Source: Actinocorallia populi
Lineage (GTDB): Bacteria > Actinomycetota > Actinomycetes > Streptosporangiales > Streptosporangiaceae
NCBI RefSeq assembly: GCF_002995495.1
Contig: NZ_PVZV01000003.1
Coordinates: 124,001-188,000, forward strand
DNA: 64,000 nt
Direction of reading: 5' to 3'
The notes beneath the pieces were generated by a model. The model did not search any database, was not told the DNA's origin, and saw nothing but the letters and a program-made list of their open reading frames with translations. Below, one piece after another: positions 1 to 64,000 of this stretch. Numbering within the stretch: position 1 is the stretch's first letter; each line of letters starts with the position of its first letter. The position numbers and the translations under genes were made by a program.

Positions 1-2
1 GC

Positions 3-149
3 GCCCCGATCCCCCACCTGTACGCGATCGGCGAGGTGATCGGCGCCGCCGCCACCTGCGGCCAGAGCTTCTGCTCGGGCATGCTGATCACCCCCGCGAT
101 CACGTTCGGGCGGCTGCTCGGCCGCCGCCTCGCCGCGGCGGCCGTGTAA
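3..149 (+). CDS. FAD-binding flavoprotein, C-terminal end only
   Basis: The window opens inside this gene; 48 residues and a TAA stop are visible. The segment LYAIGEVIGA, followed by a glycine/serine-rich stretch and a closing GRLLGRRLA, matches the C-terminal FAD-contact region of the fumarate reductase/3-ketosteroid dehydrogenase flavoprotein family, where the motif LYAAGEV..G precedes the last helix. The substrate cannot be told from this piece. It is convergent with the minus-strand catabolic operon, and a strong hairpin lies 17 bp after the stop. A role in the same degradation pathway is plausible but only inferred from position. Confidence 0.65.
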   Translation, partial: APIPHLYAIGEVIGAAATCGQSFCSGMLITPAITFGRLLGRRLAAAAV

Positions 150-165
150 CGGCGAACGCCCGCGT

Positions 166-199
166 GAAGAGCCCCCGGCCGGTCGGCCGGGGGCTCTTC
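166..199 (+). terminator. Strong intrinsic hairpin terminator
   Basis: A perfect 15-bp GC-rich stem (GAAGAGCCCCCGGCC and its complement) with a 4-base loop lies just after the flavoprotein stop. It sits between convergent genes and could work in both directions; there is no long U tract, as is common in actinomycetes. Confidence 0.85.
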
Positions 200-252
200 G
201 CGTTCTTCGCGCCACTGCTTCGCGACGGAGAGGGATGCTCCGGAAAGCCAGA

Positions 253-278
253 GGCCCGCCGGTGTGAACCGGCGGGCC
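253..278 (-). terminator. Hairpin terminator of the minus-strand catabolic operon
   Basis: An 11-bp perfect stem (GGCCCGCCGGT and its complement) with a 4-base loop lies 22 bp beyond the stop of the CitE-like gene, so it most likely ends the long minus-strand operon. Confidence 0.8.
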
Positions 279-299
279 CCTTCCGTCCCGACGGGAGTG

Positions 300-1142
300 T
301 CAGGACAGGAGGCGGCGAGCGGAGCGGACCACCGCCTCGTCTATGAGCCTGCCTCGGGCGTCGAGGCAGACGCCGGATCCGGCGGCGAGCGCCTCCTCGT
401 AGCGGGCGAGGACGTCCTCGGCCCTGGCGGTCTCCTCCTCGGTGGGGGTGAAGACCTCGTGGACCACGGGGATCTGGGCGGGGTGGATGCAGGCGCGGCC
501 CCAGAAGCCCAGGCGGCGCAGCGCCCGTGTGGACTCCCGCAACGCGTCCGGGTCGCGGAAGTCGGTGCTGACCGGGGCGATGGGCGGCTCGATCTTCGCG
601 GCGGCGCTGGCGGCGACGGTCTGCGAGCGGGCCCACAGGAGTTCGCGGCCGTCCGGGGAGGGCGTGACGCCCAGGTCGGCGGCCAGGTCGGCCTCTCCGA
701 GCTGGAGCCTGACCACGCGCGGGGCGCGGGCCAGCTCGCGGGCGCGGAAGAGCGCCTCGCCGGACTCCAGCAGCGGGATGAGCCGCAGCGGCACGGTGAT
801 GCCGCGTTCCGCCTCCAGCCGCGTCAGCAGGGCGTCCAGCGCCGCCAGGTCGGCGGGGTCCTCGGCCTTGGCGACGCAGACTCCGGCCAGGCCGGGGGCG
901 GCCACGGCGCGCAGGTCCTCACGGCCCTGCTCGCCGGGGTTGATCCGCAGCCACAGGCGCGGGGCCGTGGGCCCGGCGAGACCGCCGAGCCAGGAGGCGA
1001 CCGTGGCCCTGGCCGCCTCCTTGCCGGACGGGGGCACGGCGTCCTCGAGATCGACGATCAGCTCGTCGGCACCCCGGGTGAGGGCCTTGGCGAGCTTGTC
1101 CGCCGCATCGCCGGGAACGTACAGGGCGGAGCGCGCGGTCAT
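300..1142 (-). CDS. CitE-like CoA-ester lyase (HpcH/HpaI aldolase family)
   Basis: Predicted to cleave a beta-hydroxyacyl-CoA (citryl-, malyl- or related CoA ester) by a Mg-dependent retro-aldol or Claisen reaction. The 280-residue length fits CitE-like lyases. The N-terminus has the family signature LYVPGD with ADELIVDLEDAV, where the acidic residues mark the Mg and substrate site; LQLGEADLAADLG near residue 170 supplies the second acidic cluster. The ATG overlaps the stop of the acyl-CoA dehydrogenase gene by 4 bases (ATGA), so the two are translationally coupled. As the last gene of the operon it may release a C2 or C3 unit from the degraded acid. The exact substrate is not determinable. 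Confidence 0.85.
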   Translation of the reverse strand: MTARSALYVPGDAADKLAKALTRGADELIVDLEDAVPPSGKEAARATVASWLGGLAGPTAPRLWLRINPGEQGREDLRAVAAPGLAGVCVAKAEDPADLAALDALLTRLEAERGITVPLRLIPLLESGEALFRARELARAPRVVRLQLGEADLAADLGVTPSPDGRELLWARSQTVAASAAAKIEPPIAPVSTDFRDPDALRESTRALRRLGFWGRACIHPAQIPVVHEVFTPTEEETARAEDVLARYEEALAAGSGVCLDARGRLIDEAVVRSARRLLS

Positions 1143-2302
1143 CCGATGGTTCCCTTGCCGCTGGTCAGGGCCTTGGCTATGACGGTGCGCATGATGTCGT
1201 TGGTGCCCTCGCCGATGCTCATCAGGGGGGCGTCGCGAAAGAGGCGCTCGACGACGAACTCCTTGGAGTAGCCGTAGCCGCCGTGCACCTGCATCGAGGT
1301 GAGGGCGCACTCCATGGCGGCCTCGGAGGCGAAGGTCTTGGCCATGCCCGCCTCCATGTCGACGCGGTGCCCGGCGTCGGCCTGGGCGGCGGCCCAGTAG
1401 ACGAGCAGGCGGGAGGCCTGGACCTTGATGGCCATCTCGGCGATCTTGAGCTGGACGGCCTGGAAGTCGTGGATCGGCTTGCCGAACGCCTCGCGCTGGG
1501 CGGCGTAGCCGAGCGCCTCGTCGTAGGAGGCCTGCGCGATGCCCAGGGAGCGCGCGGCGACGTTGATGCGGCCGACCTCCAGGCCGCCGAGGACCTGCTG
1601 CATGCCGCGGCCCTCGACGCCGCCGAGGAGGTTCTCCTTGGGCACGCGGACGTTCTCGAGGGTGATCTCGCACGACTCGGTGCCCTTGTAGCCGAGTTTC
1701 GGCAGGTCCCGGGAGACGGTGAAGCCGGGGGTACCTGCGTCGACGAGGAGCACCGACATGCCCTTGTGGGCCGGCTCGGCCGTCGGGTCGGTCTTGACCA
1801 GCACGGGCAGCGGGTCGGCGTAGCGGGCGTTGGTGATCCACGTCTTGCTGCCGTTGACGATGTAATGGTCGCCCTCGAGCCGCGCGGTGGTGGAGATGCC
1901 CTGCAGGTCGGTGCCCGCGCCCGGCTCGGTGAGGCCGATGCCGGTGCGGCGGCGCCCGGCCGCCAGGTCCGGCAGCAGCCGCGCCTTCTGCTCCTCGGTG
2001 CCGTGCTTGTTGATCATCCAGCAGGCCAGGGAGTGGCTGCCGAGGATGCCGGCGATCCCCATCCAGCCCTTGGAGATCTCCTCGAAGACCAGGGCGAACG
2101 ACACCATGTCGACGCCCAGGCCGCCGTACTCCTCGGGGACGGTCAGGCCGAACAGGCCGAGCTGCTTCATGCCCTCGACGATCTCGGTGGGGTAGCGGCC
2201 GGAGGCCTCCCACTCCTGCGCGACCGGGCGGATCTCCTTGTTGACGAAGTCCCGCAGCGTGTCGCGGAACATCTTCTGCTCTTCGGAGAGGGCGAAATCC
2301 AT
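1139..2302 (-). CDS. Acyl-CoA dehydrogenase
   Basis: FAD enzyme that introduces the alpha,beta double bond into an acyl-CoA. The 387 residues have the normal three-domain layout: N-terminal helices (FALSEEQKMFRDTLRDFV at the start), the central beta domain with the FAD/substrate segment GLTEPGAGTD, and a C-terminal helical domain ending IGEGTNDIMR. The Glu in GEGT aligns with the catalytic base of short/medium-chain dehydrogenases. It starts 9 bp from the stop region at the DUF35 gene and overlaps the CitE-like gene by 4 bases. The context of MaoC hydratases and a thiolase-like protein indicates one turn of a beta-oxidation-type pathway. Confidence 0.93.
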   Translation of the reverse strand: MDFALSEEQKMFRDTLRDFVNKEIRPVAQEWEASGRYPTEIVEGMKQLGLFGLTVPEEYGGLGVDMVSFALVFEEISKGWMGIAGILGSHSLACWMINKHGTEEQKARLLPDLAAGRRRTGIGLTEPGAGTDLQGISTTARLEGDHYIVNGSKTWITNARYADPLPVLVKTDPTAEPAHKGMSVLLVDAGTPGFTVSRDLPKLGYKGTESCEITLENVRVPKENLLGGVEGRGMQQVLGGLEVGRINVAARSLGIAQASYDEALGYAAQREAFGKPIHDFQAVQLKIAEMAIKVQASRLLVYWAAAQADAGHRVDMEAGMAKTFASEAAMECALTSMQVHGGYGYSKEFVVERLFRDAPLMSIGEGTNDIMRTVIAKALTSGKGTIG

Positions 2303-2311
2303 GATCGATCC

Positions 2312-2707
2312 TTAGTCAGCGGGGGTGAACACCGGCAGGTGACGGCCGTCGGGCAGGGCGCGCCAGGCGACCTTCACGGGCGCGTCGCACCGCCAGGAGC
2401 CGGGTTCGGCGTCCACGAGGTTGGTCAGCAGCAGGGGCCCTTCGGCGAGCCGGACGCGGGCCACCACGTAGGGGACCTCCAGGCCGGGCCGGGGGGCGCG
2501 GTGCACGACGGTGAAGGAGTCGACGGCGCCCAGGCCCGAGACGCCGGTGAAGTCCAGGTCGGTGCCGCCGCAGCCGGTGCACAGCGCCCGCGGGTAGTGC
2601 TGGAGGCGATCGCACCCCCGGCAGCGCTGGACGGTCAGCCGCTTCTCGCGGGTGGCCTCCCACCAGGGCCCGGTGACCTCGTCGACGGGGATTTCCAGCT
2701 CGTTCAT
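2312..2707 (-). CDS. DUF35 OB-fold protein with N-terminal zinc ribbon
   Basis: 131 residues with an N-terminal rubredoxin-like zinc ribbon (Cys29, Cys32, Cys43, Cys46) followed by an OB-fold rich in beta strands (SFTVVHRAP, VARVRLAEGPLL). DUF35 proteins bind acyl-CoA and usually form complexes with thiolase-superfamily proteins; in steroid side-chain degradation the DUF35 part of ChsH2 partners the aldolase Ltp2. Here the ATG overlaps the stop of the thiolase-like gene by 4 bases, a strong sign of a stoichiometric complex. It probably delivers or positions the CoA ester for its partner. Confidence 0.88.
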   Translation of the reverse strand: MNELEIPVDEVTGPWWEATREKRLTVQRCRGCDRLQHYPRALCTGCGGTDLDFTGVSGLGAVDSFTVVHRAPRPGLEVPYVVARVRLAEGPLLLTNLVDAEPGSWRCDAPVKVAWRALPDGRHLPVFTPAD

Positions 2708-3846
2708 CGGTCGACCCCCAGGAGAACGGTCGCGTGGGTGGAGAAGATCCCGCCCGTGCCGTGCGCGAGCGCGATCTCCGCGCCGGGGACCTGCCGTGCG
2801 CCGCACTCGCCGCGCAGCTGCCGGACGGCCTCGACGAGCAGCAGCAGCCCGAACATGCCCGGGTGGTTGTAGGACAGGCCGCCGCCGGAGGTGTTGAGCG
2901 GAAGGTCGCCGCCGGGCCGGACCCGTCCGCTCGAGACCAGTCCACCCGCCTCCCCCGGCTTGCAGAAGCCCAGCCCTTCCAGGGTGAGGAGCACGGTGAT
3001 GGTGAACGAGTCGTACAGCTGCAGGACGTCCACGTCCGCCGGGGCGAGCCCCGCCATGCGGAACGCGGCCTCCCCCGAGGCGAACGACCCGGGACGCAGC
3101 AGGTCGTCGACGGCCGTCATCGAGGCGTTGGTCGTCGACTCGCCGTAGCCCAGCACGAGCACCGGCGGCTTCGGCAGGTCGCGCGCCCGCTCCAGGGACG
3201 TCAGCACGATCGCGCCTCCGCCGTCGGTGACCAGGCAGCAGTCGGCGACCGTCAGGGGGGACGAGACCGGCTTGGCGGCCAGCACCTCCTCGACGGTCAG
3301 CGGACCGGCCTCGTGGCGGAACGCCTTGGGGTTGAGCAGCGCCCACTCGCGCGCGACCACCGCCACCTCGGCCAGCCACTCCCTGCCTCCCCCGTAGGAG
3401 TGCAGGTAACGCTGTGCGGCCATGGCGTAGTACGACAGCGGGAACAGCGGCGCGTAAGGGTCCTCGAACTGCGCCTGCGGGAGATGCGACTCCTGCACGC
3501 CTCCCAGCGAACGCGAACGCGCCGAACGCTGGTTGGAGCCGTAGGAGATGACGACCGTGGAGCACTGACCGGCCTCGATGGCCTGCGCGGCGCGCGCCAC
3601 GTACATCTCGAACGCCGAGCCTCCGGCGAACGTGGAGTCCGACCACGACGGCTCCAGCCCGAGGTACTCCGCCAGCTGCGGGGTCGAGAACCGGGAGACG
3701 CCCGCCGTGGCCAGCCCGTCCACGTCCGACAGCGACAGTCCGGCGTCGGCCAGCGCCCGGGTGATCCCCTGCGCCTGCAGGGTGAGGATGGGCTTGCCGG
3801 TCACCCCGAGGTCGGACTCGGCCGCCCCGACGATCGCGACGGTCAT
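2704..3846 (-). CDS. Thiolase-superfamily protein (lipid-transfer/Ltp2-like), no nucleophilic Cys
   Basis: 380 residues with the SCP-x/lipid-transfer thiolase fold: start TVAIVGAAESDLG, central DVLQLYDSFTITVLL, then LSYNHPGMFG and C-terminal HGTGGIFSTHATVLLG. At the position of the catalytic Cys of true thiolases (CxSG) the sequence reads TFAGGSAFEM, so the nucleophile is absent. Ltp2-type aldolases of steroid degradation also lack it and use tyrosines, and pair with DUF35 proteins, as here. The likely reaction is retro-aldol cleavage of a beta-hydroxy-acyl-CoA rather than thiolysis. The start ATG at 3846 overlaps the stop of the RidA gene (ATGA); a longer frame upstream is coding for RidA. 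Confidence 0.85.
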   Translation of the reverse strand: MTVAIVGAAESDLGVTGKPILTLQAQGITRALADAGLSLSDVDGLATAGVSRFSTPQLAEYLGLEPSWSDSTFAGGSAFEMYVARAAQAIEAGQCSTVVISYGSNQRSARSRSLGGVQESHLPQAQFEDPYAPLFPLSYYAMAAQRYLHSYGGGREWLAEVAVVAREWALLNPKAFRHEAGPLTVEEVLAAKPVSSPLTVADCCLVTDGGGAIVLTSLERARDLPKPPVLVLGYGESTTNASMTAVDDLLRPGSFASGEAAFRMAGLAPADVDVLQLYDSFTITVLLTLEGLGFCKPGEAGGLVSSGRVRPGGDLPLNTSGGGLSYNHPGMFGLLLLVEAVRQLRGECGARQVPGAEIALAHGTGGIFSTHATVLLGVDR

Positions 3847-4925
3847 GACGGGAACACCGCCGTCGGCACGACCTCGATGAGGAACTCCGGCCGCAGCAGC
3901 GCCGAGCACACCACGGACGTCAGCGCCGGGGTGTCGCCGAAGTACTTGCGGCGGATCTCGGCGATCTCGTCGTAGCGCTCGACGGCGTCGGGGGTGATGT
4001 ACTCCACCAGCCGCGTCACGGAGCCGTACGGCAGGGTCTCGCCCAGCCCGGCCTCGCGCAGCACCGCCGCGATCGCGGCGTAGGTGTACTCCGCCTGCGC
4101 CGCGAGGTCGCCTTCGAAGATGGCCTTCTGGGTGGCGGGCTCCAGCGCGCCGAAACCCGACATGAACAGAGTGCGTTCGGTGGCCAGACCCGGCTTGTAC
4201 GTCAGCGTCCGGTAGCGCTGCCAGCCCGGGTTGACCGCGCGGAACGGCGCCGCCGAGGCGATCGCGTCCAGCGAGACCATCGCGCCCGGCACGACGGCCT
4301 GGTCGATGACGATGCCCGCCGCTCCCGGGTGCACCGGCTGCCCGTCGGTGCCCGTCCCTCCGAGCAGCTCCTTGCGGGGGCGGCCGCAGCGCGGGTACTG
4401 CGAGCGGGTGGCCTGGGCGGTGTAGTCGGTTGTCTGCACCAGCGCGTCCAGGCCGAGGCCCGCGGCCTTCAGCAGCTCGCCGGCCCGCTCCAGGCAGTAG
4501 CGGTACTGCTCGCGGAAGTCGTCGGCGAAGACGATGGACGTCCCGTCGTGCGGGTGGATGCTCGGCAGGTAGACGATGTCGTCGGCGACCCGCAGGGTCC
4601 CCCGGTGGAAGCCCTCGTCAGGGTGGGCCTGCACGAGCCGTCCGCCGCCGGGGAAGGCGGTCAGCTCGACCGACAGTTCCGCGCCCCCCTCCGGCAGGCC
4701 CTCCACGCCCACGGTGGCGACCGGCGCCGGGTGCCCGCCCAGGGCGGCCTCGCGGGCCTTCTCGACCCGCCCGTAGGAGTCCAGCGCCGCGTTGGTCGCG
4801 TACTCCACCACGTGCACCACGTCGTCCGGACCGAGCCCGGCCCCGGCCAGCGCCGCGAACGCTCCGGCGTAGGCGTCCTCGACGGTGCCCGCCACGGACG
4901 ACAGGCGTGTCGTTTCAGAGCTCAT
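3843..4925 (-). CDS. Multi-domain RidA/YjgF-family protein
   Basis: About 360 residues, nearly three times the usual 130-residue RidA. The end of one RidA-like unit is at about residues 20-105 (VHVVEYATN, VELTAFPG), a second unit at about 107-240 (RVADDIVYLPS, VQTTDYT, VSLDAIAS), and a third at about 245-360 (LFMSGFGALEP, RLVEYITPDAV, FLIEVVPTAVFP). RidA proteins hydrolyse enamine/imine intermediates or act on small reactive carbonyls; related proteins occur in aromatic catabolism. No clear catalytic Arg assignment can be made by eye. ATG 4925 is preferred (overlaps the upstream stop by 11 bases); an ATG at 4940 is possible. Confidence 0.8.
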   Translation of the reverse strand: MSSETTRLSSVAGTVEDAYAGAFAALAGAGLGPDDVVHVVEYATNAALDSYGRVEKAREAALGGHPAPVATVGVEGLPEGGAELSVELTAFPGGGRLVQAHPDEGFHRGTLRVADDIVYLPSIHPHDGTSIVFADDFREQYRYCLERAGELLKAAGLGLDALVQTTDYTAQATRSQYPRCGRPRKELLGGTGTDGQPVHPGAAGIVIDQAVVPGAMVSLDAIASAAPFRAVNPGWQRYRTLTYKPGLATERTLFMSGFGALEPATQKAIFEGDLAAQAEYTYAAIAAVLREAGLGETLPYGSVTRLVEYITPDAVERYDEIAEIRRKYFGDTPALTSVVCSALLRPEFLIEVVPTAVFPS

Positions 4926-6264
4926 GGTTCTCCAATGCACGGATGAGGGCGGCCGTGGACGGCGCGTCGGCCAGGCCGAGAACGGAATCGATGATCTTTT
5001 CGCCGCCGGGGCCGAGGTTGCCCAGGGCCTTGGCGGTGACGAGCCGGTCGAGGCCGGGGTCGTCGGGGCCGCCGCCGCTGCGCGGTACCTCTGCGGCGAC
5101 CGTACGGCCCCCGGCGGTCCGGACGCGGACGCGGCCGGGCTGGTCGGCGGCGACGCCGCCGAAGTCCACGACCTCGGTGCGCACCCGCGCGGCCAGGGCC
5201 GCCACCTCGGGGCGGTCGATCCGGTCGTAGGTCGCGACGGTCACCTCGCCGTCGAGCAGCATCGCCGCGACGCTCCAGGGCAGGCTGAACTTGGCGTCGT
5301 AGGCCGAACGCGGCGTCTCCTTGCCGGGAGCGCACACGATCGACGCGGCGTCCGGATGGGCCTCGACGACCACTTCACCGAGGCCGCGGATCTCGTCGGC
5401 GGAGCCCAGTCCGGCGCGCACCTCGTGGGCGGCGTCGAGCTGGGCGTGCATCAGCTGGCAGGCCGGGTACGGCTTGACGGTGATGCGGGTGGCCTCCCAG
5501 CGGTCGCCGAGTCCGTCCAGGATCGCCGGGCGGTCCGCGTCGCGGCGGGCCAGGGCCCGGTAGAGGCCGTATTCGCCCTCGAACACCGTCGAGGGGCCGG
5601 TGGCTCCCGCGGCCGCGAGCGCGGCGGCGACGAGCCCGTCCGAGGCGGCGAAACCGGGATGGAGCTGCTTGGTGGAGCTGCCGGTGTTGAGGAACTCCAG
5701 CAGCCCGGACGCGCGGCTGCCCGCGATGCCCAGCGCGTTGACGGCCTGTGCGACGGAGAGCCCGCGCAGCCGTGCGGCGGTGAGCGCGGACGCGAAGACC
5801 CCGCAGGCGGCGGTGGCGTGCAGACCCACGGCGTGGAAGCCGTGCGGTGCGGCCGCTCCGAGACGGCAGATCGTCTCCAGGCCGATCGCAAGTGCGGTGA
5901 GCGCCTCCTCGCCGCTCACCGCTCCGCCTTCGGCGAGGACCACCGGCACGACGGGAGCGGACGCGTGGACGAGCCCGCCCGCATGGGTGTCGTCGAAGTC
6001 CAGCGCGTGGATCAGCACCCCGTTGGCCAGCGCCGCCGCCGGACGGGACACCCGCCCGGACCGCCCGATGACGAGCGCGTCGCCGGGGCCCATCGCCTGC
6101 GCGGTGCGCACCGCCGCCTCCGCGGCCTTCGCCCCGGCCCCCGCCACCGCGTTGCCCAGCGCGTCGAGCAGGTGGCGGGCCGCGGCCTGCCGCACCCGCT
6201 CGGGCACCTGGTCCGGCCGGACGTCCAGCGCCCAGCCGGCGAGTTCCTCGGCGATCGCCGTCAT
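4915..6264 (-). CDS. MmgE/PrpD family protein (2-methylcitrate dehydratase-like)
   Basis: 449 residues, matching the all-helical-plus-lid fold of MmgE/PrpD dehydratases. Recognisable stretches are FDDTHAGGLVHASAPV in the N-terminal domain, GLHATAACGVFASA, TKQLHPGFAA and KPYPACQLMHAQLDA. Members dehydrate 2-methylcitrate or related hydroxy tricarboxylates; in catabolic clusters many act on other hydroxy acids or are of unknown function, so the substrate is open. The ATG overlaps the CoA-transferase stop (ATGA). Confidence 0.88.
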   Translation of the reverse strand: MTAIAEELAGWALDVRPDQVPERVRQAAARHLLDALGNAVAGAGAKAAEAAVRTAQAMGPGDALVIGRSGRVSRPAAALANGVLIHALDFDDTHAGGLVHASAPVVPVVLAEGGAVSGEEALTALAIGLETICRLGAAAPHGFHAVGLHATAACGVFASALTAARLRGLSVAQAVNALGIAGSRASGLLEFLNTGSSTKQLHPGFAASDGLVAAALAAAGATGPSTVFEGEYGLYRALARRDADRPAILDGLGDRWEATRITVKPYPACQLMHAQLDAAHEVRAGLGSADEIRGLGEVVVEAHPDAASIVCAPGKETPRSAYDAKFSLPWSVAAMLLDGEVTVATYDRIDRPEVAALAARVRTEVVDFGGVAADQPGRVRVRTAGGRTVAAEVPRSGGGPDDPGLDRLVTAKALGNLGPGGEKIIDSVLGLADAPSTAALIRALENHEL

Positions 6265-7463
6265 GACCGCGCTCCGAAGGCTCCCTCGTCCGCGAGTTCG
6301 GCGACGCGTTCGCCCGAGTAGCCCAGCAGCCCGCGGAGGATCTCCTCGGAGTGCTCGCCACGCTGGGGCGCGCGCCGGTACTCGGGCCGTTCCGTGCCGA
6401 CCTTGACCGGGGAGGCCAGGTTCTTGAGCGTGCCGTACCGGGGGTGCTCGGTCTCGACGATCAGGTCGCGGGCGAGGGTGTGCTCCTCCTGGAGCGCCTG
6501 CGAGACGTCGTTGATGGGGCCGCAGGGGATGGACGCGGCGGTCATCGGGGCGAGCCACTCCTCGACGGTTCGGGTGGAGAGGGTCTTCTCCAGCTCCGGA
6601 AGCAGGGTGCCCGCGTTCTTCTGCCGGTCGGCGAAGGTGGCGTAGCGGGGGTCGGCGCCCAGGTCGGGGCGGTCGATCACCTCGACGAGGCGCTGCCAGA
6701 ACTTCTCCTTGGCGCAGCCCACGACGATCCAGCCGTCCTTGGCCTGGAACGCCTGGAAGGGCACCAGGGAGGGGTGGGCGGAGTGGTGGGTGCGCGCCGG
6801 GGTGAAGCCCGCGTTCATGTGCCAGGTGCCCGGGTAGGTGAGCATCGAGAGCGCGGTGTCGTACAGGGAGACGTCGCAGTCCATGCCGACGCCGTCGCGG
6901 CGGGCGGCGTGCAGGCCGGTCAGCAGCGAGACGATCGCGACGTAGCCGCCGCAGTAGTCCACCAGCGACAGGCCGGACTTGGTGGGCGGCCCGTCGGGTT
7001 CGCCGGTGAGGTCCATCCAGCCGGCCAGGCCCTGCAGGATGTAGTCGTAGCCGGGCTGCTTCGCGCGCGGGCCCGTCATGCCGAATCCGGTGAGCGAGCA
7101 GCAGACGATCTTCGGGTTGAGGTGCTTGAGGTCGTCGTAGGTGATCTTCAGCTTGGCCGGGACGTCGCCGCGCAGGTTGGAGTAGACCGCGTCCGCGCCG
7201 CGCACCAGGTCCTCGAAGACGGCGCGGCCCGCCGGGGTGGACATGTCCAGCGAGATCGACTTCTTGTTGCGGTTGAAGGTCTCGTAGAACAGCGAGTCCT
7301 CGTCCTGGGCGTACGGCGGGACGTAGCGTCCGACGTCGCCGCCGGTCCGGGGGTCCTCGATCTTGATGATCTCGGCGCCCATGTCGGCCAGGTGCAGCGA
7401 GCCGAAGGGCCCGGCGCCGTACTGCTCCAGGGAGATGATGCGGACGTCCTGCAGCGGCTTCAC
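6261..7463 (-). CDS. CaiB/BaiF family (class III) CoA-transferase
   Basis: Transfers CoA from a donor thioester to the pathway acid, activating it without ATP. The 400 residues contain the family markers ISLEQYGAGPFGSLHLADMGAE at the N-terminus, FNRNKKSISLDM, ADAVYSNLRGDVPAK, GYDYILQGLAGWM and DVSLYDTALSM; the Asp in VSLYDT region is the expected acyl-anhydride nucleophile site. The start is GTG, overlapping the upstream stop (GTGA). Likely the activation step of the operon. Confidence 0.92.
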   Translation of the reverse strand: MKPLQDVRIISLEQYGAGPFGSLHLADMGAEIIKIEDPRTGGDVGRYVPPYAQDEDSLFYETFNRNKKSISLDMSTPAGRAVFEDLVRGADAVYSNLRGDVPAKLKITYDDLKHLNPKIVCCSLTGFGMTGPRAKQPGYDYILQGLAGWMDLTGEPDGPPTKSGLSLVDYCGGYVAIVSLLTGLHAARRDGVGMDCDVSLYDTALSMLTYPGTWHMNAGFTPARTHHSAHPSLVPFQAFQAKDGWIVVGCAKEKFWQRLVEVIDRPDLGADPRYATFADRQKNAGTLLPELEKTLSTRTVEEWLAPMTAASIPCGPINDVSQALQEEHTLARDLIVETEHPRYGTLKNLASPVKVGTERPEYRRAPQRGEHSEEILRGLLGYSGERVAELADEGAFGARS

Positions 7464-8488
7464 GACAGCTCCCTGATCAGTTCGATGATGCGTGCCTGCG
7501 CGGCCCGGATGTCGGCGGGCCCGACGCCGTGGACGGGCGGGGTCAGCTTGATGGAATCGGCGACGCCCGCGTAGGCGGAGATGCGCTCGGCGACCTGGTC
7601 GAAGGTGCCCGTCAGGGTCAGGGCGTCGACCATCCGGGAGGAGACGGCGTCCCCCAGGTAGTCGGCGCCCGCTCCGGCGCGGAAGGCCTCGATGACCTTC
7701 TCCTGGTCCTCGGCCAGGTCGTGGAAGGCGAAGAAGTCGGCGTAGGTGCGCACCGAGGCGTAGAAGCCGGCGGTCCCGGCGGAGCGGCGGCGGGCGACGC
7801 CGGGGTCGGCGTCGACCGAGCAGCAGGCCGAGACGACGACGTCCAGCTCCGAGCGGTCCCGGCCGCTCTCCGCCAGGCCCTCCAGGAGCGGCGGCAGGGA
7901 GCGTTCGGTGAGCCAGGCCGGGGAGCACAGCTCGTGCGAGATCCAGCCCTGGCCGATCTCGCCGGCCAGTCTCGTCATCGCGGGGCCCATGCCCGCCACG
8001 TACACCGGGATCTCGCGGCGCGCCTGCGGGAAGGGACGCTGGTAGCCGCGGATGCGCATCGGCTCGTGCTCGCCCTCCAGCGTCATCGGCGCGCCGTCGG
8101 CGGCGTGGGCGACGAAGTGCCGCACGGCCGCGACGGTCTCGCGCAGGTGCGCGACGGGCCTGCCCCAGCGGGCGTTGTGCCAGTCCTCGTTGAGCCGCTT
8201 GACGCCGCTGCCCAGGCCGAGCACGAACCGCCCGCCCGACAGCTCGTCCAGGTCCAGGGCCTCCAGCGCGGTCGTCATCGGGCTGCGGGTGAAGGCCAGC
8301 GCGATGGCGGTGCCGACCCGGGCGGTGGAGGTGCCCTGGGCCAGCGCCGCTGCGGAGACCGTGGCGCTGCGGTGCAGTTCGGGCACCCACAGGGTGGTGG
8401 CGCCCGCCTCCTCGGCGGCGCGGCCCGCCGCCACCAGCTCCTCCAGGGTCTCGCCCCAGGGACCGAAGGTGATGCGCGGTCCGGTCAC
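7460..8488 (-). CDS. LLM-class (luciferase-like) F420-dependent oxidoreductase
   Basis: 342 residues of a TIM-barrel fold typical of bacterial luciferase-like enzymes. Visible markers are WVPELHRSAT, RVGTAIALAFTRSPM, LDLDELSGGRFVLGLGSG and IPVYVAGMGPAM. Most actinobacterial members of this length use deazaflavin F420 to reduce or dehydrogenate substrates; FMN monooxygenase activity cannot be excluded. Both ends overlap their neighbours by 4 bases, so it is co-translated with the CoA-transferase and MaoC genes. Confidence 0.87.
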   Translation of the reverse strand: MTGPRITFGPWGETLEELVAAGRAAEEAGATTLWVPELHRSATVSAAALAQGTSTARVGTAIALAFTRSPMTTALEALDLDELSGGRFVLGLGSGVKRLNEDWHNARWGRPVAHLRETVAAVRHFVAHAADGAPMTLEGEHEPMRIRGYQRPFPQARREIPVYVAGMGPAMTRLAGEIGQGWISHELCSPAWLTERSLPPLLEGLAESGRDRSELDVVVSACCSVDADPGVARRRSAGTAGFYASVRTYADFFAFHDLAEDQEKVIEAFRAGAGADYLGDAVSSRMVDALTLTGTFDQVAERISAYAGVADSIKLTPPVHGVGPADIRAAQARIIELIRELS

Positions 8489-9024
8489 GCCGGCTCGCCC
8501 GTGGCGGGGAGCTCGAGCTGCCCGGTCTTGGCCTGCGGGAAGTAGTTCTTGTCGTGCTCGGCGCCGCGCTTGTAGATCATGACCGAGCGGACCCAGGAGA
8601 CGATCTCCTCGCCGTCCTGGTTGAGGCCGCGGGTCCGCATGGTGATGATCCCGGCGTAGGGCCGCGACTTGGACTCGCGCATCTCGGTGACGATCGACTC
8701 GGCGTACAGGGTGTCGCCGACGAAGACCGGGTGGGTCAGCCTGATGTCGGTCCAGCCCAGGTTGAGCAGCGCGTTCTGGCTCATGTCGACGACCGACAGG
8801 CCGAGCACGAGCGCGACGGTCAGCCCGGAGTTGACGATCACCTTGCCGTAGGGGGCGCGGGCGGCGAAGTCGGCGTTGAAGTGGTTCTGGTTCGTGTTCA
8901 GGGTGAGGAGGGTGAACCAGGTGTTGTCCGCCTCGTTGATGGTCCGGCCGAAGGGGTGCTGGTAGACGTCCCCGACGGTGTAGTCCTCGAAATAACGCCC
9001 GATTCCGGCTTCGTGCACAGTCAA
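8485..9024 (-). CDS. MaoC-family enoyl-CoA hydratase/dehydratase
   Basis: 179 residues, a single hot-dog domain. The hydratase-2 active-site pattern is seen as NHFNADFAA followed by GKVIVNSGLTVALVLG, the Asp/His dyad and glycine-turn of (R)-specific hydratases. SRPYAGIITMRTRGLNQDG forms the later strand. It hydrates the enoyl-CoA formed by the acyl-CoA dehydrogenase or dehydrates a hydroxyacyl-CoA. This is the first gene of the eight-gene block and has its own upstream region with TCTGAT repeats. Confidence 0.9.
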   Translation of the reverse strand: MTVHEAGIGRYFEDYTVGDVYQHPFGRTINEADNTWFTLLTLNTNQNHFNADFAARAPYGKVIVNSGLTVALVLGLSVVDMSQNALLNLGWTDIRLTHPVFVGDTLYAESIVTEMRESKSRPYAGIITMRTRGLNQDGEEIVSWVRSVMIYKRGAEHDKNYFPQAKTGQLELPATGEPA

Positions 9025-9043
9025 CGCAAGTCCTTCACAAAAG

Positions 9044-9074
9044 TCTGATGTTTAAATCAGAGTAAAGGTCTGAT
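9044..9074. promoter_or_regulatory. Palindromic TCTGAT operator upstream of the main operon
   Basis: TCTGAT, six bases, then ATCAGA forms a perfect inverted repeat at 9044-9061, and a further TCTGAT half-site lies at 9069-9074, 20-45 bp ahead of the MaoC start. The same half-sites occur near the GntR gene (10981-10986 and 11207-11212). GntR/FadR-type regulators bind short dyads of this kind, so this is a good candidate operator for the regulator at 10190-10951. Confidence 0.55.
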
Positions 9075-9153
9075 GTATTGGGGTCAAGATCTTCCACTCC
9101 CCGCCCCGGGCCGGAACCGGCCGTCCCGCGGGCGCCGGCGCCCGCGGACGCCC

Positions 9154-9594
9154 TCAGGCCCCCGGGCCGTCGGCCGTGCCCAGCAGCACCCGGGCGCGCG
9201 CGGGCGCCGCGGCGACCCGGTCGACCCCGCCGTCCGGGCCGATCACGACCACGCGCTGCTCCAGCACCAGGTGGTCCTCCCCCACCTCCACCACCGTGCC
9301 CTCGCAGCGCACGGTCTCCTCGGCGAACACCAGCGCCTTGAAGGTGAAGTCGAGCTTGTGCACGAAGCACCGCGGGCCCAGCCAGTCCTGGATCTGCTCG
9401 ACCAGCAGCGCCCCGAACACCTGGCCGTCCACGACCGGGCCGGGGACCCGGGCGGCCCTGACGAACTCGGGGTCGTAGTGCAGCCGGTACCAGTCCCATG
9501 TCGCGCCCGCGTAGGCGACCATGTCCGACAACCCGATCCTGCGCTCCAGCGGCGGCACGGCGTCGCCCGCCCGGTGGTCCGTCCGCGTCGTCAT
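9154..9594 (-). CDS. MaoC-like hydratase subunit carrying the active-site His
   Basis: 146 residues, one hot-dog domain with RLHYDPEFVRAARVPGPVVDG; the His and Asp of LHYD match the catalytic dyad of hydratase-2 enzymes. Its partner encoded just upstream lacks this His, so the two probably form a heterodimer equivalent to the fused two-domain hydratases, like the ChsH1/ChsH2 arrangement of steroid degradation. The ATG overlaps the partner's stop (ATGA). It is separated from the eight-gene operon by 129 bp with the TCTGAT operator. Confidence 0.85.
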   Translation of the reverse strand: MTTRTDHRAGDAVPPLERRIGLSDMVAYAGATWDWYRLHYDPEFVRAARVPGPVVDGQVFGALLVEQIQDWLGPRCFVHKLDFTFKALVFAEETVRCEGTVVEVGEDHLVLEQRVVVIGPDGGVDRVAAAPARARVLLGTADGPGA

Positions 9595-10091
9595 TTCCCG
9601 CCCTCCAGCGCCACGAAGATGATCGTCTCCTCGTTCTCGGCCAGGAGCCCGCCGTCCTGGTCGGTGTACGTCGCCCGCGAGGAGACGATCAGCATCTCCG
9701 CGCCGGACCGCGTCGCCTTCCCCGCCACGTCCGTGATCTCCCAGGTGGCCGTGACCACGTCCTCCGGGCGGATCCGGCGGTGGAAGGTGTAGGAGTTGCC
9801 GCCGCGCACCTTGCGGGTCCCCGGGATCTCGATGCCCCACTCGTGGCCGGCGTAGCCGTCGGGCGGGATCGGCAGGTTCGCGTACTGGTTGGTCTCGCAG
9901 ATCAGCGTCGGCGGCGCCGTCACCCCGCGCAGCCCGTGGGCGCGGGCGTACTCCGGATCGGAGTACAGCCGGTTGTGGTCGCCTATCGCGAGGCCGAAGT
10001 ACCGCCCCGCCGCCGCGCCGAACTCCTCCGGCGCGGTGTAGACCTTCTTCCGGCCGACGAGCGCGCGGACCTCATCGGTGAGCAGCGACAT
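9591..10091 (-). CDS. MaoC-like dehydratase N-terminal subunit (FAS1-type)
   Basis: 166 residues of the FAS1-dehydratase/MaoC N-terminal family. GDHNRLYSDPEYARAHG aligns with the hydratase dyad region, but a Tyr replaces the usual His (NPLH becomes NRLY), as expected for the non-catalytic half of a two-part hydratase. GLRGVTAPPTLICETNQ binds the CoA in relatives. It is the first gene of a two-gene unit with the following MaoC subunit. Confidence 0.85.
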   Translation of the reverse strand: MSLLTDEVRALVGRKKVYTAPEEFGAAAGRYFGLAIGDHNRLYSDPEYARAHGLRGVTAPPTLICETNQYANLPIPPDGYAGHEWGIEIPGTRKVRGGNSYTFHRRIRPEDVVTATWEITDVAGKATRSGAEMLIVSSRATYTDQDGGLLAENEETIIFVALEGGK

Positions 10092-10147
10092 GGACCATCC
10101 TCGGGTAGAGAGACCGGCGAAACCCCCGTCCGGCCCCCGATATTATA

Positions 10148-10170
10148 AAGTCAGACATATATTGTCCAGA
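10148..10170. promoter_or_regulatory. AT-rich promoter/operator upstream of the split MaoC pair
   Basis: An AT-rich island (TATTATAAAG nearby) contains GACA-TATAT-TGTC and a TCAGAC/GTCCAGA pair. It lies 56-78 bp upstream of the MaoC N-terminal gene and downstream of the GntR stop. Its resemblance to the TCTGAT sites at 9044-9074 is partial, so common control is only suggested. Confidence 0.35.
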
Positions 10171-10189
10171 GCGGCGGCGCGCCGGCCGC

Positions 10190-10951
10190 TCACGCCTCGC
10201 GGTAGGCGTCCCGGATGTTGGTCAGGTGGGCGCGCATGGCCTCGCTGGCGCCCTCGCCGTCCCCCGCCGCGATGCGCTCGGTGATCTCCTCGTGCTCCTG
10301 GTCGACCATGGCCCAGAACCCCTCGTGGGTCACCGGGGACGGCTTGAGGAACCGGGTGCGCAGCACGTGGAACACCGGCTCGGTCATCATCGCCAGCAGG
10401 CCGTTGCCGGTCGCCTGCATGATGACGTCGTGGAAGTGCTGGTGCTCGCGGAACTTCATGCTGCGGCCCCGCGACCGCTTCTCCCGCTCCATGGCCGCGT
10501 GCAGCGCGTCGAGGTGGTGCTGCTCGCGCCGCCGGGCGGCCAGGGCGGTGGCCGGCACCTCCAGCAGCTCCCGCGCCTCCAGGATGGCCGCGAGCGGCAG
10601 CGCCGCCGATCCGGACATCAGCCCGATGCTGGCCTCGAGGTAGTCGCTGATCTGGTCGGGGTCGACGCTGGAGACGAAGGTGCCCCCGGTCGTGCCCCGC
10701 GAGGTCTTGACCAACCCCTGCGAGGCCAGGACGCGCAGCGCCTCGCGGACGGTGCTGCGGCTGACCCCGAAGTTCCCCCCGATCTCGCTCTCCGGGGGAA
10801 GGCGGTCGCCGGGCGCCAGCGACCCGTCGAGGATCAGTTCGCGCAGCTGGTCGGCGACCTGCTGGTACGCGGGGCGCAGCCGGGTGACCGGAAGGACGGC
10901 GGGCGCCGTCGAGTCCGGGAGACCCGCACTCTTGCGGTTAGCACTGGACAC
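10190..10951 (-). CDS. GntR-family regulator with FCD (FadR-type) ligand domain
   Basis: 253 residues. The N-terminal winged helix is at about residues 25-95 (QQVADQLRELILDGSLAPGDRLP, then FGVSRSTVREALRVLASQGLVKTSRG). The C-terminal FCD helical bundle follows (ILEARELLEVPATALAARRR, EHQHFHDVIMQATGN, DQEHEEITERIAAGD), with the His/Asp residues that bind a metal and carboxylate ligand in this family. FadR-type members usually repress catabolic operons until an acid or acyl-CoA binds. It reads in the same direction as the catabolic genes, whose upstream regions carry TCTGAT dyads like those upstream of this gene. Confidence 0.92.
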   Translation of the reverse strand: MSSANRKSAGLPDSTAPAVLPVTRLRPAYQQVADQLRELILDGSLAPGDRLPPESEIGGNFGVSRSTVREALRVLASQGLVKTSRGTTGGTFVSSVDPDQISDYLEASIGLMSGSAALPLAAILEARELLEVPATALAARRREQHHLDALHAAMEREKRSRGRSMKFREHQHFHDVIMQATGNGLLAMMTEPVFHVLRTRFLKPSPVTHEGFWAMVDQEHEEITERIAAGDGEGASEAMRAHLTNIRDAYREA

Positions 10952-11317
10952 TCTGCCCTGCCTCTGTGATCGGCTGAAACATCAGACTTCGAAATCGCGA
11001 AACACTCCGGAAACCTCCGGAGCGGAGAAAACATCTTCGCACGAAGGCACGTACCCGGAACGCGCCCACACCGGAAAGCACGGCACGCGGGTTACCGGCA
11101 TCCCGATACCAAAGGTAAGAGGTTTCGCCCGAACCCGGTGGTCCAGTGGCCGCGGCACAGGGCGGAAGATCTTTCACCAGCACGAACGCTGTGTTCAAGA
11201 TTCAGGTCTGATACCCCAGATCTTAACCGAGACGGCCGGAAACACCGAAAGGCCGCGGGAGCGTTCAGCGCGCGGCGGGGCCGTGCGCGGCCCGGAACGG
11301 GTGGCGCGGACCGGCGC
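10952..11317. other. 366-bp intergenic region with regulator half-sites
   Basis: No convincing gene. It holds the upstream region of the GntR gene, with ATCAGA at 10981-10986, a self-complementary CTCCGGAG region near 11010-11022, and TCTGAT at 11207-11212. The half-sites suggest autoregulation by the GntR protein. Confidence 0.45.
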
Positions 11318-11932
11318 TCAGGGGCGGCCGATCGAGCCGGCCCAGCTCTCGGTGAGGACGTCCAGCATCTCGTCGCGCTCGACGCCCCAGGTCCCGGGCG
11401 TCCAGTGGCGCGCGACGTGGTCGAGCTCGGTGATGACGATGACGCCGCGGAAGCGGCGGGTGCCCGCGGGGAACCTGCCGGCGCGGTCGAGCCCGTCCCG
11501 GACGTCGCCGATGGCCTCGTTCAGCCACTCGTCGAGGAGCGCGCGGATCGCCGGGTCGACGGCCGCGGCCTCGGTGGCGGTCGTGGTGTAGGGGCGGATC
11601 TCGTCCCAGCGCCGCGAGGTGGAGTCGAGCCACGCGCGGATCCGCTCCCGCGAGCCGTCCTCGACCACGGCGACCAGCTCGCGCTCGGTCGAGCCGTGCT
11701 CGGCGGAGGGCACCCGGCCGAGCACGGTGTTGAGCCGCTCCGAGATGAGCGCCTTCATCAGGTCGACTTTGGAGGGGAAGTAGGCGTAGAAGGTCACCCG
11801 CGTCGTCCCCGCCGCCGACGCGATGTCGTCGACCTTCGTCGTCGCGTAGCCCTTCGAGACGAACAGCTCCAGGCCCGCGTCGAGCAGCAGCTTGCGCGTC
11901 ATCTCCTTCTGCGCCTCACGAAGCCTCGCCAT
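11318..11932 (-). CDS. TetR-family transcriptional regulator
   Basis: 204 residues from ATG 11932. The N-terminal HTH is clear: LLLDAGLELFVSKGYATTKV, DDIASAAGTTRVTFYAYFPSK. The C-terminal ligand domain is family-specific and does not name the inducer. It is divergent from the MFS transporter, a classic repressor-transporter arrangement, and the gap between them holds an inverted repeat. A longer N-terminus from 11992 would run through the operator and is unlikely. It probably represses the transporter and, through a shared motif, the phosphotriesterase operon. Confidence 0.92.
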   Translation of the reverse strand: MARLREAQKEMTRKLLLDAGLELFVSKGYATTKVDDIASAAGTTRVTFYAYFPSKVDLMKALISERLNTVLGRVPSAEHGSTERELVAVVEDGSRERIRAWLDSTSRRWDEIRPYTTTATEAAAVDPAIRALLDEWLNEAIGDVRDGLDRAGRFPAGTRRFRGVIVITELDHVARHWTPGTWGVERDEMLDVLTESWAGSIGRP

Positions 11933-12002
11933 GCCGCCAGCATAGGGCACCGAGGACGCGTTCCTCTCGCTCCGACCATTTCGGATACGCACTGCTCAAA
12001 TC

Positions 12003-12060
12003 CTTGACGTCATGTCAAATAATGTGACACCTTGCACAGCCAACTGGTGACCGCGCTCAC
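12003..12060 (+). promoter_or_regulatory. MFS promoter region: shared 29-bp motif and GTGA-N6-TCAC dyad
   Basis: 12003-12031 begins CTTGAC and ends GTGACACC and contains TGTCA-N7-TGACA (12013-12029), a TetR-sized inverted repeat. A second element, GTGA-N6-TCAC, is at 12047-12060. The 29-bp element matches 13830-13858 upstream of the phosphotriesterase operon at 22 of 29 positions by eye. The TTGAC could be a -35 box. Confidence 0.6.
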
Positions 12061-12124
12061 ATCGGGCGGCCGGTCCCGGGCGGCCGGAACGGCCGCCGGC
12101 TCATCGACAAGGAAGAAATCCCCC

Positions 12125-13735
12125 ATGACGCAGACCGCTGCGCACAAGCAGGGCTACACCGCCACGGTGGTCGCCGGCTGCTTCGCCGTCCTCCTCGCGC
12201 AGGTGGCGTACTCGCTGCCCGGCGCGCTCAACGGCACCCTCCAGCAGGAGTTCCAGACCACCGGCGCCGAACTGGCCTGGATCACGGCGGCCTTCGCCAT
12301 CCCCATGGTCGTCTTCGAGCTGACCACCGGCGTGATCGGCGACCTGTTCGGCCGCAGGCGGCTGCTGCAGGCGGGCGCCCTGCTGACCGCCGCCGGCTCG
12401 CTCGTCAGCCACCTCGCCGGGACGGTCGAGGTCCTGTGGGCCGGGCAGGTCGTCGCGGGCCTCGGCGCCGCGATCCTCTACCCGATCTCGCTCGCCATGC
12501 TGGCCGCGGTCAGCCCGTCGCAGGAGGCCCGCTCCAAGGCCATCGCCGTCTGGGCGGGCTTCCTGTCGATCGGTGCGGCGATCTCCCCGCTGATGGGCGG
12601 GTGGCTGGCCGCCGAGGGCGACTGGCGGACGTCGTACCTCGTGGTGATCGCGGCGGCGGTCGTCTCGGTCGTCGTCACCCGGTTCGCCACCGACTCCTCG
12701 GCTCCGCAGGGCCGCAGGCTGGACGTCCCCGGCCAGGTCACGCTGGCCCTCGGCCTGATCGCCGTCCTCTTCGCCGCCACGCAGGGCTCCGAGGCCGGCT
12801 TCGCCCGCCCCGAGATCATCGGCGCCTTCGTCGCGGGCCTGGCGCTCCTGGGCGCCTTCGTCGCCATCGAGCTGCGGACCGACGTCCCGCTGCTGCAGCT
12901 CGGCGTCTTCGCCAACCGCTCCTACGCGGTCGTCGCGATCGCCACGGTGATCGGCATGTTCGCGTTCCTGGCGATCTGCTTCTCGATGAGCATCTGGCTC
13001 GGCGCGATCCAGCACCAGAGCGCCCTGAAGATCGGCGTGCTGTTCCTGTTCGTCCAGGGTCCGGCCTTCGTGCTGGCACCGCTCGTCTCCCACCTGATCC
13101 GGAACTTCTCGCCCCGATGGGTGCTCACCGCCGGTTTCGCCCTCATCGCCGCAAGCGGCGTCCGGTGCTCGACGTTCGACGTCCACGACATGGACTGGAC
13201 GCGGTTCATCGCCCCCATGCTGGCCCTGGGCGTCGGCTTCGCGCTCACCGTCGGCTCGCTCACGGCCGTCGCGATCAACACCGTTCCGCTGCGCCTCGCC
13301 GGCATGGCCAGCGCCACCACCAACCTGCTCCGCGACTTCGGCTTCGCCCTCGGCCCGGTGCTCGTCGCCGCGTTCGCGGTCAGCCGGGCGAACGACGACC
13401 TGGGCGCCGGTGTCGGCAGGGCGATCGGCGAGTCCGGCCTCGAGCCGCCGTACGCCGAGATCGCCGGGGGCATCGCCAGGGAGGGCGGCGCCATGGCGGT
13501 CAACTCGATGCCGGTCGTGCCCGGCGCCGGGGCGGACATGCCGCCGGTGCCGATGCCGGAGAGCCTCCGCGCACTCGCGCTCGAGTCGCTCGGCGGCGCC
13601 TACGGCCTCGCGTTCCTGGTCGTCGGCCTGTGCGCCGCGGCCGCGGCGGCTCTGACGCTGTTCGGGCTCTCCGACTCCGGGCGCGCCGGCGTCGGAGAGC
13701 CCTCGGCCGACGAGGAGCCCGCCCCCACCGGGTGA
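12125..13735 (+). CDS. MFS transporter, DHA2-like (14 TM segments)
   Basis: 536-residue membrane transporter. The first TM segments follow GYTATVVAGCFAVLLAQVAY; motif A is seen as GDLFGRRRLLQAG between TM2 and TM3, and motif C-like glycine/proline residues in GLGAAILYPISLAML and ISPLMGGWLA. The length and C-terminal extra helices (AYGLAFLVVGLCAAAAAAL) fit the proton-driven DHA2 drug/metabolite exporters. ATG 12125 is preferred over an in-frame GTG upstream because GGAAGA precedes it. The neighbouring TetR and the catabolic genes downstream suggest it moves the pathway substrate or product across the membrane. Confidence 0.92.
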   Translation: MTQTAAHKQGYTATVVAGCFAVLLAQVAYSLPGALNGTLQQEFQTTGAELAWITAAFAIPMVVFELTTGVIGDLFGRRRLLQAGALLTAAGSLVSHLAGTVEVLWAGQVVAGLGAAILYPISLAMLAAVSPSQEARSKAIAVWAGFLSIGAAISPLMGGWLAAEGDWRTSYLVVIAAAVVSVVVTRFATDSSAPQGRRLDVPGQVTLALGLIAVLFAATQGSEAGFARPEIIGAFVAGLALLGAFVAIELRTDVPLLQLGVFANRSYAVVAIATVIGMFAFLAICFSMSIWLGAIQHQSALKIGVLFLFVQGPAFVLAPLVSHLIRNFSPRWVLTAGFALIAASGVRCSTFDVHDMDWTRFIAPMLALGVGFALTVGSLTAVAINTVPLRLAGMASATTNLLRDFGFALGPVLVAAFAVSRANDDLGAGVGRAIGESGLEPPYAEIAGGIAREGGAMAVNSMPVVPGAGADMPPVPMPESLRALALESLGGAYGLAFLVVGLCAAAAAALTLFGLSDSGRAGVGEPSADEEPAPTG

Positions 13736-13753
13736 CCCGGGAACCGCCGGGTC

Positions 13754-13781
13754 GGGGCCCACCTCCCGGAGGCCGGGCCCC
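13754..13781 (+). terminator. Hairpin after the MFS gene
   Basis: GGGGCCC and GGGCCCC pair around a 14-base centre that itself contains CCTCC/GGAGG, forming an extended GC-rich hairpin 19 bp after the transporter stop. It separates the transporter transcript from the next operon's promoter. Confidence 0.6.
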
Positions 13782-13829
13782 GTCCTGCTCCGTACACTCG
13801 TGTAGCTTAATTTACGCGAAGGCTACTCG

Positions 13830-13886
13830 CTTGACATGCTGTAAATTCAGGTGACACCATTCACACCGCGGCGTGACCGCAGTCAC
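13830..13886 (+). promoter_or_regulatory. Promoter/operator of the phosphotriesterase operon
   Basis: 13830-13858 is the second copy of the CTTGAC...GTGACACC element found upstream of the MFS gene. A GTGA-N6-TCAC dyad follows at 13873-13886, at practically the same distance as at the MFS promoter (43 versus 44 bp). The duplicated architecture argues for shared control by the TetR at 11318-11932. Confidence 0.6.
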
Positions 13887-13913
13887 TCGCCGAGACCGAA
13901 AGGAGTGCCAGTG

Positions 13914-14906
13914 ATGGGTGCCCAGACCGCCGGGAACACCACCGGCGGCACCGTCAACACCGTCCTCGGCCCCGTTCCCGCGCGGGAGCTGGGGGTCGTC
14001 GCGGTTCACGAGGCCCTGCTGTCGGTGCTTCCCGGAGCGGAGTACGCGTTCGACGTCACCATCGACCGCGCCGAGATCTTCGAGATCCTGGCCGGGAGGC
14101 TGCGGGACTTCCGCGACCACGGCGGCGGGACGGTCGTCGACGCCACCGGCATGTTCCACGGGCGCGACGTGCGGTTGTACGAGGCCCTCTCGCGCACGAC
14201 GGGCGTGCACATCGTCGCCTCGACGGGCCAGGGGCCTGAGGAGATACTCGGCGGCTACTTCCTGACACCGCAGACCAATCCCCCGACGCCGTGGCCGGCC
14301 GAGAAGTTCGCCGACCTCTTCACCAGGGAGGTCACCGAGGGCATGGTGGTCCCCCGCGTCGAGCGGCGGGGCGCCGCGGGCCTCGTGGCCACCGCCGCGA
14401 CCCGCGAGGGCATGACCGCGACCGACGAGAGCCTGTTCCGCGGCGCGGCCCGCGCCGCCCTGGCCACCGACGTCCCGGTGTCCATCCGCTGCGGGAGCGA
14501 CGCCGTGCGCGACCTCGAGGTCGTCCTGGACGAGAGGCTGCCGGCCGGCCGCGTCGCCGTCGGCGGGCTCGACCGCGAGGACGCCGTCGCGGCCGGTGCC
14601 CCGCTCGAGGTCGCCCGCCGCGGCGCCTACGTCGTGCTCGACCACGTGGGCACCGAGGACGGGCGGCACATCGGCGACGCGGAGCGGGCGGACCTGGCGG
14701 CCCGGCTCGTCGATGCCGGTTTCGGCGACCGGATCCTGCTCTCGAGCGACGCGACCGGCGTGGCCAAGGGCCACGCCGGCAACGACGTGCCGTACAGCCA
14801 CGTCCTGTCGGACTTCGTCCCCCTCCTCAAGGCGCGGGGCCTGGCCGACGAGGACGTCCGGCGGATCCTCGTCGACAACCCGCGCGACCTGCTGTCGGTG
14901 CGCTGA
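13914..14906 (+). CDS. Phosphotriesterase-family protein lacking most metal ligands
   Basis: 330 residues, TIM-barrel amidohydrolase of the phosphotriesterase (PTE) family by close similarity to the next gene (TVNTVLGPVPARELG, TVVDATGMFHGRDV, TGVHIVASTG, VDNPRDLLS). In PTEs the binuclear site needs HxH, a carboxylated Lys, two His and an Asp. Here HxH reads HEA, the Lys strand reads GLVATAATR, the TH position reads IRC, the GH position reads VGGLD, and only the final Asp (SSDATG) remains. It is probably a non-catalytic partner or a pseudoenzyme. ATG 13914 follows AGGAG by 8 bases; the GTG just before is less well placed. Confidence 0.82.
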   Translation: MGAQTAGNTTGGTVNTVLGPVPARELGVVAVHEALLSVLPGAEYAFDVTIDRAEIFEILAGRLRDFRDHGGGTVVDATGMFHGRDVRLYEALSRTTGVHIVASTGQGPEEILGGYFLTPQTNPPTPWPAEKFADLFTREVTEGMVVPRVERRGAAGLVATAATREGMTATDESLFRGAARAALATDVPVSIRCGSDAVRDLEVVLDERLPAGRVAVGGLDREDAVAAGAPLEVARRGAYVVLDHVGTEDGRHIGDAERADLAARLVDAGFGDRILLSSDATGVAKGHAGNDVPYSHVLSDFVPLLKARGLADEDVRRILVDNPRDLLSVR

Positions 14907-14957
14907 CCGGCGGCGGCCGGTCCCCGAAACCATGAACGCCTATCTGAGGTGAATGTT

Positions 14958-15917
14958 GTGTCGAGAGTGAACACGGTCCTGGGACCGATCCCGACCGAGG
15001 AGCTGGGTCTCGTGGCCGTCCACGAGCACATCGGCTACGGCATGCCCGGCTCCGAGCTGGACACCAGGTGGTGGAAGACGCCCGAGCAGCGGTACGGCGA
15101 GACCGTCCCGAAGCTGCGCGAGTTCCACGAGCACGGCGGCGGCACGTTCGTCGACGCGACCGGCATCTGCAACGGCCGCGACATCGACTACTACCGGTCG
15201 CTGTCGGAGAAGACCGGCGTGCACATCGTCGCCTCCACCGGCTTCGTCGGCGGCGACACCGCCCTGCCCTTCTTCGAGCGGGCGAGCGTGGAGTACCTCG
15301 CCGAGCACTTCGTCCACGAGATCACCGTCGGCATCGGCGGCAGCGGCGGCAAGGCCGGCATCATCAAGGTCGGCGTCAGCCGCGGCGGCCGGATGACCGA
15401 CCTGGACAAGCGCATCTACCGCGCGGCCGCCCGAGCCGCCAGGGCCACCGGGGCCGGCATCCTGACCCACCTGGCCATCGACGCCGAGAACGCGATCGCG
15501 ATCTTCAACGAGGAGGGCCTCCCCCTCGACCGCGTGCTCTTCGGGCACGTCGACGACGGCGTCAACGCCGACAGGACCCGCGACACCTGGATCGCCGGGC
15601 AGGGCGGCCGGATCGGCTTCGACACCTTCGGCTACGAGACCGAGCTGCCGGACCCGCCGTTCTGGGCGCGTCCGCGCCGGGAGCGCCTCGAGCACTTCCT
15701 GCGGTTCATCGGCGGCGGCGAGGGCCGCATCAGGCAGGTGCTCGCCTCGGCCGACGCCAACTGCAGCCCGCTGGGCTGGCCGGGCGTGAAGGGCCACACC
15801 GTCAACTACATCTTCACCGACCTCATCCCCGACCTGCGCGCCGCCGGTCTCGACGAGGCGGCCATCAAGACGATCTTCGTCGACAACCCCGCCGACTTCC
15901 TTTCGATCGAGAACTGA
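14958..15917 (+). CDS. Phosphotriesterase-family metal-dependent hydrolase
   Basis: 319 residues with the full PTE metal site: VHEH near the N-terminus, Lys in IIKVGVSR, His in LTHLAID, His in LFGHVDD and Asp in ASADAN. Such enzymes hydrolyse phosphotriesters, lactones or similar esters with two divalent metals; in catabolic operons lactonase activity is the common role. GTG 14958 is chosen because GAGGTG lies 6 bases ahead. It lies 51 bp after its degenerate paralogue and probably forms a mixed complex with it, or the pair came from a duplication. Confidence 0.9.
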   Translation: MSRVNTVLGPIPTEELGLVAVHEHIGYGMPGSELDTRWWKTPEQRYGETVPKLREFHEHGGGTFVDATGICNGRDIDYYRSLSEKTGVHIVASTGFVGGDTALPFFERASVEYLAEHFVHEITVGIGGSGGKAGIIKVGVSRGGRMTDLDKRIYRAAARAARATGAGILTHLAIDAENAIAIFNEEGLPLDRVLFGHVDDGVNADRTRDTWIAGQGGRIGFDTFGYETELPDPPFWARPRRERLEHFLRFIGGGEGRIRQVLASADANCSPLGWPGVKGHTVNYIFTDLIPDLRAAGLDEAAIKTIFVDNPADFLSIEN

Positions 15918-15931
15918 CGAGGACCGGAGCC

Positions 15932-17053
15932 ATGCAGCCCTCAGACCTGAAGAACCTGAACATCGCCGTCATCGGCGCGGGATACGGCGGCGCCGCCGCG
16001 GCCAAGGCCCTGAGCCTCCTCGGCGCGACCGTGGACGTCTACGAGCAGGCGAGCCGCATCCGCGAGGTCGGCGCCGGCATCGGCCTGCGGCCGTCCACCA
16101 TGGACCGGTTCCGCCGGTGGGGCGTCATCGACGCGATCACGAAGGTGAGCTCGCCCAGCGACTACTTCGAGATCCTCACCGCCACCGGCGGCCCGATCAT
16201 GCGGGAGCCGTGGCCGGAGATCGAGTCCTTCGGCGAGAGGACCCACCTGATCCACCGCGGCGACTTCATCGAGGCGCTGCTCTCGGTGCTGCCCGAGGGC
16301 ATGGTCCACCTCGGCCACAAGCTCGAGCGGATCGAGGACGGGGGCGAAAGGTCCGTCCTGGCCTTCGCCAACGGCGCCACCGCCGAAGCCGACCTGGTCG
16401 TGGGCGCCGACGGCATCAAGTCCGTGGTCCGCAAGGCCCTGTTCTCCGATCAGGAGCCTGTCTTCTCCGGCGAGCACGCCTACCGCGCCGTCATCGACGT
16501 CGACGACGCCCACGGCATGGTCGCCGACGACAACCTGCGGATGTACATCGGCCGGGGCACGAAGGTCTACCTCCTGCCGCTGCGCCACCGCGGCCAGGTC
16601 TCCTTCGACATCACCGCGCTGTGCCCGGACGGCACCTGGGCGCCGTGCGTCACCAAGGACGACCTGCTCAAGACCGTCGAGGGCTTCGACGAGCGGATCG
16701 TGGACATCACCCGCGGCCTCGACATGGACGCCGTCAACTGCCGTGCCGTCTACGACATCGACCCGGTCGAGGTGTGGCACTCCGGCTCCGTCGTCCTCGT
16801 GGGCGACGCCGCCCACTCGATGCTGCACCACCAGGGGCAGGGCGCGAACTCGGCGATCCTGGACGCCGGCGCGCTCGCCGACGCCCTCGCCGAGGCCGGT
16901 TCGGTCAAGGAGGCGCTGGCGCTCTACCAGGCCGCCCGCAAGCCGGTGACCGACGAGCTGCAGCGGATCTCCCGCCAGGGCTGGACCGAGGACGAGGTCG
17001 ACGACGTCTTCCCGGGCCAGAAGCCCGCCTCCCAGCAGCCGAAGGAGGCCTGA
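15932..17053 (+). CDS. FAD-dependent monooxygenase (salicylate-hydroxylase-like)
   Basis: 373 residues of the class A flavoprotein monooxygenase family. It has the Rossmann FAD motif IAVIGAGYGGAAAAKAL, an acidic strand end (VDVYEQA), the DG motif region (VVGADGIKSVVRKAL) and the FAD-ribityl motif VLVGDAAHSMLHHQGQGAN. It hydroxylates an aromatic or related ring using NAD(P)H and oxygen. The start lies 14 bp after the hydrolase, in a tight operon with hydrolases on both sides, so it probably acts on the same compound. Confidence 0.93.
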   Translation: MQPSDLKNLNIAVIGAGYGGAAAAKALSLLGATVDVYEQASRIREVGAGIGLRPSTMDRFRRWGVIDAITKVSSPSDYFEILTATGGPIMREPWPEIESFGERTHLIHRGDFIEALLSVLPEGMVHLGHKLERIEDGGERSVLAFANGATAEADLVVGADGIKSVVRKALFSDQEPVFSGEHAYRAVIDVDDAHGMVADDNLRMYIGRGTKVYLLPLRHRGQVSFDITALCPDGTWAPCVTKDDLLKTVEGFDERIVDITRGLDMDAVNCRAVYDIDPVEVWHSGSVVLVGDAAHSMLHHQGQGANSAILDAGALADALAEAGSVKEALALYQAARKPVTDELQRISRQGWTEDEVDDVFPGQKPASQQPKEA

Positions 17054-17056
17054 ACC

Positions 17057-17977
17057 ATGCCGCTGCACCCTGAAATCGCCAAGGCCCTCGCCGCCATGCC
17101 CGCGCCGCCGCCCGGACCGCTGAACCCGGAGATGATGCGCGCCGGTGAGGAGTCCCAGGTACCGCCGGTGGCCGACCGCCTGCCGCTGCACTCCGTCGAG
17201 GACCGCACCGCGCGGACCTCCTCCGGCGAGGTCCCGGTGCGGGTCTACACGCCGGTCGAGGCCGACGCGTACGGCCTGCTCGTCTACTTCCACGGCGGGG
17301 CGTTCTTCCTCGGCAGCCTGGAGACGCACGACCACGTCGCACGGTCCCTGGCCCGGGAGACCGGGCTCAAGGTCGTCTCCGTCGGCTACCGGCTGGCGCC
17401 CGAGCACGCCTTCCCCGCCGGCCTCGAGGACTGCTACGCCGCCGTCCGGTGGGCCGCCGCGAACGGCGAGTCCCTGGGCTGGGACGGCACGACGCTGGCC
17501 GTCGCCGGTGACAGCTCCGGCGGCACGTTCGCCGCCGCGGTCGCCGCCATGGCGCACGACGACGGCTTCGACCGGATCACCCACCAGGTGATGTTCTACC
17601 CGTCGCTCGACCTGGACTTCGACGTCGACCGCTACGCCTCGCTGCGGGAGAACGCCGTCGGCCACGGGCTCGAGACGGCGGGGCTGAAGCCGTTCAACGC
17701 CTTCTACCTCGACAGCGGAGCCGACCCGGCGGACCCCCTCGTCTCCCCGGTCAAGCGGGCGGACCTCACCGGGCTGCCGCCCGCGCTGATCATCACCGGC
17801 GAGCTCGACCCGATGCGGGACGAGGGGGAGCTGTACGGCCGGAGGCTGCAGGACGCCGGCGTGGCCGCGACCGTCAGCCGGTACGACGGCGCGGGGCACG
17901 GGTTCGTGCAGCACTTCTCGTGGATCCCCGAGTACCACCGTGCCTTCGAGGAGACCCGCGACTTCCTCGCGCGCTGA
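17057..17977 (+). CDS. Alpha/beta hydrolase, hormone-sensitive-lipase (HSL) type esterase
   Basis: 306 residues with the HSL family oxyanion motif YFHGGAFFLGS, the nucleophile elbow VAGDSSGGTFAAAV, the Asp in GELDPMRDEGE and the His in GAGHGFVQHF, so the catalytic triad is complete. It hydrolyses a carboxylic ester. ATG 17057 comes 4 bases after the preceding stop. It probably opens an ester produced or taken up by the pathway. Confidence 0.93.
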   Translation: MPLHPEIAKALAAMPAPPPGPLNPEMMRAGEESQVPPVADRLPLHSVEDRTARTSSGEVPVRVYTPVEADAYGLLVYFHGGAFFLGSLETHDHVARSLARETGLKVVSVGYRLAPEHAFPAGLEDCYAAVRWAAANGESLGWDGTTLAVAGDSSGGTFAAAVAAMAHDDGFDRITHQVMFYPSLDLDFDVDRYASLRENAVGHGLETAGLKPFNAFYLDSGADPADPLVSPVKRADLTGLPPALIITGELDPMRDEGELYGRRLQDAGVAATVSRYDGAGHGFVQHFSWIPEYHRAFEETRDFLAR

Positions 17978-18011
17978 CCCCCGCCACCCCGCGGAGCTCG
18001 GAAGGAGAGCC

Positions 18012-18956
18012 TTGTCCGCATCCGCAGTGAAAATCCATCCCCTCTTCTCGCCGTGGGGCCGGTTCGGTCTCTACAGCTTCTTCATCGACGCGCCGGAGCC
18101 GGCCATCGTCGACACCGGCATCGCCTCCTCGCCCGCCGAGGGCGTGGCTCCCGCGCTGGAGGCCATCGGCCGCCGGATCGAGGACGTGCGCTGGATCCTG
18201 CTGACCCACGGCCACATCGACCACGTCGGCGGGGCCCACGCCCTGTGGGAGCTCACCGGCCGACGCGCGCAGGTCGTGATCCACGAGGCCGACGCGCCAC
18301 TGCTGCGCTCGCGCCGCGCCCATGTGGAGGAGTATCTCGCCAGGCGGGGTCGGTACCTGAATGACCCCGAGGGTGCGGCAAAGGTGACGGCCGCGACGAA
18401 CGCCGTCATCTCCGGCGAGATGGAGCCGACCCTGCTCGTCAAGGGCGGCGAGACTCTCTTCCTCGGCCGTGGCGTTGACGTCTCTGTCCACTCCATTCCC
18501 GGCCACACGCCGGGGTCGGTCGCCTACGTCGTCGACGGGCAGCGCTCGGTGTTCGTCGGCGACGCCGTCCAGGTGCACGGGGCCGCCAACGGCTTTCCCG
18601 GCTTCGAGGACCCGGTCGCCTACCGCGCGAGCCTGGAGTACCTGCGCGACGAAATCCGCCCGCGGCACCTCTACCTCGGCCACCCCTACCGCCGCAGCGA
18701 CGGCACCCCATACGGCGTCGTGCTCGACGCGGGCCAGGCGGCGGAGGCGCTCCGGGAGAGCCTCGACGTCGAGGGCCGGGTCGGCAAGGCGGCCCACGGC
18801 TGCCTGTGCGCGGGGCTCCTGGAGACGGACTCGCCGTACTCCCCCTTCGCCCCGGTGGCACGGGAGGTCGGCTACACCGCCGATCCCGCCCTCGAGCCGT
18901 CGCCGTTCTTCACGTCGATGCACGGCTACCGCACGCACTTCAAGCAGAACCCGTGA
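18012..18956 (+). CDS. Metallo-beta-lactamase-fold hydrolase
   Basis: 314 residues, MBL fold. The metal motif is THGHIDHVGG at about residue 65, then GHTPGSVAYVV, GDAVQVHG and LGHPYRR provide the later His and Asp ligands of a binuclear site. Relatives include lactonases and glyoxalase II-like thioesterases. There is no good ATG; TTG 18012 is chosen because GGAG sits directly upstream, while GTG 18027 lies too far from it. Part of the same operon. Confidence 0.85.
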   Translation: MSASAVKIHPLFSPWGRFGLYSFFIDAPEPAIVDTGIASSPAEGVAPALEAIGRRIEDVRWILLTHGHIDHVGGAHALWELTGRRAQVVIHEADAPLLRSRRAHVEEYLARRGRYLNDPEGAAKVTAATNAVISGEMEPTLLVKGGETLFLGRGVDVSVHSIPGHTPGSVAYVVDGQRSVFVGDAVQVHGAANGFPGFEDPVAYRASLEYLRDEIRPRHLYLGHPYRRSDGTPYGVVLDAGQAAEALRESLDVEGRVGKAAHGCLCAGLLETDSPYSPFAPVAREVGYTADPALEPSPFFTSMHGYRTHFKQNP

Positions 18957-18970
18957 CAGGGGAGGCATCC

Positions 18971-20695
18971 ATGTCCGACTTCCACATCATCCAGGCGGGC
19001 CTGGAAGAGATCGCCGTCCGCAAGGACCTCCGCGTGCCGATGCGCGACGGCGTCACGCTCGCCGCCGACGCCTACCAGGGCACCGACGACAAACCGCGTC
19101 CCGCGCTCGTGGCGCTCAGCCCGTACGGCAAGGAGCTGCAGGCCCTCGCGCTCACGACGCCGCCGCAGCGGCGCCCCTCCCCCATGTGGGACGGCTGCAT
19201 CGAGGCCGGCGACATCGCGCGCGTCGTCAAGGAGGACTATGTCCACGTCATCGGCGACCTGCGCGGCTCCGGTGCCTCCGAGGGCGAGCACATCGGCAAC
19301 TACAACGCCGGCGGCGTCCCCCTCGGGCAGGACGCGTACGACTTCATCGAGTGGGTCGCGGCGCAGCCGTGGTGCGACGGCAACGTCGGCATGATCGGCA
19401 TCTCCTACTTCGGTTCGATGCAGGTGCTGGCCGCGGCCGAGCGGCCGCCGAGCCTCAAGTCGATCTTCGTCAGCGGCGGCCACTACGACTTCTACGAGAC
19501 CACCTACCACGGCGGCGTCATGTGGTTCATGCCGCGCGCCGCCCGCGAGGGCCGCGGCGGCGACTCCGGCTGGGCCTTCACCGACGGGGTGAAGGCCCGC
19601 ATGCTGGAGACGTACTCCCCCTCGGAGATCAAGGAGAAGGTCGCCGAGCGGCTGAAGGACCCGGACGTCGCGGCGTGGCCGAACCTCGTCCACGTGCTGA
19701 ACTACCCGAAGAACCACGAGGCCTGGTTCGACATCGTGATGAACGAGGTCGACGGCGAGTGGTACGAGGAGCGCAACCCGGTCAACCTCGCCAGGAACAT
19801 CGACATCCCGGTCTGGCTCCAGATCGACCAGGGCCGCGGCTGGACGATGGACGGCACCATCGAGGCCTACAACGCGCTGAAGGGTCCGAAGAAGCTCGAC
19901 ATCGGCCCCTACCCGCCGATGCAGTCGCGGCCCTTCATCGAAGAGCACGACAAGATGTTCCGCTGGTACGAGTACTGGATCAAGGGCGTCGACAACGGGA
20001 TCATGGACGAGCCCGCCGTCACCGTCCACGTCGAGGGCTCCCGGGAGACCGTCACCGGCGCGCAGTGGCCGCCGAAGGACGTCGAGTACCGGCCTCTCTA
20101 CCTGCGTCCGCGCCGCAAGCTCTCCTTCGAGCCCGAGCCCATGGGCGCCGAGTACGCCGCCCCCGACGGCTTCTACCAGGCGCCCCTGACGGTGACCGAC
20201 AAGGTGGAGATCCTGAGCTGGAGCACGGCTCCGTTCACCGAGCCGACCGAGATGATCGGCCAGGGCGCCGCGCACCTCTTCGCGGAGATCGACCAGCCCG
20301 ACACGAACTTCATCCTGCGCATGTGGGACGAGGCCCCGAACGGCAGACGGCAGCTCATCACGACCGCCTACCTCAAGGCCTCGCACCGCGAGCTGGACAC
20401 CGAGCGCACCACCGAGGGCGACCCGTTCCACCCGCACACCCGCGCGGTGCCGGTCGAGCCGGGCGTGATCGAGGAGTACGTGCTGCGCGTCTACCCGTTC
20501 GCGGCGACGTTCCTGCCCGGTCACAAGCTGGTCGTAGAGCTGTCCAACGCCGAGCCGCTGGCCGACGAACACAACGCCCTGCTGCCGCCGGACGCGTTCC
20601 ACCTGCCCGTGGGCCGCCCCGTCACGCACAAGATCTACCGCGACGCCGCCCACCCGTCCCGGCTCGTCCTGCCGTTCACGGTGGAGAGGAAGTAG
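18971..20695 (+). CDS. CocE/NonD-family hydrolase (X-Pro dipeptidyl-peptidase S15 type)
   Basis: 574 residues. The N-terminal alpha/beta hydrolase part has the nucleophile elbow GMIGISYFGSMQV and the oxyanion segment LVALSPYGKE, and the C-terminal third is the jelly-roll X-Pro dipeptidyl-peptidase domain (FILRMWDE, RVYPFAATFLPGHKLVVELSNAE). These enzymes cleave esters (cocaine esterase) or amides. Where relatives carry the catalytic His in GPWxH, this protein reads GPYPPMQSRP, so the His may be missing or placed elsewhere. ATG 18971 follows GGAGG. Last gene of the operon. Confidence 0.88.
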   Translation: MSDFHIIQAGLEEIAVRKDLRVPMRDGVTLAADAYQGTDDKPRPALVALSPYGKELQALALTTPPQRRPSPMWDGCIEAGDIARVVKEDYVHVIGDLRGSGASEGEHIGNYNAGGVPLGQDAYDFIEWVAAQPWCDGNVGMIGISYFGSMQVLAAAERPPSLKSIFVSGGHYDFYETTYHGGVMWFMPRAAREGRGGDSGWAFTDGVKARMLETYSPSEIKEKVAERLKDPDVAAWPNLVHVLNYPKNHEAWFDIVMNEVDGEWYEERNPVNLARNIDIPVWLQIDQGRGWTMDGTIEAYNALKGPKKLDIGPYPPMQSRPFIEEHDKMFRWYEYWIKGVDNGIMDEPAVTVHVEGSRETVTGAQWPPKDVEYRPLYLRPRRKLSFEPEPMGAEYAAPDGFYQAPLTVTDKVEILSWSTAPFTEPTEMIGQGAAHLFAEIDQPDTNFILRMWDEAPNGRRQLITTAYLKASHRELDTERTTEGDPFHPHTRAVPVEPGVIEEYVLRVYPFAATFLPGHKLVVELSNAEPLADEHNALLPPDAFHLPVGRPVTHKIYRDAAHPSRLVLPFTVERK

Positions 20696-20839
20696 TCGGA
20701 CGGCATTCGTCTACGCGACGGCTTGCATCTCCTTCGCCCGGTTCAACGGAGCGCTCACCGGCGTCCGTGTGCTCGAGACGTTCGGCACCTCCGTCGAGGA
20801 GCTCCGCGCCCGACCGGCGTCCGCTGACCGTTCCGGCCG

Positions 20840-21442
20840 TCACCGGTCCGTGGCGCGCCGGGCGCGCAGGGCGCGGAGTTTGTGGCGGTTGCCGCAGCGT
20901 TCCATCGAGCACCAGCGGCGGGCGCCGGGGCGGGACGAGTCGACGAACACCAGCGGGCAGTCCTCGCTCGCGCACTCGCGGATGCGCTCGGCCAGCGGCC
21001 CGGACAGCAGTTCGATCATCTCCCGTGCCAGCGTCGACAACGCCTGCCTGGCCCGCACGGGAGGGGCCCACCCGGCGGTCGTGCCGTCGGCGGCCAGCTC
21101 GGGGACCAGGGGCGCCGCGGCCGCGGCGCCGTTGATGGCCGCGACCGCGCCGGCGGGAAGGGGGCGGTGCGCCGCCCGCGCGTGCGCCGCCTCCCAGACC
21201 GCCTGGCGGAGCGCCTTGGCCGCGGCCAGCTCCCGGCCCGTCACGGGGGTCGTGACGCTCGCGGCCAGCGGCGGCCGGGCCAGCCATCCGCCCAGGTCGG
21301 CGGGCTTGTGCAGGGCCTCGAAGACCGCGTACGGGCCTTCGCCGCCCGTATGGGCGAAGTCCAGGCAGACGGCGCCGGCGTCGAACCAGAACGACCCTCC
21401 CTTGGGGTCGTGCAGCATCCGTCCGGTCGTGCCAGCTCGCAT
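20840..21442 (-). CDS. CGNR zinc-finger regulator (ABATE domain)
   Basis: 200 residues from ATG 21442. The N-terminal stress-sensing ABATE region has FDAGAVCLDFAHT and the helical middle, and the C-terminus holds the CGNR zinc finger: CASEDCPLVFVD then RWCSMERCGNRHK. Such proteins are DNA-binding regulators of largely unknown targets. It is convergent with the CocE-like gene and divergent from a TetR gene; a perfect palindrome sits just upstream of its start and probably is its own operator. Confidence 0.85.
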   Translation of the reverse strand: MRAGTTGRMLHDPKGGSFWFDAGAVCLDFAHTGGEGPYAVFEALHKPADLGGWLARPPLAASVTTPVTGRELAAAKALRQAVWEAAHARAAHRPLPAGAVAAINGAAAAAPLVPELAADGTTAGWAPPVRARQALSTLAREMIELLSGPLAERIRECASEDCPLVFVDSSRPGARRWCSMERCGNRHKLRALRARRATDR

Positions 21443-21456
21443 GGAACCACCATAAC

Positions 21457-21484
21457 CGGTGTCACGGGCGTGTCCGTGACACCG
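21457..21484. promoter_or_regulatory. Perfect 11-bp inverted repeat upstream of the CGNR gene
   Basis: CGGTGTCACGG, 6 bases, then CCGTGACACCG. It lies 15 bp upstream of the CGNR start, a position that would block or mark its promoter. The arms contain GTGTCAC, a half-site type common for actinobacterial regulators. Confidence 0.55.
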
Positions 21485-21565
21485 CTCCCGCGGGAGACCC
21501 GCGCCGCGGCAACGGCGGCACCCCCGGAGTGCAAGGCCCGCACCCGGAGAACCCACGGATTTCAT

Positions 21566-21592
21566 TTGACCATCTACTCAATTGAATGTAAT
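21566..21592 (+). promoter_or_regulatory. Putative promoter and TCAATTGA operator of the TetR gene
   Basis: TTGACC at 21566-21571 could be a -35 box; the perfect palindrome TCAATTGA (21578-21585) lies in the spacer region, followed by TGTAAT at 21587-21592 as a weak -10. The AT-rich stretch stands out from its surroundings and fits autorepression by the TetR protein. Confidence 0.4.
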
Positions 21593-21601
21593 CATCACTC
21601 C

Positions 21602-22204
21602 ATGGAAAATACGGGGAGGCGCCCGTACCGCATGGGTGCCCGTGCCGCGGCGGTGGAGGCCACGCGGACGCGGATCATGGAGGCCGCGGCGGGCCTGTGG
21701 ATGCGGCAGTGGAATGACGACGTCACGCTGCAGCACATCGCGGACGAGGCGGGCGTGTCGGTGCAGACCATCGTCAACCACTTCGGCGGCAAGGACGGGC
21801 TCGCCGATGCCGTCGCCGATCTGGTGGCGTCCCAGACGGCGGACGTCCGGCGGGCGCCGACCGGCGACGTGGCGGCGATCGTGGCCGTGCTGTTCGAGGA
21901 CTACGAGCAGCACGGCGATGCCAACGTGTTGTGGATCGCGCAGATCGACCGCGTTCCGGCGGCGGCGCGCGCGGCCGCCCACGCGCGTGTCCAGCACCGG
22001 GCGTGGCTGGAACAGGTCTTCGCCGACCGCCTTCCGGCACCGGGCCCCGACCGCGAACACGCGCTGGCCCTGCACTACGCCGCCACGGACCTCTACCTGT
22101 GGAAGTTGTGGCGGCGGGACCTCGGGCTGTCGCGCCAGGCCGCCGAACGCGCCATGCGCGATCTGCTGATCTCGATCGACCCTCGAAAGGGAGACGATGA
22201 GTAA
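21602..22204 (+). CDS. TetR-family transcriptional regulator
   Basis: 200 residues. The HTH is at the N-terminus (RTRIMEAAAGLWMRQWNDDVTL, HIADEAGVSVQTIVNHFGGK), with a helical ligand domain behind it. ATG 21602 begins right after an AT-rich promoter with a TCAATTGA palindrome. The stop overlaps the start of the glycosyltransferase gene by 8 bases, so it probably regulates the two-gene unit. Confidence 0.9.
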   Translation: MENTGRRPYRMGARAAAVEATRTRIMEAAAGLWMRQWNDDVTLQHIADEAGVSVQTIVNHFGGKDGLADAVADLVASQTADVRRAPTGDVAAIVAVLFEDYEQHGDANVLWIAQIDRVPAAARAAAHARVQHRAWLEQVFADRLPAPGPDREHALALHYAATDLYLWKLWRRDLGLSRQAAERAMRDLLISIDPRKGDDE

Positions 22205-23519
22205 GAATTTCTTGTTCGCGCTGTGGGCAGGCGGCGGAGCCGTGCCGCCCGCACTCTCCGTCGCCCGCGCGCTGCGCGAACGCGGCCACGGCGTCCGGGT
22301 GCTGGCCGACAGGTCGCTGCACGACGAGGTCACCGCCACCGGCGCGGAGTTCGTCGACTGGACGACCGCGCCCCAGGGCGACACCTCCGACCCGGCCAAG
22401 GACGTCATCAAGGACTTCGAGGCCCGCACGCCGCTGGGTGAATTCGCACGGTTGCGGGACCGCATCGTCTGCGGGCCCGCGGCCGACTACGCCCGGGACG
22501 CCCTGGCGGAGCTGCGCGCCCATCCCGCCGACGTGCTGGTCACCGAATACGTGCTGCTCGGCGTGCTCACCGCCGGTGAGGCCGCCGACGTCCCGGTGGC
22601 CTCGCTCGTGACGACCCTCTACCCGCTCCCCACCCCGGGAGGCCCGCCGTTCGGCCTGGGGCTCGCGCCCGCCACGGGGCCGCTCGGACGCCTCCGCGAC
22701 CGGATCCTGACGGGGATGACCGTCAGACCGTGGGCGAAGGGGCTGCCGGCGCTCAACAACGCCCGCACCGCGAACGGCCTCCCGCCGGTGGACTCGGTCA
22801 TGGACGCGTTCGACCGCGTCGACCGCTGCCTCGTTCTCTCCCCGCGCGCGCTGGACCACCCCGGCCGGAACTTCCCCACCCACGTGCGCCACGTCGGACC
22901 GCGGCTCGACGATCCCGCCTGGGCCGGGAAACAGGAGTTGGAACTGCCGGAGGGGGACGCGCCTCTGGTGCTGGTCAGCCTGAGCTCGTCGTTCATGAAC
23001 CAGCGCCGGCCGCTCGAGCGGATCGCCGAAGCCCTCGGCACGCTGCCGGTGCGCGCTCTGCTGACGACAGGTCCCGCGGTGGATCCGGCGACCGTCAACG
23101 CGCCGGGCAACGTCCTGGTCACCGCGGCGGCACCGCACACCGCGGCGCTGCGGCACGCCGCGGTGACGATCACCCACGCCGGTCACGGGACGGTCGTCAA
23201 ATCCCTGGCCGCCGGAGTGCCCCTGGTCTGCATCCCACAGGGGCGAGATCAAGGCGAGGTCGCACACCACGTCGAATCCACCGGCGCCGGGGTCACCGTG
23301 AGCAAGAGCGCCTCGCCCCGCGCGATCGCACGCGCGGTCGACCGCGTCCTCAACGACCCCTCCTACCGGCGCGAAGCCCGGCGCATGGCCGCCGAGATCG
23401 CCGCCGAAACGGCGACCGACGAAGCGGTCCTTGAGATCGAGGCCCTTGCCGAGCGGACGACCGGCGGAAGCGGGGGCGCCTCCGAACGCGGCACGGCCTC
23501 CAGCCCGACACGGAGGTGA
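22197..23519 (+). CDS. Glycosyltransferase, UGT/macrolide-type (GT1)
   Basis: 440 residues with the GT-B fold. The N-terminal acceptor domain starts FLFALWAGGGAVPPALSVAR, and the nucleotide-sugar domain has VLVSLSSSFMNQ and the signature THAGHGTVVKSLAAGVPLV at about residues 325-345, followed by IPQGRDQ. Actinobacterial members (MGT type) glycosylate small hydrophobic molecules, giving self-resistance or detoxification. Co-transcribed with the TetR gene, which fits inducible inactivation of a toxic compound. Acceptor and sugar unknown. Confidence 0.9.
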   Translation: MSKNFLFALWAGGGAVPPALSVARALRERGHGVRVLADRSLHDEVTATGAEFVDWTTAPQGDTSDPAKDVIKDFEARTPLGEFARLRDRIVCGPAADYARDALAELRAHPADVLVTEYVLLGVLTAGEAADVPVASLVTTLYPLPTPGGPPFGLGLAPATGPLGRLRDRILTGMTVRPWAKGLPALNNARTANGLPPVDSVMDAFDRVDRCLVLSPRALDHPGRNFPTHVRHVGPRLDDPAWAGKQELELPEGDAPLVLVSLSSSFMNQRRPLERIAEALGTLPVRALLTTGPAVDPATVNAPGNVLVTAAAPHTAALRHAAVTITHAGHGTVVKSLAAGVPLVCIPQGRDQGEVAHHVESTGAGVTVSKSASPRAIARAVDRVLNDPSYRREARRMAAEIAAETATDEAVLEIEALAERTTGGSGGASERGTASSPTRR

Positions 23520-23520
23520 C

Positions 23521-23590
23521 CGGAGCGCAGGCGGGACGGCTCCGGTCGGCTTTTCCTCGCTTCCGGAGCCTGTCCTTCGCCTGCGTTCCG
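23521..23590. terminator. Nested bidirectional hairpin between convergent genes
   Basis: The outer arms CGGAGCGCAGGC and GCCTGCGTTCCG pair at 11 of 12 positions; inside them GGCTCCGG (23538-23545) and CCGGAGCC (23563-23570) pair perfectly. It lies between the glycosyltransferase and the ECF sigma gene, which run towards each other. Confidence 0.65.
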
Positions 23591-23615
23591 GCGCCGACGG
23601 GGGCGGGCGGCCCGT

Positions 23616-24548
23616 TCAGTCCGCGTGCAGGCGGGTCCGGGTCGCCTCATGGAGAGCCGCCCAGGCGTCCGCCACGGTGCCCACGTGCCCGAGCTTGTCG
23701 GGGTTGTTCACCGTGCGGATCGTCTGGATCCGCCCGTTGAGGATCTCGAGCACCCAGATGCTGAGGACCTTGCCGTCCCGGTCGCGGAGGATCGCGCCCG
23801 GCTGGCCGTTCACCCGGTGCGGCTCCACCGCGCAGCCGATCCGGGTGAACCGCGAGACCGACCAGGCGAGTGCCCGGACCACGTCGCCGGGACCGGTGAT
23901 GCGCCCGGCGAACCGCGGAGCCTTGCCGCCGCTGTCACCGACCATGTGGATGTCGGCGGCCAGCAACTCCCGCAGCCCGTTCACATCACCTTCCCGGAAG
24001 GCGTCGAAGAAGCGTCCGGCGAGTTCCTCACGCTCCCTTCGGTCTGCCTCGAACCGCGGCCGGCCCGCCTCCATGTGGCGGCGCGCCCGCACCGCGAGCT
24101 GGCGGCACGCCGCCTCCGAACGTTCCACAGCCGACGCGATCTCCGGGAAGCCGAACCCGAACACCTCCCGCAGCACGAAAACCGCCCGTTCCAGCGGGCT
24201 CAACCGCTCCAACAACAGCAGAGCCGCCATCGACACCGAGTCGGCCAACTCCGCCGAGCGCTCCGGATCCTCGTAGGGATCGCTCAGCAGCGGCTCGGGA
24301 AACCACGGCCCGGCGTACTCCTCACGCCGGACGCGGGCCGAACGCAGCACGTCGATCGAGATCCGGGTGACCACGGCCGAGAGGAAGGCCTTGGCCGACG
24401 CGGGCCGCGTCGGGGTGGCCTGGTAGCGCAGCCAGGTCTCCTGGACCGCGTCCTCGGCCTCGCTCACGCTCCCCAGGATCCGGTAGGCGATCGAGAACAG
24501 CAGCGGCCGCAGCTCCTCGAACCCCTCTGCCTGCCATGAACACCGCAT
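23616..24548 (-). CDS. ECF41-family RNA polymerase sigma factor with SnoaL-like C-terminus
   Basis: 310 residues. Sigma2 (about residues 8-70, ELRPLLFSIAYRILG, DAVQETWLRY) and sigma4 (about 110-165, LSPLERAVFVLREVFGFGF, IASAVERSEAACRQLAVRAR) are followed by a SnoaL/NTF2-like domain of about 110 residues. The linker FPEPLL and the C-terminal NPDKL motif are diagnostic of ECF41, whose C-terminal domain controls activity in place of an anti-sigma factor. ATG 24548 is preferred over GTG 24557 because GAAGGTGAG precedes it. Downstream of the SDR gene in the same direction, behind an ECF41-type promoter. Confidence 0.93.
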   Translation of the reverse strand: MRCSWQAEGFEELRPLLFSIAYRILGSVSEAEDAVQETWLRYQATPTRPASAKAFLSAVVTRISIDVLRSARVRREEYAGPWFPEPLLSDPYEDPERSAELADSVSMAALLLLERLSPLERAVFVLREVFGFGFPEIASAVERSEAACRQLAVRARRHMEAGRPRFEADRREREELAGRFFDAFREGDVNGLRELLAADIHMVGDSGGKAPRFAGRITGPGDVVRALAWSVSRFTRIGCAVEPHRVNGQPGAILRDRDGKVLSIWVLEILNGRIQTIRTVNNPDKLGHVGTVADAWAALHEATRTRLHAD

Positions 24549-24589
24549 GACCCTCACCTTCCCGATCTAACCCGCCTTGGGCCCCGCCG

Positions 24590-25357
24590 TCACCAGGGCA
24601 CCGGCCCCTCCTCTCCGAAGAACCCGGCGGTCGGCCCGTCCGCGCCGAGCGTGGCCAGCCGCACCACGACCGCGGCGCCCTGCGCGACGGTGAGGAACCC
24701 CGTGTGGGCGTTGCTGTCCGTGTCGACGAAGCCGGGCGCGACGGCGTTGACGAGGATGCCGTCCTTCCTCAGCTCGTTGGCGTAGTGCACGGTCAGCGCG
24801 TTCAGCGCGGACTTGGACGGCGAGTAGGCCGCCGACGGCAGCAGCGCCGCGAAGGGGCCCTCCGGATCGCTGGTGATGGTCAGCGACGCGGCATGGCTGC
24901 TGACGTTGACGACGCGCGGCGCCGGCGACCGCCGCAACAGCGGGAGCATCGCGTTGGTCACCGCGATCACCCCGAAGACGTTGGTCTCGAACACCGCCCG
25001 GACCATGTCCAGGTCGACCGAGCTGGGAACCTGGTCATGGGCGTCTTCAGGCGAGACCTGCCCGGAACCGGTGATACCAGCGTTGTTGACCAGCACGTCG
25101 AGCCTGCCGAAGCGCTCCTCGACCTGCTCGGCCGCCTCCCGAACGGTGACCGGGTCGGTGACGTCCAGGGTGACCGCGTGCACGTCACCGCCCCCCGCTC
25201 GCAGCGCCGCGGCGGCCTCCTCCCCGCGCCGCGGATCCCGGGCACCGACCAGCACCGTCATGCCCAGCCCGGCGAGTTGCTCGGCGACCCCGCGGCCGAT
25301 CCCCTTGTTCGCCCCGGTGACCAGCGCGACCTTCCGGTGAGTGACCTGCTCGCCCAT
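24590..25357 (-). CDS. Short-chain dehydrogenase/reductase (SDR)
   Basis: 255 residues, classical SDR. Nucleotide motif TGANKGIGRG near residue 15, DVLVNNAGITG, the Ser of VVNVSSHAA and the YSPSKSALN active site are all present. It reduces or oxidises a carbonyl/alcohol with NAD(P)(H). ECF41 sigma genes are typically linked to small redox enzymes; here the SDR precedes the sigma gene and is itself preceded by a matching ECF41 promoter, so it is probably the sigma factor's principal target. Confidence 0.92.
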   Translation of the reverse strand: MGEQVTHRKVALVTGANKGIGRGVAEQLAGLGMTVLVGARDPRRGEEAAAALRAGGGDVHAVTLDVTDPVTVREAAEQVEERFGRLDVLVNNAGITGSGQVSPEDAHDQVPSSVDLDMVRAVFETNVFGVIAVTNAMLPLLRRSPAPRVVNVSSHAASLTITSDPEGPFAALLPSAAYSPSKSALNALTVHYANELRKDGILVNAVAPGFVDTDSNAHTGFLTVAQGAAVVVRLATLGADGPTAGFFGEEGPVPW

Positions 25358-25415
25358 GACCGGCTCCTTCCCGTGAGCGGGCCCGCCCTTCGCGGAACCC
25401 GTCTTCACCACCCGA

Positions 25416-25442
25416 GACGAGACAGCCCGCACTTCTGTGACA
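25416..25442 (-). promoter_or_regulatory. ECF41-type promoter driving the SDR-sigma factor unit
   Basis: On the minus strand TGTCACA (25442-25436) is followed after exactly 16 bases by CGTC (25419-25416). This is the published ECF41 promoter architecture. It lies about 60 bp ahead of the SDR start and implies autoregulation of the downstream sigma gene. Confidence 0.7.
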
Positions 25443-25475
25443 CGCGACCGGGCACCTGATCACTAGGCTGACCCG

Positions 25476-25988
25476 GTGGCGTTCGACATCAACGGGTACC
25501 GCCCTCCGCGGCTCTGCGGGTTCGCCGCGATCAGCGAGATGCACGCCGACCGCCTGCGTTCCCTGGTCGGACGGCGGCTGAGCTCGGTATGGGTCGTCTG
25601 GGACCTGGAAGACGACTCGTGGTTCGCCGACTGCCCTGTGCTGCTCTCCTTCGAGGGAGCGCAGGTCGAGATCGACCACAGCAAGTTCAGCGACGTGTCC
25701 ATCACCTGGAACGAGATCGACCCGCTGGCCCCCGTCATCTGGCCGGACTCGGAGCTGGAGTTCCGCCTGCGGTGGCGTGAGGACGAGCGCGCGGGCATGG
25801 CCGCTCTGCACGGCCGGGCCCTGACCGCCGTGGAACTGCTCGAGTGGTCGGGCAGGGACATGGCCCACGGCATGGTCGCCGTCAGCTTCGTCTTCGACGA
25901 CGGACGCATCACGGTCCACAACGCGCTGGACGAGAACGGCCTGGAACTCACCCCGCCCGACCCGCACTACCGGGTCCACCGCCTCTGA
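25476..25988 (+). CDS. Hypothetical protein, 170 residues
   Basis: GTG start. No domain recognised with confidence. The protein is acidic with regularly spaced hydrophobic strands (SVWVVWDLEDDSWFADCPVL, VAVSFVFDDGRITVHNALDE), suggesting a soluble beta-rich or alpha/beta fold; there is no signal peptide or membrane segment. Codon use matches the surrounding chromosome. It stands divergent from the SDR gene and upstream of a TetR gene without close coupling. Confidence 0.75.
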   Translation: MAFDINGYRPPRLCGFAAISEMHADRLRSLVGRRLSSVWVVWDLEDDSWFADCPVLLSFEGAQVEIDHSKFSDVSITWNEIDPLAPVIWPDSELEFRLRWREDERAGMAALHGRALTAVELLEWSGRDMAHGMVAVSFVFDDGRITVHNALDENGLELTPPDPHYRVHRL

Positions 25989-26073
25989 GCTTCGCGGTGC
26001 GGAGCGGGAGGCCGGGCCGGTCGTAGACTCGCGCTGTTCTTTCCGTTTCGGTCGGGTCGGGCTGGAGTCGTCC

Positions 26074-26694
26074 GTGGTCTCTCGTGGGGTTCGGGGTCCG
26101 TATGCGAAGTCGGCCGCGGTGCGACGGCGGATCCTGGAGGCGTGCGTGGAGGCGTTCGCCACGACCGGCTTCTACGGTGCGACCTTGAAGGACGTCGCCG
26201 CTCGTGCGGGCATCAGCTTCACCGGGTTGCTGCACCACTTCCCGCACAAGGAGGAGCTGCTGCTGGCGGTGCTGGAGTTCAGGGCCGAACAGGGCAGAAA
26301 TCTGCTGGAGCAGGCCGGCGCGCTGGATCCGGCCGGAGATCCGCTGGGGGCACTGCGCGGGATGCTCGCGGTGAGCGCCGACAACGCCTCGTATCCGGGG
26401 CTGGTGGAACTGCACTGCGTCATGACGGGCGAAGCCACCTCTCCCGTGCATCCCGCCCACGGCTACTACACCGACCGCTTCCGCGAGCTCCGCCGCTTCT
26501 ACACCGCCGCCTTCACCGCTTTGGCCGAGCGCGGCGAGCTGTGCTCGCCGATCCCGCCGGCGGTCTTGGCGGACATGACGCTCTCCCTGCTCAACGGCCT
26601 GCAGACCCAGTGGCTGTACGACCGCGACGGCATCGATGTGGAAGGCGGCGTCCGCGCCTTCCTGGCCTCGGCCGTCCCCTCTCTGGCCGAGTGA
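26074..26694 (+). CDS. TetR/AcrR-family transcriptional regulator
   Basis: 206 residues from GTG 26074. The HTH is clear: RRRILEACVEAFATTGFYGA, LKDVAARAGISFTGLLHHFPHKEEL. The C-terminal domain (YTDRFRELRRFYTAAFTAL, DMTLSLLNGLQTQW) resembles the class common next to glycoside hydrolases and sugar regulators in actinomycetes. It is 143 bp upstream of the secreted glycosidase, which it may control. Confidence 0.9.
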   Translation: MVSRGVRGPYAKSAAVRRRILEACVEAFATTGFYGATLKDVAARAGISFTGLLHHFPHKEELLLAVLEFRAEQGRNLLEQAGALDPAGDPLGALRGMLAVSADNASYPGLVELHCVMTGEATSPVHPAHGYYTDRFRELRRFYTAAFTALAERGELCSPIPPAVLADMTLSLLNGLQTQWLYDRDGIDVEGGVRAFLASAVPSLAE

Positions 26695-26756
26695 GCCGAA
26701 GGCGGCCGTCCGCACCCCTGACGGAAACATAACTATGCACTTACGAGAATCATGTT

Positions 26757-26813
26757 CTTGACTGTCGAAAATCGTAATGCCACTCTGTTTTGAGCTGCCG
26801 TGACGCCGGTCAC
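26757..26813 (+). promoter_or_regulatory. Glycosidase promoter region with TTGAC box and GTGA-N6-TCAC dyad
   Basis: CTTGACT at 26757-26763 resembles a -35 box; a GTGA-N6-TCAC palindrome is at 26800-26813. The same pair of elements at the same 43-bp offset occurs at the MFS and phosphotriesterase promoters. Confidence 0.45.
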
Positions 26814-26837
26814 AGAGCAGCCGAAGGGAGTGTTCGC

Positions 26838-28424
26838 ATGACGGATCTGACGGCGTTGGAACGAAGAGCCGGGTGGTCGCGTGCTCGGCGACGCGGACTG
26901 GGAATGCTGGCCCTCGGTGCCTTGGCGGCGAGTACCGCTCTGATGAGCGTCCAGCCCTCCGCCAGGGCGGCCGCGCCCGCCCCGTCCCCTGCCAGGGTGT
27001 CGGTCGACTTCGGCTCCGGGCTGGGCGAGCTCCCGCGCCCGGAGAAGCTCAACAACTTCGGCAACGTCACCGCTTGGCCCGAGCAGCGCTCCGACGACGT
27101 CGCGTTCCTCAACGAGCAGGGCCTGCACGGCGACATCTACCGGATCTGGCTGAGCAGCCCCAACGCATCCGCTGAGGAGAACATCTTCAACCAGTGCGAC
27201 CTGGCCACCGGCAAGTGCGACTTCTCCAAGCTGGACGCCTACCTCACCCAGGCGAGCACCGTGTCCGACTCGGTGCTGGTGAACATCAACCCGACGGACT
27301 TCGTCGAGGGCAAGCGGCCCTTCAAGGACCTCAAGCCGCTGCTGGAGCTGATGCTGAGCGACCTGAAGAAGAAGTACCCCCGCGTCGACCACGTCGAGGT
27401 GTTCAACGAGCCGGACTGGCAGTTCCACGGGCTGGCGCGCCGGCAGGGACGCCCGGCGGAAGAGGCGACCTTGCAGCCCGGGGAGCTCTACCGCTTCTAC
27501 GTGCCGTTCTATGAGGCCGTCGACACCGTCAACAAGAAGCTCCGCCGCTCCGACCGGCTCCAGGTCGGCGGTCCGTCGCTGATGTTCATGGACCCCAAGT
27601 GGCTGAAGCCGTTCCTGGACGGCTACGCCGCCGACAGGAACCCCCGCAAGCGCCTGGACTTCCTGTCCTACCACTCCTACCTGAAGTGGGACGACGACTA
27701 CCAGGTCCCCACGCTCTACAGCAAGGACCTGCGCACGGTGGCCTCGGACCGGGACACCCTACGGGCATGGCTGAAGGAACGCCGCCTGCCCAGGAACCTC
27801 CCGACCTTCATCACCGAGACCGGCATCTACCCCGGCCCGTCCTTCGACGACCCTGAACCCGAGAACGACTACCTGCGCCAAGCCGCCGGAATGGCCACCT
27901 ACGGCTACCTGTACGCAGACCAGCCCGGCACCCGCATGTTCAACTGGTGCGTCCGCCACCGCGTCGAAGAACGCAAGGACCAGCTGGTCACCCGCGCCCC
28001 TGACGGGCCGCTCACCGACACGTTCACCCCCTACGGGAACATGCTGCTGATGCAGTCCAAGATGAAGGACACCCGGGTGTCCGCCACCTCCAGCGGCCTC
28101 AAGGAGGACAACGGCGTCTACGCCATCGCCTCCAAGGACCGCACCGGCGCCTCCCTGATGGTCTGGAACTGGCAGCACACCAACACCGACAGCTACCGGG
28201 CCACCGTCGACATGTCCCGTCTGCCCGCCGACCTCAGACGCGGCCCCGTCCGCCAGCGCACGTACAGAATCGACCAGACCACCAGCAACTACTTCACCGA
28301 CCCGGCCAAGGCCGACCTCCAGCTCGTCGACGAGAAGACCGTCACCCCCGGCAAAACCCACACCCAGCGCATCGACCTCGCACCCAATGCGATCTACCTG
28401 ATCCTCCTCGAACCCGCGCGATGA
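26838..28424 (+). CDS. Secreted GH39-like glycoside hydrolase
   Basis: 528 residues. A signal peptide is evident (RRGLGMLALGALAASTALM, cleavage near SARAAAP), so it is exported. The catalytic TIM barrel shows HVEVFNEPDWQFHG, with the acid/base Glu of FNEP at about residue 191, and FITETGIYPG with the nucleophile Glu at about 326, as in clan GH-A and close to GH39 (beta-xylosidase/iduronidase). A C-terminal beta domain follows (SLMVWNWQHTNTDSY). It should cut an extracellular glycoside; the exact substrate is open. ATG 26838 follows GAAGGGAG. Confidence 0.85.
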   Translation: MTDLTALERRAGWSRARRRGLGMLALGALAASTALMSVQPSARAAAPAPSPARVSVDFGSGLGELPRPEKLNNFGNVTAWPEQRSDDVAFLNEQGLHGDIYRIWLSSPNASAEENIFNQCDLATGKCDFSKLDAYLTQASTVSDSVLVNINPTDFVEGKRPFKDLKPLLELMLSDLKKKYPRVDHVEVFNEPDWQFHGLARRQGRPAEEATLQPGELYRFYVPFYEAVDTVNKKLRRSDRLQVGGPSLMFMDPKWLKPFLDGYAADRNPRKRLDFLSYHSYLKWDDDYQVPTLYSKDLRTVASDRDTLRAWLKERRLPRNLPTFITETGIYPGPSFDDPEPENDYLRQAAGMATYGYLYADQPGTRMFNWCVRHRVEERKDQLVTRAPDGPLTDTFTPYGNMLLMQSKMKDTRVSATSSGLKEDNGVYAIASKDRTGASLMVWNWQHTNTDSYRATVDMSRLPADLRRGPVRQRTYRIDQTTSNYFTDPAKADLQLVDEKTVTPGKTHTQRIDLAPNAIYLILLEPAR

Positions 28425-28616
28425 CCTACCGGGGCCTTGCATCCGTTTCCGCCTCGCCCGATCCGCTTCAGCACTAGCCGGACGGGATGGTGAGGGACAT
28501 GAGCGTGCCAGACGCGCTCATGTTCCTCACCGGTGGTCGAGTACACCGCGAAGATCCCGGACGGGATGTTCTGACGCACACGGTCCAGATTCGCATGGTG
28601 CCGCCCGCCACCCGGG

Positions 28617-30056
28617 TCAGGCGACCCGCATCGCGTCCCGTTCGGCGGCGATCGCCTGCGCGGTCCGTGCGGCTTGGGCGGCGACGCCTGCGATGCTCGA
28701 GGTGAGGAACGGACCACCGCCGGCGAAGTCGCCGACCACGTGCAGACGCGGGACGGCCGGTACCAGGCCGCCGGACGGGTGGAGTTCGGCCAGGCCTTCG
28801 GCCCGCAAGGACGCGACCAGGCGTCCGGCCGCGCGGGGTGTCGCTCGCGGCGGCGGGTTCACTGCGTTGATGACGATGTCGGGGGTGAGTTCGCCGCCGT
28901 CGCCGTGCGCCCGGAACGACCCGTCCACCGCCTCGATCTCGCGGACGCCCGCGGCGACGGTGAGTTGCCCGGAGTCCAGCAGGCGCATCATGGTCGAGGC
29001 GTTCACCGGGATCATCGGTGAGGCGACGCTGGACGCCAGGCGGAAGTGGCTTCGCAGCCGCTCGCGGTCAGGCTCGGGCAGCAGCCGCCACGCGTACGGG
29101 CCGAGGGTGTGCGCTGTCTCCTGGAGTACCCGGCGGCCGATCCTGGGGTCGCCGACAGCAGCCAGTTGCCTCCGCAATCGTCGTACCGGATCCTCTGTCT
29201 CGGTCGCCAGCAGTTCGGCCGCGAAGTCCTCGAAGTCCTCCCCCGCCTCCTCCATTTCGGCGCGCAGCAACCCGATGAGGTCCTCGAGAGTGACGGCGCC
29301 GCGCTCGCGGTGCAGTGCCGCCACCCGTTCGGCGGTCACGTGCCGCGGCCGGTGGTCGGCCGGGCTCTGCCAGACGTGGGGCAGCACACCGCTGCGGGAC
29401 AGCAGCGTGATCCGCCCGGTGTGCCCGCGCGCGGCGAGCGACACCACGACGTCGACCGCGGTCAGGCCGCTCCCGATGATCGCGATGTCGCCGCCGGGCG
29501 GAACCCGGTCGAGCGTGCGCGCCAGCGGGTACGGATCGGCCGTGAAACCGGCGGCCCGGCCCAGACCGTAGTGGTCCTGGGGCGTCCCGCCGCCCACGCA
29601 CAGGACCACGTGGTCGGCATCGTGCCCGCGGCCGTCCTCGGTCCGCAGCGACCAGCGGTCACCGGACCGAGCCGCCCCGGTGACGTGGGAGGCGACGACG
29701 CGCACGCGCCAGCCGCTTTCGCGCAGGGCGGCCAGCGCCGTCTCACCGGTGTGCGCCAGGTACTCGCCGTAGAGGGCGCGCGGGACCAGCGGTTGCCCCA
29801 GCAGTTCGTCGAGGTGGCCGGCGCCGCGCGTGCCCAGCCAGGCCGCGTAGTGCCCGGGGTCCGAATGGCGGATCGACATGATGGCGGGCGGTGCGTTGAC
29901 CCGCACCGAGTCCAGGTCAGGGCCGTACGGGCGGCCTCTCCAGAGATGCGGTGACGGCTCGAAGACGGTGATGCCGCCCGGACCGCCGGCGGTGGCCGCC
30001 AGCGCGTCCAGCAGACCGACCGCGGCGGCGCCCGCCCCGATGATCGCGATGTCCAT
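28617..30056 (-). CDS. FAD/NAD(P)-binding protein (HpyO-like)
   Basis: 479 residues. The N-terminus has the dinucleotide-binding fold MDIAIIGAGAAAVGLLDAL, then SPHLWRGRPYGPDLDSVRVN, characteristic of the FAD/NAD(P)-binding family annotated near FAD-dependent urate hydroxylases. A second Rossmann motif IAIIGSGLTAVDVVVSL in the middle would bind NAD(P)H. HVVGDFAGGGPFLTSSIAGVA near the C-terminus closes the FAD site. ATG 30056 is chosen because GGAGGA is placed just upstream; an ATG at 30074 is less well placed. Divergent from the LuxR gene, which may control it. Confidence 0.87.
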   Translation of the reverse strand: MDIAIIGAGAAAVGLLDALAATAGGPGGITVFEPSPHLWRGRPYGPDLDSVRVNAPPAIMSIRHSDPGHYAAWLGTRGAGHLDELLGQPLVPRALYGEYLAHTGETALAALRESGWRVRVVASHVTGAARSGDRWSLRTEDGRGHDADHVVLCVGGGTPQDHYGLGRAAGFTADPYPLARTLDRVPPGGDIAIIGSGLTAVDVVVSLAARGHTGRITLLSRSGVLPHVWQSPADHRPRHVTAERVAALHRERGAVTLEDLIGLLRAEMEEAGEDFEDFAAELLATETEDPVRRLRRQLAAVGDPRIGRRVLQETAHTLGPYAWRLLPEPDRERLRSHFRLASSVASPMIPVNASTMMRLLDSGQLTVAAGVREIEAVDGSFRAHGDGGELTPDIVINAVNPPPRATPRAAGRLVASLRAEGLAELHPSGGLVPAVPRLHVVGDFAGGGPFLTSSIAGVAAQAARTAQAIAAERDAMRVA

Positions 30057-30165
30057 GTTCTCCTCCGTGTTCATGTCGCCGCCGAGGGGATCGGGGCCTT
30101 CTCGAGCCTCGCCGCCGCCGGAGCCGGGCCCCATCCCCCGCGAGCGGTGACCGCCGGGAGACGGT

Positions 30166-30182
30166 CCCCCCCAATCGGGGGG
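30166..30182. promoter_or_regulatory. CCCCCC-AATC-GGGGGG dyad in a divergent promoter
   Basis: A 6-bp G/C inverted repeat with a 4-base centre in the 187-bp gap between the FAD protein and the LuxR regulator, about 61 bp upstream of the regulator start. LuxR-type C-terminal domains bind such symmetric sites, so it may be the regulator's operator. Confidence 0.4.
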
Positions 30183-30243
30183 TTGGCGCAGGGGAGGAAG
30201 ATCGGACAGGCTGACCGGTGTCCAGAGCACAGGAGGTACCGCC

Positions 30244-31392
30244 GTGCCCGTTGCGCGCCGTCTCGCCGAGGTGCTGTCGGGGGCGGAGCGTGCCGCCGAC
30301 GCCCTCGACCTCTTCACCCGCACGTCCGCCGGACTGCGGCGGTTCATGCCGTTCGACTCGGCGGTGTGGGCGGCGACCGACCCGGAGACCGGCCTCATCA
30401 CCGCCCCGATGCTGGTGGAGGACCTCGGCTCCGGCGAAGGCTGCGCCGCCTACTGGGAAAGCGAACTCCTGGAGGAGAACGTCATCCCGTTTCGGGACAT
30501 CGCCCGTGCCGCCGTCCCGGTGGCCGGTCTGCGTGCGGCCACCGGTGACCTGCCCGCACGCAGCGCTCGTTTCCGCAGGCTGCTCGCGGATCTGGGCGTG
30601 GCCGACGAGCTGCGGGCCGTGCTGCGGATCGGCGACCGGCCGTGGGCCGTGGTGAGCCTGTTCCGGATGAGCCGTGACGCCCCGTTCGGTCCGGCCGAGA
30701 CCGCGCTGCTCGCCGGCCTGTCCGGCCCGCTGGCCGCGCGGCTGCGCCGGTTCGCCCGCCCATCCGCGTCCGGCGGCGGGACCGGCGCGCCCGCACCCGG
30801 ACTGGTGCTCTTCGACCCCTCCGGCGAACCGACCTCCCTCAACGAGGAGGCGCGGCAGTACCTCTCGCGGCTCCCCGGCGGCCCCTCCATCTCCTCTCCG
30901 CTGGGGCTGAGGCTGCCGATCTGGGTGGTCGCCACAGCGCTGCAGGCGCGTGCGGTCGCCCGGGGCCGGGATCGAGGCGGCGCGAGAGTGCGGATCCGCA
31001 CCGTCGACGGCCGCTGGCTGACCTGCCATGCCTCCTGTCTCAGCGGTCCCGCCGGGCGGCCCGGTCCGGTGGCGCTCGTCATCGAGCCGGCGGCCGCCGC
31101 CGACCTGGCGGTCCTCATCGCCGAGGCCTACGGCCTGACGCCGCGCGAGCTGGAGATCGCCCAGCTCGTCACGCGAGGGTTGTCCACCGCTGAGATCGCC
31201 GCGACGCTGTTCATCTCCCCGCACACCGTGCGCGACCACCTCAAGGCCGTCTTCGGCAAAGCGGAGGTCTCCAGCCGGGGCGAACTCGTCGCGCGGTTGT
31301 TCTCCGAGCACCACTCGCCTGCGGCTCCGACGACGCCTCCGGCTCCCGTCTCCTGGTGGAGATCCGCCAAGGCGTCGGGTTCACCTTCGTGA
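30244..31392 (+). CDS. LuxR-family transcriptional regulator
   Basis: 382 residues from GTG 30244. The C-terminal HTH is at about residues 295-355: LTPRELEIAQLVTRGLSTAE, IAATLFISPHTVRDHLKAVFGK. The N-terminal 280 residues look like a GAF/PAS-type sensor (FMPFDSAVWAATDPETG, VVSLFRMSRDAPFGPAETALL). This large single-protein type responds to an unknown signal. It is divergent from the FAD/NAD(P)-binding enzyme. Confidence 0.88.
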   Translation: MPVARRLAEVLSGAERAADALDLFTRTSAGLRRFMPFDSAVWAATDPETGLITAPMLVEDLGSGEGCAAYWESELLEENVIPFRDIARAAVPVAGLRAATGDLPARSARFRRLLADLGVADELRAVLRIGDRPWAVVSLFRMSRDAPFGPAETALLAGLSGPLAARLRRFARPSASGGGTGAPAPGLVLFDPSGEPTSLNEEARQYLSRLPGGPSISSPLGLRLPIWVVATALQARAVARGRDRGGARVRIRTVDGRWLTCHASCLSGPAGRPGPVALVIEPAAAADLAVLIAEAYGLTPRELEIAQLVTRGLSTAEIAATLFISPHTVRDHLKAVFGKAEVSSRGELVARLFSEHHSPAAPTTPPAPVSWWRSAKASGSPS

Positions 31393-31441
31393 CGCGGCCG
31401 TCCCGGCCGGTGCGGGAGCACCGGTGTCATGTCCCCGCAGC

Positions 31442-31466
31442 GGTTGACCCTGACGCAGGGTCAACC
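31442..31466 (+). promoter_or_regulatory. MerR-type operator/promoter of the alpha/beta hydrolase gene
   Basis: GGTTGACCCT, 5 bases, then AGGGTCAACC: a perfect 10-bp inverted repeat. TTGACC inside it is the likely -35, with a -10-like CAGCAT about 20 bp downstream, the long spacer that MerR activators compensate for. It is 16 bp upstream of ATG 31483, so the mRNA is probably leaderless. A MerR gene follows at 32327. Confidence 0.7.
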
Positions 31467-31482
31467 GCCCAGCATGGTCGGC

Positions 31483-32295
31483 ATGAACGAGAAGACCAGT
31501 GCGCTACGGCACTTCACGATCCACCATGACGGCGTCTCGATCCCGGTGTCCCGCGGCGGCCGGGGACGGACGCTGGTCCTGTGCCCCGGGCTGAACTCGA
31601 CGCTGGCCGACCTGCACGAGCTGGCCGGGCTGCTGCGGCAAGACCACGACGTGGTGACCTTCGACCTGCGCGGCCACGGCCTCGCCTCGGCCGCCGACCG
31701 GTACACCTTCGAGGCGTTCCTCGGTGACCTCGCCGCCGTGATGGGCGAGCTGCGACGCCTCGACCCGGACACGGCGCCCGTGCTCGTGGGCTACTCGCTG
31801 GGCGCGGACCTCGCCGTGCACTACGCCGCCGGGCATCCCGGGGCCGTCGCCGAGCTCGTCCTCGTCGACGGGGCGAACCCGGTGCCCGAGCCGTTCGTCA
31901 CCGAGGCCCTCCTGCCGGAGCTGCGCGCCATGTGGGAGGACATGGCGGCACGCCAGGAGGCCGAGCGGGGCACCCCGCGCCAGGTGCTGCTCACCGCCCG
32001 GGAGATCCTCGACCTGAACGTCGAGATCGACACGGTCCGAGCCGAAATCCTCGACCGGTACGAGAAGGTCGCATGCCCGATCAGCATGATCGTGTCGACC
32101 TCGATGGCGGGCGACGGCGCCGGAGGGCACGCGCAGCGGCTCAACCAGAACTGGCGCGCCGGCATTGAACGGCTTGTCCGCGAACAGCCGCACATCACCG
32201 CGTTTCGGCTCGACGCCGACCATCAGCTGGTCTTCACCTGCGCTCCGGAAATCGCCCGGATCATCCGGAGCGCACAGGACCGGTCGGCCAGGTGA
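31483..32295 (+). CDS. Alpha/beta-hydrolase
   Basis: 270 residues with the canonical fold: oxyanion segment TLVLCPGLNSTLADL, HG motif TFDLRGHGLAS, nucleophile elbow LVGYSLGADLAVHYA (Ser), and LDADHQLVF with the catalytic His. Substrate unknown. An upstream in-frame ATG at 31429 would place the MerR operator inside the gene, so ATG 31483 is preferred, with a probably leaderless mRNA. Co-directional with the MerR regulator 31 bp downstream. Confidence 0.88.
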   Translation: MNEKTSALRHFTIHHDGVSIPVSRGGRGRTLVLCPGLNSTLADLHELAGLLRQDHDVVTFDLRGHGLASAADRYTFEAFLGDLAAVMGELRRLDPDTAPVLVGYSLGADLAVHYAAGHPGAVAELVLVDGANPVPEPFVTEALLPELRAMWEDMAARQEAERGTPRQVLLTAREILDLNVEIDTVRAEILDRYEKVACPISMIVSTSMAGDGAGGHAQRLNQNWRAGIERLVREQPHITAFRLDADHQLVFTCAPEIARIIRSAQDRSAR

Positions 32296-32326
32296 CTCCT
32301 TGACCGCCCTGTAGGAGACTGATCCG

Positions 32327-33103
32327 ATGCTGACCATCGGTGAGCTGGCTTCGTACGCCGGGGTGACGGTGCGTGCGGTGCGGCACTACCACGTCAAGGG
32401 ACTGCTGCCGGAGCCGGAGCGGGACCACTCCGGCTACCGCAGATACGACGCCGACGCCGTGATCGAACTGATCAAGATCCGGACCCTCGCCGGGGCGGGC
32501 GTCCCGCTGGCACGGGTACGGGAGCTGCTCCGAGCCGACGAGGCGGAGTTCGCCGCGGCGATCGCGGACATCGACAGGCGGCTGCAGGAGGAGATCCGGC
32601 AGCGGCGGCGCCACCGCGAGCAGATCGCCCGGCTGGCCTCCGGGGACAACCTGGTGCTGCCCCCGGACGTGGTCGGGTACCTCGACCGGCTGCGGGCGCT
32701 CGGAATCGACGAGCGGATCGTCCAGGTCGAACGCGACGGCTGGATCCTGCTGGCCGCGCACTCGCCCGAGCGGGTCCCGGAGTGGATGGCGCGCAAACAC
32801 GAGCAGCTCGCCGACCCGCAGCTCATCGGCTTCTACCGCACCCTGGACCAGGCCCTCGACCAGACCGCCGACGACCCGCGGCTGGTCGAGCTGGCCGACG
32901 AACTGGCCGCCTACATCACACGGCTGGCCGACGAACAGGGCGAGGACTACGTCGACGACACCGGCATCGATCCACCGCTGGCCGGACTGATGGACGCGCT
33001 GGCGTTCGACACCGTGCCACCGGCCCGCCGGCTGATCGAACTGCTGAAGGAACGCGGCTGGACCGGCTGGACCAGGCTCGAGCGCGTGACCCCTCCGCGG
33101 TAG
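32327..33103 (+). CDS. MerR-family transcriptional regulator
   Basis: 258 residues. N-terminal winged HTH MLTIGELASYAGVTVRAVRHYHVKG, then LLPEPERDHSGYRRYDADAV, a dimerising coiled coil rich in Arg/Glu at about 75-100, and a helical effector domain of 150 residues of the kind that binds organic molecules (no metal-binding Cys pattern). It probably activates the alpha/beta-hydrolase gene through the 10-5-10 palindrome at 31442-31466, which also drives its own mRNA. Confidence 0.9.
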   Translation: MLTIGELASYAGVTVRAVRHYHVKGLLPEPERDHSGYRRYDADAVIELIKIRTLAGAGVPLARVRELLRADEAEFAAAIADIDRRLQEEIRQRRRHREQIARLASGDNLVLPPDVVGYLDRLRALGIDERIVQVERDGWILLAAHSPERVPEWMARKHEQLADPQLIGFYRTLDQALDQTADDPRLVELADELAAYITRLADEQGEDYVDDTGIDPPLAGLMDALAFDTVPPARRLIELLKERGWTGWTRLERVTPPR

Positions 33104-33137
33104 GGCGCTCCTCGTCCCCTGCCGGTGCGGCCGGACC

Positions 33138-35345
33138 TCAGTAGAGGGTCGTGGCGTCCTCGCCGGGAAAGTCGAAGGCGTAGACCTCCCGTTCGTGCTT
33201 GGCCAGCAGCCTGCCCGGTACGCGCAGGACCCTCCACTCGTAGGGGGAGTCCTTCTCCGCGGCGTAGAACCAGGTTTCGCGCCCTGTGGCCAGGTCCCGG
33301 CCCTGGAGCCCCTCCCTGCTCGCGATGGTGACCTGGCCGCCGAGGCCCTCCCGCAGGGAGAAGTCCAGGGCGCTGCTCCCGGAACCGGTGAGTTCCACTT
33401 CCCACAGGGGTCTCCCGGTCCGGACATCGATCGCGCGGAGGGACTTCGTCTCGCAGGAGCAGAACGTCCTCCCCGAGAGCGCGAAAGTCGCCGTATCGAT
33501 GGGCTTCGGCTTCCAGAGGCGGCGGCCCGTGGCGGAGTCGAAGACGGCGAGCCTGCCCGGGGTGCTGCAGGTGCCGATGAGCAGGCCGTCTGCGAAGCTC
33601 AGCCAGTAATCGGGTTCGTCCTTCTTGGGACGGTAGAGCGGCATACCGCTGGGGCTGCTCCAGATCTCCTTACCGGTGAGCGGATCGAGGGCCCGTACCT
33701 TCAGGTCCTCGTCGAGGACGTAGAACCGCTTTCCGTCGGTGCAACGAGCGAGCAGTTTGCCGCGCCTCGTCCACTTCTTCCTGCCGCTGCTCATCGTGAC
33801 GCCCGCGTACGAGTTGCCGGTCTCCTGAAAGCGGGTGTCGATCAGCATCACCCCCTTGCAGGGGTCGCCGTTCACGTAGAACGGCTCGTCCGCGGTCCCG
33901 AGCGTCCAGCGCCACCTGCCGGTCTCCGGGTCGAACCCGTGCGCCCGCTGCTCCTTGTCCCGGACCACGAGCAGCGAAGGCGCGATGGGGAGCGGGCTCT
34001 CGGGCACACCGCCGTCCAGCTCGGAGATCCACAGCTCCTCCCCCGTCTGCGCGGACAGCGCGGAGATCTCGCCGTCCGCGATCAGATAGACCCGGCCGTC
34101 CCGATACTTCGCCGGGTAGAACGCGTCATGAGCGGTGCTCTCCCAGACCTCCTTCCCGTCCGCCGGAGAGAGCGCGTCCACACCCTTGTGAATGGACAGC
34201 ACGACGTCGCCCGCGAGCACGAGTTCGCCGTACTCCTCGCCGACGGACGCCTCCCAGACCGGCTGGAGACCGCTGTCCGTGGCGTCGGCCGACGGCTTCG
34301 CCCCTTCCGTGCTCCGCCCGCGCCCCCGGACCAGGGGCGACAGGGCGACGACGGCCGCCGTCCCGGTCAGGGCGAGAGCCGCCCCTCCCAGCAACGTCTG
34401 GCGGCGGGTGAGCGCGGGCGGTGACACCTGCGTGGGCGGAACCGGAGCCGGGGGCAGAAGCGGCACGGAAAGTACCGACACGGGTTCCGAGAGCGGCTGC
34501 TGGAGCGGCACGGCGGGCGCCGTCTCCGGCGAGGCGGACGCCTCGGGGCGGGGGGCCGGGATCCGATCGGCCGCGGCGAACAGTTCGGGAAGCCCTGCGA
34601 CGGGAGGACGCCGCGCCGGATCCTTCTCCAGGCAGGCCGCCACCAGCTCGGCGAGACCCTCGGGCACCCCGTCGAGCTGCGGCGGCTCGTAGGCGGCGCG
34701 GAACATCAACACCTGGAAGGGCCCCGTCCCGAACGCGTGCCTCCCCGTCGCGGCGAACACCACCACCGCGCCGAGCGCGAACACGTCGCTGGCCGGGGTC
34801 AGCTCGTGCCCGGCCACCTGCTCCGGCGACATGTACCCGGCCGACCCGATGACACCGCCCGTCACGGTGAGCACGGTGCCCTCGGAGGCGCGGCTGATCC
34901 CGAAGTCGATGACCCGCGGCCCGTCGTCGGCGAGCAGGATGTTCGACGGTTTGAGGTCCCGGTGGATGAGCCCCGCACGGTGGACCGCCGCCAGCGCCTC
35001 GGCCAGCCGCGCGCCCAGCACCCGGACCTCGGGCTCGGCCATCGGCCCGCGGGCGTCGATCTCGGCCTGCAGCGAAGGCCCCGGCACGTACACCGTCGCC
35101 AGCCACGGCAGCGCCCCCTCGGGATCGGCGTCCACGACCGGCGTCGTGAACGCCCCGCTGACCGCCATGGCCGCCTCGACCTCGGCCTTGAACCGCCGCC
35201 GGAACCCGGCGTCCGAGGCCAGCTCGGGCCGCACCACCTTGACCGCGACCTGCCTGCCGCTGGACGAGGCCCCGAGGAAGACCCGCCCCATACCGCCCTC
35301 GCCCAGCAACCGGACGATCCGAAAGGGGCCGATGGTCTCGGGCAT
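33138..35345 (-). CDS. Membrane Ser/Thr protein kinase with PQQ-type beta-propeller
   Basis: 735 residues. Kinase domain at about 1-270: LLGEGGMGRVFLGA (P-loop), VAVKVV (Lys), HRDLKPSN near residue 127 and DFGISRA (DFG). A Pro-rich linker at about 290-315 precedes a single TM segment (LLGGAALALTGTAAVVAL, near 320-340). The outer part is a beta-propeller built of PQQ-like repeats (LSPADGKEVW, LSAQTGEELW, FDPETGRWRW, LDPLTGKEIW, FDSATGRRLW, IDVRTGRPLW), a probable extracellular sensor or scaffold. ATG 35345 is preferred over an upstream GTG. Ligand and targets unknown. Confidence 0.92.
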   Translation of the reverse strand: MPETIGPFRIVRLLGEGGMGRVFLGASSSGRQVAVKVVRPELASDAGFRRRFKAEVEAAMAVSGAFTTPVVDADPEGALPWLATVYVPGPSLQAEIDARGPMAEPEVRVLGARLAEALAAVHRAGLIHRDLKPSNILLADDGPRVIDFGISRASEGTVLTVTGGVIGSAGYMSPEQVAGHELTPASDVFALGAVVVFAATGRHAFGTGPFQVLMFRAAYEPPQLDGVPEGLAELVAACLEKDPARRPPVAGLPELFAAADRIPAPRPEASASPETAPAVPLQQPLSEPVSVLSVPLLPPAPVPPTQVSPPALTRRQTLLGGAALALTGTAAVVALSPLVRGRGRSTEGAKPSADATDSGLQPVWEASVGEEYGELVLAGDVVLSIHKGVDALSPADGKEVWESTAHDAFYPAKYRDGRVYLIADGEISALSAQTGEELWISELDGGVPESPLPIAPSLLVVRDKEQRAHGFDPETGRWRWTLGTADEPFYVNGDPCKGVMLIDTRFQETGNSYAGVTMSSGRKKWTRRGKLLARCTDGKRFYVLDEDLKVRALDPLTGKEIWSSPSGMPLYRPKKDEPDYWLSFADGLLIGTCSTPGRLAVFDSATGRRLWKPKPIDTATFALSGRTFCSCETKSLRAIDVRTGRPLWEVELTGSGSSALDFSLREGLGGQVTIASREGLQGRDLATGRETWFYAAEKDSPYEWRVLRVPGRLLAKHEREVYAFDFPGEDATTLY

Positions 35346-35394
35346 GACACCATCACTCCCGAAAAATGCCACCTGGGGAGAATAGCGACTCTCT

Positions 35395-36060
35395 TCACCC
35401 GAGCCGCCGGGGCATCCCCGACCACCGCCGGCTCCGAAGTCCGCGCTCGGCTCGAACGTCAAAGGACTTCACCGATCCTGGACAGCTCACGTCTTCGGCC
35501 GCCGAGGCGCAGCGCGTAACAGCGTCAGAGCAGGCCCCGGTGGCCGCGGTCGGGCGGGTGTCGTCGCCGCGCCGGGGGTGCCAGTCGGCGATGGGCACCA
35601 CACCCGGAGGCAGCAAAGTCGTGCCGTCGAACAACCGGGTCACCTGCTCGGCGGTACGCAGATGCACTCCAGGCGGGGTCGCGGCGGAGTAGATGTCGAC
35701 CGCCTCGTCCAGCCGCTCGGAATCAGCACCTCCCGGGGAGATGTGCGAGATCGCCATGGCCGAACCCGGAGCCAGACGCGCCAGATAAGCGCGCAGGAGG
35801 CCCTCGACGTCCTCCTCGTCGGAGACGAAATGCAGCACCGCGACGAGCATCAACCCCACCGGACGGGAGAGGTCCAGCAGCCCGCTCTCCTCGACCGCGG
35901 CCAGCAGCTCGTCCACCCGGCGCAGATCCGCGGCAGACCCGCCGGAGCAGAGAAACGGGGCCGCGGAACCGCTTCCTCGGCCCCGTCCGGTGCTCTCGCC
36001 TATGAGACTTAGCCACCCGGCACGGGGCACATCAAAGCTCCAGACGACCGGGCGATTCAC
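35395..36060 (-). pseudogene. Truncated SAM-dependent methyltransferase (DUF574/Methyltransf_19)
   Basis: The stretch SRPVGLMLVAVLHFVSDEED, then LAPGSAMAISHISPGG, EQVTRLFDGTTLLPPGVV and IADWHP closely matches the C-terminal half of the DUF574 methyltransferases abundant in actinomycetes. The N-terminal SAM-binding half (including the usual DIGTG motif) is absent; the first 45 residues of the frame are unrelated. The tail after IADWHP is also unusual. Probably a decayed gene, left behind near the integration site. Confidence 0.7.
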
Positions 36061-36088
36061 TCAGCAATGACGGCCGTGGCCAGCTCGG

Positions 36089-36634
36089 CTATAGCCGTCC
36101 CAACCAGTCAGCGATCACGATGAGGTCAGCGCGAGTGAGACCACAGCGGGCATCGACTCCGTGGAGAAGCGCTCGTCCATGATGATGGGCGGACACCCAC
36201 ACCCGGTCGGCATCGGTGATCTCGTCATCGACCCACACGAACGGACGCCCCGCCGCCCACTCGACCAGACCGCGGGTCTTCCAGTGCAGCGGCCCTTCTT
36301 CGTCGGAATCCGGCCAGTCCACCACCGGCAGTTCGGGCAGACCCAGCAACGGACTGATCGCCTCGTTCGCCTCCGCCATCCACGTCGTCGCCCACACCAG
36401 ATCACACGGCAGAGCCGACAACCGAACCCCGTGCCGGGAATCGATCCTGGCCAGCAGCGGGTTCGACCCCGACGGCAGCCGTCGCGGCACCATCCGGTCG
36501 TCCGAGCGCCCATCGAGATACGGTACGGGCGCCCCGAACGGGATGAGGGGGCCGTCAACATCAAGAAACAGCAGGGGACGCTCCAATGGCTCCGGCACAG
36601 CCGCAGAATAACGGGCCGCCCTCTGAGACCTCAC
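36089..36634 (-). CDS. HAD-domain protein (Swiss-army-knife RNA-repair type)
   Basis: About 181 residues. PLLFLDVDGPLIPFG is the DxD HAD motif I, followed by CDLVWATTWMAEANE and PFVWVDDEITDADR, which place the later acidic motif. The family is annotated as the HAD domain found in Swiss army knife RNA repair proteins; free-standing copies are common in actinomycetes and of unknown function, possibly a phosphatase. The start is uncertain: GTG 36634 overlaps the upstream stop as GTGA and is chosen; GTG 36598 is an alternative. Confidence 0.75.
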   Translation of the reverse strand: MRSQRAARYSAAVPEPLERPLLFLDVDGPLIPFGAPVPYLDGRSDDRMVPRRLPSGSNPLLARIDSRHGVRLSALPCDLVWATTWMAEANEAISPLLGLPELPVVDWPDSDEEGPLHWKTRGLVEWAAGRPFVWVDDEITDADRVWVSAHHHGRALLHGVDARCGLTRADLIVIADWLGRL

Positions 36635-37116
36635 CCACAAGCATCGGCTTCATCGGTCGTCGCGGCAGAAGAAGACCTGACCCCCACTTCAGCGAAGGCC
36701 CCGAAGGACTGACCCAAGTACTCATCGAGATCGAGCGGGACTTCTTCCTCAAGAAGATGGAAGCCGAGCCGGGCATGGAACCCCTCCAAGCCGCCACCCT
36801 GCGTTCCCGCCCGCACCGCCACCAGGTCATCGCCGTTCTCGTCACCGGCCGCCTCCAGCAACTCCAGCCAGCGTTCGGCCTCGCCGTCGGCCCCCATCCA
36901 GATCCTCGTGCTTCGACCTCGACCAGCCACGCACCACACGCTCAGGCGCGATCGTAGGGATACGGCCGCCGCCAGGTGCCCTCCGTCAAGGGGCCGCACC
37001 TGAAACGCCACGCGCCACCCGGCAGGTGCCTTTACGCCGTAGATTCGCAAGTCGGTCCGAGCCGAGGACCGACGCGACAAGGCCGCAACTTGTTCGAGTA
37101 CGAAGACCGGCACCAC
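36631..37116 (-). CDS. Hypothetical protein, 161 residues
   Basis: An open frame with chromosomal-type codon use that ends in a GTGA overlap with the HAD gene, which favours a real gene. Features are WRVAFQVRPLDGGHL, RIWMGADGEAERWLELLEA and LGFHLLEEEVPLDLDEYLG; no family is recognised. Start GTG 37116 is a guess. An overlapping plus-strand frame (36586-36957) is considered a shadow. Confidence 0.5.
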   Translation of the reverse strand: MVPVFVLEQVAALSRRSSARTDLRIYGVKAPAGWRVAFQVRPLDGGHLAAAVSLRSRLSVWCVAGRGRSTRIWMGADGEAERWLELLEAAGDENGDDLVAVRAGTQGGGLEGFHARLGFHLLEEEVPLDLDEYLGQSFGAFAEVGVRSSSAATTDEADACG

Positions 37117-37267
37117 ACCGTTGGTCGCGAACCACCCCTGCAGCCGGAGGCAACCGTGCTCAAACGAGCCGGCGACGGTGGTCGAGGGGACGGCAGCGCA
37201 GACCAGCCGGAGGCGCCCCAGGGCAGATGATCACGTTCGCCCCCGTGGGCGAACCGCGGACCAACGA

Positions 37268-37307
37268 TCGAAGGCCCCACCTCCCCGGAGGGAGATGAGG
37301 CCTTCGA
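37268..37307 (-). terminator. Terminator downstream of the tRNA-Pro position
   Basis: TCGAAGGCC and GGCCTTCGA pair around a centre that contains CTCCC/GGGAG. It lies just beyond the 3' end of the tRNA fragment on the minus strand, where the original tRNA-Pro transcript would stop. Confidence 0.7.
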
Positions 37308-37321
37308 CCTGCGCTTCACTG

Positions 37322-37365
37322 TCGGGACGACAGGATTTGAACCTGCGACCCCTTGACCCCCAGTC
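37322..37365 (-). other. attachment site: 3' fragment of tRNA-Pro(GGG)
   Basis: On the minus strand this reads from the anticodon loop (GACTGGGGGTCAAG) through the T arm (GGTTCAAATCC) to the acceptor end (GTCGTCCCGA), i.e. the 3' half of tRNA-Pro. After the anticodon stem the sequence no longer matches a tRNA, so the 5' half is missing here. tRNA 3' ends are classical att sites for tyrosine integrases; the integrase gene begins 157 bp away on the divergent side. The element therefore extends to the right, and the intact tRNA should lie at its other end, outside this window. Confidence 0.85.
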
Positions 37366-37522
37366 GCGTTCCGCTGTTCATCAATCACCTTGAGCAACCG
37401 CCTCTCCTGCGAGAAACTGCAGGTAGAGCGCCTGATCCCCCTGCCACACCGTCTCACCCGATGCCAGGGCCTAGCGCAGAGTCCACGGTCAAACGACGGT
37501 CAGACGATCTTGAGGAGGGAAG

Positions 37523-38854
37523 ATGGGCTTCTCGCGGAAGCGCGTCGCCAAGAACGGCAAGCCCCGGTACACCGCCTACTACACCGACCTGCGCGGCAGG
37601 GAGCTCTCCGCGGGAACCTTCGCCAGCAAGAAGGAGGCCGACAAGGCCTGGCAGAAAGCCGAGGCCAAAGTCGCCGAAGGCCAGGCAGGAAACCCGGCCC
37701 GAAAGAAACAGACCTTCCGAAGATACGTAGAGAAGGAGTGGCTACCGAACCACGTCATGGAGGCCACCACCCGCGAGGGCTACACGTACTCCATCTACGC
37801 GCACATCATGACCTGGTTCGGCTCCATGCGCATGGTCGAAATCATGCCCAGCGACGTACGCGCCTGGGTGAAGGACCAACACGACCGCGGCCTCTCCCCC
37901 ACCACCATCCGACTCAACAAATCGATCCTCAGCGGCATCTTCACCACAGCCCTGAACGACCAGATCACCTCCCTCCACCCCTGCAAAGGCGTGAAGACCC
38001 CCACCATCGCAAAAAAGCCCCTGCGCATCGTCACCCCCGAGGAGTTCGACAAGCTCTACTTCGCCCTCCCCACAGAAGACGCCCGCCTCCTGGCCGAAAC
38101 CGCCATCGAGAGCGGCATGCGCTGGGGCGAGCTGACCGAACTCCGCGTCAAGGACCTCGACCTGCTCAGCCGCATCGTCACCGTGAGCCGAACAATCGTC
38201 GAGATCAACCCCAAGCACCACCCCCAGGGCAAACGCTTCCTTATCAAGGACTACCCCAAAGACCGCGAGTTCCGCCGCTTCAAGCTCAGCCCGCAGATCA
38301 CCACCAAGCTCAAGCAGCACATCGAGGACAAGAAACTAGAGCCCGACGACCTGCTCTTCCTCTACCAGCACGAAGAACCAGCCCAGAAGCCAAAACCCGA
38401 ACAGCCAGAACCTTTGGGCCTGACCGATCCGAACGCCGCCGGACGGCGATACCGACACGGCACACTCAGCGCCTACTCCGCCGGCAAATGCCGCTGCCCA
38501 CACTGCAGAAGCGCCTACGCCACCTACCGCGCCCAGCGCCGCAGCACCGGCAAAGACAACCCACGCAACCTACGCTCCTGGAACACCGACGGACACATCC
38601 CCCGCCGATGGTTCCGCGACCACATCTGGCGCCCCGCCCTCACCGCCTCAGGCCTGGAGTTCAAGGTCAAAATGCACGACCTCCGCCACGCCCACGCCTC
38701 CTGGCTCCTCGCAGGCGGCGCCGACCTCCAAGTCGTCAAAGAACGCCTCGGACACGGCAGCATCTCCACCACCGAAAAGTACCTCCACACCCTCCCCGAC
38801 GCCGACGACACCGCCCTCGACGCCCTCGCACGCACTCGGGCCCGCTCTCGATAA
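37523..38854 (+). CDS. int: Tyrosine recombinase / integrase
   Basis: 443 residues. N-terminal AP2-like arm-binding segment (KRVAKNGKPRYTAYYTDLRG), a SAM-like core-binding domain (YVEKEWLPNHVMEATTREGY) and a C-terminal catalytic domain with SGMRWGEL (Arg near 199), HDLRHAHASWLL (HxxR near 385), LGHGS and the Tyr in TEKYLHT near 419. Between Arg and HxxR sits an insertion of about 80 residues with a CxC-PHC zinc-knuckle-like motif near 322-327. RBS GGAGGG precedes the ATG. It catalyses site-specific integration and excision at tRNA-Pro. Confidence 0.95.
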   Translation: MGFSRKRVAKNGKPRYTAYYTDLRGRELSAGTFASKKEADKAWQKAEAKVAEGQAGNPARKKQTFRRYVEKEWLPNHVMEATTREGYTYSIYAHIMTWFGSMRMVEIMPSDVRAWVKDQHDRGLSPTTIRLNKSILSGIFTTALNDQITSLHPCKGVKTPTIAKKPLRIVTPEEFDKLYFALPTEDARLLAETAIESGMRWGELTELRVKDLDLLSRIVTVSRTIVEINPKHHPQGKRFLIKDYPKDREFRRFKLSPQITTKLKQHIEDKKLEPDDLLFLYQHEEPAQKPKPEQPEPLGLTDPNAAGRRYRHGTLSAYSAGKCRCPHCRSAYATYRAQRRSTGKDNPRNLRSWNTDGHIPRRWFRDHIWRPALTASGLEFKVKMHDLRHAHASWLLAGGADLQVVKERLGHGSISTTEKYLHTLPDADDTALDALARTRARSR

Positions 38855-38940
38855 GAGGACCCGTTTCCGGCAGGTTCAGATATGGCACCCCATGCGTGTA
38901 GGGCCAACCTCACCGCGCATCTCTACAGATGATCTGAGGG

Positions 38941-41103
38941 AAAGCATCCCGCGTGCGCAAGGTTGACTTCACCGACGGCCAGGCCGCCGTCCAGCAACAC
39001 GGAGCATCCCCGCGCGTGCGGGGCCGACTTGGCGGGCAGCACGTACTCGCCGTTGGACAGGGGAACATCCCCGCGCGTGCGGGGCCGACCCCTGGGGCTG
39101 GTTCTGCTTGTCAAGCTCGACCGGAACATCCCCGCGCGTGCGGGACCAACCCTGGCTCCGCGCTGTTGAGGAAGAAGTTCCGGGGAACATCCCCGCGCGT
39201 GCGGGGCCGACTGCACCGCCTGCTCATAGGCGAGCTGCGCCTCTGGAACATCCCCGCGCGTGCGGGGCCGACGCCAGAATCCACCGGCTGCTGGAGTTCG
39301 GGGAGGGAACATCCCCGCGCGTGCGGAGCCGACCCGCCGCCCTCGGCGCCCGCCGCCCCGAAGATGGGAACATCCCCGCGCGTGCGGGGCCGACCGACGG
39401 CACGGTCGACACCACCACCCGGCACGGGGAACATCCCCGCGCGTGCGGGGCCGACCGCCACGATGCCGCGCGCGTACTGGCGCGCCCGGGAACATCCCCG
39501 CGCGTGCGGGGCCGACTCGACGGTCTCGCCGTCGATCTCGTAGCCCGCGGGAACATCCCCGCGCGTGCGGGGCCGACAGCGGCCCCACCCAGCGGACGGA
39601 CATCCATGAGGGAACATCCCCGCGCGTGCGGGGCCGACGTCTCTCCTTGGTGTCGGGATCAGAGGGCGTGCGGAACATCCCCGCGCGTGCGGGGCCGACG
39701 CGGGGGAGAGCTGGGCGACCAGCTCCATCATCGGAACATCCCCGCGCGTGCGGGGCCGACAGGTACCGGCCGTAGCGCTGAAGCCCGGCCTTCGGAACAT
39801 CCCCGCGCGTGCGGGGCCGACGGTCACGCCCAGCTCGAGCGCTCCACGAACAGAGGAACATCCCCGCGCGTGCGGGGCCGACAACGTGCTCGGCGAGATC
39901 GAGAGCTACAACTCGGGAACATCCCCGCGCGTGCGGGGCCGACGTCTCCCTCGGCGCCCTGGCCAGCCTGGTCGGAGGAACATCCCCGCGCGTGCGGGGC
40001 CGACAACTCGGCGACCTCGGCGGCGATGACCTCCAGCGGAACATCCCCGCGCGTGCGGGGCCGACCGCTCTTCCCCGACCCGGACCAGTAGGAGACACCG
40101 GAACATCCCCGCGCGTGCGGGGCCGACGGGTTCTGTAGGTGCCGGGGGCCTACACAATCGGGAACATCCCCGCGCGTGCGGGGCCGACTCGTCGGTGAGC
40201 TGCTGGGGCATCGGTGCGCCCGGAACATCCCCGCGCGTGCGGGGCCGACCAAGAAGAGGACCGAACGATGAACGAGAACCGCGGAACATCCCCGCGCGTG
40301 CGGGGCCGACACCTGCCTGTTCGTCGATGAGTCGCTGCAGTTCGGAACATCCCCGCGCGTGCGGGGCCGACGCGCCGATCCCCGCGACCTTCGGCGCCGG
40401 CTTCGGAACATCCCCGCGCGTGCGGGGCCGACGCGTTCAGGATCCATCGCGTAGGCGGTGAGCAGGGAACATCCCCGCGCGTGCGGGGCCGACGGAGACC
40501 AGCGGCACCGGGGCTGAGCTGGCCGCGGAACATCCCCGCGCGTGCGGGGCCGACCGAAGGCGCCTTCCGATGGGTCCGCCCGTGGGAGGAACATCCCCGC
40601 GCGTGCGGGGCCGACTTCTCAGCTCGGGCCGCGCGCCCGCCCAGGTACGGAACATCCCCGCGCGTGCGGGGCCGACTAATCGCCCCTTTTCTTGGCTTGG
40701 CCCCATGAAGGAACATCCCCGCGCGTGCGGGGCCGACGATCGGCCGCAACGGGCGTAATGTCGCCTGGACGGAACATCCCCGCGCGTGCGGGGCCGACCT
40801 GCTCAAGGCCCCGCCCCCGACCTCGTAACCCGGAACATCCCCGCGCGTGCGGGGCCGACGGACGCCCCGGCCTCGACGGTCCGCTCAGCCACGGAACATC
40901 CCCGCGCGTGCGGGGCCGACTCCCGCTTGATCGTGATCCCGCCGATGTTCACGGGAACATCCCCGCGCGTGCGGGGCCGACGCCTGGACCCAGCCGATGT
41001 CGCTGGCGTCGATGGGAACATCCCCGCGCGTGCGGGGCCGACCTGCAGCTGCGTGGCCTCAGGGTCGTTCAACACGGAACATCCCCGCGCGTGCGGGGCC
41101 GAC
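38941..41103 (-). CRISPR. CRISPR array 1 (type I-E), about 35 repeats
   Basis: 28-bp repeats, period 61 bp (spacers of about 33). Transcribed on the minus strand, the repeat begins GTCGGCCCCGCA and ends GCGGGGATGTTCC, with a CCCCGC-ACGC-GCGGGG hairpin. 35 full repeats run from 39001 to 41103; a degenerate copy sits at about 38941-38967 and several variants (39001, 39123, 39306) cluster at this left end, as expected for the old trailer side. The leader is at the right. Spacer lengths vary by a base at 40038-40283. Confidence 0.97.
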
Positions 41104-41254
41104 ACTTGCTGACCTGGGGGTTTGCAGGCGAGGGGAGCGATTTTTATTCAGGTGGATTCGGTCGAGGCGCGTTGGGCGGGCGGACAAAAGGCTGGTGAGC
41201 TCATTCTGTCACCAGCTGAGGATAGGTGGAGCGGCGCCTGGGAGAGGAGGTCGG
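41104..41254 (-). promoter_or_regulatory. Leader of CRISPR array 1
   Basis: Read on the minus strand, it carries the conserved CTGAATAAAAATC element and the repeat-proximal CCCAGGTCAGCAAGT, exactly 48 bp from the element start to the first repeat. The whole segment is closely similar to 48709-48852. On the plus strand it leads into the remnant of a second cas3 gene. Confidence 0.8.
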
Positions 41255-41338
41255 ATGAGTGCGGGTCAGGTATGGACGGGATGGGATGCGGATGTCGTGC
41301 GGAGATTGGGGTCTTGTAGGGGAAATCCGCGGAGAAGA
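41255..41338 (+). pseudogene. Remnant of a second cas3 (5' end)
   Basis: ATG 41255 opens MSAGQVWTGWDADVVRRLGS, matching the start of the intact Cas3 at 48853 (MSAGQAWARWDADVLRRLG). One base is missing in the G run after codon 20, so the frame shifts, and the similarity ends near 41338 where the sequence jumps to the end of cas1. Both the leader and this start are in the same arrangement as in the intact locus. Confidence 0.85.
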
Positions 41339-41346
41339 GGAACGCT

Positions 41347-41532
41347 CCCCTCCTCCCCACTGAAGGGGCCGAACCGCCAGAAGACACCAACGAGCTATGG
41401 GACGAACGCGTCGGCAGCGTCAATTGGGCCGACGAATCGGACATGGCCGTCAACCTCAGTACAGCCTTCATCCAACCCACCATGGGAGACCATCACATGG
41501 CGATCATCGGCCCCGAGTTCGACGCCCCATGA
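41347..41532 (+). pseudogene. Remnant of a second cas1 (3' end)
   Basis: From about 41347 the DNA matches the last 65 codons of the intact cas1 (about 57975-58176), including ACCAACGAGCTATGGGACG and the stop TGA overlapping the cas2 ATG. It is fused directly to the cas3 remnant; everything between (about 9 kb in the intact locus) is deleted. Confidence 0.85.
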
Positions 41533-41780
41533 CCGTCATCGTCCTCATCGCCGCCCCCGAAGGCCTCCGCGGCCACCTCACCCGCTGGATGATCGAAGTC
41601 AACGCCGGCGTGTTCGTCGGCAACCCCAGCCACCGTATCCGCGACCGCCTCTGGGAACTCCTCGCCACCCGCATCGGCGACGGCCAAGCCATCCTCGTCG
41701 AACCCTCCACCAACGAACAAGGCTGGTCCGTCCGCACCGCCAGCACCCAACCGTCTTTTACCAGGTCAAAAACCCGCTGA
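41529..41780 (+). pseudogene. Truncated second cas2
   Basis: The first 71 codons are nearly identical to the intact cas2 at 58173 (TVIVLIAAPEGLRGHLTRWM onward), differing at only a few bases. The match stops abruptly near 41741 and the frame ends 13 codons later in unrelated sequence. The C-terminal strands that form the Cas2e dimer and contact Cas1 are lost, so it is non-functional. Confidence 0.85.
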
Positions 41781-41965
41781 GCTTTCTGCAGAGACCACCG
41801 CATCGGCGCACTCTTCGGGCACACCCCAACACCAGTGAACCTTCTCCCTTTCCCCCAGGCCAGCGTTCCATTACTCACTGTGTCCAAATCGGGCCACTGG
41901 GTTGTGGACAGCCAAAGCTTTTCGAATCCTGGAGGGCTGGCCTCCCTCCTTTGAAAGGCGTTCGG

Positions 41966-44900
41966 TTGGACCCGTCAGATCCCCAGATCAAAAATTCTTC
42001 ACTCGGCCTCGCCAACTACCTGGGTGAGCTGGTGCGTGCAGCCGAACCGCTTAACCGCACCGTGCGCGGTCTGGAGTCATGGTGGTTGGCAGACCTTCCG
42101 CACGGCGTTCCCTCGCCTGCACTCCACCGAGACGGGCTTCTCCTGACTCTCGACCTGGAAGCCGCTCAACCTCCCCCCGCTCCTCCTTCCGTGTGCGAAG
42201 ACCTCATCGAGGGTGGCTGGTCGGATCCCGCGGCTGTTCCAAAGCTGCGACCCGGGTTGCCGGAGCCTGCCTCCGGCGGAGTGCCCATGATCGAGGCACC
42301 AGGCGATCCCGTCGAGAGACAGTTCGATGAGTGGCTCACCCGCTGGTCACGCTGGGCGGAGCCAGAAGCCGCGAGGCGAAGCCGGGAAACCCTTCGGCGG
42401 GAACTCGCGGCCGCCGCCCGGCAACTGGATCTCCATAGCGATACGCAGGAACTGATCCTCGGTGTCGGACTTCTCTGCTGGCGCTCGCCCCGAGGAGATG
42501 AGGTATTCCGCCACTTGCTCACCGCCCCGGTGCAGATTGTGGTGGACAAGCAGACGGGCCGCGTGGGCGTGCACCTGCGCGACGAAGGCGAGCTGGCCTT
42601 GGAGGACCAGTACTTCCTCACCGAGCAGGACGGATACGTCGCCTCCCGGGTCGAGCCGTTGCGAGGAGCCCTCAGCGAGGTCTCCGACCCTCTGGACGAT
42701 CAGGCGAAGGCCCTTCTGCACAAATGGGCTTCCCACGGGTTGGAGACGCCATGCAAGTTCGAGCCGGTCTGGTCAACACCCGAAACAGGAGGGCCTCATG
42801 CCCTGGTATCCCTCTCACCGGCTCTGGTACTCCGGCATCGAAGCAGCAACCGGTTGGCGGAGTTCTACCAAGGCATTCATGCTTCGCTGAGCGATCCTGA
42901 AGGAGTGGCGCCCTTGGGATGGGCTCAGCTGATGTTCCCGATGGAGCCCGAAGAGCGCCTCGCCTGGCACCGCGCAACCCGCGGAACCGCCGGCACTTCC
43001 CGGCTCCTCTCTGAGGAACCGCTGTTCCCGCTGGCGATGAACGATGAGCAGCGTCTGGCCTTCGACAAGCTGTCAAAGGACACGGTGCTGGTCATAGAAG
43101 GGCCGCCCGGAACCGGAAAGACCCACACGATCGCCAACCTCATGTCGGCTCTCCTGGCCGAAGGCAAACGTGTGCTCGTGACGAGCGCCCGGGACAAAGC
43201 GCTCAATGTCCTCTTCGACGACGGCATGCTTCCCAAGCCGTTGCAGCGGCTGTGCGTCCGTTTGGACGACCAGCGCGGCAACCGGGGAAAGGAACTGACC
43301 CGATCAGTCACAGCGTTGTCTGACGCCTCCGCCGAGCGCAGCAAAGAAGAGATCCTCGAACGCGCCCGAATGCTGACAGATCGGCGCAGCGAGTTGAAGA
43401 GGGAGATCTCGCTCGTACACCGGCAGCTGTGGGAACTCATCGAAGCCGAGACCACAGACCTCGGTGAGGTCGCGCCCGGCTACCGCGGTCGTCGCGCCGA
43501 CATCGCTGAACGCGTAGCCGACACCGCAAGCACGCATTCCTGGATCGGCATCATGCCGGACTCCGCAGCACCGGTGCCCTTGAACTCGCAGGAGGCACAG
43601 GAGCTCGCACAACTCCTCCGTACCCCAGCGCAGAACGATCAGCCGCTGCCTACACTACGAGCCGGCAATCCCCCGACCCCGGACGAGTTCACCGCCCTCG
43701 TCTCGGCGGCTCATCAAACGTTGCCCGCAAGCGGCGTCGGAGCACGTCTCGCCGAACGTCTCAGCACCCTAGACGAAGGCGCTTTTCGAACGGTAAGCGC
43801 CTTCTGGGAGCTTGCCTGCAACGCTTTGCAGGGCCTTCGCCTCCCAGGAGACACCGCCTCATGGTCCTCTATCGACTGGCAAGGCACAGCGGCGCTTTCG
43901 ATCCTTCAAGGCGGAGACGTCTCGGCATGGAAGCATCTGTGGGAGGCCACCCGAACCGCCGCACCACATGCACAGGAGCTGGCGCGGCTGACCGGTCGTT
44001 ACCTTCAAATTCCGGCACTACATGGTGCGGGGGCTGCTGAAGCCGCCTCGGCTGCCGAGGCCTACAGCCGTTTCCTCAAAGCGGGAGGACGCCCAGGAAA
44101 GATCAAGAAAAGCCCTGAACAGCGGATGGCGGAACGATCCTTGGCCGAGTGCTTCGTCGATGGCCGGAGGCCTTCTACCGTCGCGGACTTCGACATGCTG
44201 ACGACCGCCCTCCGCGCGGTTGCAGTTCTCAGCGGGTTGAGCAATCGGTGGAGACGAAGCGGCGTCAAGACCAACACACCAGACAACGTTTCACAGAACC
44301 TCGAAGCCCTCGTCGGGCGCGAAGCGGACCTGGCGCATTTGATCCGTTTCGCTGAAGCACTTGAAAGTCTCCACCAGCACTTGCCAGATCGCAGCGCCAT
44401 CCACGCGAGCGGTTCGTGGGATTGGCCAGCTCTCGTCGAGGGATTTACAGCCGCTCCCGCCCACATGAAGTCCGCTCGAGCAAGGCGCAATCTCGACTCG
44501 CTTCGTGCTCGAATAGCCGATGCCGACCACCCTCTCTTCCGAGAGATGACTACCGCCGTCGAGCGACGGGACCTCGCCGCTTACACGACGGCGTTCGAGA
44601 TCTGGAAAACACAAGCGCACAGTCAGCGGCTGGCGGAACGGCGCAGCGAACTCGTCGATCGTGTGGCCGCCGTGCATCCTGCTCTCGCGCACAGACTCGC
44701 CACAGCCACGATGGATGACGACTGGACTTCTCGCCTGGAAACTCTCGACGAGGCTTGGGCCTGGTCCGCTGCCGCCGCAGCGGTGAGCAGCAGATCCGTC
44801 GAGTCCACAGCCGAGCTGCAGAGGGAGCTGGACCGTCTCGAAGACGCCCTCATGAAGACGACCGCGGAGTTGGCCTCCGAACAAGCCTGGTGGCATTGCC

Positions 44901-46342
44901 TGCAGCGCATGAGCGTCCGGGAGGCTTCGGCTCTCCGTTCCTTCGCCCGAGAGATGAAGAGGGTCGGACGAGGCAAAGGCCGGTACGCCGGTCGGCATCG
45001 GCAAGGCGCGCGGGAGGCCATGCGACTTGCCCGAGATGCGGTACCTGCATGGGTCATGCCGGTACGTCAGGTCGCCGAGACGATCGATCCGCGGCCTGAC
45101 GCGTTCGACGTGATCATCATCGATGAGGCCAGCCAGCTCCCCGTCGAGTCGGCGTTCCTCCTCTGGCTGGCGCCCCAGGTGATCGTCGTCGGAGACGACA
45201 AGCAGTGTTCGCCGCCGATGCGGGTCAGCGGAGAACTCGAACCGATCTACGAACGGATCGAGGAATACCTACCCGACGTACCCAGAGCGTTCCGGCACGA
45301 CCTCACGCCGAAGTCGAACCTGTACGAGCTGATGAACGTGCGCTTTCCCGGTGGACAACGGCTGACCGACCACCACAGGTCCATGCCAGAGATCATCGCT
45401 TGGTCGTCGCGCATGTTCTACGACGGCTCGCTCACTCCCCTACGCCAGTACGGCACGGATCGGCTTCCTCCCCTGCGCGTCGTGGATGTCCCGGACGGCT
45501 ATCGAGAGGGACGCGACCAGAACGTTCGCAACCCGCCAGAGGCAGAGAAGCTCGTCACCGAGCTCAAAGCCATGATCGAGGATCCTGCGTACAGCGGGAA
45601 GACATTCGGGATCATCTCCCTGCAGGGAGGCGAGCGCAGCGGCCACATCAGGCTCATCGAGCAACTGCTCGACGAGCATCTCCCCGACCAGGCTCTACGC
45701 GAACGGCTCAAAATCAGGGTCGGCACGCCGCCGGACTTCCAGGGCGATCAGCGCGATGTCATCCTCCTGTCGATGGTCGCCACCGGCACACCGCGGATCC
45801 AAGGAGGAGCAGACTTCGAGCAGCAGCGCTGGAACGTCGCGGCGACGCGAGCCCGCGACCAGATGGTCCTCTTCGCCTCGACCACCCTGACTCAACTGAA
45901 GAGCGACGACCTCAGGGCATCCCTGCTGAAGCACATGCTCGACACCCCGATGCGAGAGACAACGCCCCAGCACCTGCTGCACGTTGAACCGCAGACCAAA
46001 CACCCCGAATTCGACTCGCTCTTCGAGCAGAAGGTCTTCCTCAAGATCAGAGAACGCGGATACGAGGTTGTCCCGCAATATCCGGCCGGCCGCAACATGC
46101 GCATCGACCTCGTGATCGTCGGTGAAAAAGGGCGTCTCGCGGTGGAATGCGACGGGCGTTATTGGCACAGCGGCGCCAAGCAGGTTCAAGACGATCTGCT
46201 ACGCGAACGCATCCTCCGCCGCGCCGGATGGACGTTCTGGCGACTCCGCGAGAGTGACTTCCTCCTCGACCCCGATGTCTCCCTTCGCCCCCTGTGGGCA
46301 CTTCTCGACCGCATCGGCATCCATCCCGCGAAAGGACAATGA
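41966..46342 (+). CDS. Large SF1 (DNA2/Upf1-like) helicase with C-terminal PD-(D/E)XK nuclease
   Basis: About 1458 residues. The N-terminal 370 residues include the WLADLP segment common in this helicase class. Walker A GPPGTGKTHTIANL is at about 379; a 650-residue insertion follows; Walker B IIIDEASQLP is at about 1051, then VVGDDKQCSPP (motif III) and an SF1 C-terminal lobe with DQRDVILLSMV and RWNVAATRARDQM. At about 1375-1420, MRIDLVIVG and LAVECDGRYWHSG form an E-x-DG-type Vsr-like nuclease core (MTES_1575-like). TTG 41966 after GAAAGG is the most likely start; the open frame continues upstream through the cas remnants, which are not part of it. Probable anti-phage effector, co-translated with the next gene. 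Confidence 0.85.
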   Translation: MDPSDPQIKNSSLGLANYLGELVRAAEPLNRTVRGLESWWLADLPHGVPSPALHRDGLLLTLDLEAAQPPPAPPSVCEDLIEGGWSDPAAVPKLRPGLPEPASGGVPMIEAPGDPVERQFDEWLTRWSRWAEPEAARRSRETLRRELAAAARQLDLHSDTQELILGVGLLCWRSPRGDEVFRHLLTAPVQIVVDKQTGRVGVHLRDEGELALEDQYFLTEQDGYVASRVEPLRGALSEVSDPLDDQAKALLHKWASHGLETPCKFEPVWSTPETGGPHALVSLSPALVLRHRSSNRLAEFYQGIHASLSDPEGVAPLGWAQLMFPMEPEERLAWHRATRGTAGTSRLLSEEPLFPLAMNDEQRLAFDKLSKDTVLVIEGPPGTGKTHTIANLMSALLAEGKRVLVTSARDKALNVLFDDGMLPKPLQRLCVRLDDQRGNRGKELTRSVTALSDASAERSKEEILERARMLTDRRSELKREISLVHRQLWELIEAETTDLGEVAPGYRGRRADIAERVADTASTHSWIGIMPDSAAPVPLNSQEAQELAQLLRTPAQNDQPLPTLRAGNPPTPDEFTALVSAAHQTLPASGVGARLAERLSTLDEGAFRTVSAFWELACNALQGLRLPGDTASWSSIDWQGTAALSILQGGDVSAWKHLWEATRTAAPHAQELARLTGRYLQIPALHGAGAAEAASAAEAYSRFLKAGGRPGKIKKSPEQRMAERSLAECFVDGRRPSTVADFDMLTTALRAVAVLSGLSNRWRRSGVKTNTPDNVSQNLEALVGREADLAHLIRFAEALESLHQHLPDRSAIHASGSWDWPALVEGFTAAPAHMKSARARRNLDSLRARIADADHPLFREMTTAVERRDLAAYTTAFEIWKTQAHSQRLAERRSELVDRVAAVHPALAHRLATATMDDDWTSRLETLDEAWAWSAAAAAVSSRSVESTAELQRELDRLEDALMKTTAELASEQAWWHCLQRMSVREASALRSFAREMKRVGRGKGRYAGRHRQGAREAMRLARDAVPAWVMPVRQVAETIDPRPDAFDVIIIDEASQLPVESAFLLWLAPQVIVVGDDKQCSPPMRVSGELEPIYERIEEYLPDVPRAFRHDLTPKSNLYELMNVRFPGGQRLTDHHRSMPEIIAWSSRMFYDGSLTPLRQYGTDRLPPLRVVDVPDGYREGRDQNVRNPPEAEKLVTELKAMIEDPAYSGKTFGIISLQGGERSGHIRLIEQLLDEHLPDQALRERLKIRVGTPPDFQGDQRDVILLSMVATGTPRIQGGADFEQQRWNVAATRARDQMVLFASTTLTQLKSDDLRASLLKHMLDTPMRETTPQHLLHVEPQTKHPEFDSLFEQKVFLKIRERGYEVVPQYPAGRNMRIDLVIVGEKGRLAVECDGRYWHSGAKQVQDDLLRERILRRAGWTFWRLRESDFLLDPDVSLRPLWALLDRIGIHPAKGQ

Positions 46343-47229
46343 TGCACGCCCTCGACGACAACACCTTGGAAGAACTCGCCCACCTCATCTGCGGGGACGA
46401 CGGGCCCCTCTACAGATCCGGCCCGAATCTCGCGAAATTCCTCACACGCGCAGGATGGCCGACGGTTCCACCGCATGACGGCACCCCACGCCGCTCCTGG
46501 ATCTTGGCGCGGCTACGCGAACGCCGTAACGACCCCCAAGCAATGGAAGCCGTCCTGCTCCGCCTGGCCGATAGCCGGGAATATCTGGGCGAGCCCTCCG
46601 CCACCGTCAACGACGTGACGCGCGAACTCAACGCCTTCCTCGTCCACGAGGGCTACAAAGTGACCCGTGCCGGCGGCGCGCCTCGCCTGGTCGAATGTTC
46701 TCCAGGATCGGACACCACTACGTCATTCGCCCCCGAGCTCCTTCGCGAAGCCCTCGACAAAGCCATCGCTCCTTCGCAACTTCGCACGGTCCTTCGGAGC
46801 CGCCTGGACGAAGCCGTCACCTGCTACGAGAACGGTTCGCACGTCGCGGCGATCATCATGCTCGGCAGTCTCATCGAAGGCATTCTGATCGATGCCATGA
46901 TGACCAGGCCTGTCAGCGTGCCACCCCGAGCAGACCTGAACAAGATATCCCTCGACGAATTGCTGACTCTCGCTCAAAGGAACGGCTGGATCGGCAACGA
47001 CGTGACCAAGTACCCCTGCGCGGCCCTTCGCCAGTACCGGAATCTCGTCCACCCCCGAGCCCAGATGCGCATGCCAGGCCCGCCCCCTGACCGAGACACC
47101 GTCGAGCTCTGCTGGCCAGTCGTGCGGGCAGTGCTTAACGACCTCATCGACACGCGTGGAAAGCAGACGAATCCAGCGACCCCATCTCCCGCCCAACTCG
47201 CACAACACAGAAGGCCACCGCAGCGCTGA
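46339..47229 (+). CDS. HEPN-like protein coupled to the helicase-nuclease
   Basis: 296 residues. The first 110 residues look like a small helical effector-associated module (LEELAHLICGDDGPLYRSG, KFLTRAGWPTVPP, ILARLRERRNDPQ). The C-terminal half is a helical bundle (VAAIIMLGSLIEGILIDAMM, LTLAQRNGWIG) ending ALRQYRNLVHPRAQ; RQYRNLVH fits the R-x(4-6)-H motif of HEPN RNases and matches Abi-type proteins by eye. The ATG overlaps the helicase stop (ATGA) behind AAAGGA. Inferred partner: RNA or DNA cleavage and nuclease coupled to infection sensing; function not proven. Confidence 0.75.
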   Translation: MMHALDDNTLEELAHLICGDDGPLYRSGPNLAKFLTRAGWPTVPPHDGTPRRSWILARLRERRNDPQAMEAVLLRLADSREYLGEPSATVNDVTRELNAFLVHEGYKVTRAGGAPRLVECSPGSDTTTSFAPELLREALDKAIAPSQLRTVLRSRLDEAVTCYENGSHVAAIIMLGSLIEGILIDAMMTRPVSVPPRADLNKISLDELLTLAQRNGWIGNDVTKYPCAALRQYRNLVHPRAQMRMPGPPPDRDTVELCWPVVRAVLNDLIDTRGKQTNPATPSPAQLAQHRRPPQR

Positions 47230-47338
47230 TAGCACCACCCTGTTAGGAACATACCGATCAGGATCTCGATCCGGAAACTCCCGTCCCCGGCCCGGCACCC
47301 CTCCCTTACCTTCCTTTCCCGGGGCTCGTAGGGAGACG

Positions 47339-48708
47339 GGAGCATCCCCGCATGTGCGGGGCCGACGCCAAAGCGGTGAGGCGGTACGGCCAGTACGGCG
47401 GAGCATCCCCGCGTGCGCGGGGCCGACTCGTGACCTCTCGGGATCGGGCCGTCGTAGCGCGGAGCATCCCCGCATGTGCGGGGCCGACTTCGTGACGTGC
47501 GTGTCGAACTGAACCTGGTAGGGAGCATCCCCGCGTGTGCGGGGCCGACGCCGCCGGGGAGGTATCCGCCATCTCACCGCCCGGAGCATCCCCGCGTGTG
47601 CGGGGCCGACATCGGGGACGCGCTGAGGAACGCCGCGATGCGGGGAGCATCCCCGCGTGCGCGGGGCCGACGCCACGGACGAGCAGCTCGCCAAGGTGGG
47701 TGAGGGAGCATCCCCGCGTGTGCGGGGCCGACCCGTCCAGCGCGAAGCCCACGTAGTCCGTGCCGGGAGCATCCCCGCGTGTGCGGGGCCGACGTTGGTT
47801 CGGATGCTGGTCGGGATGACGTCAGCGGAGCATCCCCGCGTGTGCGGGGCCGACTCCGCACCCCATGGCCAAGTTCACCCTCGACTCGGAGCATCCCCGC
47901 GTGTGCGGGGCCGACTGCATGATCAGCGGCCAGGAGATGTGCATCTGGGGAGCATCCCCGCGTGTGCGGGGCCGACGATCCCAGCAGCTACCGCGTGACG
48001 ATCGACATAGGAGCATCCCCGCGTGTGCGGGGCCGACGTGCGCGGTGTCTACGAGCTGTCGGGTGAGCTGGGAGCATCCCCGCGTGTGCGGGGCCGACAC
48101 TGTTGGATCGTCAACCGGTGGTTGGCGCCCGGGAGCATCCCCGCGTGTGCGGGGCCGACCCCCGGGTCTTGCAGGTGGGGCAGGGGGTCTCGGGAGCATC
48201 CCCGCGTGTGCGGGGCCGACACAGTTGGCGTCTCTGGAGATCATCACCAGGGCGGAGCATCCCCGCGTGTGCGGGGCCGACCTGCTCGAGCCGCTCGAGC
48301 CGTCCGGACAGGTCGGAGCATCCCCGCGTGTGCGGGGCCGACGTCTCCTTGACATACGTACGGGTCATCCGTACAGGAGCATCCCCGCGTGTGCGGGGCC
48401 GACGGGTTGATCTCCGTCAGCAGGGACTTGCTGTCCGGAGCATCCCCGCGTGTGCGGGGCCGACGTCTCCTTGACATACGTACGGGTCACCCGTACAGGA
48501 GCATCCCCGCGTGTGCGGGGCCGACATGCTCCAGGACCGTCAGCGCCTCCTGGGACAGGGAGCATCCCCGCGTGTGCGGGGCCGACATCAGCGCGTCGAC
48601 CTCCACCGGCGGGCGCGGCGGAGCATCCCCGCGTGTGCGGGGCCGACCACAGCGGCAGCTCCAGGACATGGCGGAAGAAGGGAGCATCCCCGCGTGTGCG
48701 GGGCCGAC
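47339..48708 (-). CRISPR. CRISPR array 2 (type I-E), 23 repeats
   Basis: 23 repeats of 28 bp at a strict 61-bp period (22 spacers of 33). On the minus strand they begin GTCGGCCCCGCACAC and end GGGGATGCTCC, differing from array 1 in the loop and the last bases. A few variant repeats (CATGTG in place of CGTGTG) are at the left, trailer end. The leader is at the right, next to cas3. Spacers 4 and 6 from the leader are the same except for one base. Confidence 0.97.
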
Positions 48709-48852
48709 ACTTGCTGACCTGGAGGTTCGCAGGCGGGGAGAGCGATTTTTATTCAGGTGGATTCGGTTGAGGCGCGTTAGGCGAACAGACGAAAGGTCGG
48801 CAAGCTCATTTTGTCACCGGCTGAGGCTAGCTTGGCGGCGGAGAGGGGTCGA
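48709..48852 (-). promoter_or_regulatory. Leader of CRISPR array 2 and cas3 upstream region
   Basis: Same 48-bp arrangement as the other leaders: CTGAATAAAAATC followed by CCAGGTCAGCAAGT next to the first repeat. It is shared by the array (minus) and cas3 (plus), whose ATG lies 144 bp away; it is the intact counterpart of the array 1 leader. Confidence 0.8.
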
Positions 48853-51675
48853 ATGAGCGCGGGTCAGGCTTGGGCGCGATGGGATGCAGATGTCCTGCGA
48901 AGATTGGGGGTCTTGTGGGGGAAGTCCGCGGAGAAGGGCGGCGGACGGACGAACCTCCTACTGGCGCATCTTCTGGATACCGCCGCGGTCGCTGAGCTGA
49001 TATGGGATCGCTATCTGGCCGAGTCCACCAAGGGGATGTTGGACGAGATCGCTGGGGAAACGGGACGGGGGCGCCGGTTCTTCGCGTGGTTGTGCGGGAT
49101 CCATGACTGTGGGAAGGCTACGCCGGCGTTCCAGCGGATCGACGAGGAAAACGGTGAGCGGGTACGGAGCAGCGGGCTTACCTGGGTCGGAGCTCAGACC
49201 CACCGATGGCGACACGATCGAGCCGGTGGACGGTTGATCCAGGATGTCCTGAGGGAGGCCGGATGGACTGCAGAACAGGCTTCATGGATCTGGCCTCTGG
49301 TAGCCGGACATCACGGCCGGGTTCCGTCAGCCGGGGAATGCAAAGAGCCCCCGAAAGCCCGGGGACATCTCTACGGCAAGGGCCCTGCCTGGCGGGAAGT
49401 TCAGAAGGCTGTCGTCGAATCGTTCACGTTGCAGCTCGGTTACGAGAGCCTGATCGAAGCGCAGCCGGCCAAAAGACCCAACCGGGCCGTGCAATTGCAG
49501 CTCAGCGGGCTCATCATCATGGCCGACTGGATCGCGAGCGACGAACGACACTTCTCGGGAATCGACGATCTTGCCGCTGTATCCCTACAGGCGTCTCATG
49601 ATCGTGCCGCACGTGCGTGGAGCGAGCTCGGTCTGCGCGGCGGTTGGGGCAGGCTCGAAATACCCGGGCCCGAAGCGTTCCAGGATCGGTTCGGTCATGC
49701 TCCACGCGCGTCTCAGATCATGGTGATGGAGGCCGCCCGCCGGATGGAGAGACCTGGCCTCCTCATCGTCGAGGCTCCCATGGGAGAGGGGAAGACGAAG
49801 AGCGCCTTGGCCGCCGCCGAGATCCTCGCGGCCAAGTTCGGAGCAGACGGCATCTTCATCGGGATGCCGACGCAGGCGACAAGTGATCCCATCTTCTCCC
49901 AGGTCCGCGCATGGGCTGCGGAAGTCCTCCCCGGTCTGGAGAGCCAAGTGGCCCTATTGCACGGGAAGCGCCGCTTCAACAAGGAGTGGCGTGCGCTCCT
50001 CGAAGCGGCGGGCGAGACGCCGGATGATCTCTACGGGGCCATTGAGGAGGACGCCCTCTACGGTTTTTCGCCGGATGCGGATTGTTGCGATCAGGAACGC
50101 CATGCTCCGGCCGAGTGGTTCCTCGGCCACAAGCGCGGTTTGCTGACGCCGCTCGTCGTCGGAACCGTCGATCAGCTCCTGATCGCTGCAACGAGAACGA
50201 AGCACGTCATGCTGCGGATGGCGGGGCTCGTCGGCAAGGTGGTGGTCCTGGACGAGGTTCACGCTGCCGACGTTTATATGTCGGAGTTCCTGAAGGAAGG
50301 CCTGCGTTGGTTGGGCCAGGCCGGTGTCCCCGTCGTCATGCTCTCGGCGACTCTTCCTCCAGGACAGAAGAAGGAACTGACGGATTCTTATCTGGCGGGT
50401 GCCATGTCTCGCGAGGAACCACCGGAGTTCGATCTCCCGGATCCCGTCGGCTACCCGAGCGTGACGGCGGCCTACGTCGACGATGCACCGCGGGTCTTCG
50501 TCGAGCACTGTTCATCATGGAGAGCTGATCTGACAGTCCGCCTCGAGGCGCTCGACGAGCATGAGGGAGCCGGCCGAGATCCGCATTCGGCTGTCGCGGA
50601 GCTGCTCGCCGACAGACTCCGAGGCGGAGGTTGCGCCCTCGTCATCCGCAATACCGTCGACCGCGCGCAGGACACCTACCAGGCACTGCTGTCCCATTTT
50701 GGCCCTGACGAGGTGGCCCTCCTACACGGACGTCTCCATGCCGCCGACCGTGCGGATCGCACTGAGGAAGCGCTCGAGCGGCTAGGTCCCTCGTCCCACC
50801 CAAGACCCCGACGCATCCTCGTCGCGACGCAGCTCGCGGAGCAATCGTTCGATGTCGACGCCGATTTCCTCGTCACTGATCTCGCCCCGATCGACCTCCT
50901 TCTGCAGCGCATCGGCCGACTCCACCGGCATAACGGTGTTCCACGCCCCAGCCTCGTTCGGGATCCGTGCGTTGTCGTCACCGGTTTCAGCGAGCGCCTG
51001 GATGGAGCGCCCTGGATCCTCCCGGCCAGCAGAGCCATCTACGGCGCCTATCCGCTCCTCCGGACAGCCGCTCTGGTCTTGGAGGCCACTGCCCGCCCAT
51101 GGCAGGCCCCCGGGCAGGTCCCTGCGCTCGTCGCTGCCGTATACGAAGACCATCGCGTCGTCCCCGAGTCCTGGACGACCGCCGAAGTCGATGCGCGCAG
51201 CAAATGGGATGAGGATAGGCGGAAGCGCACCGTGAACGCCCAGCAGTACGTTCTGACCGGCATCGGCGGCCATGAGAAGAAGACCCTCGACTCCCTTCAC
51301 TACGGCGGTTCTTCCGGAAGCGAGGAGGTCACCAAGGCGATGGTCCGCGACGGAGAGCCCAGTCTCGAGGTCATTCTTCTTCGTAAGGACGAATCGGGCT
51401 ACCACACCATGAACGGACGGTTCTTGAGCCAGGACGGAGGAGTCCGCACCGACCGGCTCGACGATGTCCTGGCCGGGACTGTCCGTCTTCCCGCCGGGTT
51501 CACTCCCACCGCCGAGAAAGAGCTCAAACCCTTGCCCGTCTGGCGGGACGACCCTTGGCTCCGTCAGTCCCGCGCCCTATGCCTCGACGCACGGGGGCGC
51601 ACCGTCTTGGACGGCATCCCCATCCGCTATGACCCTGCCCTTGGTCTCGTCATCAACCGCGATAGCACCCGGTGA
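48853..51675 (+). CDS. cas3: Cas3 helicase-nuclease
   Basis: 940 residues; unwinds and degrades DNA marked by Cascade. N-terminal HD nuclease: LLLAHLLDTAAV, HDCGKATPAFQ near residue 84 and GHHGRVPSAGE. SF2 helicase: Walker A EAPMGEGKTKSALAA near 307, DEVHAAD near 464, SATLPPGQ, and QRIGRLHRH near 684 (motif VI). A C-terminal domain follows. ATG 48853 matches the start of the ghost copy at 41255. It is separated from cse1 by a 523-bp non-coding gap, so it may be controlled separately. Confidence 0.97.
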   Translation: MSAGQAWARWDADVLRRLGVLWGKSAEKGGGRTNLLLAHLLDTAAVAELIWDRYLAESTKGMLDEIAGETGRGRRFFAWLCGIHDCGKATPAFQRIDEENGERVRSSGLTWVGAQTHRWRHDRAGGRLIQDVLREAGWTAEQASWIWPLVAGHHGRVPSAGECKEPPKARGHLYGKGPAWREVQKAVVESFTLQLGYESLIEAQPAKRPNRAVQLQLSGLIIMADWIASDERHFSGIDDLAAVSLQASHDRAARAWSELGLRGGWGRLEIPGPEAFQDRFGHAPRASQIMVMEAARRMERPGLLIVEAPMGEGKTKSALAAAEILAAKFGADGIFIGMPTQATSDPIFSQVRAWAAEVLPGLESQVALLHGKRRFNKEWRALLEAAGETPDDLYGAIEEDALYGFSPDADCCDQERHAPAEWFLGHKRGLLTPLVVGTVDQLLIAATRTKHVMLRMAGLVGKVVVLDEVHAADVYMSEFLKEGLRWLGQAGVPVVMLSATLPPGQKKELTDSYLAGAMSREEPPEFDLPDPVGYPSVTAAYVDDAPRVFVEHCSSWRADLTVRLEALDEHEGAGRDPHSAVAELLADRLRGGGCALVIRNTVDRAQDTYQALLSHFGPDEVALLHGRLHAADRADRTEEALERLGPSSHPRPRRILVATQLAEQSFDVDADFLVTDLAPIDLLLQRIGRLHRHNGVPRPSLVRDPCVVVTGFSERLDGAPWILPASRAIYGAYPLLRTAALVLEATARPWQAPGQVPALVAAVYEDHRVVPESWTTAEVDARSKWDEDRRKRTVNAQQYVLTGIGGHEKKTLDSLHYGGSSGSEEVTKAMVRDGEPSLEVILLRKDESGYHTMNGRFLSQDGGVRTDRLDDVLAGTVRLPAGFTPTAEKELKPLPVWRDDPWLRQSRALCLDARGRTVLDGIPIRYDPALGLVINRDSTR

Positions 51676-52198
51676 CGCGGGCACTCACGAGGCCGACCCG
51701 GCTCACTGCTTCTCGGAACGTCCACCCAGCACGCCTACGAGCCGTCTCGCGATCGTCCATGCGACGAGAGCAAACGCGAGACGCGCATCCTGAGACTTCT
51801 CCTCAGGCACCAACCCCGACAGAGATCACTGGACAACGGCCCAGTCATGAGCATGGCTGCTGGGGGTCTCCTGTTGAACCTACAAACCTCGAACTGGAGT
51901 GCGTTGATCCTACTTACAAGCAAATATCCTGAATCTTGAGTCTTCAAGTGGCTCTTGTGGGATGATTCCTCTGTGTACAGCTGGAATCCCTCCCTGGACT
52001 TCATGCGCGTGAGACATCCCGCCTGGCCACAGAGAGCCCTTTCTTCGTCCAATCCGGTACAGAGGAGGATCACTCCTTGAACCCTGGGGCAGACGACGTC
52101 GTCCCGGGCCGGCATACGAGCTCTTGCGGAACGCCAGTGACTTCGCCGTACTCAGCGTCTCCGTCCCTTCCGACACACGGCCAATATCGAAGGCGCGT
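51676..52198. other. 523-bp gap between cas3 and cse1, probable cas operon promoter
   Basis: No open frame here looks like a real gene. The middle is distinctly AT-richer than the surroundings (near 51905-51960) and carries CTTGA-N4-TCAAG at 51935-51948. It is the most likely place for the promoter and regulator site of the cse1-cas2 genes. Confidence 0.5.
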
Positions 52199-53809
52199 AT
52201 GGAACCGTTCGACCTGACACAGGATCCCTGGCTGCAACTTCGCAGCATGCAAGGTGGCCAAATCATCTCCGTGGGCATCGCCGACGCACTGACCAACGCC
52301 GACTCGTTCGGAGAATTGGTCGTTGACCTGCCCACACAGACGCCTGCGTTGTTGCGGCAAGTGCTGTTGCCGGTGGTCGCGGATGCGTTGGGACTACCGA
52401 AAGACGAGGAGGAATGGGCTCAGCGGTTCACGGCCGGAGCCTTCCTGCCGGAGGAACAGGGCAAGCTCCGCTCGTACCTGGCCGATAACGCAGATCGGAT
52501 GTCCCTGTTCGGAGACAAGCCGTTCGCTCAGGTCGGCGGGCTGGAGGCGCTGAGCGGGGAGACCAAGGGGTCCGGCTTGATCGTCGCGACCGAAGCGACG
52601 GGAAACAACGTGCCGTTGTTCTCGGCGCGCACCGAAGCCGCTCCCCCGGCTCTCACATCGGCCGAGGCCGCCCGCTGGCTGCTGCACGCGCACTGCTGGG
52701 ACACGGCCGCCATCAAGACCGGTGCGAAGGACGACCCCAAGGCCAAGGCCGGCAAGACGACGGGCAATCCAACGGGGCCGCTGGGACAGCTCGGCGTCCT
52801 CGTCCCGATCGGAAAGACCTTCTACGAGACACTCATACTGAATCTGCCGATCTGGCACCCATCGAAGACCGGGATCCCCCAGTGGCGTAAGCCCGAAGCG
52901 CGACCGGAGTGGGATCCCTCGTACACGCCCACAACGCTGCTCGAATTGTGGACGCTCCAATCGCGACGCATTCGGCTGATCCCGGAGGAGACTCCTGAAG
53001 GAGTCCGCGTGAGTAGGGTGATCGTGGCTGCGGGCGACCGGCTGCATACCCTCCCTGAGTGGGAGCCCCATACCGCCTGGAAATCCGACAAACCTGCGAA
53101 CAAGAGCAAGCCCGCCGACCGCAAACCACGACGCCACGTTCCCGGGAAGGCAATCTGGCGCGGGCTGGACGCCCTCCTTGCGATCGAGCAGGCGAACGTC
53201 GAGGGCGGCTCCGTCGAGACGAGTCTTCTCCTCAGACAGGCGGCGGACATGCGCGGCCACGCCATCCCGGATGACTACCCGCTTCGGGTCGAGGCGTTCG
53301 GCCTGGTCTACGGCAACCAGTCGGCCGTCGTGGAGCATCTCTACCACGACCTCGTCACCCTGCCGATGGCCACACAGGCTGAAGACCAAGACCTGTACGG
53401 CGCAATGATCGAAATGTCCGAGCAAGCCGAGCAGTTGGCTCGAGCGGTCAACCATCTCTCGGCGGACCTGCGCCGCGCCAGCGGGCTGGAGCCCATCCCG
53501 TGGGACAAGGGCCAGCGTCCCGGTGAGCAGGTCCTCCATCGGCTCGACCCTGCGATGCGCCGGGTGTTGAGCCACCTTCCCGGTCTCGACGACGAACGCA
53601 TCGAAGACGTTCTCCTCGCTTGGGAAAAGAACGCCCGCCGTGTCACCGACGAGGTCGCCGCAATGGTGTTCGCCTCGGTTCCGGAATCCGTCTTCGGTCC
53701 GCGCGGCGCCGAAGGCGATGACGTGCGGGAGCGCGGTCTGGGGCAGGCCACCTCTCATTTCCGAGGACGCGTCAACCGCATCCTTCAACGTTCCCTCGGC
53801 GGCGCTTGA
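52199..53809 (+). CDS. casA: Cas8e/Cse1, large Cascade subunit
   Basis: 536 residues. The start FDLTQDPWLQL is the hallmark of Cse1 (E. coli FDLLTRPWI-type). It recognises the PAM and recruits Cas3. Segments IGKTFYETLILNLPIW and the C-terminal four-helix bundle (TDEVAAMVFASVPESVFG) fit the family. ATG 52199 with GAAGG upstream is preferred over an in-frame start at 52124. First gene of the Cascade operon. Confidence 0.93.
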   Translation: MEPFDLTQDPWLQLRSMQGGQIISVGIADALTNADSFGELVVDLPTQTPALLRQVLLPVVADALGLPKDEEEWAQRFTAGAFLPEEQGKLRSYLADNADRMSLFGDKPFAQVGGLEALSGETKGSGLIVATEATGNNVPLFSARTEAAPPALTSAEAARWLLHAHCWDTAAIKTGAKDDPKAKAGKTTGNPTGPLGQLGVLVPIGKTFYETLILNLPIWHPSKTGIPQWRKPEARPEWDPSYTPTTLLELWTLQSRRIRLIPEETPEGVRVSRVIVAAGDRLHTLPEWEPHTAWKSDKPANKSKPADRKPRRHVPGKAIWRGLDALLAIEQANVEGGSVETSLLLRQAADMRGHAIPDDYPLRVEAFGLVYGNQSAVVEHLYHDLVTLPMATQAEDQDLYGAMIEMSEQAEQLARAVNHLSADLRRASGLEPIPWDKGQRPGEQVLHRLDPAMRRVLSHLPGLDDERIEDVLLAWEKNARRVTDEVAAMVFASVPESVFGPRGAEGDDVRERGLGQATSHFRGRVNRILQRSLGGA

Positions 53810-53848
53810 GCCCTGAGGAACGCGACATCACCCTCCCGGAGAACCTGG

Positions 53849-54439
53849 ATGAGCGATAAGACCGAGCGTTACTGGCATCGGGTGAAAACTGATGGATCAT
53901 GGCGCATCAACCCCGTCACCGGAGAATCCTTCGGTCCCCCACCGGGCGAGGATCTCGCCGCCATGCGAGCTGGCCTCGGCCGTCGATACGGTGAAGTCGT
54001 GGCGTTGTGGCCGCATTACCGGTCGGAAGTGAACGACGAGTTGGCCAAACGAGGCGAGGCTTCCGTCGAACAGCACGCCGAGCACGCCGTCCTCACCCTT
54101 TACGGGCTGCACCAGCAGTCCAAGGACAGGTCGATGCACAAGCCCGGAGCCCGTCTCGGCAAGGCACTGCGGGTGCTGCGCCACAGCGAGAACTTCACCC
54201 CGGAAGCCGTGGACCGGCGTGTCAACGCAGCAGCCACCACAACCTCTCCCGATGCGCTCCTCATCCGTCTTCGAGGCCTGATCGACCTTCTCCGGACGAT
54301 CGATCAGCCGCTCGATTACGACGCCCTTCTGTGGCTCGTCCGGGACTGGTACCGGGAGGACACCCGCCGCCGCGCCCGTATTCAGTGGGCGAGCGATTAC
54401 CAGAGCCCGGCCAAACCTTCTTTCGACGAGAACTCCTGA
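53849..54439 (+). CDS. casB: Cse2/CasB, small Cascade subunit
   Basis: 196 residues, mainly helical. It begins TERYWHRVKTDGSWRINP and has the Cse2 patterns LRRG-like GLGRRYGEVVALWPHYRSE and LTLYGLHQQSK and LRVLRHSENFTPEAVDRRV. Cse2 forms a dimer in the belly of Cascade that stabilises the R-loop. GGAGAA precedes the ATG; 39 bp after cse1. Confidence 0.92.
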   Translation: MSDKTERYWHRVKTDGSWRINPVTGESFGPPPGEDLAAMRAGLGRRYGEVVALWPHYRSEVNDELAKRGEASVEQHAEHAVLTLYGLHQQSKDRSMHKPGARLGKALRVLRHSENFTPEAVDRRVNAAATTTSPDALLIRLRGLIDLLRTIDQPLDYDALLWLVRDWYREDTRRRARIQWASDYQSPAKPSFDENS

Positions 54440-54468
54440 ACTCTCAGCCCACCGCACCGGAGACAACG

Positions 54469-55602
54469 ATGCTCAAGCGTCAGTACGTCGACTTCCACAT
54501 CATCCAGACGGTTCCCCCCGCGAATCTCAACCGGGATGACCAGGGCAACCCGAAGGAGGCCAAGTTCGGTGGGGTCCGCCGCTCGCGGGTCTCCTCGCAA
54601 GCGTGGAAGCGCGCGACCCGTATCTTCTTCGACGGAAAGCTCCCCGAGGCCGACCAGACGACTCGCACTAAGCGGCTCACCGGGCAGCTCGCCGAGCGGC
54701 TGAAGGATCGCACCAGCATCGAGTCCGAGCAGGCCAACCGTATCGCCGCCGCGTTGCTGGAGCCTCTCGGTATCAAACCCTCCAAGAAAAAGGCTGACGA
54801 GACCTCCTATCTCCTCTTCTTCGGGTACCGGCAGCTCGACGGGATCGTCGACCTCGTCGCCGACCAGGCCAAGGAACTCGCCCAGCTCGACGACGCCGCG
54901 CTCAAAGAGGCGGTGAAGGGCGTCGACGTTTCCGAGCAGCTCAAAACCGGCCACACCATCGGAGTCGCGCTGTTCGGCCGCATGGTCGCCGACATCCCGT
55001 CGTTGAACGTGGACGCAGCCACGCAGGTCGCGCACGCCCTGTCCACGCACCCTGTGGAGCTCGAAGCCGACTACTACACCGCGGTCGACGACGAGAACGA
55101 GGTGGACGAGACGGGCGCCGGGATGATCGGCAGCATCGGTTTCAACTCCGCCACTCTCTACCGGCACGCCACCGTCGGCGTTCACCAGCTCGTCGAGAAC
55201 CTCGGCAACGTCGACGAGGCGATCAAGGCCGTCGGTCTCTTCGCCGAGGCTTTCGCCCTTTCCATGCCGACCGGACACATCAACTCGTTCGCGCACCGGA
55301 CCCGTCCCAGCCTCGTGGCCGTCGTTCTCCGTGACGACCAGCCGGTGAACCTGGTCTCCGCCTTCGAGACCCCGGTGGCGAACGGGAGGGAGGACAAGGG
55401 CTTCGCCCAGGTCTCCGCGCAGCGGCTGGCCGCCGAGTTCGCCCGCTCTTGCAAGCAGTGGGGCGACGAACCCGCCTATGCCGGGGCCTCTCACGCCTTC
55501 GACGATGAGTCCCTGACCGCTGCGTTCGGGGAGAATCTCGCCTTCAGCACCTTGCTGTCCCAGCTCGATGACGCCTTGGCTGCTTCGTGGAAGGCTCAGT
55601 GA
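54469..55602 (+). CDS. cas7e: Cas7e/CasC, Cascade backbone subunit
   Basis: 377 residues. YVDFHIIQTVPPANLNRDDQ and KFGGVRRSRVSSQAWKRATR are classic Cas7e segments; the latter is the crRNA-binding part of the RRM. GMIGSIGFNSATLYRHATV and LSMPTGHINSFAHRTRP are also diagnostic. Six copies coat the crRNA spacer. ATG 54469 follows GGAG; 29 bp after cse2. Confidence 0.96.
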   Translation: MLKRQYVDFHIIQTVPPANLNRDDQGNPKEAKFGGVRRSRVSSQAWKRATRIFFDGKLPEADQTTRTKRLTGQLAERLKDRTSIESEQANRIAAALLEPLGIKPSKKKADETSYLLFFGYRQLDGIVDLVADQAKELAQLDDAALKEAVKGVDVSEQLKTGHTIGVALFGRMVADIPSLNVDAATQVAHALSTHPVELEADYYTAVDDENEVDETGAGMIGSIGFNSATLYRHATVGVHQLVENLGNVDEAIKAVGLFAEAFALSMPTGHINSFAHRTRPSLVAVVLRDDQPVNLVSAFETPVANGREDKGFAQVSAQRLAAEFARSCKQWGDEPAYAGASHAFDDESLTAAFGENLAFSTLLSQLDDALAASWKAQ

Positions 55603-56399
55603 TGCCGTCTCAGGACGAACGGGTCCTTCTCCTCCGGCTCGCCGGACCCCTCCAGTCCTGGGGAGAGAGAACTCCGTTCAACCGACGAGAGACCCGGGCG
55701 GAACCGACGAAGTCCGGCGTGGTCGGTCTTCTCGCCGCCGCGGCGGGCAAGCGACGTGAGGACCCGCTCGGCGACCTGCTCGGCCTCCGCATGGGCGTCC
55801 GCGTCGACCAGGAGGGCACCCTGCTGCGGGATTATCACACTGTCAGCGACTACCGGGATCGGCCGCTCCTTCGCGTCGGGGTATCGGCCAAGGGCACCCA
55901 GCTCCCGACGTCGCCCGCCAAGCGCACTCACATCACATACCGGTTCTACCTTCAGGACGCTGTGTTCGTCGCAGCCATCGCTGGTCCCGAAGAAATCCTG
56001 TCCTCGCTGGCGCACGCCGTCACCCATCCGGCGTTCCCCTTGGCCCTCGGTCGGCGTTCCTGCACGCCGACGCAGCCGGTCCTGCTGGGTATGCGGACGG
56101 GTTCCCTCATCGAGGCCCTCACCGAAGAGCCGTGGCACGCGGGCGGAGCCGCGCGCCGGGCCTTCGCGCGCGAGCGTGGAAGGCTCGCCCGCATCGACCG
56201 TCCGGTGACGGTCGAGGACCCGGCGGGTGATGATGTCGTGAACGACGAACCGGTGTCCTTCGACCCCCTGGATCGGCGTTACACCACTCGACGGGTCCGG
56301 CACACCTACGTGTCCATCCCGACCAACTACCGTGACCCGATCACACGGAACGACGACGATCAGGGGGGCCACGATCCGTTCGCCCTCCTCGGCTGGTGA
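55602..56399 (+). CDS. cas5e: Cas5e/CasD, crRNA 5'-handle binding subunit
   Basis: 265 residues. The start LLLRLAGPLQSWGERTPFN is characteristic of Cas5e, then RETRAEPTKSGVVGLLAAA (the glycine-rich Cas5 motif) and HTYVSIPTNYRDPI late in the protein. It binds the crRNA 5' handle and Cas8e. The ATG overlaps the cas7e stop by one base; a GTG 3 bases before is possible. Confidence 0.95.
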   Translation: MPSQDERVLLLRLAGPLQSWGERTPFNRRETRAEPTKSGVVGLLAAAAGKRREDPLGDLLGLRMGVRVDQEGTLLRDYHTVSDYRDRPLLRVGVSAKGTQLPTSPAKRTHITYRFYLQDAVFVAAIAGPEEILSSLAHAVTHPAFPLALGRRSCTPTQPVLLGMRTGSLIEALTEEPWHAGGAARRAFARERGRLARIDRPVTVEDPAGDDVVNDEPVSFDPLDRRYTTRRVRHTYVSIPTNYRDPITRNDDDQGGHDPFALLGW

Positions 56400-56402
56400 A
56401 CC

Positions 56403-57155
56403 ATGACTTATCTCTCTCGCATCCGTATCAACCCTCTGCGTTCCGAGAGCCGGAGCATGCTGGCCAATCCGCGGATCATGCACGCGCAGGTCGCCGCTTG
56501 CATCCCCGGAGCCCCGGACACCGAGCGGGTCCTCTGGCGGCTCGACGCCGACAACGCCCACCGTCCGATGCTCTTCGTGCTCACGAGGTCGCGTCCGGAC
56601 TGGTCGCATCTGATCGAGGCGGCCGGCTGGCCGTACGCCGACGGGGAGCACGCGACCGTTCGCGAGTACGCTCCTCTTCTCAAAAGGCTCGCCGTGGGCA
56701 AGGAGTTCGCCTTCCGGCTGACCGCGAGCCCCGTCCAGAACGCCAAACGGCCGGAGAAAGCGACCAAGGCCCAGAACGAGAAGATCACCGACGGAAGGCA
56801 CCGGGGCTTTCGCATCGGGCACCGCACCGCATCAGCCCAGCTCGGCTGGCTGATCAGCCGAACTGCGCGCCTCGGTTTCGAGATCCCGTCCGCGCGAACC
56901 GACCCCGCAATTGCCGATATCACTGACGACGCAGCCGTCCCCGCGCTGGATGTCCGGCTCATCGCCAGGCAGCGCCGATCCTTCCCGAAGAGCAGTCAGC
57001 GCCACCACGTCGTCATCCATACGGCCAGCTTCGAAGGACGGCTGCGCGTCACCGATCCCGTCCTACTCGAACGGGCTCTCCTGGAGGGCATCGGCCCTTC
57101 GAAGGCCTACGGTTGCGGGCTTCTCACCCTCGCTCCTCTCCCAGGCGGTCACTGA
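56403..57155 (+). CDS. cas6e: Cas6e/CasE, pre-crRNA endoribonuclease
   Basis: 250 residues with two RRM-like halves. It cuts the CRISPR transcript 3' of each repeat hairpin and stays bound. The start MTYLSRIRINPLRSES and the His at residue 27 (RIMHAQV) match the catalytic His near position 26 of Cas6e. The C-terminal glycine-rich loop GIGPSKAYGCGLLTL is present. ATG 56403 lies 3 bp after cas5e. Confidence 0.95.
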   Translation: MTYLSRIRINPLRSESRSMLANPRIMHAQVAACIPGAPDTERVLWRLDADNAHRPMLFVLTRSRPDWSHLIEAAGWPYADGEHATVREYAPLLKRLAVGKEFAFRLTASPVQNAKRPEKATKAQNEKITDGRHRGFRIGHRTASAQLGWLISRTARLGFEIPSARTDPAIADITDDAAVPALDVRLIARQRRSFPKSSQRHHVVIHTASFEGRLRVTDPVLLERALLEGIGPSKAYGCGLLTLAPLPGGH

Positions 57156-57156
57156 C

Positions 57157-58176
57157 TTGGCCGATATCTGGTGGAAGGCCCACCCACACGATCTACACCG
57201 CGTGTCAGACCGTGTCTCGAGCGTCTACGTGGAACGCAGCCACATCGACAGGGACGAGAACGCCGTCGTCGTCATCAACAAACGGGAGACGGTCCGCGTA
57301 CCCGCGGCAATGGTCGCGGTCATGCTCATCGGACCCGGTACCCGGATCACACACGGCGCCATCCGTCTACTCGCCGACTCCGGCACCGCCGTGTGCTGGG
57401 TCGGCGAGCAAGGCGTCCGCATGTACGCGGCAGGTCTGGGCCCTGCCCGGGGTGCGGGCCTCCTACACCGGCAGGCCTGGCTGGTCACCCGCCCGAAGGA
57501 ACGGCTGGCCGTGGCCCGTGCGATGTACGGCATGCGGTTTCCCGGCGAGGACGTCTCCTCAGCCACGATGCAACAACTCCGCGGGCGGGAGGGCGCCCGT
57601 ATCCGCAAGCTCTACAAAGCGCACTCCGAACGGACATCGGTCCCTTGGAGTCGCAGGGAGTACAAGGCAGGCGATGCCTTCGCCACCGGGGACGACCTCA
57701 ACCGCCTCCTGTCGGCGGCGAACGCCGCTCTATACGGGATCTGTCATGCGGTCATCGTCGGCATCGGCGCCAGCCCTGGCCTCGGGTTCGTCCACACAGG
57801 CTCGGCCATCTCGTTCGTCCTGGACATCGCGGACCTCTACAAAGCCGAGTACACCATTCCACTCGCCTTCGACCTCGTGGCCCAAGGCCTCACCGAAGAA
57901 CGTGACGCCCGCATCGGCCTGCGCGACCGCATAGCCCAGACCCGCCTCCTTGACCGCATCGTCTCTGACATCAAGACCCTCCTCACCGCTGAAGGGGCCG
58001 AACCACCAGAAGAAGACACCAACGAACTATGGGACGAACGCGTCGGCTCCGTCTCCGGCGGCGTCAACTGGGCCAGTGAATCGGACCTGGCCATCAACCT
58101 CGGCGCGAACCTCATTCAGCCCACCATGGGAGACGACCACATGGCGATCATCGGCCCCGAGTTCGACGCCCCATGA
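57157..58176 (+). CDS. cas1: Cas1e, spacer-acquisition integrase
   Basis: 339 residues from TTG 57157, which starts LADIWWKAHPHDLHRVSDRV; no ATG is suitably placed and AGGCGG lies just upstream. The active site shows Glu in LRGREGARIRKLY, His in GFVHTGSAISF and Asp in FVLDIADLYK. Together with Cas2 it integrates new spacers at the leader end. Overlaps the cas2 start (ATGA). A 3' remnant of a second copy is at 41347-41532. Confidence 0.95.
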   Translation: MADIWWKAHPHDLHRVSDRVSSVYVERSHIDRDENAVVVINKRETVRVPAAMVAVMLIGPGTRITHGAIRLLADSGTAVCWVGEQGVRMYAAGLGPARGAGLLHRQAWLVTRPKERLAVARAMYGMRFPGEDVSSATMQQLRGREGARIRKLYKAHSERTSVPWSRREYKAGDAFATGDDLNRLLSAANAALYGICHAVIVGIGASPGLGFVHTGSAISFVLDIADLYKAEYTIPLAFDLVAQGLTEERDARIGLRDRIAQTRLLDRIVSDIKTLLTAEGAEPPEEDTNELWDERVGSVSGGVNWASESDLAINLGANLIQPTMGDDHMAIIGPEFDAP

Positions 58177-58469
58177 CCGTCATCGTCCTCATCGCCGCCC
58201 CCGAAGGCCTCCGCGGCCACCTCACCCGCTGGATGATCGAAGTCAACGCCGGCGTGTTCGTCGGCAACCCCAGCCACCGCATCCGCGACCGCCTCTGGAA
58301 CCTCCTCGCCACCCGCATCGGCGACGGCCAAGCCATCCTCGTCGAACCCTCCACCAACGAACAAGGCTGGTCCGTCCGCACCGCCGGCAAAGACCGCTGG
58401 CACCCCACCGACTTCGACGGCCTCATCCTCTCCGCCCGCCGCCGTGCCGCCTCCCGTCCCGCCCTCTGA
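58173..58469 (+). CDS. cas2: Cas2e
   Basis: 98 residues, TVIVLIAAPEGLRGHLTRWM, VFVGNPSHRIRDRLW and GWSVRTAG: Cas2e family, which lacks the metal-binding Asp of other Cas2 proteins and serves as the dimeric scaffold between two Cas1 dimers. ATGA overlap with cas1. The array 3 leader begins 35 bp after its stop. Confidence 0.95.
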   Translation: MTVIVLIAAPEGLRGHLTRWMIEVNAGVFVGNPSHRIRDRLWNLLATRIGDGQAILVEPSTNEQGWSVRTAGKDRWHPTDFDGLILSARRRAASRPAL

Positions 58470-58504
58470 TGCAGGCCACCTCTTCCCAGTCCAAAGAATT
58501 CCTA

Positions 58505-58552
58505 CTGAACAAAAACCAGCCGTATCGCTGAAGAAAACCCAGGTCAGCAAGT
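58505..58552 (+). promoter_or_regulatory. Leader of CRISPR array 3
   Basis: CTGAACAAAAACC followed by CCCAGGTCAGCAAGT, with the same 48-bp total length as the leaders of arrays 1 and 2, but on the plus strand. The middle is different, so only the two blocks are conserved; the proximal one probably is the Cas1-Cas2 docking and the AT-rich one part of the promoter. Confidence 0.75.
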
Positions 58553-59616
58553 GTCGGCCCCGCACGCGCGGGGATGCTCCGGTGACCGCCTATCTGCACG
58601 GCCACCTCTACAGGTCGGCCCCGCACGCGCGGGGATGCTCCTGAGGGCCTCATGGCCGTAGAGAGTGAGCGGCCGTCGGCCCCGCACGCGCGGGGATGCT
58701 CCGTCTGACGCACCCTATCCGCCTAACATGCCCTTGTCGGCCCCGCACGCGCGGGGATGCTCCTCGTCGGCCCGTGCGTCACCCCGGCCGTGACCAGTCG
58801 GCCCCGCACGCGCGGGGATGCTCCACCGGACATGCGGGTGGCCCACCTGCAGCGCACGTCGGCCCCGCACGCGCGGGGATGCTCCTGCTCGGTGCTGGTC
58901 ACGGACTTCGCCTCGCACGTCGGCCCCGCACGCGCGGGGATGCTCCTTCCACGGTCATGGCGGCCAGCGTGGCACGCGGGTCGGCCCCGCACGCGCGGGG
59001 ATGCTCCCTACTGCGACTGGTTCGCCGGACCCGGCCGCACGTCGGCCCCGCACGCGCGGAGATGCTCCCCGGCAGGTGGCCGACTCCGAGCGCGCTCTGG
59101 CGTCGGCCCCGCACGCGCGGGAATGCTCCGGTCACGCAGGACGCGCTCGACTTCGCGGCGTTGTCGGCCCCGCACGCGCGGGGATGCTCCGTCGAACGCC
59201 CCGTACTCGAGGCCGAAGGCGCGGTCGGCCCCGCACGCGCGGGGATGCTCCTCCCACTTCCATCGCTCGCTGCAGGTCGGCGATGTCGGCCCTGCACGCG
59301 CGGGGATGCTCCGGCCGCACCCCTGATCAGCGTCTTCGGCCGCGAGTCGGCCCCGCACGCGCGGGGATGCTCCGGACGGCGTCACGATGTGGACGGTGCC
59401 GCTGATGTCGGCCCCGCACGCGCGGGGATGCTCCGAACCGGGTCGCGTCCGCGCAGCTCGGTGTCCAGTCGGCCCCGCACGCGCGGGAATGCTCCCTCTT
59501 CACCGGGTGCCCTCCCGCCGGACCTCTCGTCGGCCCCGCACGCGCGGGGATGCTCCGCTCGCTGGGACAACAAGGTTGGCCAGGTCGGGTCAGCCCTGCA
59601 CATGTATGCGAGGAAA
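58553..59616 (+). CRISPR. CRISPR array 3 (type I-E), 17 repeats plus a degenerate one
   Basis: 17 repeats of 28 bp at 61-bp spacing (58553 to 59556), beginning GTCGGCCCCGCACGC and ending GGGGATGCTCC, then a decayed copy at about 59589-59616 (GTCAGCCCTGCACATG). Variants occur at 59041, 59102, 59285 and 59468, more on the right half, which is the trailer end. The leader is at the left, adjacent to cas2. Confidence 0.97.
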
Positions 59617-59790
59617 GGTTCCTGCTGAGAACGCCCGCTCGCCAGTAGGTTGAAGAGTCAGTCCTTTACCGCTGAGATGGTCCCTCTCCGACAGAACACT
59701 TCACTATGGGTATGGTTTGTTTTCCGCGTACACAAGGAGCTCCTCTGCCTATTGATCTAGACAGATCCGACGGTGAGCGTTTCTGGTTTG

Positions 59791-60009
59791 CTACGTACTC
59801 TTGGATGCGGTCTCAACTTCTAGAAGACGAAGGAGACTCTGGGTGGAGACTCGGTAGGAGTAGCCAATTTTCAGAACTCGGCATGGGAATTTTCCTTCCT
59901 TGGCCAGTTGATAGGCCTTGGTTCGGGAGAGGCCGAGGATTTTGGCGGCTGTGGGGATGTCGAGCGTGGGTGGTAGGTTTCCGAGATTGTTGATGCTGTA
60001 CCTGGGCAG
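59791..60009 (-). CDS. xis: Excisionase-like HTH protein
   Basis: 72 residues; a small winged-helix protein: TLDIPTAAKILGLSRTKAYQ, LAKEGKFPCRVLKIGYSYR. This matches the helix-turn-helix excisionase/MerR-type family that acts with tyrosine integrases. There is no ATG, GTG or TTG in frame; CTG 60009 is placed 7 bases after GGAGG and is the best start, unless a sequencing change hides one. It follows the NlpC gene closely (39 bp). In related actinomycete elements xis is normally next to int, which is 21 kb away here. Confidence 0.7.
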   Translation of the reverse strand: MPRYSINNLGNLPPTLDIPTAAKILGLSRTKAYQLAKEGKFPCRVLKIGYSYRVSTQSLLRLLEVETASKST

Positions 60010-60047
60010 GATCGAGCCTCCGGGTCGTCGTGTGGCGAGCGTCAGGA

Positions 60048-61001
60048 CTACTTGTGTACGGGGCGGGTGGCACCGGCGTATTCGCGTTCTCGGTAAGGAA
60101 CGTCGGCGAATTTGGCGATCCGGACGACGTCTCCGGTGTGGGGTGCGTGGACCATGCGGCCTTTGCCGATGTTGATGCCGACGTGGTGGATGGTGCGCGG
60201 GTTGGCGGGGTTGGTGGCGAAGAAGACGAGGTCGCCGGGCTGGAGTTTGTCGCGTGGGATGTGGGGTCCGTCGTTGTACTGGTCGGCGGCTACGCGGTGG
60301 AGGTTGATGCCGGCTTTGGACCAGGCGTGTTGGGCGAGGCCGGAGCAGTCGAAGCCTTTGATGTCGGCGCCGTGTTGGATGCCGTAGGTGGGCCCCGAGG
60401 GACCGCCGCCTCCCCAGGAGTAGGGGGTGCCGAGCCAGCGCAGAGCGGCTTTGACGACTTTGGCGCCGTCGCCGGTGGCGGGTGGGGCAGCGTAGTCCTT
60501 GGCCCGGTCGAGGACTTTACGGACGTACCAGTCGGCGTGGTTGTAGTGCCATAGCGCTTGTTCGAGGTGTTTGCCGCCTTTAACAGCCCCGTTGGCTGCG
60601 AGGTAGTTGGCCGCGCCGGGGATGGCGTCGGCGGGGTCGCAGCGGTCGGTGCGGCCGTCGCGGTTGCCGTCGATGCCGTAGACGGACCAGGTGATGGCCA
60701 GGAACTGCATGGGGCCGGCGGCTCCGGCCGCGTTCGGGATGCAGTGGGGTGGGTTGCGGCCGTGGTCGGTTTCGATGTCGCCGATGGCGGCCAGGACGTT
60801 CCAGGTCAGGCCGGGTGGGCGGGCTGCCTCTTGGTAGAGGCGCAGGTAGGCCGGTGGGATGTCGTTGATGGCCTCGTCTGTGGGCTCGGCGGCATCGAGG
60901 CTGTTGGAGCCGTCGGCTTGGCTGTGGGCGGTGAGCAGGACGACGGTCAGGACGGGCAGGGCGAGGAGGGCGGCGCCGGCGCCGAGGGCGGGTTTCAGCA
61001 T
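60048..61001 (-). CDS. Bifunctional lytic transglycosylase/NlpC-P60 endopeptidase
   Basis: 317 residues. An N-terminal signal anchor (LGAGAALLALPVLTVVLLTA) exports it. The SLT domain at about 50-160 has AAIGDIETDHGRNPP (catalytic Glu) and GAAGPMQFLAITWSVYG. The NlpC/P60 domain at about 175-310 has FDCSGLAQHAW (Cys), HHVGINIG (His) and the third polar residue. It opens the peptidoglycan for the conjugation apparatus (VirB1/TraG-like role). Confidence 0.92.
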   Translation of the reverse strand: MLKPALGAGAALLALPVLTVVLLTAHSQADGSNSLDAAEPTDEAINDIPPAYLRLYQEAARPPGLTWNVLAAIGDIETDHGRNPPHCIPNAAGAAGPMQFLAITWSVYGIDGNRDGRTDRCDPADAIPGAANYLAANGAVKGGKHLEQALWHYNHADWYVRKVLDRAKDYAAPPATGDGAKVVKAALRWLGTPYSWGGGGPSGPTYGIQHGADIKGFDCSGLAQHAWSKAGINLHRVAADQYNDGPHIPRDKLQPGDLVFFATNPANPRTIHHVGINIGKGRMVHAPHTGDVVRIAKFADVPYREREYAGATRPVHK

Positions 61002-61019
61002 GGGCGCCGCCCGGCGGGG

Positions 61020-61466
61020 TTAGTCGTTGAGGGCGTTGGTGTCGCGGGCTCGGCGCTGGGCGCGCAAGCCTGCGCCTTGGGGCTGGTCAGTGGTGTCCTC
61101 CAGGGTGATGGGGTGCCAGAGGCGTTCTTTGACGGCCTCCCAGGAGAAGCGGAAGTCGCGGCCGGACTTCAGGGCTGGGAGTTGGTCGTGGTGGGCCATG
61201 CGGCGGATGGTCTGGGTTGACAGGCGCAGCCGGTCGGCCAGCTCCGCGGTGGACAGGACCTGGTCGTTGTCGGTCTCGGGGGCTGCGGCGTGTCCGGGGT
61301 TGCGCAGGTGGGCTTTGACGGCCGGCCACAGGAAGCGGTAGTCCCGCCCCGACTTCAGACCGGGCAACTGCGCGGCATTGGCCATGCGACGGACGGTCTG
61401 GGGTGACAGGCCGATCCGGTCGGCCAGCTCCGCGGTGGTCAGGACGAGGTCGTCTCCTGTGGTCAT
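61020..61466 (-). CDS. Tandem BldC/excisionase-type HTH protein
   Basis: 148 residues with two near-copy helix-turn-helix units: LTTAELADRIGLSPQTVRRM ending LKSGRDYRFLWPAVKAHL, and LSTAELADRLRLSTQTIRRM ending LKSGRDFRFSWEAVKERL. Each resembles the 60-residue BldC-like/HTH_17 fold. A duplicated unit could bind two adjacent DNA sites as a single chain. It is divergent from the conjugation gene block and probably regulates it; a 6-5-6 palindrome lies between. Confidence 0.85.
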   Translation of the reverse strand: MTTGDDLVLTTAELADRIGLSPQTVRRMANAAQLPGLKSGRDYRFLWPAVKAHLRNPGHAAAPETDNDQVLSTAELADRLRLSTQTIRRMAHHDQLPALKSGRDFRFSWEAVKERLWHPITLEDTTDQPQGAGLRAQRRARDTNALND

Positions 61467-61554
61467 GGGTCTGCCTTTCTGTGTTCGCGCTCAAGCGCTC
61501 AGTGGTCTCACTGTGTTGTTCGTGTTCGTGTCGCGCTACTTGCGCTCTGTGAGT

Positions 61555-61571
61555 ATGACACGTACTGTCAT
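61555..61571. promoter_or_regulatory. ATGACA-N5-TGTCAT operator
   Basis: Perfect 6-bp inverted repeat in the 146-bp divergent promoter between the tandem HTH gene and the transfer genes. A further GCGCT/AGCGC repeat lies near 61483-61494. Candidate binding site of the tandem HTH protein. Confidence 0.5.
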
Positions 61572-61612
61572 CGCCACACCACACAGCGACACGAATTTTC
61601 GGAGGTTCATGA

Positions 61613-62110
61613 GTGGGTCGACACAAGCGACACCGATACGACTTCTGGCCACCCGGCGGCCCGGAGGTCGTGGTCGTCGGCGCGCACGGAGGTGCAGGCT
61701 GCACCACGATCGCCGCGCTCCTCAAGCCGTCCTGGGACCTGGGTTCACTCGCACACCGCTACCAACCGAGCACCCCGCCGGTGCTCACCAAGGGCCGGCC
61801 GCTGGTGCTGGTCTGCCGCAACACGGTGTCGGCCACCCGCGCCGCCACCACGGCCGTCACCGTCCTGCACGGCTATGAGGAACGCGTCGCGTGCCTGGCC
61901 GTCGTCAGTGACGGCGCCGCAGAACCCAAGGACGCCTCCGCGCGGTTCCTGCTGCTCGAAGCCCGGGTGGGAGGCATCGTGCGGTTCCCCTACCTGCGGG
62001 AGCTGCGGCTGCTGGACGACCCGGGCAACGTCACGCTCAACGGACGCGCCCAGCGGGCGCTGACGGAGATCCGGCACCTGACCTACCTGGCCCAGGGCGG
62101 TGGCCGATGA
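61613..62110 (+). CDS. P-loop protein, ParA/MinD-like N-terminus
   Basis: 165 residues from GTG 61613, GGAGG 7 bases upstream. VVVVGAHGGAGCTTIAALL is a Walker A of the deviant ParA/MinD type; the remaining protein is short, with VLVCRNTVSATRAA and a Leu-rich C-terminus. Such short P-loop proteins are regular members of actinobacterial conjugative clusters and of unknown function. First gene of the transfer block, ATGA-coupled to the next. Confidence 0.75.
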   Translation: MGRHKRHRYDFWPPGGPEVVVVGAHGGAGCTTIAALLKPSWDLGSLAHRYQPSTPPVLTKGRPLVLVCRNTVSATRAATTAVTVLHGYEERVACLAVVSDGAAEPKDASARFLLLEARVGGIVRFPYLRELRLLDDPGNVTLNGRAQRALTEIRHLTYLAQGGGR

Positions 62111-62451
62111 CAATGCTGCGCCTGTCCGTCCACATCCATGAGGCCGCATACCGGCTGCTGGCCGCCCCCGGCGACCCCGAACCCACCGAGAGCCCCGTCA
62201 AAGTCCCCGACCCCGCGCCGTCCGCACCACCGGGCCTGGACGATCAGGTCTCCACGCTCATCGCGTGGGGCAAGTGGGGCGTCCTGGTCTGCGGCGTCGC
62301 AGGGCTGCTGATCTGCGGCGGGCAGATGGCCATCGGCCGCAAGAACCGCTCTTCCTTCGCCGCCGACGGCGCCACCGGCATCCCGTGGGTCCTGGGCGGC
62401 CTGTCCCTGGCGGCCACCGCCGCCTCCATCGTCGACGTCTTCTTCAAGTGA
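62107..62451 (+). CDS. Small membrane protein, VirB2/TrbC-like
   Basis: 114 residues with two TM segments (WGVLVCGVAGLLICGGQMAI and GIPWVLGGLSLAATAASIV) joined by a short basic loop (GRKNRSS), the topology of VirB2/TrbC pilins, though without an obvious signal peptide. Located between the P-loop protein and a VirB8-like protein. Role in the transfer channel is inferred from topology and neighbours. Confidence 0.65.
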   Translation: MTMLRLSVHIHEAAYRLLAAPGDPEPTESPVKVPDPAPSAPPGLDDQVSTLIAWGKWGVLVCGVAGLLICGGQMAIGRKNRSSFAADGATGIPWVLGGLSLAATAASIVDVFFK

Positions 62452-62465
62452 AAGCAGGTCCACCC

Positions 62466-63101
62466 ATGAACACCACCCGCAAGTTCGCCGTCCCGGCCGT
62501 CCTCGTCGCCGCGCTGTTCGGCACGGTGCTGTGGCTCGTTTTGGGAAAGAACGACCCGCCCGACGCCTTCGACCACGGTCCCGTCAACCAGACCGGCTGG
62601 GAGTGGAGCGACTACCGCTCCGCCGTCCTCCCCCACTCCGAAGCCGACGGCCCGTACGAGACCGACGAGGGACTGGCCCACGGGTTCTCCCACTCCAGAG
62701 CCGGCGCCCTCCTGGCGGCCACGCACATCTCGGCCCGAATCCGCCCCCAGGTCGGCCCCTCCATCTACGAACCCACGATCACCGACCAGACCACCGGCCC
62801 CGGCCGCGACACCCTGCTGGGTGCGGTCCGAGACCAATACGGACAGACAGGGGAAGAACCCCTCGACCGCAGCGCCTCGCTTGTCGGTTACCGCTTCCTC
62901 GTCTCCAGCCCGCAGCAGGCGACCCTCGAGCTGCTGATCTCCCCTGAGGGAGAGACGACACGTTACTCCGCAAAGCTGGATCTCCAGTGGGACGGCTCGG
63001 ACTGGAAGCTCGTCGTCCCCGACGGCGGCGGCTGGCTGCCCCAACTACCCGACGCCCTCACCCAGGAGGACTTCGAGCTGTTCACTGGAGGGAGCGCGTG
63101 A
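62466..63101 (+). CDS. Single-pass membrane protein, VirB8/TrbF-like
   Basis: 211 residues. One N-terminal TM segment (FAVPAVLVAALFGTVLWLVL), then an exported domain with FSHSRAGALLAATHISARI and the beta-rich end SLVGYRFLVSSPQQATLELL, WDGSDWKLVVP. Size and topology resemble the NTF2-fold VirB8/TrbF-type components of conjugation systems. ATG 62466 follows a short gap. Assignment is by topology and context. Confidence 0.65.
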   Translation: MNTTRKFAVPAVLVAALFGTVLWLVLGKNDPPDAFDHGPVNQTGWEWSDYRSAVLPHSEADGPYETDEGLAHGFSHSRAGALLAATHISARIRPQVGPSIYEPTITDQTTGPGRDTLLGAVRDQYGQTGEEPLDRSASLVGYRFLVSSPQQATLELLISPEGETTRYSAKLDLQWDGSDWKLVVPDGGGWLPQLPDALTQEDFELFTGGSA

Positions 63102-64000
63102 GGGCGCCCACCGAACCGGAGTGCAGCATCTTCAACTTCCCCTGCATCGGGCCCGAACCCAGCCCAGAGCTGGAAGAAGCCCAGAAACAGGTCCGGGACT
63201 TCCTCATCCCCGACAGCGTCCAGAACTTCGGGACCAACACCATGGACGCCGTCGGACGGGCCTTCCAAGAATCCGTCGGCTGGTTCTTCAAGGAGACCTC
63301 CTCCTGGTGGGTCCAGATCGACTCCCCCGACCTAGAGCGGGAACAAGCCGTCGGCCATCTGCAGAACCTGTTCCAGCCGGTGCAGCTCACCGTCGCCGTC
63401 CTGGCGATGCTCCTGGCCGCGGGCAAGATGGCCCTCACCCGCAAAGCCGACCCGCTGATCGGGGTCGGCTCCGGACTGGCCCTGGTCGCGACTGTGGCCG
63501 CGATCGGGGTGACGCTGCCGAACCTGCTGCTCCGATGGGTGGATGAATGGACCGAATGGGTCCTCAACACCTCGACCGGGGATGCGTTCGCCGAACGGAT
63601 GACCCAGATCGTGACGGCCAGCGAAGCCGTGCCCGGCGTGCTGGCCTTCGTCCTCGGGCTCGTCGCATTGATCATCGGCGGTATCCAGGCGATCCTGCTG
63701 CTGTTCCGCCAGTCCTCGCTCATCATCCTCGCCGGGGTACTGCCCCTGGCCGCGGCCGGCACGCTCGCCCCGGCCACACGGGACTGGCTGAAGAAGGTCA
63801 CCGGCTGGATGCTCTCCATGATCTTCTACCCGGCCGCCGCCGCAGCCGTCTACGCCGCAGCGTTCACCCTGATCGGCACGAGCACAAGCCTGCAGACGAC
63901 TCTCATGGGGCTGGCCATGCTCGTCCTGGCCCTCGTCGCCTTCCCCGTCCTGCTGAAGTTCTTCACCTGGACGACAGGAGCAGATTCAAGCGGCAGCGGA
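63098..64000 (+). CDS. VirB6/TrbL-like multi-pass membrane protein (runs off the window)
   Basis: GTG 63098 (behind GGAGGGAGC) overlaps the previous stop (GTGA). 301 codons are visible and the frame is open at the end. After an N-terminal soluble part with SWWVQIDSPDLE there are at least six TM segments: LTVAVLAMLLAAG, GVGSGLALVATVAAIGVTL, VPGVLAFVLGLVALIIGG, SLIILAGVLPLAAAG, MIFYPAAAAAVYAAA and TLMGLAMLVLALVAF. This is the pattern of VirB6/TrbL components that line the type IV secretion channel. Confidence 0.8.
   Translation, partial: MRAPTEPECSIFNFPCIGPEPSPELEEAQKQVRDFLIPDSVQNFGTNTMDAVGRAFQESVGWFFKETSSWWVQIDSPDLEREQAVGHLQNLFQPVQLTVAVLAMLLAAGKMALTRKADPLIGVGSGLALVATVAAIGVTLPNLLLRWVDEWTEWVLNTSTGDAFAERMTQIVTASEAVPGVLAFVLGLVALIIGGIQAILLLFRQSSLIILAGVLPLAAAGTLAPATRDWLKKVTGWMLSMIFYPAAAAAVYAAAFTLIGTSTSLQTTLMGLAMLVLALVAFPVLLKFFTWTTGADSSGSG

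Follow-up and report, generated by a model that had tools for sequence, protein, structure and literature searches.

A rare palindromic element in the promoters of a transporter gene and a hydrolase operon of Actinocorallia populi, a candidate operator of the divergent TetR-family regulator

INTRODUCTION

In Actinocorallia populi, an MFS transporter gene and the hydrolase operon downstream of it are each preceded by a copy of a 29-bp element, and a TetR-family gene diverges from the first copy. An earlier note on this DNA took the TetR protein for the natural ligand of both copies, which would couple transport with metabolism of the same compound. We asked whether the two copies represent a shared operator of this regulator, two promoters that resemble each other, or the site of another factor. 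A literature search, with most subscription papers beyond its reach, found no published account of the locus.

RESULTS

The locus and the rarity of the element

The genes and the two copies of the element are given below by their positions in the window (the whole 64,000-nucleotide stretch of DNA that was analyzed).

11318..11932, minus strand: tetR, TetR-family regulator of 204 aa (Pfam TetR_N), proposed ligand of sites A and B; orthologs lie beside the same operon
12003..12031, plus strand: site A, first 29-bp copy, predicted promoter/operator of the MFS gene
12125..13735, plus strand: MFS transporter, DHA2/EmrB-like (MFS_1, 134.8 bits)
13830..13858, plus strand: site B, second 29-bp copy, predicted promoter/operator of the hydrolase operon
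13914..14906, plus strand: PTE1, phosphotriesterase family (PTE, 125.3 bits), most metal ligands missing in the alignment, probable pseudoenzyme
14949..15917, plus strand: PTE2, phosphotriesterase/lactonase-family hydrolase with metal ligands (PTE, 160.7 bits)
15932..17053, plus strand: FMO, FAD-dependent monooxygenase (FAD_binding_3)
17057..17977, plus strand: ABH, alpha/beta hydrolase (Abhydrolase_3)
18027..18956, plus strand: MBL, metallo-beta-lactamase-fold hydrolase (profile match)
18971..20695, plus strand: CocE/NonD-type hydrolase (TIGR00976, 210.7 bits, over the cut-off)

Site A lies in the 192-bp gap between tetR and the MFS gene, and site B between the MFS gene and PTE1. Checked on the sequence, the two 29-mers are equal in length and run from CTTGAC at the 5' end to GTGACACC at the 3' end, and recomputation gave the same 22/29 identity as the earlier note. 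Past the 29-mer, the ungapped identity drops (31/58 over a longer stretch).

The pattern CTTGAC-N15-GTGACACC had exactly two matches in the 8,251,641-base assembly, sites A and B, and the reversed control pattern had none. Likewise, a relaxed 29-mer pattern with up to three mismatches found only sites A and B in the same 8.25-Mb genome. The motif search that the earlier note had proposed thus confined the pattern to these two places; occurrence at many unrelated promoters, which the note would have counted against its reading, was not observed. The 15-bp core TTGACNNNNYGTHAA was present at four genomic places, sites A and B among them. The other two (C2:670405 and C7:12722) lack TGACAC and a -10 box at the right place, and a wider regulon in the A. 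populi genome appears unlikely. Chance similarity of the two sites was rejected on these genome counts together with the orthologs described below.

Promoter anatomy

Each copy can be divided into a palindromic core and a probable -10 box.

12004..12018, plus strand: site A core TTGAC-GTCAT-GTCAA over the -35 box and spacer, rare and conserved
12028..12033, plus strand: probable site A -10 box CACCTT, 18-bp spacer from TTGACG, assigned from the aligned Streptomyces TACCGT
13831..13845, plus strand: site B core TTGAC-ATGCT-GTAAA
13855..13860, plus strand: probable site B -10 box CACCAT, 18-bp spacer from TTGACA

At both sites, the -35 box and half of the spacer lie within the 15-bp palindrome TTGAC-N5-GTNAA. 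Sites A and B therefore both contain a conserved palindromic candidate operator that overlaps the promoter of a divergent or adjacent target. The Streptomyces sites have a good TANNNT -10 box, TACCGT, at a spacing of 18 bp from the TTGACN hexamer. Since CACCTT and CACCAT align with TACCGT, we read the 29-mer as a -35 box, an operator-bearing spacer, and most of a weak -10 box; transcription would start at approximately 12040 (site A) and 13867 (site B). The 29-bp likeness is partly just promoter hexamers. A promoter-only likeness was rejected, since the right arm GTNAA and the half-sites described below are conserved too.

An inverted repeat (GTAGC...GCTAC, 13801-13827) surrounds the TTTAC upstream of site B, and similar repeats were seen in L033 and L036. 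We also considered a link between terminators and site B. Hairpins are strong before site B in some loci, but several loci keep the site without a hairpin, and we draw no rule from this. Just before the tetR start, a conserved TANNNT (TATGCT on the minus strand, 11939-11944) suggests that the tetR transcript is leaderless or nearly so; its promoter would lie approximately 60 bp away from the operator, and autoregulation can be suggested only tentatively.

Conservation in related genomes

In the family set, a search with TetR (E ≤ 1e-40) retrieved 21 of 341 genomes, from which 19 stretches plus two of G001 were studied. The operon is present in 18 of these loci (L028, L030-L043, and L045-L047), and in 15 of the 18 the MFS gene lies beside tetR. 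The remaining loci, L029, L044, and L048 (the last a 6.2-kb contig), carry a TetR paralog without the operon. Site A is present at all 15 loci with an adjacent MFS gene and deviates from TTGAYN4YGTNAAN6TGNCAC by no more than one mismatch. Upstream of PTE1, TTGAC-N4-YGTAAA was found exactly in 13 of the 18 loci, with one mismatch in three, and with two mismatches in two. The degenerate pattern was scanned in 19 of the 21 TetR genomes, leaving out G099 and G331, both without the operon. It gave 27 matches (reversed control, 0), of which 26 are at the locus and the last is in G258 (C2), approximately 110 bp before a 76%-identical MFS gene outside the cluster. The order set of 345 genomes added only four genomes and no new match. 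Comparison of orthologous promoters, another check named in the earlier note, thus showed that both copies are conserved in relatives.

A scan of named genomes confirmed 117 loci, the best 80 of which (L080-L159, picked by TetR) were used. They show a much broader spread than the order set and belong to Microbispora, Nonomuraea, Nocardia, Micromonospora, Amycolatopsis, Intrasporangium, Streptomyces, Nocardioides, and others. Sixty of the best 80 had a PTE1 start and enough upstream DNA; the core was found upstream of PTE1 exactly in 47 of the 60 and with at most one mismatch in 57, counts that are not independent events because many of the loci are close relatives and several genomes are also in the family set. 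The exceptions were L082 and L092 (two mismatches) and L115 (no core). In a first-order Markov control, the exact core occurred in 0 of 12,000 sequences, and 25 (0.2%) had it with at most one mismatch. In the gap between tetR and the MFS gene, all 19 named loci with an MFS protein at least 70% identical had the core, allowing one mismatch, as did 8 of the 10 with a less similar MFS protein (misses, L106 and L137); the loci counted here are likewise not independent.

Some neighborhoods differ in gene content. In the Streptomyces locus L140 (1086-8122), tetR is flanked on one side by genes for two CoA-transferase subunits and an FAD hydroxylase and on the other by LysR, reductase, and P450 genes, the latter divergent from PTE1. 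These neighbors hint at an aromatic compound. In other genomes, the neighbors include genes for FAD hydroxylases, CoA transferases, a cupin protein, and P450/reductase proteins.

The regulator and its presumed targets

The TetR protein scored 58.1 bits against TetR_N (cut-off, 24) and thus has a TetR-family DNA-binding domain. Its structure model (pLDDT 94) is all-helical and matches TetR-family folds; the PDB matches were distant, with no close solved relative among them. The recognition-helix stretch TTRVTFYA(Y/H)F was identical in all 19 operon-linked TetR proteins aligned. The paralogs of L029, L044, and L048 have the same or nearly the same helix, and no site within five mismatches was found in the 400 bp searched at these loci; the helix alone is therefore no proof of specificity. 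Nor is its conservation in the named-genome scan evidence, because the scan pattern includes part of the helix.

Against TIGR00711, its best family, the MFS protein reached 145.9 bits, under the cut-off of 230.2. The metal ligands of phosphotriesterases are an HxH motif, a carbamylated Lys, two His residues, and an Asp. In all nine PTE1 sequences aligned, HEA replaces HEH, and the Lys and both further His residues are missing, so that PTE1 lacks the catalytic ligand set; PTE2 keeps all ligands in four of four sequences aligned. The two are probably a conserved pseudoenzyme/enzyme pair. The best solved relatives of PTE2 include 4h9v, and from these and the PTE2 family we would guess at a lactone-like inducer.

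Natural rearrangements and regulator exchange

Three loci (L034, L039, and L041) have lost the MFS gene and keep site B, and in them tetR and PTE1 form a directly divergent pair. After the deletion in L034, the TTGAC of site A precedes that of site B by exactly 20 bp, and the ATAC of site A precedes it by exactly 40 bp. In L032, L040, and L046, the gap between the MFS gene and PTE1 is only 31 to 52 nt and site B is reduced, with its -10 part lost; here PTE1 is presumably read from site A.

Five genomes have PTE1 without a TetR at the threshold. In four of them (L074, L075, L076, and L077), a GntR/UTRA gene lies beside PTE1; in the fifth (G061), PTE1 is truncated to its C-terminal half. Upstream of PTE1, three of the four GntR/UTRA loci have no core within two mismatches, and L074 has a one-mismatch core 212 bp upstream, outside the usual position. 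The same hydrolase operon with an unrelated GntR/UTRA regulator in four genomes is a regulator exchange. Regulator and operator thus co-occur, with the off-position core in L074 as the exception. Since a copy of the element moved with the transporter in G258, and since no copy is in place under GntR/UTRA apart from the near-match in L074, the natural rearrangements fit one trans-acting factor.

In G258, the neighbors of the relocated MFS gene with its own operator (L073:6465-8204) include genes for an IclR protein, a cupin-domain protein, and an FAD hydroxylase.

Half-sites phased at 20-bp steps

Single half-sites were found upstream of both cores.

11986..11988, plus strand: TAC half-site upstream of the site A core, at a distance of 20 bp from the -35 box GAC; KAC in all 23 non-Streptomyces A sites, against a background mean of 0.4
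13793..13795, plus strand: TAC half-site upstream of the site B core, at a distance of 40 bp from the -35 box GAC; shared by 14 of 26 non-Streptomyces B sites
13813..13815, plus strand: TAC half-site (within AATTTAC) upstream of the site B core, at a distance of 20 bp from the -35 box GAC; KAC in 22 of 26 non-Streptomyces B sites

We tallied TAC or GAC at each offset from TTGAC. The non-Streptomyces A sites (n = 23) gave 23 at -18, 21 at +2, and 18 at +22; the B sites (n = 26) gave 14 at -38, 22 at -18, 25 at +2, and 14 at +22. The count at +2 is fixed by the TTGAC anchor and thus is not evidence, and conservation at +22 may be partly owed to the -10 region. The background means per offset were 0.4 (A) and 0.8 (B), with maxima of 5 and 8. 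In the Streptomyces B sites (n = 31), only the anchor is kept (1 at -18 and 0 at +22), and the TAC at +24 is the -10 box. In the window, all four half-sites are present at site B (13793, 13813, 13833, and 13853) and three at site A. The central one alone is paired with a matching opposite arm, and the others are therefore half-operators. By analogy, half-sites at exact 20-bp steps beside a palindrome suggest two to four TetR dimers side by side.

The GTGA-N6-TCAC dyad

A dyad follows each copy of the element.

12047..12060, plus strand: dyad after site A, possible Crp-type site
13873..13886, plus strand: dyad after site B, absent at site B in L042 and L043

In agreement with the spacing of about 43 bp in the earlier note, the dyads start 44 bp (A) and 43 bp (B) after the start of the 29-mer, a register difference of one base. 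They lie downstream of the probable transcription starts and are conserved at the majority of A sites and at many B sites. In L042 and L043, the dyad at site B is absent though the core stays, and in L030 the dyad at site A is altered. The dyad is a separate, less universal element outside the minimal element. Its inner 14 bp fit the Crp consensus TGTGA-N6-TCACA, and neither dyad matches all 16 bp. This consensus occurs at 14 genomic places (reversed control, 0), and the genome has 11 Crp-family HTH matches over the cut-off. With 27 genomic occurrences (control, 2), GTGAYCGNNNTCAC is not locus specific. Crp-type input through the dyad is plausible.

DISCUSSION

We consider it very probable that sites A and B are two core promoters with a shared operator, which the divergent TetR protein binds at both places, most likely as a repressor, until a small molecule releases it and the transporter and the operon are co-induced. 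The binding, repression, induction, and cooperativity that we infer would work as follows. TetR, from the gene divergent to site A, would bind sites A and B, and on the -35 box it would shut out RNA polymerase and thereby repress both promoters. A substrate or intermediate of the pathway would release it, and the MFS transporter and the PTE1-PTE2-FMO-ABH-MBL-CocE operon would be induced together. That TetR is the natural ligand of both copies, as the earlier note had it, is supported by the co-occurrence of TetR and operator, by conservation, and by the joint relocation of operator and transporter. The proposed coupling of transport with metabolism through the shared element appears right in its main lines, short of proof.

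It would be surprising if the likeness reflected just two sigma-A promoters, each with TTGAC and a -10 box, that have no regulator in common. The outer ends of the 29-mer do coincide with the -35 and -10 boxes, and the Streptomyces TACCGT at the same spacing shows a real promoter. However, neither the GTNAA arm nor the phased TAC half-sites belong to a promoter as such, yet they are conserved; the core occurs at four places per 8.25 Mb and not at hundreds of promoters; and the element follows TetR and the moved MFS gene. We give equally little credence to a reading in which another factor, for example of the Crp or GntR type, recognizes the element and TetR is a bystander. A 29-bp element at one locus only is unlike the site of a global regulator, the element is off its place where TetR is absent, and in L042 and L043 the core stays where the dyad is missing. 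These points outweigh for us the GTGA-N6-TCAC dyads adjoining both sites, the Crp-family HTH and TGTGAN6TCACA matches in the genome, and the presence of a GntR-FCD gene nearby (10190-10951).

TetR could also be an activator or dual regulator, with the upstream half-sites as activating positions, since these lie approximately 18 to 40 bp upstream of the -35 box and the -10 hexamer (CACNNT) is weak. We regard this as unlikely: the strongest and most conserved palindrome covers the -35 box and spacer, where occlusion would be expected, and divergent TetR proteins with gaps of <200 bp were repressors in the tested cases of PMC3511530.

We tentatively propose, at somewhat less than even confidence, that a cooperative row of TetR dimers is seeded on TTGAC-N5-GTNAA and grows along single half-sites with an exact spacing of 20 bp (two helical turns), of which there are as many as four before the hydrolase operon, with the register under selection. 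The deletion in L034, which fused two operators with the phase unbroken, suggests such selection. If this holds, the locus would contain a phased half-operator array whose length sets strength or threshold for the transporter versus the enzymes, and the 20-bp phasing offers a concrete hypothesis for how some TetR proteins assemble on DNA.

The locus appears to be a small portable regulon, conserved over a range that extends from Streptosporangiaceae to Nocardia, Micromonospora, Amycolatopsis, and Streptomyces. It links a transporter with an uncharacterized hydrolase/monooxygenase pathway including a conserved probable pseudo-phosphotriesterase. The shortness and rarity of the operator make the regulon, and perhaps the compound, directly testable.

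Among the loci compared here, the GntR/UTRA regulators of L074 to L077, of the HutC type, fill the same place beside PTE1. They belong to a protein family unrelated to TetR, and at their loci the TetR element is missing from its usual place in the promoter. Among known systems, the nearest logic is probably that of QsdR with the lactonase QsdA, a member of the phosphotriesterase family. In the part of PMC6262395 available, QsdR of Rhodococcus erythropolis is described as the repressor of the qsd operon, released by a lactone ring; like the A. populi locus, it combines an actinobacterial TetR-family gene with a divergent operon that starts with a lactonase gene, qsdA. In contrast, the A. populi operator is on two separate promoters, and the same part of PMC6262395 mentions no MFS gene for qsd. 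The QsdR structure 4ZA6 was not among the 60 listed of 107 PDB sequence relatives of TetR.

EthR of Mycobacterium tuberculosis is among the best fold matches to the TetR model (TM, approximately 0.68); the fold matches are 17 to 20% identical. EthR "octamerizes cooperatively on its operator," as the title of a work cited in PMC4482099 puts it, and it is by analogy with this multi-dimer operator that we envisage a row of dimers in A. populi. Unlike the EthR motif, which the available text of PMC4482099 describes as large and not a classical palindrome, the A. populi operator is centered on a clear 15-bp palindrome. For divergent TetR/MFS pairs of streptomycetes, in which the TetR protein is the predicted repressor of the MFS gene, Ahn et al. 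2012 (PMC3511530) formulated a "200 bp rule," by which gaps of <200 bp went with repression of the neighbor in the tested cases. The 192-bp gap between tetR and the MFS gene falls inside this rule, but unlike in the streptomycete pairs as described there, the operator is repeated downstream at a metabolic operon. As a local TetR regulon, the A. populi locus is ordinary in kind; its second operator and the 20-bp phasing are uncommon.

Follow-up and report, generated by a model that had tools for sequence, protein, structure and literature searches.

Orphan or isolated CRISPR arrays are reportedly treated by Shmakov et al. (2020) in CRISPR J. Arrays of this type lack cas genes of their own and may function together with cas genes at another genomic site (PMC8616872; PMC5294841), and a distance of 10 kb from cas genes is used as the limit for calling an array isolated (PMC5294841, PMC12814883). 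Orphan I-F arrays with anti-cas spacers are known from E. coli (Almendros et al., 2016, as summarised in PMC8616872). Degraded CRISPR/cas loci of Escherichia, Salmonella and Shigella were described by Touchon and Rocha (2010; PMC2886076). In these loci the I-E cas cluster is partly or wholly deleted, sometimes with just a cas3 pseudogene left, and the leader stays by the array; it was suggested there that arrays may persist longer than the cas genes. Decay of the kind reported below is already documented by that work.

A related case was analyzed in Actinocorallia populi, in a window of 64,000 nt (the whole stretch of DNA under study) taken from a 765-kb contig of the 8.25-Mb draft genome, which comprises 25 contigs. 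Coordinates are positions in this window, and leader positions (-13, -47, -48) are counted from the first repeat. The type I-E content of the window amounts to three arrays, one intact operon and one collapsed operon, referred to as the ghost operon:

39001-41103, minus strand: array 1, 35 clear 28-bp repeats (GTCGGCCCCGCACGCGCGGGGATGTTCC, read from the leader) and 34 spacers of 33 bp, one being of 34 bp
41105-41254, minus strand: leader 1, at the same time the upstream region of ghost cas3, about 87% identical to leader 2
41105-41764, plus strand for the cas parts: ghost type I-E operon including leader 1
41255-41337, plus strand: ghost cas3, codons 1-28, with a 1-bp frameshifting deletion
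41338-41347, plus strand: deletion junction, a 10-bp filler (AGGAACGCTC) without clear counterpart in the intact locus
41348-41528, plus strand: ghost cas1, codon 275 to the end, frame open
41494-41741, plus strand: putative gene-conversion tract shared with the intact cas1 end and cas2
41529-41764, plus strand: ghost cas2, start codon kept, codons 1-71 open, then a 13-bp deletion
41848-47235, plus strand: two-gene cassette between the CRISPR units and separate from both
47339-48708, minus strand: array 2, 23 repeats (GTCGGCCCCGCACACGCGGGGATGCTCC)
48710-48852, minus strand: leader 2, the leader of array 2
48853-58469, plus strand: intact type I-E operon (cas3, cse1 (cas8e), cse2, cas7, cas5, cas6, cas1, cas2)
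58553-59556, plus strand: array 3, 17 repeats (GTCGGCCCCGCACGCGCGGGGATGCTCC)

Transcription of every array points away from its leader, on the minus strand for arrays 1 and 2 and on the plus strand for array 3, and the repeat stem CCCCGC/GCGGGG is common to all three. In leader 1, CAGGTCAGCAAGT adjoins the first repeat and CTGAA lies at -48; both elements recur in related leaders, and array 3 has its own leader with the same two elements just left of 58553. The 35 repeats of array 1 are nearly uniform. Its leader-distal and thus oldest clear repeat, at 39001, has the sequence of array 3, ending in ATGCTCC, and a more decayed repeat lies to the left of it at 38939. No match was obtained in an Rfam search.

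As in the loci of Touchon and Rocha, I-E cas genes have been deleted and the array has survived with its leader. Unlike in those loci, an intact operon of the same subtype is present about 7 kb from the ghost, the ghost has kept both tips of the operon, and its cas2 has apparently been overwritten from the intact copy. Array 1 has no functional cas operon of its own beside it, since the stump alone adjoins leader 1. In contrast to isolated arrays, however, it lies within the 10-kb limit, the intact cas3 being 7.7 kb away (48853 versus 41104), so that a survey would call it a second array of the intact locus. Like the E. coli orphan I-F arrays, as far as PMC8616872 summarises them, array 1 was left after cas loss. 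In contrast to what is summarised there, the spacers of arrays 1-3 showed no strong match to the cas operons examined, and a self-inflicted cas loss via anti-cas spacers was unsupported.

The initial annotation had recognized the ghost of a second type I-E operon and had asked for an alignment with the intact locus. BLAST comparison returned E values of about 1e-36 for the leader, 1e-22 for cas3, 1e-33 for the cas1 tail and 1e-121 for cas2, demonstrating that leader and all three cas segments align far beyond chance. Relative to the intact locus, about 9.04 kb are missing (48937-57976). The proposed deletion of about 9 kb is thereby confirmed, with its bounds moved from cas3 codon 30 and cas1 codon 275 to cas3 codon 29 and cas1 codon 274. 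The 5' end of cas3 is indeed joined to the end of cas1; instead of a direct fusion, the 10-bp filler lies between them. Likewise, cas2 is truncated as had been stated, and the cause is not the large deletion but the separate 13-bp frameshifting one. It is followed by about 20 bp of decayed homology fading out near 41764, the shifted frame ends at 41780, and the last 27 residues of the protein are lost. Together with the 1-bp deletion in cas3 this describes a degraded type I-E locus with broken gene content, next to which an array of 35 repeats and a leader with conserved elements are kept.

The description of all ghost segments as nearly identical to the intact locus did not hold, since divergence is distributed as a patchwork. 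Leader 1 and the cas3 5' end (41105-41337 versus 48710-48936) share 196 of 226 positions (~87%). From the cas1 tail to cas2 (41348-41745 versus 57977-58389), 374 of 397 positions are identical and 17 further columns are gaps. Within this alignment the cas1 tail (41348-41497) is 85% identical, with 22 mismatches in 150 positions and in-frame gaps of 3 and 12 bp, whereas the cas1 end and cas2 (41498-41745) are 98.4% identical (4/248 mismatches). The mismatch contrast along the ghost was significant (Fisher test, p = 5e-7). The best tract, 41494-41741, is 98.8% identical, with 3/248 mismatches versus 30/169 outside, and none of 300 permutations was as strong. Outside the cas2 tract the copies are about 13-15% apart, in agreement with the earlier statement that the divergence is not recent. 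In the ghost cas1 stump, codon position 2 was changed only twice and the gaps are multiples of three. The open stump and its in-frame gaps imply that both copies diverged as working genes before one collapsed.

Taken together, the ghost is very probably a second, once functional type I-E unit that suffered an internal deletion of about 9 kb, in which array 1 and its leader were spared, and that later underwent conversion of cas2, its array plausibly being used in trans. The second unit would have had the usual local layout of array, leader and cas3 to cas2; in relatives the layout reads array/leader/cas3...cas2/leader/array. The two copies would have diverged by about 13-15% as working genes, until one of them lost the segment between cas3 codon 28 and cas1 codon 275, with a 10-bp filler at the join. 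The outward-pointing array 1 and its leader would have outlasted this deletion. Some time after the main divergence, gene conversion between the two copies would have overwritten about 250 bp over cas2, and Cas6, Cascade and Cas1-Cas2 of the intact operon would now process and use array 1 in trans.

The presence of two related units was upheld, whereas duplication within the genome, given in the initial annotation next to a merger of two lineages, could not be singled out as their origin: the data fit an old duplication as well as the merging of two closely related loci. An old tandem duplication within the lineage, with the copies diverging in place until one collapsed, is a quite possible origin, to which we give somewhat less than an even chance. 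Ghost and intact copy are mutual closest relatives, with a divergence of 14.7% in the cas1 tail versus at least 25.5% to others among about 70 sampled loci, and they are mutually nearest also with respect to 343 family genomes. In the loci searched, leader 1 had no match other than leader 2 and vice versa, and the oldest clear repeat of array 1 is that of array 3. Moreover, a whole I-E locus can be present twice, as on a plasmid of Kitasatospora sp. NBC_01519 (NZ_CP109408.1; L144, L145), where an inverted duplication of at least 40 kb, with copies 99.99% identical, includes it. Against this stands the divergence itself, since 13-15% implies a long coexistence of 9-kb direct repeats 7 kb apart, and recombination should remove or homogenise such repeats. 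Close Cas2e genes occur on many Streptomyces plasmids, hence incoming alleles were available, and the lower GC content than in the left backbone and the integrase at 37523 suggest imported DNA. We therefore slightly favour a joining of two related loci by transfer over the old tandem duplication: 9-kb direct repeats that are 87% identical and separated by 7 kb should not persist side by side for long, plasmids of Streptomyces commonly carry close Cas2e genes, and the DNA from about 36 kb onwards is lower in GC than the left backbone and begins with an integrase gene. A related element with an intact first copy, which had been proposed as a check and would be the donor in a merger, was not found in the 343 family genomes, 80 named loci and a plasmid collection.

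Gene conversion between ghost and intact cas2 would be the simplest reading of the mosaic. For the ghost and the intact copy, the divergence of cas2 relative to that of the cas1 tail amounts to a ratio of 0.12, the lowest among 2076 homologous pairs (median 0.53, 1% quantile 0.27), and from this most extreme value a later conversion of cas2 between the two copies is inferred. In assembled sequence such a conversion is not separable with certainty from a very local assembly problem. It is improbable that cas2 has instead stayed near-identical through selection, either for a truncated Cas2 that is still of use or at the level of the DNA. The ghost frame is open for 71 codons with its start codon kept, and cas2 DNA is in general conserved between genera. 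Yet the frameshift removes the last 27 residues, the changes ahead of the 13-bp deletion are mostly non-synonymous, and relaxed selection should raise the cas2/cas1-tail ratio rather than yield the lowest of all pairs. Relatives also lack a general excess of synonymous conservation at the cas2 3' end, which had been looked for as a DNA-level constraint on cas2 as an embedded leader. Hardly credible is an assembly chimera in which cas3 and cas1 of the intact locus were joined: the draft state of the genome, with repeated arrays close by, would allow for it, but the contig is 765 kb long and private substitutions flank the junction on both sides, together with in-frame indels in cas1, which makes mis-joined reads of the intact locus, and hence the error at 41338-41347 that had been named as a refutation, very unlikely.

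Subsequently, the possible function of array 1 was considered. Searches of the genome for cas1 and cse1, the two cas genes searched genome-wide, each returned a single locus, so that array 1 can be served only in trans, as the initial annotation had it. Array 1 shares its repeat stem with the other arrays, and leader 1 retains both recurring leader elements. In related leaders CAG(G/C)TCA from -13 was present in 26/57 cas3-side and 31/41 cas2-side leaders, and (C/T)GA at -47 in 23/57 and 25/41, respectively. In E. coli, Cas1-Cas2 binds the repeat border, with a further element upstream at -50 to -55 (PMC10011333); the spacing of the elements here resembles this layout. In 29 related loci with two arrays the repeat consensus differed in 24 pairs, a few of which are orientation artefacts of the scan, and in 16 of the 24 the difference lay in the 3' handle. 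Since paired arrays of relatives often differ, the one-base T/C difference in the handle of array 1 is ordinary and no bar to its use. Judged from sequence, use of array 1 in trans by the intact operon is plausible. Spacers common to arrays 1, 2 and 3, looked for as a sign of array duplication, were not found; no activity of array 1 can thus be placed later than the collapse.

For arrays 1 and 2, searches for phage protospacers gave weak matches only. Two spacers of array 2, A2_4 and A2_6 (48343-48497), are near-identical (32/33 bases) and lie two units apart. Spacer A2_21 (47428-47460) matches a spacer of Actinomadura fibrosa (L053:18818-18849) at 30/32 bases, a spacer that belongs to the short array adjoining the cas2 stump described below for that species; two genera thus appear to have sampled one mobile element. 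Furthermore, a stretch matching type I-E repeats was observed in Saccharomonospora phage PIS 136 (JX006077.1:15684-15893), and a decayed mini-array of about five degenerate repeats lies elsewhere in the host genome (L124:8051-8308; G000:C4, about 276050-276310).

The stretch 37320-38854 holds an integrase gene with a tRNA-like 3' fragment just upstream of it, at about 37325-37365. From the integrase rightwards the GC content falls from about 0.71 to about 0.65, and this continues beyond the window; the region is probably a large imported island. A tRNA-bounded element was considered and rejected, no second copy of the fragment and no tRNA being found within 80 kb to the right of the window. 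The cassette between the two CRISPR units consists of a gene at about 41957-46342, which encodes an SF1 helicase with an MTES_1575 nuclease domain, and a gene at 46345-47229, which encodes a 294-aa protein without Pfam match. Its best PADLOC match is PDC-S37 (E 9e-56), and as a block it is 77-81% identical to a locus elsewhere in a congener (G002). The helicase-nuclease and its partner form a candidate two-gene defence cassette, which resembles an independent insertion and may have taken the place of the sequence that once followed ghost cas2.

Five further actinobacterial genomes were found to carry comparable stumps beside arrays:

Goodfellowiella coeruleoviolacea (L099): array, leader, cas3 tip, cas1 tail, decayed cas2 and one decayed repeat, adjoining an intact operon
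Actinomadura fibrosa (L053): cas2 from codon 34 onwards, leader and short array, plus an intact operon
G649 (L135): cas2 from about codon 39, leader and array, adjoining a gene that by its look is a candidate insertion-sequence transposase gene
G587 (L136): decayed repeats, cas2 from about codon 59, leader and repeats
G410 (L137): array, leader fused to about cas2 codon 13, leader and array

Since the junctions differ, these five collapses are separate events. The cas2 stop lies exactly 18 bp ahead of the first repeat in about 36 of 62 loci, and at most 30 bp ahead in 41 of 62. The leader of the downstream array thus overlaps cas2, and part of cas2 necessarily stays behind in any deletion that spares this leader. 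One codon at the 3' end of cas2, codon -10, stands out; its position seems to match that of the CTGA element of the leader, about -48, a correspondence noted post hoc. As a tentative generalisation, which we regard as possible and rather doubtful, actinobacterial I-E loci would collapse repeatedly by one route, in which all between the outward arrays is lost, the leaders are spared and the overlap leaves a cas2 stump; arrays would work on with a second operon, and stumps would keep exchanging sequence with it. Among the I-E operons of Streptomyces, seven (L095, L097, L098, L103, L104, L105 and L113) show two neighbouring cse2-like matches.

The sequence of the locus clearly documents the loss of one cas set, and the retention of both memories, in a genome that had one CRISPR subtype in two copies. 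The patchwork of divergence is also a warning that cas2 may mislead when such relics are dated. The recurring cas2 stumps offer a simple mark for arrays that formerly had cas genes of their own, with which surveys can distinguish arrays that remained after the loss of an operon from those that originated as copies.
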